From NCBI GenBank assembly GCA_009746045.1, contig RPFO01002047.1, forward strand, positions 1-64,000: a stretch of 64,000 bases of DNA, read 5' to 3'. Within the stretch, counting starts at the first letter, position 1. Each line of letters starts with the position of its first letter. Below are positions 1-64,000 of this stretch, piece by piece. The notes under the pieces were generated by a model. The model was not told the origin of the DNA and did not search any database. It saw only the letters and a program-made list of their open reading frames with translations. Made by a program: the position numbers and the translations under genes. Source of the DNA: Mesostigma viride (taxonomy: Eukaryota > Streptophyta > Mesostigmatophyceae > Mesostigmatales > Mesostigmataceae).

Positions 1-103
1 TCTGCGGCCTCGGGTCCGACGCGGCCCCTGTTGTACCGGCACCTTCTGCACCTGCGCCGGTTCCTACCCCTTCGTCGGCCCCTGCCCTTCGGCCCCGCGG
101 TCT

Positions 104-1110
104 TTGGCTGCGGTTGTTCGGTCCAGTGGCTCTGACCCGCGCGTCACCCGCGCTGCCGATTCCCTTCGGGAGTTGTCAGAGGGCGATCGGGATCGGGCCC
201 CTTCTGTGGTGCATGCGACCCCGGAGTCGCGCGACGCGCCTGTCTTCGGGTATGGTATGTCTGCGCTCGCTTGCCGCCAGTGTGACCTGCCGCGCGCCTC
301 CGCCGAGCTGGCCATTTCGCCCATGTCCTACGGGTTCTCCCAGGTGTGTCGGGCGCCGCGGGACCGTAACCTACCAGTTGAGACTGATCGGCCTCCTTTC
401 GACATGGTTATTTTGGCTGATCCGGTGTTCCAGGGTGAGATCCTGGTTCGGCGCGTCCTGTACCGCTGGGCGCGACGCCACAATGACTTGGACACCTACG
501 GCGGGTTCCAGTGGGCCTACCCTCCGCCTCTGGGCATTATGGCCTCAGATGCTCTTACGGTAGATTTTCCTGCGGTGCCGGGTGCCACGTATAGCACCGT
601 CCTACAGCCCATCCTAGAGTGGGATGCCCGTCGTCCAGCGCCCATCCCGGGCCAGGGTTTGGACTCTCGGGGTCATCCTCCTCCCCGGGCTAGCGACTAC
701 CTTGAGACGTTCGGGTCGCGACAGTGTGCCGCCGGTGGCGTTCCCGCGAGATTCGGCACATCCGGTTGTGGCCGTCCAACGTGGAGCCCCTGGTAGATCT
801 GTTTTTCCCGACGGGTATGCGCCCTCGGATCCGGTACCATCGCCTGCTCCTTCGGGCTCTCTGCCTGATCGCGGTAGAGCCTTTCCTACGCCTCTTTGCC
901 TGCGGTTTCCTGGACTGGGCCCGGGGCCAGGTCGTTCTTACACAGCATAGGTACTACTGGGCCTTCCTGGGACTTTTCCCTGACGGCGTGTGGGCCGATG
1001 TTTTCCTCACTGTAGATAGGCACGACAATGCTGAGGATGTGTCTCACTACCAGGCTTACCTGGATGTCCTGCTGGCCTCCCGTGGTACCTACCAGACGGA
1101 TGGCCATTAG
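104..1110 (+). pseudogene. Unrecognised ORF remnant, frameshifted, probably of a mobile element
   Basis: Two plus-strand reading frames overlap here: 104-796 and 724-1110. The first holds a plausible globular stretch around 330-640, including 'NLPVETDRPPFDMVILADP'. The second reads to a stop at 1108-1110 through a hydrophobic, aromatic-rich end. They lie in different frames, and the Pro/Ala-rich reading at 1-100 is in a third, so the gene looks broken by small indels rather than intact. I do not recognise the family and see no RT, integrase or transposase motif. A G-rich, PPT-like tract and a probable LTR follow at 1466-2051, so this may be the 3' coding end of an LTR element running in from the left. 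That is inference. Confidence 0.3.
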
Positions 1111-1478
1111 ATAGAGGGCCTTAGGCCCGACCTGAGGGTGTTGTCCCTCCGGTATGTAGAGTCGCCCTCATGTTCTGGCCAGTTGACTGGTCGTTCTTGG
1201 TCCTTGGTGCTGATGGGTTTACTCTGTGTGTCCTGCCCAGTGCCGTTCCCCCCGGCAAGGACTTTGTTCCAGGCAGTTAGGGGAACCTACCACCAGGCTT
1301 GGTGCTGGCTAACCCTACACCTCCAGGCGTGGTGGTGGAGACCGTGTGAACTATTGGTGCCTTGTATCTTGGATGGCCTGCTGACTGTGTTAGTGTGTGC
1401 TGGGTGCATTAGGTTTCCTACCCCTTGTTTCCTCCCTGTGCGTAGGGAGAGGGCTCCCTACCTTTGTGGGGGGGGAGG
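1111..1478 (+). other. Non-coding stretch ending in a polypurine-tract-like G run
   Basis: No convincing gene is visible. The stretch ends in a run of G and A at about 1468-1478 directly before a TGTTACG terminus, which is where a polypurine tract lies relative to a 3' LTR. Nothing else stands out. Confidence 0.3.
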
Positions 1479-2051
1479 TGTTACGTCGCGTAACAATTCG
1501 TTGTAGTTACGGACGTAAATTAGGTCTTTTGCCTCGGTTGTCCCTAGGTTTACGTTTAGGCTCCTACCGGGACATTATTGTCCTCGTAACAGTACTGTGG
1601 TACATTGGGTGCTGTTGGGCGCCGCGCCGCGTACTTTACTAGTGGTCCTTATCCTGTGGTAGAATGTAGTGGACCAGCGTGCATCAGTAGATGTAGTGGA
1701 CCAGCGTGCATCTGTAGGCGAGGGCCATGTCGGCCCGAGCGTGTTGGACCGTTGGTGACCATTTATGCGCGTCCTACCCTTTGTGTGTGCACTCGGCGTG
1801 TGTTAAATGAATTGACACATTTAGGCTTGGGTCACGGCAGTGTAGTTGTGTTTCCTTCCTCTATTCCTGGAGTAAACGGGTTTTGATAAATGGTCGTATG
1901 GCGTATTATAGTAACACTTACGTTAATGCATTGAGATCAGCTCCGTCACGTTCGTCTTTCGCCAGAGGGTTGAGTAGAGGAGGCCTGACCAGTTTAGGTA
2001 GTATCAGGCCCATTAGAGGTAGAGGCGGAGGTAGATATCCGCGGCGTAACA
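1479..2051 (+). repeat. Probable LTR (solo or 3' LTR) of an unidentified LTR retroelement
   Basis: The segment starts TGTTACGTCGCG and ends CGCGGCGTAACA. It therefore has TG...CA termini with a nearly perfect 12-bp inverted match, and a polypurine-like tract touches its left end. A 22-bp direct repeat lies inside (1664-1685 and 1691-1712). No second copy and no target duplication were found, so a 573-bp MITE-like element is an alternative. Confidence 0.35.
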
Positions 2052-2060
2052 ACAAGACAG

Positions 2061-2882
2061 GTGGAGCAGTACTTGGACCATCGTAAATGTGCCCCTGAAC
2101 AGTGCGAGTGGTGTAAATCCTTGTACACAGCCATGAAGGCCCTCGACCAGACAGTGGTGGAGGAGGGTGAACTAGTACCCGAGAGTATGGTAGAGTTGGC
2201 CCTGGACTGTCTGCCCCCCAGTCTTTGTGAGATTGGTTCACCCATGGTGGCTTATATTATGCACACCGTCTTTGCAGTGTACCCGTGGCCTTCGTTTGAC
2301 ATGAGGCCGGTGGAGGGCCAGGACCTGATGGCAGCTCTGCCCAGTGATCTGAGACTCGCCTTTGCAGAGCTCCAGCCAGTTGGTTATTCCCAGACCTATA
2401 CTGAGCTGCTTGAGCAAGCTGTCCAGCAGGGAGAGTTTGACATGACTCCGTCGTCCAGCTGCTCTGTGATGTCATGTTTTCCACACAAGGACAGCACGGT
2501 CTTCGTGGGGCTGCAGTTACCAAAGTTCCCTAACGAGCTGAGAGCCAGGCTCACGCCCTTGAGAGTGCTGGTACCCATCTTGGGGGCCAGGTGGGGGCCT
2601 ATCAAGGCCTTTCTACAGCTGTGGTGGGCCTATAGCAGCTGGCTATGTCGCCATAAGACTGCCAGTGGCTGGGTCTTTGACCCCCTCCGACAAGCTGTGG
2701 TTACTCTGGCCTATCCTGCCCAGTGCAGTAGGTTTTCAGCTGAGTTGGGCAAGGCTGCTGAGACCTGCATGGCTATTCAGGTCAGCAGGAACTGGCCAGA
2801 TCTGGTGTCCATGGTGGAGCATTTCCCAGTGTTTGGAACGAGGGGAAAGGACACGAAGAAGGGGGATTGGTTCACTTTGTGA
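2061..2882 (+). CDS. Hypothetical protein, 273 residues, unrecognised
   Basis: An open plus-strand frame starts with MEQYLDHRKC and ends in GDWFTL. The composition looks protein-like: Cys pairs near the N-terminus (CAPEQCEWC), several Trp-rich hydrophobic segments in the middle (WGPIKAFLQLWWAYSSWLC) and a basic tail. No catalytic motif is recognisable. A short Arg/Gly-rich ORF (1883-2086) overlaps its start in another frame. The ORF lies between a probable LTR and the insertion site of the large gypsy element, so it may belong to older mobile DNA, perhaps the element whose 3' LTR is at 29214-29917 on the other side. Function unknown. Confidence 0.4.
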   Translation: MEQYLDHRKCAPEQCEWCKSLYTAMKALDQTVVEEGELVPESMVELALDCLPPSLCEIGSPMVAYIMHTVFAVYPWPSFDMRPVEGQDLMAALPSDLRLAFAELQPVGYSQTYTELLEQAVQQGEFDMTPSSSCSVMSCFPHKDSTVFVGLQLPKFPNELRARLTPLRVLVPILGARWGPIKAFLQLWWAYSSWLCRHKTASGWVFDPLRQAVVTLAYPAQCSRFSAELGKAAETCMAIQVSRNWPDLVSMVEHFPVFGTRGKDTKKGDWFTL

Positions 2883-2928
2883 AGGGTTTCCAGGATGGTT
2901 GAAGATGGGCTGTGGAGTGAGGTGGGGA

Positions 2929-2932
2929 TCCA
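2929..2932. other. Target-site duplication TCCA, left copy
   Basis: TCCA directly precedes the TG terminus of the gypsy element at 2933, and the same TCCA directly follows its other end at 28879-28882. Four to six base pairs is the usual duplication size for Ty3-type DDE integrases. Confidence 0.7.
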
Positions 2933-3074
2933 TGTCGCGTCTGCGTGCCACAATCTCCGGCGCCACCATGGCGGCTGGCCACTCAGCTTAATTTGGTAAA
3001 ACCCAAATGAGCTGAGCTGACGTGCCTGCCTTAACTGCATGCCCTGTGGGGTGGGCGAGGACCTGTCCCATGAT
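2933..3074 (-). repeat. Terminal repeat segment 'X', outer copy (142 bp)
   Basis: Identical by eye to 4328-4469 in the same orientation. It forms the extreme 3' end of the integrated gypsy element, ends (minus strand) in GCGACA and abuts the target duplication. No copy of X exists at the other end of the element. Confidence 0.85.
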
Positions 3075-4325
3075 TAATGAAAAGAGGGCTCTCAGCCGAG
3101 GACAAGGAACTGTCCCTCGTGCCTGATGACCACCTTCTTGATCCCCTTGTGTACCGTCGCGTGCCGCGTTTGAATATCCTTGCTGGGGCGTTAGCTAGAC
3201 GCTCCAACTACTCTAATTGCGACAATATGATGGTGCAAGAGGGTGCTTTTGCCTCCCCTGCTATAGAACAATGCTTTCACAACACACACTTTGCACAGTC
3301 TGATGATGAAGCCGCACATGCGGAATTTATTGAGAAAGTTAATACAATTACAACACGTTGATAGTCTCAATATCGATGCACTCCATGCTCACGAGCCCGC
3401 AGTTAGGCAGCGCTCCATGACATGCTACCGGCCTTGCTCCCAAGGAAAGGGAGAAACACGAAGGCCACTAACGAGAGACTCGAAGAGACTACACGCTGCG
3501 TGAGAGTCCTCTTCGACTATGAACCAAACCATTCGTCATGCCACACGCATGACACACGCCACACTTGTCAGTCCAGCCAGGAATGCCAAAACTATCTTGC
3601 TGCCTGAACCATGCAAATAGAAACCGCATTCCAGTTGCCGTCCTGGCTTTCTACCACACATGCCAACAAAAGCAGGAAGGCATCCCGACAAATCTAAATT
3701 GCTACCCTGTTGCCGATCTCATCTCCTAGAGGCTCCGGCATTTCTGTCCCTGGGAATGTCCGACATTGAGTCACGTCCAGCAAGGTCGAAGCATAATATC
3801 CTTCAGACAATCTGCACGCTCACACCTTGCGTGTGAGTGGCCCAGCAAACATTGCGTCTAATCGTTCCTTTCTAGAAGAAATCCCTTTGTAGGGCTGCCA
3901 GCGATTTCGCATTCATTCCAGCGATCTGGCTCCGCACCGCAAATTGTCCTTTTCCATTTTCTGTCCAGTCCTCATAACGTTGACCCGCTATTCTACACCA
4001 CAAAGACACCTGGCCTGTCAATAGCCTCGGCGCTGTTGAAGTCCAGCAGTCCAGCTTCAGCTCCAGCTGTCCACTAACACGCGTATGATCCTCTCGACGC
4101 TGCGCACTTGTGCTGCCGTCCGCTCAAGTCAGTGCTGCGCGCCCAGCTGTGCCTGGCCCGGCGCGCGTGCACGTACACTTTCGTCCGCTCTTATGCTGCA
4201 AGTGCTAGTGTCCCCCCCGGTCACTAGCCTTTGTCGAAAATGCGTAGAAAACAAATTCCTTGCGCACGTCACCGGTCTTGTGCATAGTGGGCGCCGCCCG
4301 GATGACATAGCTCGCGTCCGTGACA
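3075..4325 (-). repeat. Long terminal repeat core, 3' copy (1251 bp)
   Basis: Near-identical to 27623-28878. Differences seen: a 4-bp gap near 3545, one base in a C run near 4214, and two substitutions. It is flanked on both sides by segment X, which makes the order B1-A2-B2 at this end. It also contains the 13-nt putative self-primer sequence (3479-3491). ORFs in it, such as 3077-3361, are duplicated with the repeat and are not taken as genes. Confidence 0.85.
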
Positions 4326-4327
4326 GC

Positions 4328-4469
4328 TGTCGCGTCTGCGTGCCACAATCTCCGGCGCCACCATGGCGGCTGGCCACTCAGCTTAATTTGGTAAAACCCA
4401 AATGAGCTGAGCTGACGTGCCTGCCTTAACTGCATGCCCTGTGGGGTGGGCGAGGACCTGTCCCATGAT
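4328..4469 (-). repeat. Terminal repeat segment 'X', inner copy (142 bp)
   Basis: Lies between the polypurine tract and the repeat core. It is joined to the core by the dinucleotide GC, giving the perfect palindrome GACAGCTGTC at 4322-4331. Read from the polypurine tract, X would be the start of the true LTR (X plus core, about 1.39 kb). Confidence 0.8.
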
Positions 4470-4479
4470 TCCCCCCCTC
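4469..4479 (-). promoter_or_regulatory. Polypurine tract (plus-strand primer) of the gypsy element
   Basis: The minus strand reads GAGGGGGGGAA immediately upstream of segment X and 18-28 bp past the end of the pol ORF. This is the expected position and composition for the RNase H-resistant primer of plus-strand DNA synthesis. Confidence 0.7.
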
Positions 4480-4496
4480 GCTGGCGACCGGCCCCA

Positions 4497-7400
4497 TCAC
4501 GAAGACAGCGATCGTACCAAGACAAGGGCAGCGGTGACCGCAGTCAAGCTGCGGGAGGTAAACTGCGCAGCGGTGCACACTGGACAAAACCAATCCCCCT
4601 CCGGAATGCTGGTGACCACTGGCTGCAAGCACTGCATGTGCCAACCACAGTTACACTGATCACACAATAACATGGACTCCGCCTGATCGACCCGGTGACA
4701 AACCTGACACTGGGCGTCCTTGACTCGGCGAGACGTGTGCGGTTGGAGGTCGTGGACCAAATTGGGCAGCGAGCAGGGACTGAGATTGCTGAGGTTGTCA
4801 GTCGTACGGCTCCCGTCGGCGCCCTCCAAAATTGCCACTCCCGATGGTTTGATAGCCACAATGCGCAAAATGGTGGGCCCCGCCTCCACATCCAAAGTGT
4901 GCTTCAGCTGAGTGCGCAGGAAAACATACTGCCCTGGCCTAAACCGCAGCTGGCGAGCCATGTATGCGCCCCCCCGGCGCTGAGCGTAACGCAGGGAGTC
5001 CCTGTGCTGAGCAATGAACAAGTTGTTCATCGCGATGGGCATGACCTTCTTAAAAGTCTCTGCCCTGGCCAGCACCTCAACCAAAAATTGCTGAGCGTTG
5101 TCGAAGGCCATGGGTTCGGGGTGCGCAACCTGTGCCTCCGTAGGCAAAAGAGGATTACGCCCGAACAGAAGGAAATACGGGGAGAAGGTAGCGAGAGACT
5201 CCTGGGGAGACATGCGATAACCCATGGCAATCCATGCCAACTCGCGATCCCACCTGGCCGACTCCGGCACCTGCAGGCTCCACTTGCGCAGCGCCTGCTT
5301 GACGGTCTGCACCAATCTCTCAGCCAAACCATTGGCCTGAGGATGCTCCCGAGAAGTGCGACGGTGATCAATAAGACATCCATCCAGCAACTCCTGGAAC
5401 TCACCCCTGAACTCACCACCCTGGTCCGTGACTACCTCCGCGGGAGCCCCAAACCTGGTGATGATGTCTGCAAAATGCTTCGCTGTGGTAGCGGCATGCT
5501 TGTCAGCAATGGGGATCAACTCAACCCATTTGCTAAAGCTCTCCACGCATACCATGACATAGAGGTTGCCGTCAGGGCTCTCCTGAAACGGCCCGCACAG
5601 ATCGACGTGCCAGCGATAAAACAAGCCCTTGATGGGAAGCGACATCAGCTCCTTGGCACCATGATCTGCGCTAAAGTTAGCCTTGGTTCGAGCACACGGG
5701 ACACAGCTGGCCACTACCTGGGCCACTGTGTGTCGCATGTTATTCCACCAATAGCTGGTCCGTACGAGGCTGAGCGTGCGATTGCCACCCAAGTGACCAT
5801 ACCGCTCGTGGTACGCCTGCACTATAGCAACGCGCTTGTCAGGCGGTGGGACGACCACCCTACGCTTGCCCAACAGCTTGTACAAAACCCCATCTTCCCA
5901 ACCATAGGTTGCAGCCCTGTGCTGCACCCTGTTCAACTCCGTCGCCTTCTGAGCAGGAGTCCAATCGACTGGAGTAGGAGTCAAGACAGCACCCTGCACT
6001 TGCTCCAAAACTCGACCATCTAGCCAGATATCAGCGGTGTAGCAATCAGCAAGAGAGCTACGCGCTAAGAGAGCCTGCACAGCGATCAGCTGCTGCAGAG
6101 AAGGATCAATGTCAAAGGACAGAGACCTACCCTCTTCCATAGCGCACACAGCTTTGGATGGCGTGAATGGCGACGGCCGCACCGGGTCGTCGCTGATGCC
6201 GAAGTCCGCCACAGAGTACTCGACACTGCGCCACCACGCCTCCTCCTCATCGTCGGCCGCATACCCAGCAGCGTTCACAAAGACCACAGAACCAGACGAG
6301 CCCTCGGCACCCATGGCCCGGGCTCCAGTGTGGTCAACAGTGGTAGGCATGGCGTATCGGGATAGCACATCGGCGTTGACATGGTCCTTGCCGGCCCGAT
6401 GCACAATGGTCATGTGGTACTCCTGGATAATCATGGCCCATCGGGCGAGCTTACCCGTCAGGTTGGTGTTGGTCATTAGCCACTGAAGCGGCTGGTGGTC
6501 TGTCACCAGAGTAAACACGCGCCCAAATAAATACGGGCGAAAGTGCTTGATGGCCCACACCACAGCCAGTGCCTCCCCCTCATAGGAAGAATACCGGCTC
6601 TCCGCTGGGTTGTTGCTGCGACTAGCATAAGCAATAACGTGCTCGCGCCCATCACCATCCTTTTGCGCCAAGACCGCACCCAGTCCTACCTTGGACCAGT
6701 CGGTATATAACACAAATGGCAAAGCATAGTCAGGGGCGCGCAGAATCGGTGCCGACGTGAGCTCCTGCTTGATTGTCTCGATGGCGCGTTGCTGTGCGGG
6801 ACCCCACGCCCACACGCACCCCTTCTTGAGTAACTCGGTCAAGGGCTTCACCTTGCTGCTGAAGTTCTCAATGTAACCTCGGTAATAGCCAGCCAAACCC
6901 AAATACGCCCGCACCCCTGAGACATCCGTGGGTACGGCGGCCTGCGCAATGGATTCGACCTTGGCGGCATCAGGCGTCCGGCCACCCGGCACAATCTGAT
7001 GACCAAGGAATGAGAGGGTCCGCTGGGCGAACTTGCACTTCTCAGGGTGCAGCCGCATATTATGCTCCTCGAGAGCCAAGCGAACCTGCTCCAAGTGCGC
7101 CAGGTGCTCCTCAAATGTCGCGCTAAAGACGATTACATCATCAATGTAACAAGCGGCGAAAGGAAGACCTGCAAGCACTTTGTCCATAGCTCGTTGGAAA
7201 ACAGCACTAGCGTTGCGGTGCCCAAAGGGCATGCGCACCCACTCATACAAATTGCCGCCCCCCAGAATGCAAGCTTCCGCTGATCCTCCGGCGCAACTGC
7301 GATCTGATGAAAGCCGCTACGCAGGTCCAGCGAGGACACAAACTTCACATGAGGAGATATCTTATCCAGGACATCATCCACACGTGGCATGGGGTAACGG

Positions 7401-8033
7401 TCCACGGGTGTGTGTGCATTCAGCAACCGCAGATCGGTGGCCATGCGCATACCCGTCCATGCCCCGGTGATAGCGTCCTTCTTGGGCGCAACGACAACGG
7501 CAGCAGCATAGCTGGAGGAAGATTGCCTGATGATACCGGCATCCTCTAACTCCTTGCATTGCTCGGCTACAAAATCCAACTCGGCCTGACTCAGGCGATG
7601 CTGGCGTCGGAACAAAGGAGTGTCAGTGTCCAATGGAACACGCATGGTCCCACCATTGAAACACCCCAGTTCATCACTTGTGAAAGCGAAGGCCCCCCTT
7701 GCAGTGCCTAGCCACTTTAGCATGGCTGAGCGCTGCGCATCAGAAAGGTGTTCGCCAATAGCCCAGGGGTGCGTATCCGCGGGATCACCCACAGCTACCG
7801 CATGTGCCTCAAGATGCGGCGCCCTAGCCGCATCGTCGTGGAACAAGGAAAAGGCTGCCACACCTGGTGTGACACCCACCGCCGGAGCCTCGCGTGCCGC
7901 CGGTGTATTACCCGATGCAGCGTGGGCTCGCCGGCCAGCACGGTGCTGGTCAGCAGGGCGGTCATGAGAATGATAGTCCACACCTGTCGCAGACGCCACC
8001 CCCATGCTGATGAAGTCCCCGTCGCTGCAGGGC
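4497..8033 (-). pseudogene. pol: Pol: reverse transcriptase, RNase H, DDE integrase and C-terminal PHD finger; one frameshift
   Basis: Two minus-strand frames (to about 7262, then 7250-4497) make one pol. The RT has 'FVSSLDLRSGFHQI' with the first catalytic Asp, then 'RMPFGHRNASAVFQRAMD', then the YIDD box 'ACYIDDVIVFSA'. RNase H follows with 'LYTDWSKVGLGAVLAQ' and a conserved Glu. The integrase has an HHCC zinc domain (YHERYGHLGG ... CVPCAR) and a DDE core ('WHVDLCGPF', 'VVTDQGGEF', 'HPQANGLAE'). After an SH3-like IN tail comes a PHD finger of C4HC3 type (CQVCHRV ... LLCDQC ... WHMQCL ... WFCPVC) where many chromoviruses carry a chromodomain. The frame breaks in a six-G run near 7262, and RT motifs continue across it. 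The start is uncertain: the RT frame is -1 relative to the upstream methyltransferase frame and is open back past 8033, so it may be translated by frameshifting. Integrase and PHD would act in the nucleus, RT and RNase H in the particle. Confidence 0.92.
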
Positions 8034-8036
8034 GCT
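8034..8036. other. Target-site duplication GCT of transposon A, left copy
   Basis: GCT precedes CCCTAGGCACACC at 8037 and recurs at 15511-15513 directly after the right terminus. Confidence 0.75.
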
Positions 8037-8154
8037 CCCTAGGCACACCTGGAATTGTACTACAACACAAGTACAAATTGACTTTTTTTCAACTTTGTTA
8101 TTTTGTACCTCCCTTAGGTCCAAAGCTAGGAGGTAAGTGTCTCATCATGTTTTG

Positions 8155-8880
8155 ACACCGGCACACCGGCACACCGGCACACCGGCACACCGGCACACCG
8201 GCACACCATAAAACTACCATTTTATGATTTTGTATGGTGTCACAAGGTAACCTAACGTCCAATACTAATGTTTAGGGTTTAGAAGCACTGCCTAACGTGG
8301 TGTGCCACTGTGCCACCGGCACACCGGCACACCGGCACACCGGCACACCGGCACACCGGCACACCGGCACACCATGCCACCATAAAACTACCATTTTATG
8401 ATTTTGTATGGTGTCACAAGGTAACCTAACGTCCAATACTAATGTTATAATGTCCACAAGCACTGCCTAACGTGGGGTGCCACTGTGCCACCGGCACACC
8501 GGCACACCGGCACACCGGCACACCATGCCACCATAAAACTACCACTTTATGATTTTGTATGGTGTCACAAGGTAACCTAACGTCCAATACTAATGTTATA
8601 ATGTCCACAAGCACTGCCTAACGTGGGGTGCCACTGTGCCACCGTGCCACCGTGCCACCGTGCCACCATGCCACCATAAAACTACCATTTTATGATTTTG
8701 TATGGTGTCACGAGGTAACATAACGTCCAATACTAATGTTATATTGCCCACAAGCACTGCCCAACGTGGGGTGCCACTGTGCCACCGTGCCACCGTGCCA
8801 CCGTGCCACCGTGCCACCGTGCCACCGTGCCACCGTGCCACCGTGCCACCGTGCCACCGTGCCACCGTGCCACCGTGACA
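8155..8880. repeat. Subterminal composite minisatellite of element A
   Basis: Blocks of 8-bp units (GGCACACC, then GTGCCACC) alternate with four copies of a ~100-bp spacer containing TTTTGTATGGTGTCAC and AACGTCCAATACTAATG. The unit changes from GGCACACC to GTGCCACC from left to right. Related spacers appear, inverted, at 23158-23905 in element B. Confidence 0.9.
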
Positions 8881-9028
8881 TTTCTTGACACACGCATCAC
8901 TCCGAAAACCCATTTTCTTCCCCTGGAAATTATTTGGAGAAGGAATAATTAATGGTCAGTTTGACCTCTAATATCTTATGATGCCATGTGGTCCAAAAAA
9001 TTTTGGGGAGTCGGCAGCATGGTAACAT

Positions 9029-10690
9029 GGTGACATTTGCTAGCAAAAAATACCGTATTTTCAGCACTTTCTGGCATGTATGCATATATAAAGACATCAA
9101 ATGAACTCAGTTGGGCCTGGGACTTTGCACATGTTCTAAACACATCCCATGCAGCATGCACACAAAGTTTCAGGCTGGTTGGATGACAAATAGGTGACAA
9201 ATGCTAGCATAAATACCCCAAATGCAGTTTTTCTTGGTTTTTCAAGGGTTTTATCACACATATGCATACATAATGACACCAATAGAGCTCAGTTGGAGCT
9301 GGAACTTTGCAATGTTGTAAACACATCCCAAGCAGCATGCACACAAAGTTTCAGGCTGGTTGGATGACAAATAGGTGACAAATGCTAGCATAAATACCCC
9401 CCAAATGCAGTTTTTCTTGGTTTTTCAAGGGTTTTATCACACATATGCATACATAATGACTCCAAATGAACTCAGTTGGGCCTGGGACTTTGCACATGTT
9501 GTAAACACATTCAATGCAGCATGCCCACAAAGTTTCAGGCTGGTTGGATGACAAATAGGTGACAAATGCTAGCATAAATACCCCCCAAATGCAGTTTTTC
9601 TTGGTTTTCCAAGGGTTTTATCACACATATGCATACATAATGACTCCAAATGAACTCAGTTGGGCCTGGGACTTTGCACATGTTGTAAACACATCCCAAG
9701 CAGCATGCCCACCAAGTTTCAGGCTGGTTGGATGACAAATAGGTGACAAATGCTAGCATAAATACCCCCCAAATGCAGTTTTTCTTGGTTTTTCAAGGGT
9801 TTTATCACACATATGCATACATAATGACTCCAAATGAACTCAGTTGGGCCTGGGACTTTGCACATGTTGTAAACACATCCCAAGCAGCATGCCCACAAAG
9901 TTTCAGGCTGGTTGGATGACAAATAGGTGACAAATGCTAGCATAAACACCCCCCAAATGCAGTTTTTCTTGGTTTTTCAAGGGTTTTATCACACATATGC
10001 ATACATAATGACTCCAAATGAACTCAGTTGGGCCTGGGACTTTGCACATGTTGTAAACACATTCAATGCAGCATGCCCACAAAGTTTCAGGCTGGTTGGA
10101 TGACAAATAGGTGACAAATGCTAGCATAAATACCCCCAAATGCAGTTTTTCTTGGTTTTTCAAGGGTTTTATCACACATATGCATACATAATGACACCAA
10201 TAGAGCTCAGTTGGAGCTGGAACTTTGCAATGTTGTAAACACATCCCAAGCAGCATGCCACAAAGTTTCAGGCTGGTTGGATGACAAATAGGTGACAAAT
10301 GCTAGCATAAATACCCCCCAAATGCAGTTTTTCTTGGTTTTCCAAGGGTTTTATCACACATATGCATACATAATGACTCCAAATGAACTCAGTTGGGCCT
10401 GGGACTTTGCACATGTTGTAAACACATCCCAAGCAGCATGCCCACAAAGTTTCAGGCTGGTTGGATGACAAATAGGTGACAAATGCTAGCATAAATACCC
10501 CCCAAATGCAGTTTTTCTTGGTTTTCCAAGGGTTCCAACACATGGGTGCCTATATCAATGAACTCAGTTAAGCCTAGAAAATTGCACAGCTCATAAAAAC
10601 ATCTATGTTAACTGCCCACAAGAAATTCAGACTGTTTGCATGACAAATAGGTGACAGATGCTAGCAAACATAGCACAAAAATGGCAGTTC
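9029..10690. repeat. 184-bp tandem satellite in element A, about nine copies
   Basis: A unit containing GCTGGTTGGATGACAAATAG and TGCAGTTTTTCTTGGTTTT recurs about every 184 bp (near 9172, 9355, 9538, 9722, 9906, 10090, 10270, 10455). The outer copies are diverged and the middle ones near-identical. The repeated minus-strand ORFs of ~74 residues are a by-product of the array. Confidence 0.9.
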
Positions 10691-10904
10691 CTAGTAATTG
10701 TTTTTCGTGGGTTTCATCCCATAGTTGAATGTCAACCCTTCCAGTTTGGGATATATAGTCAGGTTCCCAACAACACATCTAGATGATATATTATGTGATA
10801 TTGCAGGAAGGCAGACTTAGGGGCACACGCCCATGATACAACGTCAACATGTACATCAACAACACACACGTAACTTAGCTAATCATCATAATAAAAAGCA
10901 CACC
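10691..10904. other. AT-rich spacer without visible features
   Basis: Unique sequence between the satellite and the microsatellite block. No ORF or motif was recognised. Confidence 0.4.
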
Positions 10905-11102
10905 TTCCCCACCCACCCACCCACCCACCCACCCACCCACCCACCCACCCACCCACCCACCCACCCACCCACCCACCCACCCACCCACCCACCCACCCAC
11001 CCACCCACCCCCACCCACCCACCCACCCACCCACCCACCCACCCACCCACCCCACCCACCCACCCACCCACCCACCCACCCACCCACCCACCCATATAAC
11101 CA

Positions 11103-11134
<32 letters not shown>

Positions 11135-11147
11135 CACTGCCACGCAT

Positions 11148-11243
<96 letters not shown>

Positions 11244-11352
11244 GCACACACACAGTCATGCCTTCCCTCCCTCCCTCCCTCCCTCCCTCCCTCCCTCCCT
11301 CCCTCCCTCCCTCCCTCCCTCCCTCCCTCCCTCCCTCCCTCCCTCCCTCCCT
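10905..11352. repeat. Three abutting tetranucleotide tracts: (CCCA)n, (CGCA)n, (CCCT)n
   Basis: (CCCA)n at 10905-11094 is followed by (CGCA)n at 11101-11242 and (CCCT)n at 11262-11352. The C-rich strand is the same throughout. A similar train with the order (CCCT), (CCCA), (CACT/CGCA) occurs in element B at 19155-20487. Confidence 0.95.
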
Positions 11353-11574
11353 TCCCCCATCATTCATGCATCCGTTCATTCATGCATGCATCCACTCGTT
11401 CATTAACATGCCTCCGTTGGTCAGGGGTTCAAAATGATGCAACAGACACCAGAAAAGGGAGAAGGAGCCGCCTCCCCAACGTGCCGCCCGGCGACGGCAG
11501 CGATGGGCCTAGGGGGGTAACGGTGCGCTTTGTCTTGTTCGCCGGGGTGCGCCGGCGGGGTGCGGGCACTTAAA

Positions 11575-11735
11575 TTCAGGAGCAATAGCACAAGCAATGT
11601 CATGATTCCAAACGCCAAGAACTGCACTTATTGTAATATTCCTTTGGTAAAATGCAATTCAAGAGCAATAGCGCAAGCAATGTCATGATTCCAAACGCCA
11701 AGAACTGCACTTATTGTAATATACCTTTAGTAAAA
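11575..11735. repeat. Tandem duplication of ~80 bp
   Basis: Two nearly identical copies contain GCAATGTCATGATTCCAAAC and CTGCACTTATTGTAATAT, separated by about 80 bp. Confidence 0.85.
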
Positions 11736-11755
11736 TAACAGCCGGATTTCCCCTG

Positions 11756-12040
11756 TCATAAATTTACCTCAGATTTCCCAGTGACACGGTCGGCTTCATC
11801 ATCCGAAGCACCAGAGGCAAGTATTCTCTCAAGTTCATTCACTGCGCCCCTGTGATACACGGCCGCTTGCATTTTCTTCCTTTCTTCATCATCTACACCT
11901 GTCACGGATACAGGGCCTGTATCCTTTGTCTGGTTCTCTTGCCCCGGTGGTTCATGGCCGGGATCCATTGTGTCTGGTGGGGCTACTGCGTCCTTTTCCA
12001 TCGCTGGTGCTTTCCGATATCCCCTACATGTAAAGACCAA
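11756..12040 (-). CDS. Small hypothetical ORF, 94 residues, in element A
   Basis: An open minus-strand frame with a hydrophilic, acidic composition (EKDAVAPPDTMDPGHEPPG, DDEERKKMQAAVYHRGAVNE). It resembles a fragment of a disordered nuclear or gag-like protein rather than a folded enzyme. Its start overlaps the end of a palindromic MITE, so the first dozen residues may come from the MITE. No family recognised. It could be a captured exon or chance. Confidence 0.25.
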   Translation of the reverse strand: MVFTCRGYRKAPAMEKDAVAPPDTMDPGHEPPGQENQTKDTGPVSVTGVDDEERKKMQAAVYHRGAVNELERILASGASDDEADRVTGKSEVNL

Positions 12041-12451
12041 ATGGTGGTGGCACGGAGTACAAAATTAATGGTGGTGGCACGCCGCCATTGTTGTTGTTGT
12101 TGTTGTGTCCCACGCCGCACACCGGTGGAGTACAATTTGGTGGTGGCACGGTGTGCCGGTGTGCCGGTGTGCCGGTGTGCCGGTGTGCCGGTGTGCCGGC
12201 CAGTGATTGGCCCGTTGCTGATTTTCTGATATGCAGCCTAGTAAAAATTGGCCGCAAATCTTGTGCCCACGTGCGACCGGACGAATTTGCGGCCAATTTT
12301 TATTAGGCTGCATGTCAGCAAATCAGCAACGGGCCAATCACTGGCCGGCACACCGGCACACCGGCACACCGGCACACCGGCACACCGGCACACCGGCACA
12401 CCACCAAATTGTACTCCAGAATGCCCGATGGTCTTTACATGTAGGGGATAA
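12021..12451. mobile_element. Palindromic MITE with minisatellite arms, probable TA duplication
   Basis: The left end reads TATCCCCTACATGTAAAGAC, and the right end is its inverted copy. Inside, a second inverted pair (GGCCAGTGATTGGCCCGTTG and complement, with AATTTGCGGCCAATTTTTA) surrounds 8-bp GGTGTGCC arrays. TA lies on both outer sides, as in Tc1/mariner-type MITEs. Similarity also runs past the ends (CCATCGCTGGTGCTT on both flanks, inverted), so the true boundary may be a few tens of bp wider. It can fold into a long hairpin. Confidence 0.6.
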
Positions 12452-12509
12452 TGAACCAGCGATGGAAGCACCAGCGATGGAAGCGATTATGAGGATTTGT
12501 TTATATTAA

Positions 12510-14402
12510 GGGACGGTCCCGGCGCGAATATTTTTGGCGCCGAAAAATTCGCGGTACCCGTCCGTACCGTGAAAAAGTGGTGCACGGTGCGCGCACCCCT
12601 ACCGGAGCTGGCCATGGCGACGTGCTTTCAGGCAGAGTAGAAAAAGATAGCTCGCGGAATGCAGAGAAACTGAGCGAATCTTAAAGACGATGAGTAAATG
12701 ATACTACTTCGTAGCGGAGTTCGCGTTTTTTGCAGTGTCGATGATTTTATTGATGACCATCGCCACGGGGGTCCAATCTGATGTTTTCGTCGAGAGGAAT
12801 AAATTAGAATGCACGCTGGCGGCGGTGATTGTCAGGTTTTATGGGCTTTACCTAGCGTCAAGGATGCGTTTAAATTGTTATTGGTAAAGATTTAAAAAAT
12901 TTGCTGGGTTTCGGCAAGATTTCCGTCATGATCGGTAAGACACTCTCCAGGCTCGCGGGATGCGCGTCTTATTATTCCATGGAAGGTTGTTCTTTCTTGC
13001 GCCGCTGGGCGAAGGACAATGCCGGTAATGGTACGATCGTGTGATCAACGTGACCCTATGAATGTTTCGCTTCCTTGATGGGTTATCAACGCAAGTTTTC
13101 GGCTTTTTTCCGTGCAGTTAGCGCCAGGTATAATGCCATTCCGTGCTGCGCATCGCCAGATTCCTGGCACCTTTCAGTGGTTTTTATGTACGTTGCATGG
13201 CTGGGACGTGTCAAAGCGCGACCGTGGCATATCGTCAAGTTGTCAGGGATTTGCTGAGTGGTTTCTTGGAAGGAGATTGCTAACAGCACTCAGTTTTGTG
13301 TGAATATTGACGCGGCCTTTCTTAGCAGAGGCTTCATTGTGGTTAGAGGCTCACAAGCTTGAGTTTCTTTCTTGCCAAACAATTGCGCTGGAAAGAAAGG
13401 TGGCAGTGGTTTTTCTGAGGGGCATACTGCATGGGTGGAACTGCACGTAGGTAGGGGTTATGGTTGTCTTGTCGGCCTTTCTCCCACTAAAATGGGAGAG
13501 CCCTAATTCATATGCTGGCAAGGCAAGGTAACCATGGTGAGAAGCCTTGGCAATCAGCATGTATGACAATTCTGCTTTCTCTGTGGACTGTCTGTTGTTA
13601 CCCTTGTTGGGCAATTAGTGGATATGGCTTTCTAGGGTGTGTTTGAGCTTGGTTTTGGGATGATGCCCACACCATAAACCTGGAATATGCTTTAGAAGTG
13701 TCGGCTAGGCATGTAGAGCTACCTGCCTCATTGTTGTGCACACACGCAACAGGTTGCCCGTGTCAAGGTAAGGCAAGGGCACATGACGTGCCCAGCCACC
13801 TCCTTGTACATTGTGGTCGAATTGGGCATGGTCAGGAGCCTTTTGGATGGCATAGGAAGTGTTAGTGTGCCTTAATACTCACTAATGCCTTCCTTAGCGT
13901 CTGCACAGGTGGCCAACTGCCAAAATTAATAACTGCTACAGCTGAGCTCAGAATGCCACCAAACTTTGGTAGTGCCTTCTATGGTCATGACAGAATTCGA
14001 CTATTACTTTTTAGGCCTAATTGATGTGTTATGAGTGTGTATGGGGGCGCCCCGCCTAAAAAAGCGTATTTTTGGCCCAAAAATTAATAACTCAAAGGGA
14101 TGTGCTGATTTTGTTGATCCAATTAGGTAGAAACCATGTCCCATGACATTTTTATATGGGTATTACTTTTTTCATGCAACTGGTTCTCCCACTGGTCTGG
14201 GCAAGATGTGCCCCGGACAGCGTTTTTTTCTATTTTTAGCTCATAGCCGGTGTATGGCTGCGGGTAGTACCCCCAACAAGTGGTGGTATGCATGCCCAAA
14301 CATCATGTTTATGGTCCCCAAACATCATTCAGTGGTTGTCAGTTGCATTTCTGTAGTTATTAGGGGGCTTCAGTTTTGATACAATTCCATGGGACCCTCC
14401 CC
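12510..14402. mobile_element. Transposon D: 1.9-kb TTAA-targeting non-autonomous element
   Basis: The left end is GGGACGGTCCC and the right end (inverted) GGGGAGGGTCCC. TTAA flanks both sides (12506-12509, 14403-14406). Element B holds the homologous unoccupied sequence, with one TTAA, at 21715-21718. The first ~130 bp match the right end of element C inverted (GCGCGAATATTTT, TACCGTGAAAA, CCATGGCGAC), and a CACTTGTTGGGGGTACTACC block near the other end is also shared. No transposase ORF is present. TTAA duplication is typical of piggyBac-type elements, but the GGG termini differ from the usual CCC. Confidence 0.8.
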
Positions 14403-14405
14403 TTA

Positions 14406-14592
14406 AAATCTGGAAAGTTGCTAAAAATAGACATGCCAAAAATAGACCAACCGATGTCGGAAAATTCTGGAAAGTCAAATTCCTTCTACTGGTGTCCTGG
14501 ACATGCTGCCTACCAATATCTAGCATGTTTGGACTCAATTTGCTCCATGTAGGGCTTATAAGGGCATTTTTTGGCACTTTCATACCGTTGTG
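14406..14592 (+). repeat. Internal segment shared with element B (21718-21900)
   Basis: Both copies contain AAATCTGGAAA, GCTAAAAATAGA, CCTTCTACTGGTGTCCTG, ATCTAGCATGTTT and TTTTTTGGCACTTTCA in the same order and both on the plus strand. In element A the copy directly follows the TTAA of element D. Confidence 0.85.
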
Positions 14593-14596
14593 GAGG

Positions 14597-15390
14597 TGGC
14601 ACGGTGGCACGGTGGCACGGTGGCACGGTGGCACGGTGGCACGGTGGCACGGTGGCACGGTGGCACGGTGGCACGGTGGCACGGTGGCACGGTGGCACGG
14701 TGTCATGAGCATGTCTAGGTAACCCTTGCATGACCCATTACCCTTGATAAATCCCAATGGATAACCATTGTATGTGCAAATATGTGTGTTTATATGCAAC
14801 TTTTGAGGTGGCACAGTGGCACGGTGGCACGGTGGCACGATGCCACGGTGCCATGGTGTACGTCATGAGCATCTAGGTAACCCTTGCATGACCCATCCAC
14901 CTACATAAAACCCATGGATAACAATTGCATGTGCAAAGGTGTGTGTTTATATGCAATTTGAGGTGCAACGGTGTGCCGGTGTGCCGGTGTGCCGGTGTGC
15001 CGGTGTGCCGGTGTGCCGGTGTGCCGGTGTGCCGGTGTGCCGGTGTGCCGGTGGCACGGTGGCACGATGCCACGATGCAACGGTGTCATGAGCATGTCTA
15101 GGTAACCCTTGCATGACCCATTACCCTTGATAAATCCCAATGGATAACCATTGTATGTGCAAATATGTGTGTTTATATGCAACTTTTGAGGTGGCACGGT
15201 GGCACGGTGGCACGGTGGCACGATGCCACGGTGCCACGGTGTCATGAGCATCTAGGTAACCCTTGCATGACCCATCCACCTACATAAATCCCATGGATAA
15301 CAATTGCATGTGCAAAGGTGTGTGCATACATGCAATTTGAGGTGTGCCGGTGTGCCGGTGTGCCGGTGTGCCGGTGTGCCGGTGTGCCGG
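14597..15390. repeat. Right subterminal minisatellites of element A
   Basis: Arrays of GGTGGCAC (14597-14703, 14805-14850, 15188-15240) and GGTGTGCC (14970-15050, 15340-15390) are separated by a repeated ~110-bp spacer with AACCCTTGCATGACCCAT and ATATGCAATTTGAGGTG. The spacers match, inverted, those just inside the left end of element B. Confidence 0.9.
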
Positions 15391-15510
15391 CCGCCGACGA
15401 ACTTTTTTTTCCTCAAAGACTTTAGTTGAAACTTTAAATGCATGAAAATGCAACTTTCAAAACTGAAGTACAATTTGAAAAATGTAGTACAATTCCAGGT
15501 GTGCTTAGGG

Positions 15511-15513
15511 GCT
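15511..15513. other. Target-site duplication GCT of transposon A, right copy
   Basis: Directly follows ...GCTTAGGG at the right terminus of A and matches 8034-8036. Confidence 0.75.
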
Positions 15514-16699
15514 TCAGTTTGGCTGCGCTCGCCTCAACCTGCTGAGGCGGATTGGCTGGGGACGCCCCCCCAGACTGGCGCACGGCAACCGATGCAAGCA
15601 GCACATACCCGACCTGCAACACCGACATAGCCTGGCCTATCAAAGACCAGCGCTCACTCTCGAGCACGCCCGGCAGCGCCGAGGCCCCGACATGAAAACC
15701 CATGCTGGCCTCACGAAATTCTGCGGGTGGCTGCACCAACAGACCGGTGGTAGTGTCCCAAACGAGACCCTTACCCCGATCACGGTATGCTGTCGACCCT
15801 TGGTAACTGACCAGGGTCGGCAGTGCACACATGGGGCTCCCGACCCGGTTGACGCGTGCATATGGTGGGCGATCCTCGCTATCCACCTTCTGCGTGACTA
15901 GGTGGGAAGGCAATGCTACCTCCGCAGACACACTCGGATGCTGCCTTGCGACGGCCCCTAAGACCGCCTGCACACCGGTCGCACACGCCACGTTGGTCCA
16001 ATAGGCACGCAAACGATGCGTGAGCCCACCCAGCCCTGCGTTGTCACACACGATGGGCTCCCCCAGGAGTGCCACGATTGTAGCCCAGTCCTCCCGCACC
16101 GCCTGATGTGGGCTGTCACCCGCCACAACGTTCTCAAACAGATACGCAGGCGGATGGGGCTGACGCGACTGCAACAGTCCCACCACACGCAACAGTTCCC
16201 AGAACAGCGCGCTACGCGGATCAGCTAGCCCCCGCCCTTGCCCTGCCTGGCTCAGGCCCTGGCACTCCCAACCCGCAATTACCAAGTCGATGGCATGATG
16301 CCTGCGCAACAACTGCTGCACCTGCACCTCACCGATGGCTCTGATATCTTGAGGACATTCCCCAAACGGGTCACGCCATGCTGATGGCGGAAACTGCGCG
16401 GGATACTCTCGCGACAACACGCCACAGTGACTGAAGTACACCTGACGCGCCTTGTGCGATGGCTCTACCGCGATGAGTTTACGGCACACGCCGCCTGCGG
16501 CCAAAAAGCCTGCAATGCCCCCTCCGATCCCCGCAAACAGTTCCAACACTACCGCACCCTTGGCAAAATCAGGGGCCTGCGGTAAGATTGCAGCAGAAAA
16601 ATTACCTTGGGCCTCCAAGACACCCGGTTGCACCAAAGTGAGGCCATGGCTGGCCATCTGAGGAATGGTGATGACGGCTTCAGTCACCCGCTTGCGCAT
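15511..16699 (-). CDS. C5 cytosine DNA methyltransferase domain of the gypsy polyprotein
   Basis: About 395 residues read on the minus strand. Motif I is 'VLELFAGIGGGIAGFLAAGG' (SAM binding). The catalytic motif IV is 'AGWECQGLSQAGQG', with ECQ in place of the canonical PCQ but the nucleophilic Cys kept. Motif VI is 'LFENVV' (ENV Glu). The motif VIII region is 'LTHRLRAYWTN', motif IX 'FREASMGF', and motif X 'WSLIGQAMSVLQVGYV'. All blocks are in the usual order with no stop, so the domain looks catalytically complete. The upstream ATG (16699) is created at the transposon B junction. Excising B with one ATA duplication joins gag-protease ('RQLA') directly and in frame to 'MRKRVTEAV', so this is an internal polyprotein domain and not a separate gene. 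After 15511 the frame runs into transposon A. The likely role is methylation of CpG or other cytosines in the element's own DNA or host chromatin, by analogy with retrotransposon DNMTs described in charophytes and dinoflagellates. Confidence 0.93.
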
Positions 16700-16700
16700 A
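16698..16700. other. Target-site duplication ATA of transposon B, left copy
   Basis: Matches 24022-24024. Collapsing the pair restores the gag-methyltransferase frame. Confidence 0.8.
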
Positions 16701-16822
16701 CCCTAAGCTCGTCTGGATTTGTACTAGAACACGCAATTTGTAGTTCATTTTGAAAAGTTGTATTTTATTGAATTTAAAGTTTCCACTTAAGTCTCTGAGG
16801 AAGGGGAAGTTCATAGGACCCG

Positions 16823-17012
16823 TGACACCGTGACATCGTGACACCGTGACACCGTGACACCTCAAAATGCATATAAACACACATCTTTGCAGGTATGCAG
16901 TGATTATTAATGGGGATGATGTATTCAATGGGTCATTGCAAGTTTTACCTATGCTTCTGACACCGTGACACCGTGACACCGTGACACCGTGACACCGTGA
17001 CACCGTGACACC
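16823..17012. repeat. Left subterminal GTGACACC arrays of element B
   Basis: GTGACACC units at 16823-16860 and 16958-17012 flank a spacer with AAAATGCATATAAACACACA. The inverted homologue lies at the right end of A. Confidence 0.85.
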
Positions 17013-17294
17013 GCAAATACCACGTATACACCTTCATAATAATCCTAGTAGAGACATTCATTTCTCCATACATCTCGGTCATCTCACCATATATCGTCTC
17101 ATGTTGATGTATTCTTGTTGTGCGTGTAGGTACCTTGCCGGGTCATGACAAGTTCAGCCATTCCTCGTTTATGCGGTCCAACGTCGCTTCAATAGGGCAT
17201 GTGATTAATATCTGGTAACAACTTATATATGTTGGCACGCCATGCGTCCAGGAATAGCTGTCTCACTTAATATGCATGCAAGCAACCATCAAAA
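17013..17294. other. Unique sequence without visible gene
   Basis: No ORF of note and no repeat recognised. It separates the subterminal array from the small TM-containing ORF. Confidence 0.3.
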
Positions 17295-17699
17295 TCACTT
17301 TGTCATGAAATCACTTGCCGGGATTTCAGTTTCTCGCTGGCCGGCCTGAAAAAGCTGGTTCTTTATAAACTCTTTCCGATCCGCAGGCTTCTTAGACCAC
17401 ATGTCGGTCCTCATCGTCCTGAGCTCCTCGAAATGCACGCTTCTCAAACAATGGCGGCCACAACCACAGTCCCAGTCCCTGCAAAGTGCCGCAGCCAAGG
17501 ACGAATCCTGGGTGCATTTCGCCAACACGGCGGCTGCAGATAACCGGACCCCGCGCCTCGCCATCATATTGAACACGACGACGCCCAGGAGTAATAGCAA
17601 GAAGAACATTCCCAAAACCTGCCAACCCAGCGCCCCCGCACTGGGCTCCATGAAAACGCCGGGTCTCGCCATGGCTATGTCAACTGGGCAATGTTGCAA
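17295..17699 (-). CDS. Hypothetical 134-residue protein: TM segment plus Cys-rich, helical tail (gene fragment)
   Basis: The N-terminal half has a clear hydrophobic helix ('VLGMFFLLLLLGVVVFNMM', about residues 28-46). The second half reads 'CRDWDCGCGRHCLRSV' and then 'RTMRTDMWSKKPADRKEFI'. A cluster of Cys followed by an R-x(6)-W/F-x(n)-R-x-x-F-I helix is a pattern I associate with N-terminal regions of some uncharacterised, transposon-linked proteins, but I cannot name the family. The two halves may be an intron or flank read-through joined to an exon start at 'ALCRDWDC'. It is short for a transposase and lies inside transposon B, so a captured or degraded exon is most likely. Confidence 0.35.
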   Translation of the reverse strand: MQHCPVDIAMARPGVFMEPSAGALGWQVLGMFFLLLLLGVVVFNMMARRGVRLSAAAVLAKCTQDSSLAAALCRDWDCGCGRHCLRSVHFEELRTMRTDMWSKKPADRKEFIKNQLFQAGQRETEIPASDFMTK

Positions 17700-17914
17700 A
17701 CATCATTTGTCCCCCCCCTCCCCATCTATTTCTACGTTGGCAGATGGCAAACGTAGATCCCCACGCCATGTGTGGGGGGTAATAAAACATGGCAGACCGG
17801 GATGTCACGCCAGCCCGGTCTGCCCGAGTTGTTTAGCCCATGTTACCTCATTTGGCAGCGATCACCATCGCTGCTGCTCTCGTGAATTCGGGGTGAAAGC
17901 GCACGGTGTCACGG

Positions 17915-18199
17915 TGTCTCAACATGTTTGTAGTTGGTTTGTAGTTGGTGTCTCGGTGTCTCAGAAACTCGTGGTCCGCATTGAGTGGGTGTCACGGTGT
18001 CACGACATCTGATTGGCCCGGTTCAGATTCGTTTTTTTTTAAATTTTTTTTTAATTCGTTTTTTTTTTTTTTTAATTTGGGGCGAATCTGAACCGGGCCA
18101 ATCAGATGTCGTGACACCGTGACACCCACTCAATGCGGACCACGAGTTTCTGAGACACCGAGACACCAACTACAAACCAACTACAAACATGTTGAGACA
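17915..18199. repeat. Large perfect palindrome (117-bp arms, ~51-bp T/A-rich loop)
   Basis: The arm 17915-18031 is the reverse complement of 18083-18199 (for example TCTGATTGGCCCGGTTCAGA against its complement). The loop is mostly T runs. The arms contain GTGTCACG units like the subterminal arrays. It would extrude as a cruciform or fold as an RNA hairpin and could yield small RNAs. It resembles a foldback MITE. Confidence 0.85.
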
Positions 18200-18299
18200 T
18201 GGGTGTCACAACCGATGTCACAAGGTGTGCAGCAGGTATTTCCTTTCAATCCCCGAGGAAATTATCAACCATTCATCGGCCATTCTGGTCAGGATAGCT

Positions 18300-19145
18300 A
18301 AGAATGGCTAGCGAATAAAAAGGCAGTATCGAGGCTGGAAATTTTAGTGTATGCTCCTAGGGTCATATATTACTTGCCGTTATTTTTTTTCGCCACAAAT
18401 TCTGCGGAGTCCTTCCATTTTGGCGTCATTCACAGGTGGGTGCCTGTTTTGTCGCCGATTTTCTCTCGACCCCACCTACCTGCAGCAAAAAATTTTCCCG
18501 ATGAAAGTCGCCCTAACATCTGGTTTTTGACACTAACCGACGCATTTTTTAGTTTTTAAGGCCTTGACCGAAGCACTTTTTTCATTACCGGCTCAGTTTG
18601 CTTTAACCGAGCTGGCGCGATTTTTAATCCAATTTCTAGGCTGGGCCAGGCGTCGCAGACCCGTAATCCGTTTTTAAGTGCTTTTGTGCCCGATATCGTG
18701 TCTTTTGCAGGCGTTCTTGGCATCAAAGACGCCGTGGCGTCAGGGGCTAAAACGGACCTCCGCACGTTCGTTAACTGCGGCGAGCATGTCAATGCCGCCA
18801 GCAATTTTTGCTGCCGCGTCTGTGAAACGATTGCGATGCAAGACCGTTGTCGACGTGACGGAGTGGTATGTGCACATTCAGGTGCGAATTTCTTCGCTGT
18901 TGAAACCCCGGCCGGTAGCAGACAAGTATTTCACCGTATCCCCTTTCCCCGAGTCTCTCTTTTCCGTCATGTTTTCATCTTACGGAAAGCGCGTATAAAG
19001 CATCAGTGAGCGACAGTATGATGGCGAGCCGTTTGCTCGCATCAGGGCTGTGCGGCTTATTCTAGAGAGAAGCGATCAAGCAGATTTTGCAGCCGGATGT
19101 GAGGGAGGGGCCCTGCTGGGGTGGGAATAAACTGCTGTGAGTGAC
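18300..19145. other. Sequence of element B without a recognised gene
   Basis: Mixed-composition DNA. Overlapping ORFs of ~100 residues at 18678-19009 show no family likeness. Treated as non-coding. Confidence 0.3.
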
Positions 19146-19149
19146 CGAT

Positions 19150-19770
19150 CCACTCCCTTCCTCCCTCCCTCCCTCCCTCCCTCCCTCCTCCCTCCCTCCC
19201 TCCCTCCCTCCCTCCCTCCCTCCCTCCCTCCCTCCCTCCCTCCCTCCCTCCCTCCCTCCCTCCCTCCTCCCTCCCTCCCTCCCTCCCTCCCTCCCTCCTC
19301 CCTCCCTCCTCCCTCCCTCCCTCCCTCCCTCCCTCCTCCCTCCCTCCCTCCCTCCCTCCCTCCCTCCCTCCCTCCCTCCCTCCCTCCCTCCCTCCCTCCC
19401 TCCCTCCCTCCCTCCCTCCTCCCTCCCTCCCTCCCTCCCTCCCTCCCTCCCTCCCTCCCTCCCTCCCTCCCTCCCTCCCTCCCTCCTCCCTCCCTCCCTC
19501 CCTCCCTCCCTCCCTCCCTCCCTCCCTCCCTCCCTCCCTCCCTCCCTCCTCCCTCCCTCCCTCCCTCCCTCCCTCCCTCCCTCCCTCCCTCCCTCCTCCT
19601 CCCTCCCTCCCTCCCTCCCTCCCTCCCTCCCTCCCTCCCTCCCTCCCTCCCTCCCTCCCTCCCTCCCTCCTCCCTCCCTCCCTCCCTCCCTCCCTCCCTC
19701 CCTCCCTCCCTCCTCCCTCCCTCCCTCCCTCCCTCCCTCCCTCCCTCCCTCCCTCCCTCCCTTCCTCCCT
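19150..19770. repeat. (CCCT)n microsatellite, ~620 bp, with TCC phase slips
   Basis: Uninterrupted CCCT units are broken only by single-unit TCC shortenings at irregular intervals. The long Ser/Pro/Leu and Glu/Gly/Arg ORFs across it are artefacts of the 4-bp period. Confidence 0.98.
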
Positions 19771-19821
19771 CGTGAACTCACTCGTGGACTCACTCACTCG
19801 TGGACTCACTCCCTCACTCAC

Positions 19822-20294
19822 TCACCCACCCACCCACCCACCCACCCACCCACCCACCCACCCACCCACCCACCCACCCACCCACCCACCCACCCACCCA
19901 CCCACCCACCCACCCACCCACCCACCCACCCACCCACCCACCCACCCACCCACCCACCCACCCACCCACCCACCCACCCACCCACCCACCCACCCACCCA
20001 CCCACCCACCCACCCACCCACCCACCCACCCACCCACCCACCCCCCCCCCCCACCCACCCACCCACCCACCCACCCACCCACCCACCCACCCACCCACCC
20101 ACCCACCCACCCACCCACCCACCCACCCACCCACCCACCCACCCACCCACCCACCCACCCACCCACCCACCCACCCACCCACCCACCCACCACCCACCCA
20201 CCCACCCACCCACCCACCCACCCACCCACCCACCCACCCACCCACCCACCCACCCACCACCACCCACCCACCCACCCACTCACTCACTCACTCA

Positions 20295-20338
<44 letters not shown>

Positions 20339-20487
20339 CTCACGCACGCACGCACTCACTCACTCACTCACTCACTCACTCACTCACTCACTCACTCACT
20401 CACTCACTCACTCACTCACTCACTCACTCACTCACTCACTCACTCACTCACTCACTCACTCACTCACTCACTCACTCACTCACTCAC
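19822..20487. repeat. (CCCA)n followed by (CACT)n and (CGCA)n microsatellites
   Basis: CCCA units run from 19822 to 20276 with a few C-run or missing-C slips, then mixed CACT and CGCA units to 20487. The order and motifs mirror the train at 10905-11352 in element A. Confidence 0.98.
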
Positions 20488-20960
20488 TTAGTAACTTGCA
20501 CATGCACCACATGCGCAAGGAGGACACCAAGAGCTTCACCAACCACCGTCGAAAGCTTGGCTGTGATGCCAAGGGCAAGGGTGTGGGGGTGTCCATGTTG
20601 ACACAGTGCATGAAGGCTGACAAGGTCAGGCAGAGATTGTGCAGGGAGGTGCCACTACCTCCTAGCTAGCGATACCGAGATGAGGGCGCGCAAACGCATC
20701 AGCGCCATGCCGCGTGTTGAGTAATTTGCAACTACATTACTTGGCATGCTGTGGGTGCACGTGTAAAATGACCTTTCTAGCCATGCATGCGACAGCTGCC
20801 AATATTATGTTCAGCAAGCTCCTCCCTATAATAGAAATTGCGTGAGCATCCACATGGCCACATGTGCATATTGTCAGCTGTGTCTATATCAATGAACTTT
20901 TATGTATGTCTCCTGGACGGGTTGTCTTACATCACTCGTGAATGGTTTCCATGTTTTAGT
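20488..20960. other. Spacer without visible gene
   Basis: No gene-like ORF beyond microsatellite read-through. Nothing recognised. Confidence 0.3.
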
Positions 20961-20963
20961 GAG

Positions 20964-21600
20964 TCATCTTATTTGAGTTGACCAGATTGTCTCCTTGATA
21001 TTCCACACTGGCAGTTTCGCATCCATGGGTAAGAATTTGTAATGGAAACTGGCAGGTATGGCATTGATAGCTCTACCAAATAGAACATGATCGGCCTGAA
21101 TTTTTGTGGAATGTCTAAAATCATGATGGCTAAGATGCATGCAAGTTTCCAGCCTCAACAGAGCACATCTTGTACGGAAACTGCACTGAAATGTGATGAA
21201 AAATACGAAAAACGTGCATTTTTGGTAACATTTGTGAGCAAACTGACATCAAATACCCTCTGATGGTTCTGAATTTTTGTGGAATGTCTAAAATAATGAT
21301 GGCAAAGATGCATGCAAGTTTCCAGCCTGAACTGAGCACATCTTGTATGGAAACTGCCATGGAATGTGATGAAAAATACGAAAAACGTGCATTTTTGGTA
21401 ACATTTGTGAGCAAACTGACATCAAATACCCTATGATGGACCTGAATTTTTGTGGGATGTCTAGAATAATGATGTTTAAGATGCCTACAAGTTTCCAGCC
21501 TCAACCGAGCACAGCTTGTATGGAAACTGCAATGAAATGTGATGAAAAATACAAAAAACGCACATTTTTGCTAGCATTTGGTGGCATTTTGTTACCAAAT
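20964..21600. repeat. ~172-bp tandem satellite of element B, 3-4 copies
   Basis: AATTTTTGTGGAATGTCTAAAA recurs near 21098, 21271 and 21441. AAGTTTCCAGCCT and GTGATGAAAAATACGAAAAA recur at the same spacing. It is a different sequence from the 184-bp satellite of element A but holds the same position type. Confidence 0.8.
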
Positions 21601-21714
21601 GCGGTTGGATGACCATCAGATCTTGTGTACAGTCATTAGTCATGAGTATCAACTTACTTGCAAACAGCCAGGTCAAGAACTCTTTATTTGCATATTAGAA
21701 TGTATTTGTTTATA

Positions 21715-21718
21715 TTAA
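21715..21718. other. Unoccupied TTAA site homologous to the element D insertion
   Basis: ATTTGTTTATATTAAAATCTGG here corresponds to the sequence split by element D in transposon A (12495-12509 and 14403-14412), with a single TTAA instead of two. Confidence 0.85.
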
Positions 21719-21836
21719 AATCTGGAAAACTGCTAAAAATAGAAATGCCAAAAATAGGTCAGCTGAGGTCCGGTAAGTCCGGAAAGTTGCAATCCTTCTA
21801 CTGGTGTCCTGAACATGCTACCTACCAAGATCTAGC

Positions 21837-22916
21837 ATGTTTCGACAATATTTGCATCGTACAGGAGTTATAAGGCTGTTTTTTGGCACTTTCAGACCGT
21901 TGTGTGCGGAGCATGACGATGGAACGGGCGTAGCACGGCCAACGGGGGAGGAGACTGAGAGCGCAGTTGATGCGGGGACACCCGTAGGTGATGAAGGGCG
22001 GGGGAATAAGAAATCGCACGTGTACGTCAAGGTTAAGGCCCTGACCGAGAGGGTCAATGCTTTGGAGAACCAACGAAGAATGCCATCCACCCCAGCAAGT
22101 GCTGCACCCAGCTCCAGCACTGGCGTTGGCACGGAGCTTCGCCGGCCCGCTGCGCCTGCCGCGTTGGGGCAACGCGAAAGCTTCAGCGCGGCCCATGGCC
22201 AAGTGACAGGACTGCAACCAGCACACCGTCAACAAGAGCCACGCGCGCGCGCAGTCGCAATGGATGGGCCGAGGCAGCTGGATCGGGAGGGGGAACCGTA
22301 CGGCGAGCACGGTGTGTACGCGCCGTACGACCAAGGAATGCATGCCCAGCCTACTGCCGCTGGCAGGCAAGCGGCCAATGCTTATGTATACCATGCCGGC
22401 ATGTACGATCCACAGCCTGGCGAAGGGTCGGCAGCTGATACACATCAGCCTTGAGGTCGCGGCACATTGCAACAAACCACCTACGTTGAGAACCCTGAGC
22501 CCGTGCAGCATTACAATGACGGCACTTACCGTTATGCCGCAGCCCCCCCTCTAAGGAGATCTCCAAGGAAGACAAAGCCGAGGCCCCAAATCCCCAAGGC
22601 CGCCGGGGAGCAAGACTGGCAACATCATGATGAGGGAGGAGGTTATGCAGCCAGGGATTCTCATTTCATGGGTCATAGTCATTTTGATGAGCAAGGGACG
22701 TGGGCCTACAACGCCCACGTCCGGCCGGCCCCACAACCTGGCACATGCCCAGGCTCCACCGCGGAAAAGGCCACCCTACTCGCAAGATGTAGACGAGTCG
22801 GGGCAACACGATTATTATGGTTCATATTAGATTGGGCATGTATGGTTTTGATACGGCATTTGCTTGGCACCAGATTCTGCATTAAAGAAAGCTGTATGCA
22901 AATCATTGTCAGGTAA
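21837..22916 (+). pseudogene. Pro/Gln/Tyr-rich disordered ORF with one in-frame stop
   Basis: One plus-strand frame is open from 21837 to 22916 apart from a TGA at 22452-22454. The product would be hydrophilic and disordered, with a short helical stretch (KKSHVYVKVKALTERVNALENQ, roughly residues 58-79) typical of a coiled coil, then His/Tyr/Gly-rich tail sequence. The start overlaps the segment shared with element A, so the true exon probably begins around 21900. It may be a captured host exon or the low-complexity tail of a transposon protein. No family recognised. Confidence 0.35.
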
Positions 22917-23157
22917 GTTTAAGCTAATTTATACATTATTTTATCTTGCATTTGATATTAAAGAGGCAGAGAGACACAGTTGGCAGATGCAAGTTTGCTA
23001 GGCCATGTAATAGGGATTATTGGTCATCCATCATATTCATAAATTTTCTTTTATTTATACATGGTTGCATAATACATTAATGTTGCGTTAATACTTTGTG
23101 GCACTAAACAACAAAATCATGAAATGCTAGTGCTATCGTGTCATATTGTCACTATCA
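22917..23157. other. AT-rich spacer
   Basis: No ORF or motif recognised; it precedes the right subterminal array. Confidence 0.3.
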
Positions 23158-23905
23158 TGCTGTCACGGTGTCACAATGTCACGATGTCACGGTGTCACAA
23201 TGTCACCTCATGTTAATCAGTGCTTCTGGGCAATGTAATATCATTGTTGCAACCCCATGGGCGCCACATTACCTTGTGACACCATACAAAATCGTAAAAT
23301 ACTAGCGTTATGGTGCCATCGTGTCACGGTGTCACGGTGTCACGGTGTCACGGTGTCACGGTGTCACGGTGTCACGGTGTCACGGTGTCACAATGTCACC
23401 TCATGTTAATCAGTGCTTCTGGGCAATGTAATATCATTGTTGCAACCCCATGGGCGCCACATTACCTTGTGACACCATACAAAATCGTAAAATACTAGCG
23501 TTATGGTGCCATCGTGTCACGGTGTCACGGTGTCACGGTGTCACGGTGTCACGGTGTCACGGTGTCACGGTGTCACGGTGTCACAATGTCACCTCATGTT
23601 AATCAGTGCTTCTGGGCAATGTAATATCATTGTTGCAACCCCATGGGCGCCACATTACCTTGTGACACCATACAAAATCGTAAAATACTAGCGTTATGGT
23701 GCCATCGTGTCACGGTGTCACGGTGTCACGGTGTCACAATGTCACCTCATGTTAATCAGTGCTTCTGGGCAATGTAATATCATTGTTGCAACCCCATGGG
23801 CGCCACATTACCTTGTGACACCATACAAAATCGTAAAATACTAGCGTTATGGTGTCACGGTGTCACGGTGTCACGGTGTCACGGTGTCACGGTGTCACGG
23901 TGTCA
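23158..23905. repeat. Right subterminal composite minisatellite of element B
   Basis: Blocks of the 8-bp unit GGTGTCAC alternate with four near-identical copies of a spacer containing TTAATCAGTGCTTCTGGGCA and CCTTGTGACACCATACAAAA (higher-order period about 130-193 bp). It is homologous, inverted, to 8155-8880. Confidence 0.9.
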
Positions 23906-24021
23906 CAACATGTTGGGACAATAACCTACATGCTTTGGACTTACGAGAGGCCCTAAATAACAAAGTTTGAAAAATCTCAATTTGTAGTAGTGTTCTAGTA
24001 CAAATCCAGACGAGCTTAGGG

Positions 24022-24024
24022 ATA
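24022..24024. other. Target-site duplication ATA of transposon B, right copy
   Basis: Directly follows ...GAGCTTAGGG and matches 16698-16700. Confidence 0.8.
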
Positions 24025-27000
24025 GCCAGCTGCCGCGTGGACGTCACAGCATCCAGCGACCACTGCGTGCGCATCTTGGCAATGCTCGCCGTTGGCTGAG
24101 GCAGCACCGTCCGATGCTTGTCCCACGCCGATGAGCCCGCCGCCCGTACCTCCACCATGCTGACCTCCACCACGCCCGCAGCCGCTGAAGGGTTGGGGCG
24201 TGCAGCCCCGGCTGAAGAACTGAAGCATGAGACTGGCACACTGGCCCGCTTCAGGCCAGCCCCATCCCAATCAGGGATGTAAGATGCCTCCTCCGCCCTA
24301 TAGTCCACCTGAACCATGGCGCGAGCAAGGACATCCACCCCGAGTAGTGCGGAATATCCACACTTGTTGACCACCAGCGCATACGCGGACACGGTGGTCA
24401 TGCTAGAGGCGCGCAACGGATTGAAAATCACGTTGACTTTAACCGCCGTCATAGCGTACGGCTTACTAGCCGGACCCTGCCAACCTGACACAGACACGGG
24501 GCTTTCTACTAAGCCACCGTTCTCGTAGGTCAGGTTCAGCATGGTGGCCAAGTCTGTGCTGATGACTAGCGGCTGAGCACCGCTATCAAGCTTGACTGCG
24601 CCAACCAACGGACATGTCACCATGTCGCTCCATACATCTCCACAGGCTCCAACTGCTTGGAACGCTATGGACGGCTCACCATTGGGGTATGGAACTACCG
24701 TGGGAACCTGGGGAACTGCCCTAGTGCGCTGCTGGCTACTTGTGCTGACCACTCCCGCTTGCACCACGGGCACTGCGGCTTCTACCGGCTGACGCCCGTA
24801 GGTGACGGACTCAGAATTGCGCAAGGTGCGCACATCATGCCCATCTGCGAACAACTGGATCTCGGACACAACCGACCCCAGCCACTCAACCCCCTTCTGC
24901 CCGAAGGTGTCGACCACCTGCCGTGCTGAAAACATGGGTACGTCCACAATGAACGGCATTGGGTACACAGGCGCCAATCGCCTACGCTGCTCCAGCCCAG
25001 CAGGGTTCGCATGCTCAAAAGCAGATTGCACCCCAGCCAGCGGCATGGAAAAGGACGCGGGCAACTGCCCGGCAGGCAACATGGGTGCCTGCTGAAAAGA
25101 AAGCGGGCTGCGTGCCTGCTTGCCTTTGGTAGCCTCCGCAGCGTTGATCTCGACGTCACCCGGCATGGGCGCCCAGAATGGGTCCTCCCGGTACACCGTC
25201 GCGAATTGGTTGGGGGGCGCCGTCGCCTCCTCACCATGCTTGATGGCAGCCACCTGGGCTTCCATCGAGTCGGTCTTGCCCGCCATCTCGGCGAAGTGGA
25301 CCGTCTTGATGCCCGCGGCTGGACACTTGTTCATCAGGTGCCACTTCGTGTCTGCCCCATGCGGCTTCGTGCAGCGGCTTGGACACTCGCGACTAAGGTG
25401 CCCATCCTTGTCGCAAAGGTAACATTTACCGCGTGACGGGGTGGGTGCGCCCAGCGCGCCTTGCACGCCCTGCGCCTCCTGAGTCCCATCCGATGACGGC
25501 GGACGACCGCCTCCGCCTCGACCACCACCGCGACCCCGACCACCGTAGCCACTGCCGCCGCCACCACGACTGACACCGCCACTGCCACCCTGACCGCCAC
25601 CGCCGCTGCCACCCTGACCGCCACCGCCGCTGCCCCCGTGACCGGCGTTGCCACCACCCTGAGTGCCGACATATTCACCGCGCCCCGCACCAGGCAGCCG
25701 CTGGCCACCCTTGACCGCGATGGCCTTCTCCATCTCAGCCATCTTCTTGCGCATCTCAGCCAGCTCAGACGAGATACCCTTCTCGCCTTCCGCACGCTTC
25801 CTGAGCAGCCGCTTGAATGCTGCACAGAGAGTCACCAAAGTCCACTCCCCACCGGGTGGCTCCGGAAGATCGATGGCCAGCAGGGGCACTGCACTCCGCC
25901 ATAACCGGCAAGCCTTGGTCTGCGTATAATCAGGCACTTTGCCCGCAAACGCGAGAAGCCGGTCAAGGGAGAAAGCCGGATCCTCACCCTCGGCGACGGT
26001 GAACGCTCCATTCCATTCCGCGATGGCCTTGACGTGCTCAACTGGGTACTCCAGCCGCAGTTGCTGCCACAGCTGCTCTGCCGGGTCGACATCGAAGATG
26101 ATCGAGTCGAGATCCGGTGTGCCCATGTCCGTGAGCGCAAACCATATGTCCGTGCGATGACATCGGTCCACAAGCGCTCGGTAATGCTGGACCAAAACCT
26201 GGACCTTCTTCTTGGTCAGGTCATGGAAAAAAAGGTGAATAAAATCCATCACCATCTCATGGCGAAGAGGATACCCCGAGGCATAACGATAAGTGTTACA
26301 ATGAGCTCGGAAGAGCTCATAGGCTTCCTCTAAAGTCGCACCCGTGCCTGCTGAGGTGAACTTCTCGCGAAGCTCCACCTTGGGCAGCGATGGCACACGA
26401 GTGGATTCGCCATGCACGCCGTATGGCATGCGGTGGGGTCGCTGGACGTCGTCGCCCTCACCCCATGGTATGCTGGCTACCTCCCGATCGACTTGGCCCC
26501 AGCCGAAGTCTGACCGAGTGCCGCCAAGCCTGGGCCGCCCTGCGGTGCCACCCAACGGCGTTGCTGCCGCCGTCATGGGTGGCCGACCTGTGCTAAACAA
26601 GCCACCTGATGCTCCCCCCCTGGGGGCTGCACCATACCCGCCGCGCCACGATAACGTGCCTTGGTTGGGTGCCCGTAGGTTCCCCCCCAGCGTATAAGAT
26701 GCGTCGGCAGTCGACCGGGTGCCTACCCGACCGACGTTCGGCTGCAGCTCGTCATCCTGCGCCATTTCCCCGTCGCCCCGCCGTTGACCGCTTGGTCCGA
26801 CGCGTGGCTGACTGGGCTCAACGTTGCGTAGTGGACCTGTCCCACTGCGCTCTTCGTCGAAGTGTCCGCGTTGGTCACGCAGCGCCTCATGTCGCCGCGC
26901 TTCCTCGGCAGCGGCCTCCTCGTCGGCAGCCTGCCTGGCCTCGGCGTCGCGTTGGGCCGCAGCTTGGCAGGCGCGTGCAGCTTCCGTGGTTGCCTCCTCC

Positions 27001-27476
27001 TGCCGCCGTTGCTCAGCGCGCTCCGTAGCACGCCTCGCTTCAGCCGTAGATTCCGCGCGCTCCAAAGCAAGTCGCACAGTTTCTTCAACAAGCGTCGCCT
27101 GTTGCGATAACTGCGTCGCTTGCTGAGCTCGGAGTGCCGCCAGCTCTGCCGCTTGCTCTTGCAGCAGGCGCAGCACTTGGGTAAGAGCACCACCGTCCCC
27201 TGCCGAAGAAAGGGAAGGCGCTCCATTACCTAACAAAGCGGTGTCCGCACTAGTGCCGAGACGACCGCTGGGCGGGTCAGTTGCTTGACCGCCCGTAGCT
27301 GCCGGCGCTGACCCACCACTGCCTGATGCTGTGGGGTCAGTTCCTGACATGTTGATGGTGGTATCGACCCTGGAGAGCTCCTGCCCGTCGGTGTCGACGC
27401 CCGTGTTGGCACAGCCTGCGTGGCTTGCCAAAAACGCTGTGACCGACCTAGTGTGATATGACATAAACTGCCACAA
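24022..27476 (-). CDS. gag: Gag and aspartic protease part of the gypsy polyprotein
   Basis: About 1150 residues on the minus strand; the likely start is MSGTDPTASG near 27350 or the upstream Met at 27476. Order: a disordered N-terminus, an Ala/Glu/Arg-rich coiled coil (~residues 100-200, 'RATERAEQRRQEEATTEAAR'), a capsid-like helical core (~370-560), a Gly-rich linker ('GGGGQGGSGGGG', ~640), a CCHC zinc knuckle 'CYLCDKDGHLSREC' near 682-695, and a retropepsin with the active site 'LDSGAQPLVIS' near 962. The ORF then runs into transposon B; the last ~40 codons of the open frame (to 23895) are transposon sequence. Without B it continues in frame into the methyltransferase. The product would coat and package the genomic RNA and process the polyprotein. 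Confidence 0.92.
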
Positions 27477-27609
27477 CCACTACCAAGTAGCAACGGTCTA
27501 ATCTGAAAGACTTAATGGTTGATCAGGCCACTATGTGTGCTAGTCTTCCCCAGAAAACTGCACACCGTCTCTCTTTGCTGAAATGAAAATGTTCCTTTGC
27601 AGATGGAGC

Positions 27610-27622
27610 TAGTCTCTTCGAG
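27610..27622 (-). promoter_or_regulatory. Putative primer-binding site, self-complementary to the LTR
   Basis: The minus strand reads CTCGAAGAGACTA, starting at the first base after the LTR core. It is a perfect 13-nt reverse complement of a sequence inside the same LTR (28027-28039). It does not look like the usual tRNA-type TGG start. This matches the logic of Tf1-type self-priming, in which the 5' end of the transcript folds back onto the primer-binding site. Confidence 0.6.
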
Positions 27623-28878
27623 TAATGAAAAGAGGGCTCTCAGCCGAGGACAAGGAACTGTCCCTCGTGCCTGATGACCACCTTCTTGATCCCCTTGTGT
27701 ACCGTCGCGTGCCGCGTTTGAATATCCTTGCTGGGGCGTTAGCTAGACGCTCCAACTACTCTAATTGCGACAATATGATGGTGCAAGAGGGTGCTTTTGC
27801 CTCCCCTGCTATAGAACAATGCTTTCACAACACACACTTTGCACAGTCTGATGATGAAGCCGCACATGCGGAATTTATTGAGAAAGTTAATACAATTACA
27901 ACACGTTGATAGTCTCAATATCGATGCACTCCATGCTCACGAGCCCGCAGTTAGGCAGCGCTCCATGACATGCTACCGGCCTTGCTCCCAAGGAAAGGGA
28001 GAAACACGAAGGCCACTAACGAGAGACTCGAAGAGACTACACGCTGCGTGAGAGTCCTCTTCGACTATGAACCAAACCATTCGTCATGCATGCCACACGC
28101 ATGACACACGCCACACTTGTCAGTCCAGCCAGGAATGCCAAAACTATCTTGCTGCCTGAACCATGCAAATAGAAACCGCATTCCAGTTGCCGTCCTGGCT
28201 TTCTACCACACATGCCAACAAAAGCAGGAAGGCATCCCGACAAATCTAAATTGCTACCCTGTTGCCGATCTCATCTCCTAGAGGCTCCGGCATTTCTGTC
28301 CCTGGGAATGTCCGACATTGAGTCACGTCCAGCAAGGTCGAAGCATAATATCCTTCAGACAATCTGCACGCTCACACCTTGCGTGTGAGTGGCCCAGCAA
28401 ACATTGCGTCTAATCGTTCCTTTCTAGAAGAAATCCCTTTGTAGGGCTGCCAGCGATTTCGCATTCATTCCAGCGATCTGGCTCCGCACCGCAAATTGTC
28501 CTTTTTCATTTTCTGTCCAGTCCTCATAACGTTGACCCGCTATTCTACACCACAAAGACACCTGGCCTGTCAATAGCCTCGGCGCTGTTGAAGTCCAGCA
28601 GTCCAGCTTCAGCTCCAGCTGTCCACTAACACGCGTATGATCCTCTCGACGCTGCGCACTTGTGCTGCCGTCCGCTCAAGTCAGTGCTGCGCGCCCAGCT
28701 GTGCCTGGCCCGGCGCGCATGCACGTACACTTTCGTCCGCTCTTATGCTGCAAGTGCTAGTGTCCCCCCCCGGTCACTAGCCTTTGTCGAAAATGCGTAG
28801 AAAACAAATTCCTTGCGCACGTCACCGGTCTTGTGCATAGTGGGCGCCGCCCGGATGACATAGCTCGCGTCCGTGACA
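27623..28878 (-). repeat. Long terminal repeat core, 5' copy (1256 bp), lacking segment X
   Basis: Near-identical to 3075-4325. It starts (minus strand) TGTCACGG at the element boundary and ends CTTTTCATTA at the primer-binding site. Segment X, which flanks the other copy on both sides, is absent from both flanks here. Confidence 0.85.
28027..28039 (-). promoter_or_regulatory. Putative self-primer sequence in the 5' LTR
   Basis: The minus strand reads TAGTCTCTTCGAG, which pairs with 27610-27622 over 13 nt. By the Tf1 precedent this would lie at or near the 5' end of the transcript, putting the start of R close to 28039 and giving a ~417-nt R-U5. No clear TATA box was seen just upstream. Confidence 0.5.
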
Positions 28879-28882
28879 TCCA
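28879..28882. other. Target-site duplication TCCA, right copy
   Basis: Pairs with 2929-2932 around the gypsy element. Confidence 0.7.
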
Positions 28883-29213
28883 GAATGGAGGATGCCAGTT
28901 CTGATGTCCAGTCCAGATTTCCAGTAATGACAGTTCTGAGTTCCTGACAGTCTTGCAGTTGTATTATCCAGGCATGGTTGCCTGTGTGTTAGTCACTTGA
29001 TGACATTTCATCAGTGGGTGAAATTGTCTTATTCAGGATTGACCATGATCAGATGATAATGAGATAGGAGGCCCCTTTGGGGATGTAAAAACCCACTTGC
29101 TTGTCCCAAGAGGTGGTGGACTTTCTGTTTATTGTTGTGTTGTTTTGTGGAGGTTGTTGTCTTATTCTTCTTGGCTTCTAGGAACTGGGAGTTCCTGTTT
29201 TGAGGGGGAGATA
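28883..29213 (+). other. 3' internal end of another LTR element, with polypurine tract
   Basis: T-rich non-coding DNA ending in TTTGAGGGGGAGATA at 29199-29213, a good polypurine tract directly before a TG terminus. The gypsy element inserted upstream of it, so part of this element may continue left of 2929. Confidence 0.5.
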
Positions 29214-29917
29214 TGTAACAACCAAATGTTACATCCAAAGTTTTCCTACTGATTGATCTGATTATGAGTTCTTTAGGACAATTATTTGGGAAGTTAGGAG
29301 GCTTCGACGTCTGATGGATATTGGGCCTGCTGAGATCTGCAGAGATTATTGTTCTACCCTCATTGGTCGTGGCCTGATCCACGTAGGGTACTTTGCATGG
29401 TTTTGTTCAGTCAGTCATAGATTCTCTTTAATACCGTTGTACCTGGTGGATCTGGTTCCGGGTCATGGAGATTCCGTATGTGCTGGCTTTGTGTTGTGTT
29501 GAGGATTCGGAAGCTAAGATCTTATCTTGAGTGATCCTCACTTTTGATTGGTCCTTCCGAGTTAGGGCTGAGCCGACCCTGCGTGCATGATGACTTTTAT
29601 CCAGTTTGTGGCGGCTGGAGACGTGTGCGTGTAAGAAAGCTAAAGCTATGGTGTAATTCAAGGGTTTCCTTGTTTCATCAATCAAACAACCCTCGCTAAA
29701 AGTCAACTATAACTTCAACAGATAGTCGACTTGGATATAACATTGTCTGTTGTGTCTAACAAGGGTGGGGACTCATTCCCTTAACTGTTGAAGATCCATC
29801 TTCATTGCTTCTCTGGACGTGAAGTTATCTGTCGCGACTCCAACCCAGGTATAAAGATCTTTTCACATCAATGTTGAAACTGAGGCTGTTGCAAACACAA
29901 CATTTTTAGTCGTTACA
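29214..29917 (+). repeat. LTR (704 bp) of a second LTR retroelement
   Basis: It starts TGTAACAACCAAATG and ends CATTTTTAGTCGTTACA, with TG...CA termini and an imperfect inverted match (TGTAACgACtAAA). A polypurine tract precedes it, so this is a 3' LTR on the plus strand. The partner LTR was not found in the window. Confidence 0.6.
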
Positions 29918-30154
29918 CTACCCTATACAAAAGCTAGAGCGTGGCATCTCAGCAGAGAGCAGCTCTCTGCATGGGCACAACATAACTAAATAAAACTACT
30001 AAGGCATTGATCATCTGGAGTGTGGCACATCACAGGCACACATGTAGATGATTAAATAAAGCGCGTGGCTTAGCTGGGAGAGTGCATGCCTCTAGGAGGC
30101 GTATGTATGTACATGGCCACGGTCTATCTATTCTACACTACTACTGCTGTATTC
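29918..30154. other. LINE 3' region with a tRNA-like box A
   Basis: No gene. On the plus strand, GGCTTAGCTGGGAGAGTGC at about 30066-30084 looks like a tRNA D-arm/box A, followed by GCCTCTAGGAGGC resembling an anticodon arm. No box B follows, so a decayed tRNA-derived SINE head is possible but unproven. Confidence 0.25.
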
Positions 30155-31694
30155 CCCTAAGCTGGGGCGTCTGGAGTCGCTGGGGCCGCGAGGGGGGTCG
30201 CCTGCCAGGGCTTGTGGCCGACGTAGCTGGCCGCCCCCTTCCAGTACACCGGCTGCCCCGCCTTGGTCTGCCGATATTTGTCTAAACTTTTGTGTAATTA
30301 TTTTTCTAATGAGATTAGCATAGTACTCCGTGGCATGCCTTTGCGCATGACACGCAAGTACTTACTTACTTACTTACTTGGTCTGCCGGAGCTGGAGGTA
30401 GGTCGGCCATAGCTCCCAGCGCCGTTGTTGCTGCGCCAGGGTCAAGTCGTCATCAAGGGTGAAGAGAGTCTTCTTGAGCCGCTTAATTGCGGCGTCTGAG
30501 AAAAGAAATCTTGTCCGCCGGGGTCTTAAAGGTGAGAAGTCCTGAGCGGGGGCGGCCCTGCCTTACCCCGCGCGCGGGGAAGGCGGTGGGCGACCAGCTC
30601 GATCTCACCGTTAAGGCCCATGCGACCAAGGACTTCTCTCTCAAACGCACGCGTAAGCTTCTCGGAATTCTCACCTTCCTCCATGGTGAAGTTCTTGACA
30701 ATGACGTTGAGGCTGCGCTTGGCGACCTCGGCCTCCTCGCGGAGGTCAAGCGTCTGCCGTTGGAGCTGGGCTGCGACGGCGGAGGTGGTGGAGGTGGTAT
30801 GTTGCTTAAGCATGTCCGCCCAGGTGGTGATGGGAGGAGCATCGCCGGCCAGGCCAGCCGGGGCTGGCTTGGCGGCAATGTCCTTCACCGCCTGGGCGGT
30901 GAGGCCTGCGGTGTTCTGCAGAACCTCGATAGCGATGGCGTTGTCCTTCAGACGCTGGTCGATGTCACGGAGCTGGGCGGTGATGGCGGCGGAGGTGGAG
31001 GTGGTGGCGGTGGCGGTGGAGGAGGCGAGGAGGGTGGAGGTGGCGGTGGAGATGGTGGAGGTGGCGGTGGAGAGGAGGGGAAGCTCGGCAGTCAGCGTGC
31101 CGCCTATGGCCGCCACATCTGCAGCGATGGGGGCCACGTGCTGCTCGAGGGCCTCCTTGAGGAGTGAGCGGATGGAGGATTCGGTTAAGGTGGTGGTGAG
31201 GGGCTTGGGGGGCCAAAGCTCCCCGATGGAGCGTCCAAGGAGGTAAAAGAGAGCGAATTGCTGGAGATGGGGGCGGTGGAGGCTGGGGAAGGGGTCGAAA
31301 GTGGGGGCACGATTCCGGCGAGGATCAAAGAGGCGACCTTGGATGAAGAGCTGGCAGCTTGCAAAGTGCAAGAAGTGAGGCGTGCGTTCCAAAGAACACG
31401 CAGACCAAGATGCGTTCCTCGGTAAGCGCGTCAAGGAAGCCGGGCTGGCTGGCTTCGGCGGCAAAGTCGAGCTCTACCCAACTCCGCTCGGCAGAGCGAC
31501 TGCGCTTGGGTTCAGGCGACGCTGCTGGCGAGGCGGGCGCAGCAGGGGGCTGGACGACCACTACACTGCAGAGCTTGGCTAGTGGCTCCGCTGCCTTCTG
31601 GGCCGGTGGGCGAAGCTGCAGCCGGAGCTGCAGACGTATTTTCATTGCTGAGCGCAGCCGCCAGGCTGCGTTGCGTCGAGAGGCGTTTGCTCAT
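30155..31694 (-). pseudogene. LINE ORF1-like protein, frameshifted
   Basis: The minus strand starts near MSKRLSTQRSLAAAL (31694) and ends near 30155 after 'KGAASYVGHKPW'. At least three frame changes are needed (around 31600, 31320 and 30530). The middle holds an Ala/Ser/Thr-rich helical stretch, then 'SLNVIVKNFTMEEGENSEKL', 'GEIELVAHRLP', 'LLTFKTPADKISFLRRR' and 'TLFTLDDDLTLAQQQRRWE'. This order matches the RRM-plus-C-terminal-domain layout of LINE ORF1 proteins, which bind RNA as trimers. The copy at 32625-33593 aligns with it block by block. A short SINE-like insertion splits it at 30274-30376. Confidence 0.7.
30274..30376. mobile_element. 103-bp SINE or LINE-tail insertion with 12-bp target duplication
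   Basis: CTTGGTCTGCCG occurs at 30262-30273 and again at 30377-30388, and the ORF1 reading of the flanks joins across it. The insert ends in repeated ACTT units and contains GTGGCATGCCTTTGCGCATG, resembling the GGCATGCCTTTGGCATGA hairpin near 33890. Confidence 0.7.
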
Positions 31695-31886
31695 CGTATA
31701 TTGCGTAATAGCTTCGGAAAATTATATCAGCATGTGCGTCGTAGAAAGACGCGTCGATTGTGATATTCACGGCTAAATTCGGTGCTCAAACGTGAAAGTT
31801 ATGAGCTCCGCCGTCAGCCATGGCTACCTCGTGGCTCATGGCTGATTCAACTCGGGCTATGTGCTACATATACTCCCAACGGAGGT
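31695..31886. other. 5' flank of the ORF1 pseudogene
   Basis: Unique sequence with no feature recognised, ending at a (TTAA)n tail. Confidence 0.3.
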
Positions 31887-32120
31887 ATTAATTAATTAAT
31901 TAATAGACACGTGACTGCGTCACGTGAGCATAAGTCCTCAGTGGGAGGGGAACATGGGATTAATTAATTAATTAATAGACACGTGACTGCGTCACGTGAG
32001 CATAAGTCCTCAGTGGGAGGGGAACATGGGATGGAATGGATTAATTAATTAATTAATTAATAGACACGTGACTGCGTCACGTGAGCATAAGTCCTCAGTG
32101 GGAGGGGAACATGGGATGGA
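31887..32120 (-). repeat. Three stacked LINE 3' ends, each with a (TTAA)n tail and hairpin
   Basis: A ~75-bp unit recurs three times: (TTAA)n, then GACACGTGACTGCGTCACGT, then AGCATAAGTCCTCAGTGGGA and GGGGAACATGGGA. On the minus strand this is the 3' end of the LINE whose ORF2 stops at 32139. CACGTGAC-TGC-GTCACGTG is a perfect 8-bp stem with a 3-nt loop. The copies look like successive, very short 5'-truncated insertions into each other's tails, or a tandem duplication. Confidence 0.7.
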
Positions 32121-32138
32121 ATGGATGGTGTAAGCTAT

Positions 32139-32624
32139 CTAGGTCCTAGTTACAGGGGTGTGGGCACCGCGGCCCGAATCGCTATGAATGCCATACGCGG
32201 TCACACACGGAGCCCCCACAGGCTTGGGGTCGGTCTCCTTCATCACTACTTGCCATCTATCCTTGCGCACCATCTGCCTCCATATTACAGACAAACCAGG
32301 AGGCTGCCCGGGTGTGAGCCCGTCACGTCTAGTGTAGCACATGTCCATGCCGAGTCTATCACGAAAAGTCCACGGGTGGCGGCCCTGCCGCGCGCGGCCG
32401 GGGGCACGCCAGGTGAGGACGTATCGCCCAGGCTGGGCGGGCTTGGTGCCAGCTAGTCTATCTGATGTATCTACCTGATCTGTGCGGGCCAGGTGCCCGG
32501 CTAGGCCCAGGCGCCTGTGCCTAATAATGTGGGAAACATAGGGCAAATCAGCGTACAAATCCTCATTACTAATGTGCAAACCAAAGGGGATGTTAAGGGC
32601 CTTGCGCAGCATATTGGTGACGGC
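32139..32624 (-). pseudogene. LINE ORF2 C-terminal fragment (3' piece)
   Basis: The minus strand reads 'AVTNMLRKALNIPFGLHISN', then 'YVSHIIRHRRLGLAGHLART', and continues to a stop at 32139-32141. The R-R-L-x-L-x-G-H-x-x-R pattern is the post-RT region of LINE reverse transcriptases. Its upstream part lies at 36651-37365. The two meet at 'GAVTN' across an insertion bracketed by a 12-bp target duplication (ATTGGTGACGGC, 32613-32624 and 36651-36662). Confidence 0.75.
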
Positions 32625-33593
32625 CTCCGCCCCCGCACAGCCGGCAGCCCCTTCGGCTCCCTCCCTCTGCAAGGATGACATCCGCGCAGTGCTGGAGGAG
32701 CACGTGACCTGGCCGCTGGCCGAGAAGCTGACATCGCTGAACACGACGCTCAACACGGTGGAGGCCCGGGTCTCCAATGTGGAAATTACCAAGGTCGTCC
32801 ACAAGCTCCAGCCCCAGTTCACGACGCTGCACACCGCGGCACAAGCTTCGGAAACGCATGCTGCACTTGTCTCTCGCCTTGTGGATCCACCATCGCCTTG
32901 TGGAACCAGGTGGAGGGCAAGTGCGGCGTGCTCATGAAGAAGCTTGAGGCCATCACCGCCCACACCGAGGCCCTGGCCACACAGGTCCCCAAGATAGCGG
33001 AGCAGACGGCCACCATTGCATCCCAGCCACCCCGGCAGGATGCTGGTGACCTCCCGCCGCTCTCCTACGCGGACCTGCTGCGGTCAGCGACCGCCTCCAC
33101 CACCGACGCCATCGCCACGAAGCTCCAGGAGCTGGAGGACCACCGCCAGGCCCAGCAACGGGAGGTCACCGACCGCGCTCGCCGCGAGTGCGGAGTGGTG
33201 CTACGTCGCTTCCCCCAGAAGCCAGGTGAGACGTCAACCTCTCTTGCTGACGAGCTCAAGAACCAGCTTCTTACCCTCATGGGCCTGGTAGGTGAGGTAG
33301 AACTGCGTGGGTGCCACCGCCTTCCCCACTCACGGGACAAGGCGGCCCCCCCACCAGTCCTGCTCACCTTCCCCTCCCCTGAGGGTAAGCAGCGCTTCCT
33401 CTCTCGTCGCAAGAGGTTGCACGACCTCACCTGGACGCTGGATGACGACCTGACCCCCGCCCAGCAACAGCAGCGACGCGACCTGTGGCCGGAATACCTC
33501 CGCCATAAGCAGGACCCCCAGAAGCCCAAGGTGTACTGGAGGGGCGGGGACCTGATGATCAACCACAAGATGTGGACTCCCCCAGCGGGCTAG
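32625..33593 (+). pseudogene. LINE ORF1-like protein, 5'-truncated, one frameshift
   Basis: The plus-strand frame from 32625 reads 'KDDIRAVLEEHVTWPLAEK'. After a one-base slip near 32886 it continues 'WNQVEGKCGVLMKKLEAI' to a stop after 'KMWTPPAG'. The C-terminal half has 'RRECGVVLRRFPQKPGET', 'VELRGCHRLPHSRDKA', 'VLLTFPSPEGKQRFLSRRK' and 'WTLDDDLTPAQQQQRRDL', ending 'VYWRGGDLMINHKMW'. This is the ORF1p RRM and C-terminal domain order, parallel to the minus-strand copy at 30155-31694. Coiled-coil-like heptads precede it. The N-terminus is missing through 5' truncation. Confidence 0.75.
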
Positions 33594-34003
33594 AATAGCA
33601 ATAGCCCTAGCCATTGTAACCATTGGAGTCACTGCCGCTAAGGCAGCCCTGCCTAGAATGTTCGCCTAGCTGTGCCAACATACCTAGTCACGTGCCGCCA
33701 ACGCACGGTACACAACCAGCCATAGCCTTAGCCTCAAGTCCTAGTACAGCCATGCTACGCCCGTGCTATGGTCAGATTACTTGCTCACGCTATACTTGTT
33801 ATGCCCCGCTTACATGGGTCTTATTGCACCCACAGTTTGCCGGATCGTTAGCCTGTCCTTTTAGCTAGCGCGCCCGATTGCGGCTGTGGCATGCCTTTGG
33901 CATGAAGGAGACTGGGGGTCTCTGCCCTTTCTCCTGTAGTGCACACACAGGGATTAAAAGCACTTCAGTGCTCCGTGACTCCCCAACGGGAGCACGTGTT
34001 TAA
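33594..34003 (+). other. 3' untranslated region of the ORF1-only retroposon
   Basis: Non-coding. It ends with two short hairpins (AGCACTTCAGTGCT and CTCCCCAACGGGAG) before the (TTAA)n tail. The last ~100 bp are inverted-repeated at 47475-47583. Confidence 0.65.
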
Positions 34004-34537
34004 TTAAGGGGAGGTGGCACCCCAAAAACCTTAAAATTTGACATATGCTAATATCACTTGAAATTCATTTGCACAATGCTGAATTATGATTGGGGGCACT
34101 TAATAACATCTCTAGTGAGTTGTCCATGCACTTGTTGGGGGTACTACCGCCATATATACGCCAATAATGCGCTATAAATAGCAAAAGACGCTAATTAGGG
34201 CTGCGTATGCCCCAGCCAATTCACTTATTTGTTGGCTACCAAAAATCAAGGTCATATAGTTCCCTGAGTTTGTAGCTTGCTGAGCTATTTACATCATGGA
34301 AATGGCAAAACCTTGAACAGTTATTAATTTTCCCGCAAAACAGGTCATTTTTTACCGGACATTGGGAATAAACATATCATAAACACTTCCGATAAGGCCA
34401 CAAAATCAACAAAAATTTTGGCTAACAGGGGGACAGCAGTGTTCCAAGTCCCAGGTCATTCCGACAAGTCTAGCTCAAGTTATTGCGTCAGACGTGTTTT
34501 CAGAAAAATGCCCGCTAAAACAGAAAATGTCACTATA

Positions 34538-34816
34538 TCAGCCCTTGTAAGCATCCTGCACAAGGCAGGCAGGGCAAAACCGATCCCCCTTGGACTCCTT
34601 AGTCAACGGGGGGTCAGCGCAGCACCCATGCAGTCCTCCCTTGCACCCCAATGTGCTGCACAGCAGGAAAGGGACACCGTCAATTTCATCCGGGGACGCA
34701 CATGCAAGGCAAGGAATATCATCAACATCATTCTCATCATCACTACTACCTTCCCCATCGTCCCCCTGCCCCTCCCTTTGCATCACGTCGTGGCAGCCAC
34801 CCTTAAAACAGGTCAT
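34538..34816 (-). CDS. PHD/RING-like zinc-finger ORF in element C (92 residues, probably partial)
   Basis: The minus-strand frame reads an acidic linker (GDDGEGSSDDENDVDD), then 'CLAC', 'LLCSTLGC', 'GGLHGCC' and 'RFCPAC'. This gives C-x2-C, C-x4-C, H-x2-C and C-x2-C, a C4HC3 (PHD-type) set. piggyBac-family transposases, which also duplicate TTAA, end in a Cys-rich RING/PHD-like domain, so this could be the surviving C-terminus of such a transposase. It could equally be a captured chromatin-reader domain. No catalytic DDD part was found upstream. Confidence 0.5.
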   Translation of the reverse strand: MTCFKGGCHDVMQREGQGDDGEGSSDDENDVDDIPCLACASPDEIDGVPFLLCSTLGCKGGLHGCCADPPLTKESKGDRFCPACLVQDAYKG

Positions 34817-36635
34817 TCCGACAAGTCTAGCTCAAGTAATAAGGTTATGCGTGCTAAAACCTGAACATAAGCTTAAGGGGGGGTTCTTTGTATATGGCCA
34901 CTTAGGCATGCTGTTTTCCATCCAAAAAGCCAGAAAGCATGCCCCACTCGATCACAAAACATAAGCAAACGGCTAGGCACCACATCTGCCCTCACCTGCC
35001 CTCGACATGGCCAACCTTGCCAGCGCAAGCATAGCAACACGATCGCTAGGCATACATGCCAAGAGAGCATACACTATACTCTACCCAAGGTTACCTTGTA
35101 AACTTCATGCCAAGAACTCAGCAAATCTATGATCAAAAGCACATATAATTAACTTTAGCACACTGATGACGACACATGCTCAAGGTTGGGGGTCACTGTG
35201 GCACGCACTGATGGGTTTCCTAGACGACCACTCACCACCTGACAAGGCGCTAAGGACCACTCAGAAAGCAAGTATACACAATCACACTTTACATGCCATC
35301 CAACATGCATCAAATCCATGCTGAATATGTTATGAAATACAAATGGGTGGCCACGCACCTCATACTCCTTCACCGTCCCTCGAGCATGGCCAGACTTGTA
35401 CGTGAATAGCAATAATGATGATGGCACTTACATGCATTACCAGCATTTTCTATGTTTCTCCCAGGTTAGAGTGTAAGGGTTATGCCAACCAAGCTTACCA
35501 ACACAGCAACAACTCCTTAACTGCCCTACCCGACATGGGCAACAAACTGGAACTATGGAGGGCAAGGAACCAAGGAGATCATGGCATACAAAGCTTGCAT
35601 GCAGTCAACCATGTCAACCATGGTTGGCTCAGCACATTGCTGTCTTGTCACATCATCATAACAAGGAAAGCTCAAATAAACCAATGATGGCAGCTATCTA
35701 CATGCAGTCACACAAATGCAATATCTCCAACATGATCGTCGATAAAAAAACTTCCTTCCCTGCACGATAAAATGCAAAGAAACCAGTGGCGGCCGTTCAG
35801 CTTCTGACCGCTGTGATGCCGCTGCGAGGAAAGGGTGCGTCACTATCACACAACAAGAAGCGTCCATACGCACAACATCCTTGCCAGAACACGTGCTATG
35901 AAATGCCTTATACCTTCCCGAAGAGCTATAGGCTGCGACTAAAGCGGATGATCACGACATCAACGAAAACAAGCTAAAGCTGCCAGGTATTCGTCAACAC
36001 GACGGCGAGCAACGGAGAGTTAACTGGCGGAAACTGACCAAAACGAACGCAAAAAACTTCCAACGATGAGCTCTTCGAAGAGAGAACTGATAGTAGATAA
36101 CAGTCGCCACAAATCTATATCTTGCCCTCGTAGATCCCTCGCCCAGGCGCGCAACAACGGCCGTTCTTCCATGGAAGGTTCCGACATGCACTGCGCAGGC
36201 CTGAAGAAATACTTACCGAGAATGGCCGAAAATGTAGCAAAAAGCACCCGTTCGGTTTAGAACTCGATGATACCGATATGAATGCATCCTTCACGGTCAA
36301 AAAGACCCCCAAACTGAGAATTTACTGCCGCAATCACGAATTCTATTTTATTCCGCGCGACCAAAAAATGCAGATTACCCCCCATGCCGATGGCAGTAAA
36401 AGAAAGCAGCGATATTGTAAACCAGCCACTTGCCGCCGCATCCCAACATCATTAAATCATCGTCTTCAGCATCCAAGCATTTTTTTTGCATTTCTCTAGC
36501 CCTACATTGCTAGTTTCGCCTAAACGCAGTCGCCATGGCCACTTCCGCAAGTGGTGCGCGCACGGAGCACCCACTTTTCACGGTACGGCCGGTGCCGCGA
36601 ATTTTTTCGCGCGGAAAATATTCGGCGCGCCACGT
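34817..36635. other. Remainder of element C without recognised genes
   Basis: AT-rich and mixed sequence. ORFs of 60-90 residues overlap on both strands with no family likeness. Confidence 0.3.
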
Positions 36636-36650
36636 CCCCTTAATTAATTA

Positions 36651-37365
36651 ATTGGTGACGGCGCCGTCGAGTCGTTGCTCCAGCTCCTGCGTCAGTGTCC
36701 AGGTCTCGGCGCCGTAGGTCAGGATCGTCAGAATGACGACCTTGAAGAGGTCACGCTTGACGATCCGGGGTAGGGCGGGGTTGCTCCACCAGCGGCGGTT
36801 GTCATGGAGGTGCGCCCACGCCATGCCGATCCGTGTCGTCATGTCGTCCTCGCAGTCGGGAAGCCAACTGCCGAGCAGCTTGAAGCGGCATGAAGGAGGG
36901 TAGTTGACCTCGGCATCGTCTAAGAGGCGGAGTGTGGGTGGGGGCCCTGCCATGCCGAGGGCCAGGGCCTCCGTTTTGGGGCTGATTTCTAGACCAACCG
37001 CCCGAGCCTCGAGCGCCAGGCAGTCCAGCCAAAGTTGGGCAGACTCCGGCTTCTCGATGAGCGTGATGTCGGACGGAGGTATGTTCCTAATTTATTTGAT
37101 CAGGCACTCCGCAAAGGTGAAAACCATTTGCGTTCAGTACCGGGCCGCGGAAAACGCGGAAAAACGCGATCTGCAAATGAATCCGACCGGAATCGAACTG
37201 GGGACCTCTCGCACCAATTTTGCTGACTATAGGACGGACGTCTCCGGTTACCATGGCATCGCCAACTTACACCTACAGTCATCCGCAAAAGTTCTCCTGT
37301 CCGGGGAGTGATGCAATCCTAATTTATATTTATAACGGAGGTATGTTCCTAATTATCCAGGTAAA
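36651..37365 (-). pseudogene. LINE ORF2 fragment, RT/post-RT region (5' piece), 5'-truncated
   Basis: The minus strand reads 'AQLWLDCLALEARAVGLEI', 'PPSCRFKLLGSWLPDCEDDM', then 'MAWAHLHDNRRWWSN', 'KRDLFKVVILTILTYGAETW' and 'EQRLDGAVTN'. The F-K-x-L-G-S and TYGAETW boxes are standard in the thumb/post-RT part of LINE reverse transcriptases. A SINE (37093-37334) interrupts its 5' end, and the ORF1-only retroposon cuts it off from 32139-32624. The RT catalytic core is missing. Confidence 0.75.
37093..37334 (-). mobile_element. tRNA-derived SINE with 20-bp target duplication
   Basis: ACGGAGGTATGTTCCTAATT occurs at 37073-37092 and 37335-37354. Inside, the minus strand has a tRNA-like stretch with GCCATGGTAACCGGAGACG (box A/D-arm-like) and CAGTTCGATTCCGGTCGG (box B, GTTCGATTC). 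The 242-bp length fits a SINE. The tail is CTGATCAAATA. Confidence 0.75.
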
Positions 37366-39345
37366 TTAACCAGGTAGACACGTCCCATGGTCCAAGTGCC
37401 GGGCTTCGGCCAGCTCACTCAGCCTGGCCGTCACCTAGCTCTTCACGTGGCCGGAGTGGGCTGCCAACATCAATGCTGCACTGGTGCCCGCACTTTCCGT
37501 ACCCCAACTACAGGCAGACATTGTCGTCAACCCAACTACAGGCAGACATGGCCAGGGTGCCTCGGCCTCTCCGTAATAGGGAAAAGGATGCAGCATAAGC
37601 TAGCCATGGCATCAGGTTGTGGAGGTGAACAAGCCTCCTCCAGTGGGGAAGGTGCGCATCACCAGCTGCATGCACGGGCGCAATTGTACCACACTGACCA
37701 GGGCCCTGCCCCCTAGACGAGTGGTACCAGTTAGAACCGTTAGAATCGTCCTAGGCCTTTTCAATTTATATTCGAGGATTGAATCAGCTCCACGGCTCCC
37801 CAATGGGACCACCTGTAATACGCAGCCTACCTGCTATTAGCTAATCAACTGTCTAAAAAAATGTCCTGTCTAATTAACTGACTAATTAAATGCCGGCACG
37901 TGACGCAGTTACGTGTCCGGCCCAATCCAATGTTCTCACCATTGCGCGTAAACCGTTATGCTCCCAAAGGCACGGGATTGTATCTAAGATTGAGATTTTT
38001 ACCCTGACTAGGTTGTCCCCAGTTAACAAATTAACAAATTAACGCCGGCGGACTACCTGCGGACTGCTTACGCGGAGTCGCCGGGCTGCAAGTTCCGTAA
38101 CTTACCAAACCCGCCCCTGAGTGCCGCCGCACCAATTTTTACTTATTTTCGTCACATGGCTTGCGTTGGGTTCATCGACGAGCATCGACGCTCATCGACG
38201 GTGCAATCTGACGGCGGAGAATAAGTTCGCCACAGCACAGCGCGACGCATGGGCTAAGATCCGACAACGTGAGATGCAAATCTTTAGACCGCATCGCCGA
38301 CCGGAAATTCCGTCCAACACCGTCGTACAGTACTGCCAGTCGACCGCACCTCTGCCTTTAAACCGTCGAATGCGCAATCGATCTAGAAAGTAGAAACGTC
38401 TCCGCGCCACTTCCGCGATTTCAGTACTTTCCGTCACCCTTGACAGTTGTCGTACAATACTACAAATTAACGCCAATAGAACCTCGCCTCCATACATATA
38501 TCTCGATAGAGGCATGCCTCTTATTTAATTTCAAGGTACCTCTTAATTAATCTCGGCCCCCGCCTCCGCTAATTTGCTAATTTGCTAAAAAAGAGCCAAT
38601 TTTACCCCGACTGAGTACTTCATAAAGCACGCGTACCGGGCACCCGCTGCTCGAGCGGCACAAGTGCATGTGGGCTCAGCGGCCCAAAGCAGTGCGATTA
38701 CCATGCCGTGTGCACACATCACACGTACGCGGTGGCCCCACTGAGTCTGGAGGTGTCGCACGCTGGAAGTTTTTCGAGACAGCGTGGAATAGGAATACTC
38801 ATGCCCCGATTGGCCCACAAAGACTGCTGATATAAGTTTTCGCTCGCTACCTGACTGTGAACTCAGTGGGAGCCCCATGTGTCATTCGGTCAGACTGGTT
38901 CAGGCCGCGCATGGTAGTCTCACTGGATGATGGGCAGGCATTCCGCTCGTTCCATCCCACCACCCACTCAATCGATGATTTGTGCTCACATGACATAGTC
39001 GCATGCTATCATCAATAATTATTAATGGGATGCAGCTAGGCCCTTTCTTTCCTGGCGGTCAGGCATCAGGGCTAGAACTTTGCTGTGCATGGCCAAAAGA
39101 AGTTGACCGCAGCAAGCGTGCCAGCTGGGGTTCACTTGCACGTAGCATGGACTGGCTATCAAAAAGTTCACCGCTTCATGAAAACTACTGTCTCACCAGC
39201 CAAAATAATTGTACGATAACCACGCTTCAGGCTGAGACCTGGTGTCCATCCACCCTCCTGCCGGGAAACTTGTTCGTTTTAAGAAGAAAGACTGGCAGTG
39301 ACTGTTCGCAGAATTCCGAGCTGGCCGGTGTCCCTGGCGAATTTA
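37366..39345. other. Intergenic DNA between the LINE remnants and the GTPase gene
   Basis: No gene with a recognisable product. CACGTGACGCAGTTACGTGTC near 37898 resembles the LINE 3' hairpin, so a decayed LINE tail is likely there. ATTAACAAATTAACA repeats lie near 38025. Confidence 0.35.
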
Positions 39346-56214
<16,869 letters not shown>

Positions 56215-57946
56215 GGTACTACTGACCTTCGGATTCTGAGTGATATATATAGGTAAAGTGCCGTCAATTGATTAGTTTGTTACAGCGCACGCGCCATGTC
56301 GATGCTTCACCAGGTTTTCAGTGCTGGCATATAGAAACTTTATTAGCTTTGCGTTCCCAGCCAGCCGGCATTTCGCAGATCACATGCCATTTTGCTTCGG
56401 CGGTCGGTAACGCCAGGCGACGTGGCGTTTGCTGGCCACGTCACGGGTGACTTGGAGTGAGCTGTTGTCGCTAACCAGCTCGCCCACTAGACCGCCAAGC
56501 GACGCCGCAGCTGCAGTGATCAAGCAGCCGGATAGCTACACGTGCAAGAGACACGACCGTATCGAAGAGTTACCGCGCAATGTACCGACTAACAAAGCAA
56601 ACAGGCTAGGGAAAATGCCCGCGCACTTTCCCCAATACTATTAACCGTGCGCACGGCGTAGCCACTTGATCAGCTAGCTTGTTGAGGTCATGTGCGAGGC
56701 GGATAAAAAACACGAATTGATCCCTTGATTAATCCCAGCAGTCGCGCGCAAATTCGAGTTCAGTGGGTTAAATCTGACCAGAGTGCCCAGCCGTTTGTAA
56801 CATCGAATCCCCCCTCCCCGCGAATCGCACAAGCCTGAAAGCTCGCGATGCAGACTCCCATCATTTCGGGCACCATGAATTTTGTGCTTTGCCGGGCATA
56901 TATATTTTGCCCAGGTGCGTTTGTCTGGAAAGGGCGGGAACCACGCGGGAAAGCAAGGTGGAAATTACACGTGTAACAGTGGCTGAGTTGAGTTGAGTTT
57001 CCCGCGCTAGTTTTTAATTAGTGTACAGTAGCTTGTGTCTCTGGACCCGATGGGCGATGAGTGGGACCAGCGCTTTGTGGTCACGAGGGCCAACTTGTAG
57101 TCACGAGTGCCGCATGGCCCGAGTGCCGCATGGCCTGCTGCCCATGTGCGGCGTGGGATCCAAGTGACTGACTGACAGTAACCGCTTTTTCAAACACCCT
57201 GACTACAGTAACTGTAGAAAGTTTCTGAATCAACATCTTCAGAAGCTGTAGGGGCGCCTCCAAACACACTGCAGGGAAATCAAACTTCTCGAAGAATGTT
57301 GGTACAGTACTGTACTGGCAAAACGGCCAGATATTTATTGCCCAGGAGATTTCCTTGGCTCGATTCCTTCTGGACTTAGAGCCTGGGACGGTCTGAACTG
57401 CTGACCGGCTGTCGGCATACTGTAGCAGCCGGTCATTCATTTACTACTTCTGAGGTCCCAGCTTCGAAAGCACTGTCCCACGGGCGGAGTCGGATGATGA
57501 AACTGTGCACGTTTCCGCCTGTTACCTTCTTCTGTGGTGTCGTTTGGTCTTCTACCCTCGACCGTTTTAAACTTTCTGTCTGGCCATGTCCGGCGTGGGA
57601 ATGAACAACTAAACAGGAGTTGGGTGATGGGTCGCTTTTTGTGTCAGTCACCGTTCCGTACGAGGAATATTACCACATTTCTGACACTTTCCTGATGTCA
57701 CCAGCTGTACGAAGCACCGCATTTCTGACACTTTCCTGACGTCATCAGCTGTACGAAGTGGGTGCCCTCACTGCCCTGCATGTGTTTGGCGGCGTCCCTC
57801 TGCCGGCCTGCCCGGTTGCCTGGGCCGCGGCTCTCAGAGCGATTCATCTGCAGGCACAGGGCAGGCACCGTCGTTTCACCGTGGATGATGCGGGGGATGC
57901 TGGCGGTGGAAATGGCAGCTCACTAGGGCTTGTGCCATCTGGTGCC
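56215..57946. promoter_or_regulatory. Divergent intergenic region between the GTPase and IPT/TIG genes
   Basis: About 1.7 kb with no gene recognised. A ~43-bp tandem duplication at 57676-57757 (TTTCTGACACTTTCCTGA and CAGCTGTACGAAG in both copies) lies close to the plus-strand gene. Its second copy holds a perfect CRE-type TGACGTCA (57738-57745), while the first has TGATGTCA. Promoter function is inferred from position only. Confidence 0.4.
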
Positions 57947-59620
57947 ATGCATATTGTAACCATGTGCAAGGCAGCTGTTGTGTCGCGGCTTACAAATTCA
58001 TCGCGTTGCTTGCTCGCGCTATTAGCTGGCTGCTTGGCAATTACTTTTGTATTCCAGGTAATGGACGTAACTCCGGAAGTTGCCAGTGCCGGCATGATAA
58101 GTTCCTTAACATTCCCCTCGCTGGCCTCGCACGAGGTGGAACTAATTAAAAAGAATTTTCCCGCGTTGGGCCTAAATGATGGGCATGCGGCCGGCGCCTC
58201 GGCCGCGGCGCCCGACCTGGTCGATATCGATACATCGCGGAGTCGACTGCCCTGGCCTGCAGGATATCGTATTGGCCTTGGCGAGGATGCTGAAGGTGGC
58301 CAATCGACAAAAATGCAGGCCGGAGACGTCTCGAAGGACCCGCGACGTGGGTTAATTGCACGTAAGTACTATTTTACGAGAGCTTATCCATAACTGCCCC
58401 TCCTTATAGTAGTCGGCCAAAACATTTTTAGCAGAACCGCCCCGCCCCTTAGCAAAAATACTGCACCCAGTCCGACAATTTTTATCATGTACCATTATAC
58501 AGCATATGCAATACTATGACACACCTGGCCCGTGCGGGGAATTCAGTATAGCATATAATATAATATTTAGTGCTGAGCTGCAAGCCAAAATGCTCTTCAA
58601 TGGCAGCTTTGGAAGACTGAACTACATGGCTGGGCTGAGTCGGGCACTGTCGGGCACCCGGCACACACATGGTAAACTCTGTAAAACAGGCAGATTGTTG
58701 TTGCACTCATTAATTGTGCACATCCAAAGAGCTGACGTGTCAATCAGAATGTTGGGCATATTGCATATGCAGGGAAGTCTTGACTCAGACATTAGTTATA
58801 ATACGAATCCACCTCATTGGAAAGTTTGCATGATTCGTACGAATGAACTGAAGTTGAAGCTAAAAGCGATCTAAATTGAGGACCAGTTACATGTGGTCTG
58901 CCTCTACAACTCAGGACTACAGTGATGCCACTCAGGTACATACCCAACCAAATCCTGGTAAAACACATCGGAAAAAATATCGTTCGTACAGTTCTAACTT
59001 TGTACTGCGTGCCAAATCAGAAAATTGTACTGATGAGTAAAAAGTTCCCTGTAGTATTCCCAAGCACGCGGCAGTATGCACCGCCGATACCCAGCCCTGC
59101 AGGTGCATGCATTAATTGCCATTGAGCACTAAGAACCTACTCTCCCAACTGCTTCATTTTTACTAACTAACTCTCTGCGACTACCATGGCTTCTCCTTAT
59201 TCTACGTTATTTGTCACTGGTTTCTATTGTACTTCGCGTCCTCAGGTGTTCTCATTCAGGAGACACTGCAGTTAGACCCCTCTTTCGGGAGCAGCGGTGG
59301 GGGCACCACACTGACCGTATTGGGCAAATTTACAAGGCCTGGCCCTGGTGGGCCTTATGATGACTATTCATTTTATGGATTTTTCATGGAAGGGCTTGGC
59401 GATGATTCGCTGCCGCTCGAACCCGTGTGCCGCTTCCAACAAAAAGATATCAACGGCGCCGTCCTGGGAATCAGCACAAGTGCTGCCATCACCTTTGCCG
59501 CCGACTTTGTTACGTGTGTCACACCCCAAGCGTTGGATGGCTCCGTCACTCTTGACGTGTCCGTGAGCGTGGACGCGGGTGTGACATTTGGGACCATCTT
59601 CGCTGTGTTTACGTATGACG
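57947..59620 (+). CDS. Membrane-anchored protein with an IPT/TIG domain (two exons seen, 3' end missing)
   Basis: Exon 1 is 57947-58361 and exon 2 59246-59620. The donor is C|GTAAGT and the acceptor CCTCAG|GT; both are phase 1 and join 'RRGLIA' to 'VLIQETLQLDPSFG'. The start is the first in-frame ATG. Residues ~21-38 (CLLALLAGCLAITFVFQV) form a signal anchor or signal peptide. Exon 2 encodes an immunoglobulin-like IPT/TIG fold: 'PSFGSSGGGTTLTVLGKF', then 'VCRFQQK', then 'FVTCVTPQALDG' and 'FGTIFAVFTYDG'. These domains sit in extracellular or lumenal parts of plexin-like and many algal surface proteins. Exon 2 ends at G|GTATGT in phase 1, so more exons are expected, but none was recognised before 60368. 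The full protein is therefore unknown. Confidence 0.6.
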
Positions 59621-60368
59621 GTATGTTATTTGTGTAGTATAAAGTGCACCGTTGTGCATATGAGTACATTTTTGTAGATCGATCGATGCATCATGCCGAT
59701 GCCTATATAAGTTACAGTAAGTTATGTTTATAGTATTATATGCACATGGTTCATCCCTCTATTGCCCGATAATACATTTCTGTCGTAGACCTGTATTGGT
59801 GGCTATATAGTATGCATGCTTGCCCAACGTAATAGCAATTGTGCAAGTGCATCATTGAATGAATCCAATAACTTTGTGATAGGGATTCGATGCCGGGATT
59901 AATTTATTCAATCATGGCTGGTTTGACAGAGAGTCACACGGGATACTGACTGGTCATTGCATGCACTGACAGTGCTCAGTGTGGTTTTACCGGATTAGGA
60001 TACATTTTTTTGTTTAGGATACATTTGATGCACTGTGCAGTTTTCAGATGTGTTTGAGGGGGTTGATTGCGCCTAACATGCATTTTATTGAAGCAATGAG
60101 TTTCCCAAGATATACATGATATAAACTAAGACAATTGACCCATTAAGGCAATGAGACAACATCAATAAGACAACTTATGCCAATTGAATAAGACAACTCA
60201 ACCTTACAGGACGTTGGGCCATCATACGTCCGGAATAATTGTCTCACTTATTACATAACCAAACTTTTTGAGGGATCGCCATGGTTGCATGGTTTCAACA
60301 CATGCGCCCTGCACTCATGTGCATCAAAGGTGTTGCGTCTAGTGCCAACTCAGTGTCAAAGAACTGAT
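59621..60368. other. Intron or intergenic DNA
   Basis: Starts with a good donor site (GTATGT). AT-rich, with no ORF or repeat of note. Confidence 0.35.
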
Positions 60369-60559
60369 TCAATCATATTTCCCCCGTGGCCATGAAGGCC
60401 CACATGAGTTAAACATGGCCGAGAGTGATTGCATCATCCTTCTTGGCGACATCGGTCTTGACGACGTCGATGGGGAAGACGGCAGCACCTGCATGTGAAC
60501 AAAAGAATCCATGAATTGTGGCATCCAAAGGCAACAACATATTAGCATCCCATTGAACA

Positions 60560-60895
60560 CGCAGCCACGCTGACCCGGCCATCCAGCCGCCCACGCAGCC
60601 ACAAAGCCAGCCAGCCACGCAGTGACGCACCCACCCAGCCACACATCCACGCATCCACGCACCCGGCACCCCCCCCAGCCAGCCAGCCAGCCAGCCACGC
60701 AGCCACGCAGCAGCGCAGCCACGCAGCCACGCAGCCACACAGCCACGCACCCTCCTTTCCAGCCAAGCAGCCACGCAGTCACACAGTCAACCCCCCCATC
60801 CCCCCCCCCCCCCCCCCCCCCCACCCACCCACCCCCCCCCACCCACCCACCCCACCCACCCACCCCACCCCCCACCCCACCCACTCAACACTACA
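60560..60895. repeat. CAGCCACG-type minisatellite and C-rich tract at the 3' end of the poly-Gln ORF
   Basis: Units such as CAGCCACGCAGCCACG run to about 60785. C runs and CCCACC units follow to 60885. The last ~35 codons of the minus-strand ORF read through this tract (GGVGGWGG), so the natural stop may lie elsewhere or the end has expanded. Confidence 0.85.
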
Positions 60896-61580
60896 CGAAT
60901 GACTCACAAAGAACTGCTGCACCACCGATGATCCCTGCGGGAACTGCTCTGCTGCCGACGGTCCCTGCGAAAACTGCTGCAGTGCCGACCATGCCTGTGG
61001 AATCTGCCACATTGCCGACGCTGCCTGCGGGAACTGAAGCGCTGCTGGTGACGCCAGCTGTAACTGAAGTGCTCCCGACGATGCCTGCGGGAACTGCTGT
61101 GTTGCCGGTGACGCCAGCTGTAGATGAAGCACTGCCGACGATGCCTGCGGGAACTGCTGCTGCTGCTGCTGCGGGAACTGCTGCTGCTGCTGCGGGAACT
61201 GCTGCTGCTGCTGCGGGAACTGCTGCTGCTGCTGCGGGAACTGCTGCTGCTGCTGCGGGAACTGCTGCTGCTGCTGCGGGAACTGCTGCTGCTGCTGCGG
61301 GAACTGCTGCTGCTGCTGCGGGAACTGCTGCTGCTGCTGCGGGAACTGCTGCTGCTGCTGCGGGAACTGCTGCTGCTGCTGCGGGAACTGCTGCTGCTGC
61401 TGCGGGAACTGCTGCTGCTGCTGCGGGAACTGCTGCTGCTGCTGCGGGAACTGCTGCTGCTGCTGCGGGAACTGCTGCTGCTGCTGCGGGAACTGCTGGT
61501 GCTGCTGCTGCTGCTGCGGCGGCGGCTGCGGGAACTGCTGCTGCTGTTGCTGTAGCTGTTGCTGTAGCTGTTGCTGTTGC

Positions 61581-61670
<90 letters not shown>

Positions 61671-63139
61671 AGTTGCTGCTGCAGTTGCTGCTGCTGCTGC
61701 TGCAGTTGCTGCTCCAGCTGGACCACTTGTTTCTGCACCTCTTTGTACAGCTGCAAACCAAGCTGTTCAACCTTCTTGCTTTGGTTCTCCATAGCTCGTT
61801 GCATCTCTCTCATCGTCTGTTCCACGCCCACCAGTACGGGGGTCGGCGGCGGCAGCGGCTGGGTACGCTCTGGCTGGGTGCGCTCTGGCTGCCGGCGTTT
61901 CTCTGCCGGCTGGGAGGACTTGGCTTTGCTGTTCCGCTTGGGTCGCTGTTGTGCGTTGGTGACGTCCACCAAAGGCGTGGCTGCCTCTGGGGGCTTCACT
62001 ATGGGCGGGAGGGCACGCACTCGCATCCCCCGGCTAGGCGCCGGAGGCCACGCCGCTGCAGCAGGACCTGAATACAAGGCAAGGGCGGGGTCCCTAGGAA
62101 ATCCTGTTGTCAAGATGCATGGGACCTCAGCGAGGAAGTCCCATGTCATCTGGGACACCAGCTCACCTTGGTGCGACTGGGCCCAGGCGAGAGTGCGCTC
62201 AATACGCTCGTTTCGCGCACTCTCCGGAAATGTGTCAACTACCTTGAATCCGGGGATGTGCCCAGTGGCAGGGTCACGATCGACGACCATGCACACCACA
62301 TCTGTCATCTTGATGGTAGAGGATCTCCCCCGTGCCGCATTTGTGTATGCCGATTTTAATGTTTTCTTTGTTGTGTAGGTCGTTTGGGCGACCAGCACCG
62401 CTTGCAGCTGTTTGTCGATGGTGAGGCCCCCCACCACCACCCCGAGGGTATCCCAGCCAGAAATTTCCACGACAGACAGTGCCATCGGTCCACTGCGGCT
62501 AAAAGACCTTGCAGTAGGGACCGGCGTGCCATCGTCCCGCTTTTCAGGAACGCCGGCCTCAGGTAGAGGGGAAGAGAACAGAGCCTCCTTAGTGGCGTCC
62601 AGCCCCGAACCCGGGTTTGAATGACCATGCTCGTCGGCAGGACGCTGAGGAGACATCGGGGAATCTTTCTCGTTTGTCGCATTTGCAGCCCCATCATGAT
62701 GGAAGTCATCCTCTGCCATTGCAGCTTCATCATCACAACCGACATCATCATCGAAATTCAGGTCATCCTCGGTGACGGGCGGGCGAAACGAATTATCCGG
62801 GCACTCTGGGCTGATAGTGGAAGGCTCCGTGGGCTTAATGTTGCTAGTGTGCCCTGGCTGCTCGAGCGTGGCGCACGGCTGGCATCGTGGAGGGCCGCCG
62901 CAGTCAGAGCATTGCCATTCCGTGCCGTCACCGTCGTCTGCGTGCCTGAAAATATGCGTACAGATGCCGTGCAGGACCTTGCCACATCGGCCGGCGCATT
63001 GGTGGTTTGCACCGGCCAAAAAATCTACTTTCATGGCACCAGGTTTCTTTCCTAGCACCCATTTTCTACAATCGTCCCCGGCATAACACAAATCACTCAA
63101 TTCGTCCATGTCATCGCTTCGGCTATCAGCATCGGGCAT
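60779..63139 (-). CDS. Zinc-binding, poly-Gln/QF-P repeat nuclear-type protein (786 residues)
   Basis: A single minus-strand frame from MPDADSRSDDMDELSD. Residues ~17-90 are Cys/His-rich: 'CYAGDDC', 'HQCAGRCGKVLHGICTH', 'WQCSDCGG' and 'RCQPC', a PHD- or BED-like zinc module I cannot assign exactly. An acidic region follows, then a compact domain (~215-350, 'SVVEISGWDTLGVVVGG', 'DVVCMVVDRDPATG', 'RIERTLAWAQSHQGELVSQM'). Next come a basic stretch (KRNSKAKSSQPAEKRRQ), a coiled coil (MREMQRAMENQSKKVEQL), pure Gln runs and about 17 repeats of the heptad QQQQQFP encoded by a 21-bp unit. The C-terminus is diverged QFPQ repeats, then C-rich microsatellite read-through. No intron is needed. It could be a transcriptional regulator or a mobile-element protein; neither is established. 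Confidence 0.55.
61147..61720 (-). repeat. Coding repeat: 21-bp units and CTG/TTG runs (poly-Gln)
   Basis: A plus-strand unit of GGGAACTGCTGCTGCTGCTG plus C recurs about 17 times (61147-61500), then TGT/TGC triplet runs to 61720. All slips are multiples of 3, which supports selection on the minus-strand reading frame. Confidence 0.95.
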
Positions 63140-63230
63140 AGTTCCCGTGGCTAGTGCCCATCACCTTCCACCTTGAGCGGGGCGAAGTCACGAATTCAAG
63201 CGCGAAGTGCATTTGAATCAAGCGGGAACT
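63140..63230. other. 5' flank of the poly-Gln ORF
   Basis: Short unique sequence between the ORF start and the satellite array. No promoter motif recognised. Confidence 0.3.
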
Positions 63231-64000
63231 GGGTGACACTGCTTGAAGACAGGTGAAGACGCGGTGAAGACGTGAAGACGTGAAGACGTGAAGACGTGAA
63301 GACGTGAAGACGTGAAGACGTTCAGACACGATACGGCAAGTTCAGGTGAAGTTCAGGTGTTCAGGTGAAGCCGTGAAGACGTGAAGCCGTGAAGCCGTGA
63401 AGACGTGGTGAAGACAGGTGAAGACGCGGTGAAGACGTGAAGACGTGAAGACGTGAAGACGTTCAGACACGATACGGCAAGTTCAGGTGAAGTTCAGGTG
63501 TTCAGGTGAAGCCGTGAAGACGTGAAGCCGTGAAGCCGTGAAGACGTGGTGAAGACAGGTGAAGACGCGGTGAAGACGTGAAGACGTGAAGACGTGAAGA
63601 CGTGAAGACGTTCAGACACGATACGGCAAGTTCAGGTGAAGTTCAGGTGTTCAGGTGAAGCCGTGAAGACGTGAAGCCGTGAAGCCGTGAAGACGTGGTG
63701 AAGACAGGTGAAGACGCGGTGAAGACGTGAAGACGTGAAGACGTGAAGACGTTCAGACACGATACGGCAAGTTCAGGTGAAGTTCAGGTGTTCAGGTGAA
63801 GCCGTGAAGACGTGAAGCCGTGAAGCCGTGAAGACGTGGTGAAGACAGGTGAAGACGCGGTGAAGACGTGAAGACGTGAAGACGTGAAGACGTGAAGACG
63901 TTCAGACACGATACGGCAAGTTCAGGTGAAGTTCAGGTGTTCAGGTGAAGCCGTGAAGACGTGAAGCCGTGAAGCCGTGAAGACGTGGTGAAGACAGGTG
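63231..64000. repeat. Higher-order satellite built from a 9-bp GTGAAGACG unit, running off the window
   Basis: GTGAAGACG/GTGAAGCCG units alternate with TTCAGACACGATACGGCAAG and GTTCAGGTGAAGTTCAGGTG in a higher-order unit of about 145-155 bp. It repeats at least four times with near identity, differing by one 9-bp unit in alternate copies. The last copy is cut by the window end. Confidence 0.95.

What the first reader, a model, noticed from the sequence alone, without database searches (positions are those of the whole stretch)
15511..16699. A C5 DNA methyltransferase built into a Ty3/gypsy polyprotein between protease and RT
Seen: complete methyltransferase motifs (I, IV with ECQ, VI, VIII-X) lie between a gag/retropepsin ORF and an RT-RNaseH-integrase ORF, all on the minus strand inside one pair of terminal repeats. 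Collapsing transposon B and one ATA copy joins gag-protease to the methyltransferase in frame. Known: retrotransposons of charophytes and dinoflagellates have independently taken up DNMTs (de Mendoza and colleagues). Inference: this is a further case, perhaps independent, with the enzyme in an internal position. Such an element could methylate its own cDNA or its neighbourhood.
Basis: partly seen in the sequence, partly recalled or inferred. Interest (0 to 1): 0.9.

Follow-up and report, generated by a model that had tools for sequence, protein, structure and literature searches.

The report
Alga retrotransposon carrying a DNA methyltransferase
A jumping element of the green alga Mesostigma carries, inside its main protein, an enzyme of the kind that puts methyl marks on DNA, and about two hundred places in the genome show the same joint between that enzyme and the element's copying enzyme, which makes it a good case for asking why a genetic parasite would carry a marking enzyme.

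Summary
A C5 cytosine methyltransferase (PF00145, E 2.6e-12) lies between protease and reverse transcriptase of a Ty3/gypsy element on the minus strand. Two 7.3-7.5 kb DNA transposons with their own target duplications flank it. They did not bring it: 9 of 9 other copies read at both sites show both sites empty, and one undisturbed copy (L030) has protease-MTase-RT-RNaseH-integrase-PHD in a single 2012-aa frame. Exact 31/32-mers of the MTase and of the uninterrupted MTase-RT joint occur 193 and 195 times in the genome (reversed control 0). The genome is Mesostigma viride NIES-296: one contig has exactly the published scaffold N50. A second family (MTase 62% identical) has the same MTase-RT order, so the fusion predates their split, and the MTase is under purifying constraint. 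None of the 50 best RT-integrase matches showed a clean protease-RT joint, but 14 fetched copies have a frame break inside the MTase. The kind is known (KnitGypsy-Dnmt3, SymbioDIRS-Dnmt3); host, canonical LTRs, PHD tail and an ECQ catalytic motif differ or may differ. Activity, target and independent origin are untested. Self-methylation of cDNA is the likeliest role, but inferred.

The parts
27620..28878 (-). 5' LTR (element on minus strand)
   Evidence: 99.4% identical direct copy of 3072-4325
23898..27476 (-). gag-protease reading frame; the part belonging to the retrotransposon ends at the duplicated ATA (24022-24024), the rest runs into transposon B
   Evidence: CCHC knuckle PF00098 1.6e-4 at about 25377-25430; retropepsin-like PF13650 weak (0.05, below cut-off), LDSGA motif; same layout in L030 and L031
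16701..24021 (.). transposon B: DNA transposon with 3-bp TSD ATA (16698-16700 and 24022-24024), ends CCCTAAGCTCGTCTGG...; inserted between protease and MTase
   Evidence: 32 of 32 terminal bases identical between its ends; site empty in 9 of 9 other copies; 3 of its ORFs without a Pfam match at 0.01, a fourth with only sub-cut-off matches
15511..16700 (-). C5 cytosine methyltransferase domain of the polyprotein (motif I LFAGIGGG, IV WECQG, VI LFENV, VIII HRLRAYWTN, X-like WSLIGQAM); catalytic Cys codon about 16262-16264
   Evidence: PF00145 2.6e-12; phrog_116 4.8e-18; TIGR00675 9.7e-12, below its cut-off; profile best to DNMT3A 6.5e-6; conserved in a second family
8037..15510 (.). transposon A: DNA transposon with 3-bp TSD GCT (8034-8036 and 15511-15513), ends CCCTA(A/G)GCACACCTGG...; inserted between MTase and RT
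   Evidence: 27 of first 28 terminal bases identical between its ends; site empty in 9 of 9 other copies; 2 of its ORFs without a Pfam match at 0.01
7136..8036 (-). linker and N-terminal part of reverse transcriptase
   Evidence: PF00078 3.6e-4; pieces found next to the MTase in the other copies
4500..7250 (-). RT (C part), RNase H, integrase (H2C2 zinc, rve core) and C-terminal PHD finger (about 4575-4709)
   Evidence: PF00078 1.9e-19, PF17917 4e-39, PF17919 3.3e-36, PF17921 9.5e-17, PF00665 3.2e-11, PF00628 4.2e-9
3072..4325 (-). 3' LTR

Best explanation
This is one member, later interrupted by two DNA transposons, of a Ty3/gypsy LTR retrotransposon family of Mesostigma viride in which a C5 cytosine methyltransferase is a fixed domain of the polyprotein between protease and reverse transcriptase, and whose integrase ends in a PHD finger. 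Shown: the order, the single frame in an undisturbed copy, about 195 exact MTase-RT joints, a second family with the same MTase-RT order, and sequence constraint on the MTase. Inferred: the enzyme is made with Pol, enters the particle, is freed or kept tethered by the protease, and methylates the element's own double-stranded cDNA (probably at CG) before or during integration. The new copy would then arrive already carrying the host's CG mark, either escaping recognition as foreign DNA or settling into a tolerated chromatin state that the PHD finger may also help to select.
For: Single 2012-aa frame in L030. In 8 other copies (L003-L009, L030) the MTase is 99.0-99.5% identical, the RT-integrase pieces 98.6-100% and the protease pieces 90.4-99.6%. 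Empty sites in 9 of 9; 193 and 195 exact copies of MTase and MTase-RT 31/32-mers, controls 0; 31 of 105 scored MTase places share the 2074-aa open frame of L030. Second family L031: MTase dN 0.34 (core 0.28) against linker 0.58 and PR part 0.80, RT 0.20, dS saturated or nearly so; motifs I, IV-Cys, VI, VIII kept in both families. Precedent: retrotransposon DNMTs of the SymbioDIRS-Dnmt3 kind can methylate CG de novo (abstract and Discussion of PMC5890265). M. viride DNA carries 5mC, mostly CG.
Against: No activity, expression or methylation data over the copies were available. In the same precedent the tested SymbioLINE-Dnmt did not methylate DNA in yeast. Motif IV is ECQ in both families, not PCQ/PCN, so full activity is not assured. 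Of 20 copies fetched because no MTase had been listed, 14 have the MTase frame broken after motif VIII, so either the MTase is dispensable in cis, or that site is recoded, or the assembly errs there. CpG decay in two broken family II copies was too slight to read. The AlphaFold model was too poor to use (mean pLDDT 37.3).
Confidence: 0.55

Rival explanations
1. The MTase acts mainly on host DNA or chromatin in trans (around insertion sites or genome-wide) rather than on the element's cDNA, changing host silencing or marking preferred targets together with the PHD finger.
For: Integrase carries a PHD finger (PF00628 4.2e-9), a histone-tail reader by family; about 195 exact MTase-RT joints; de Mendoza et al. 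discuss host-wide effects in Symbiodinium.
Against: A domain inside Pol is expected to be packaged with RT; no localisation or expression evidence either way.
Confidence: 0.22
2. The domain is kept as a nucleic-acid-binding or structural part of Pol and is weakly active or inactive as an enzyme.
For: ECQ in place of PCQ/PCN in motif IV in both families; a subgroup with the MTase frame broken after motif VIII has at least 14 copies (three of them aligned).
Against: Catalytic Cys, ENV, motif I and motif VIII are kept across 37-39% amino-acid divergence; core dN is low (0.28).
Confidence: 0.2
3. The MTase reached this place inside transposon A or B (or a composite of both) and only looks like part of the polyprotein.
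For: Both transposons abut the MTase exactly.
Against: 9 of 9 other copies have both sites empty with MTase present; 195 uninterrupted MTase-RT joints; the two transposons have different ends and different target duplications.
Confidence: 0.01

Closest known systems
KnitGypsy-Dnmt3 of Klebsormidium nitens (PMC5890265; sections 6, 9, 11 read, abstract and passages seen)
   Same: Ty3/gypsy; cytosine MTase inside the Pol reading frame; purifying selection reported; also a streptophyte alga
   Different: There the repeats are arranged as in DIRS, here canonical direct LTRs; there the MTase is placed with Dnmt3, here only a weak best match to DNMT3A, DRM and HhaI. PHD tail and ECQ motif were seen here; whether KnitGypsy has them, and its domain order, is in figures and supplements that I could not see. 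The paper says K. nitens has fewer copies than Symbiodinium; here there are about 195 exact joints.
SymbioDIRS-Dnmt3 and SymbioLINE-Dnmt of Symbiodinium (same paper)
   Same: Retroelement-encoded cytosine MTase; in the DIRS case within Pol
   Different: DIRS (tyrosine recombinase) and LINE elements, not LTR elements with a DDE integrase; dinoflagellate host
Orchid Ty3/gypsy with m6A RNA demethylase domain (PMC9289625; search listing only)
   Same: Ty3/gypsy that took up a nucleic-acid-modifying enzyme
   Different: Different enzyme and host
Sola1-1_Ec32 DNA transposon of Ectocarpus with ParB and N4C/N6A methyltransferase domains, said to have likenesses in green and red algae (PMC12477816; passage seen)
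   Same: Algal transposable element with its own DNA methyltransferase
   Different: DNA transposon; different class of methyltransferase

Membership tests
Ty3/gypsy LTR retrotransposon | Pol order PR-RT-RNaseH-integrase with gag CCHC | tested here: met
   (protease only weakly detected by Pfam)
Ty3/gypsy LTR retrotransposon | direct LTRs of near identity | tested here: met
   no target duplication seen outside the LTRs by eye
Ty3/gypsy LTR retrotransposon | RT phylogeny within Ty3/gypsy | not tested
   no reference set; only Pfam matches
C5 cytosine methyltransferase (PF00145) | score above the curated cut-off and motifs I, VI, VIII | tested here: met
   47.3 bits against 22
C5 cytosine methyltransferase (PF00145) | canonical PC(Q/N) motif IV | tested here: not met
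   ECQ in families I and II: Cys kept, Pro replaced
Dnmt3 clade | branching with Dnmt3/DRM | tested here: inconclusive
   profile best to DNMT3A 6.5e-6, then a chain named DNA methyltransferase (4onj) 1.5e-5 and HhaI 4.5e-5; no tree possible
ChloroDNMT lineage (named in PMC12344493) | branching with the ChloroDNMTs of chlorophytes and charophytes | not tested
   no sequences reachable; passage seen
KnitGypsy-Dnmt3 | MTase in Pol ORF of a Gypsy element | tested here: met
KnitGypsy-Dnmt3 | DIRS-like arrangement of repeats | tested here: not met
   direct LTRs
EnSpm/CACTA (transposons A and B) | 3-bp target duplication and short inverted ends | tested here: met
EnSpm/CACTA (transposons A and B) | CACTA ends and transposase | tested here: not met
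   ends are CCCTA; no Pfam match at 0.01 in the 5 ORFs of A and B tried

The most novel reading that the evidence does not exclude
A separate, old capture: Mesostigma, of the earliest-diverging streptophyte algae, holds its own lineage of PHD-tailed Ty3 elements that took up a C5 methyltransferase of non-Dnmt3 (orphan, ECQ-type) origin before the two families seen here split, kept it under selection, and uses it to pre-mark cDNA so that new copies pass as resident DNA.
Probability: 0.22. Interest if true: 0.78.

Novelty: new variant of a known kind. Interest (0 to 1): 0.6.

Why it matters
DNA methylation is a host weapon against such elements, so an element that carries the enzyme itself turns the usual picture round. 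In the listings and passages seen here (with 15 of 147 listed, 127, 130) the cytosine-MTase retroelements named are those of Klebsormidium and dinoflagellates. Mesostigma belongs to the earliest-diverging streptophyte algae (abstract), has a sequenced genome with bisulfite and RNA data, and holds about 195 exact MTase-RT joints, in some copies with the MTase frame whole and in some broken. That allows a within-genome comparison that could show what the enzyme does for the element.

Tried and rejected
Rejected: MTase as cargo of transposon A or B. Origin in a virus of the IMG/VR set: no support; scans gave one distant MTase (L001, 31% over query residues 137-253), none with the two-family profile (two patterns), none with a GWECQG pattern, and none for RT-integrase. 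A bacterial near relative: none confirmed in GTDB contigs, but that scan used only two patterns outside the catalytic motifs, so it is a weak negative. No close host relative among those fetched: the MET1-like gene L034 gives no significant match and seven representatives of the HaeIII-like MTases (of L010-L029) match only locally at 23-37%. No Rfam match in the window. Cymbomonas was considered as the source organism and dropped (914.3 Mb, N50 38.7 kb). The structure model was unusable, so no fold search was made. CpG decay was uninformative. The RT 31-mer count and the PR-MTase joint count did not complete; nor were the searches for 18S rRNA (83, 85, 89, 91, 93, 95, 100, 102, 128) and PsaA/B (45, 52, 60, 64).

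Full report
What is there. On the minus strand of the window, between two 99.4% identical direct repeats (3072-4325 and 27620-28878), lie a gag-protease frame (CCHC knuckle; weak retropepsin match), a methyltransferase frame (PF00145 2.6e-12) and an RT-RNaseH-integrase frame that ends in a PHD finger. The LTRs differ by 3 substitutions and 2 gaps in 1259 columns, so the insertion is young. No target duplication is visible by eye just outside the LTRs, which I leave unexplained.

The two inserts. A (8037-15510) and B (16701-24021) have inverted ends (27 of the first 28 and 32 of 32 bases) and different 3-bp target duplications, GCT and ATA. In copies L003-L009, L030 and L035, 9 of 9, both sites are empty and the MTase is present between protease and RT. 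The MTase is therefore older than the inserts and part of the retrotransposon. The ATG that opens the MTase ORF overlaps the duplicated ATA and is an interior codon.

Undisturbed architecture. The copy L030 has LTR sequence on both sides, a 611-aa gag frame and one 2012-aa frame reading protease - MTase - RT - RNaseH - integrase - PHD. Its gag is only 35% identical to the window's gag over residues 299-639, while the protease part (residues 685-1150 of the gag-PR frame), MTase and RT-INT are 98.9, 99.0 and 99.8% identical, which suggests exchange between subfamilies. In the genome-wide protein search 105 of 528 candidates were scored; all 105 match the full 396 residues at 99-100% without internal stops; 31 of 105 have an open frame of exactly 2074 aa as at the L030 place and 36 of 105 one of at least 2000 aa. 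The exact 31-mer of the catalytic motif occurs 193 times and the exact 32-mer of the undisturbed MTase-RT joint 195 times, reversed controls 0. The matching count for RT could not be had.

Are there copies without it? The 50 best of 5258 RT-integrase candidates were listed. In 29 of 50 an MTase match lies upstream, in 28 of them at 785-787 bases. One is the window itself. The other 20 were fetched: 16 carry the MTase over 390 or more residues, with protease directly before it, 2 only its 3' part (L039, L054), and 2 none in the 2.8 kb looked at: L046 keeps element sequence only from the RT start, L055 is rearranged. So 0 of 50 show a clean protease-RT joint; the other candidates were not scored. 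Against a strict need for the enzyme, 14 of those 20 (a set chosen because no MTase had been listed, hence biased) have their MTase frame broken near residues 241-248, after motif VIII. Three of the 14 were aligned: L036 and L037 lack one base in a G5 run, L038 lacks that and one more. All 14 lie among the 21 rows with the top score of 2144 bits; of the other 29 rows 27 have a listed MTase without stops. That linkage speaks for a real subgroup, but a homopolymer error of the assembly is not excluded.

Second family. L031 has a gag-PR frame (968 aa) overlapping a 1637-aa frame MTase-RT-RNaseH-integrase-PHD. Its MTase is 62% and its RT-INT 73% identical to the window's. Compared with L030, MTase dN is 0.34 (core 0.28), RT-RH 0.20, INT 0.23, PHD end 0.34, linker 0.58, protease part 0.80 (53 codons only), with pS 0.66-0.90, saturated or nearly so, so dN/dS cannot be given as a number but is well below one for the MTase. 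Broken copies L032 and L033 also carry this MTase, in pieces. In the PF00145 scan 28 rows score like L031 (E 1.6e-9 to 4.8e-9); only L031 of these was read. The fusion predates the split of the two families.

The enzyme. Motifs I (LFAGIGGG / LFAGMGGG), IV (WECQG), VI (LFENV) and VIII (HRLRA[YF]WTN) are shared by both families, as is WSLIGQAM near the C end. The alignment to DNMT3A covers motifs IV to VIII. Naming of motifs, and the statement that PCQ/PCN is the usual form, are from general knowledge. The change to ECQ is unusual and leaves activity open. By profile the nearest solved chains are DNMT3A, 4onj (named DNA methyltransferase; recalled as a tobacco DRM) and HhaI with little to choose between them. 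Host gene L034 (DNA_methylase 4.3e-49, BAH 4.1e-7 just under its cut-off; 1.8e-227 to chains named DNMT1) is not a near relative. The structure prediction from two sequences failed.

Organism. G000 has 439,911,974 bases in 2243 contigs. The Mesostigma viride NIES-296 assembly has 441,847,188 bases, 2363 scaffolds and a scaffold N50 of 2,558,729 (section 6 of PMC6947507); contig C1646 of G000 is exactly 2,558,729 long. I take the identity as settled. That paper reports 5mC, mostly CG, in M. viride (section 14); its main text holds the word retrotransposon once (methods) and methyltransferase once, neither about a retroelement MTase.

Comparison with print. De Mendoza et al. 2018 (PMC5890265; abstract, sections 6, 9, 11 and passages) describe KnitGypsy-Dnmt3, SymbioDIRS-Dnmt3 and SymbioLINE-Dnmt, with Ka/Ks below 0.2 for the Klebsormidium domain and CG methylation by retroelement DNMTs; the word Mesostigma is not in the main text. 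A 2025 survey (PMC12344493, passages) repeats streptophytes and dinoflagellates as reported cases and does not hold the word Mesostigma. Searches (11 listed; 15 of 147 listed; 2; 0) showed no report of this element in their listings; subscription papers and supplements were not searchable.

How it probably works. Shown: the enzyme is encoded within Pol, in one frame with RT in an undisturbed copy and by open-frame length in many, and under constraint. Inferred: it is packaged, meets the cDNA, methylates it, and the marked cDNA integrates with the help of a PHD-tailed integrase. Rivals are action on host DNA, and a structural role without catalysis. I put the anatomical claim above 0.95, the cDNA role near 0.5.

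Verdict.

Noticed in passing
L010-L029, L057, L059 (small and some large contigs of G000): HaeIII-like C5 methyltransferase genes of about 300-360 aa recur: 10 rows with a 364-aa and 17 rows with a 313-aa open frame, several identical in sequence. They may be genes of another multicopy element, possibly endogenous viruses.
   Followed up: partly
window 4575-4709 (-): The integrase ends in a PHD finger (PF00628 4.2e-9), and the second family L031 has a matching C-terminal stretch; a possible chromatin reader in place of a chromodomain.
   Followed up: partly
L036-L038, L040, L041, L043-L045, L047-L052: A subgroup of at least 14 copies has the MTase frame broken after motif VIII, at a G run in the three aligned: dispensable domain, recoding site or assembly error.
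   Followed up: partly
L030:2094-3089 against window gag: Gag of L030 is only 35% identical to the window's gag while Pol is about 99% identical: recombination between subfamilies.
   Followed up: no
L031:5178-5352: gag-PR and MTase-RT frames of the second family overlap by 175 bases, which suggests a frameshift to make Pol.
   Followed up: no
window 8037-24021, 39700-42500, 45400-46700: The DNA transposons and the flanking region are packed with 8-bp to 184-bp minisatellites, with 76-81% complementary blocks shared between A and B.
   Followed up: no
window 3072 and 28878: No target-site duplication is visible outside the two LTRs, perhaps from recombination between elements.
   Followed up: no
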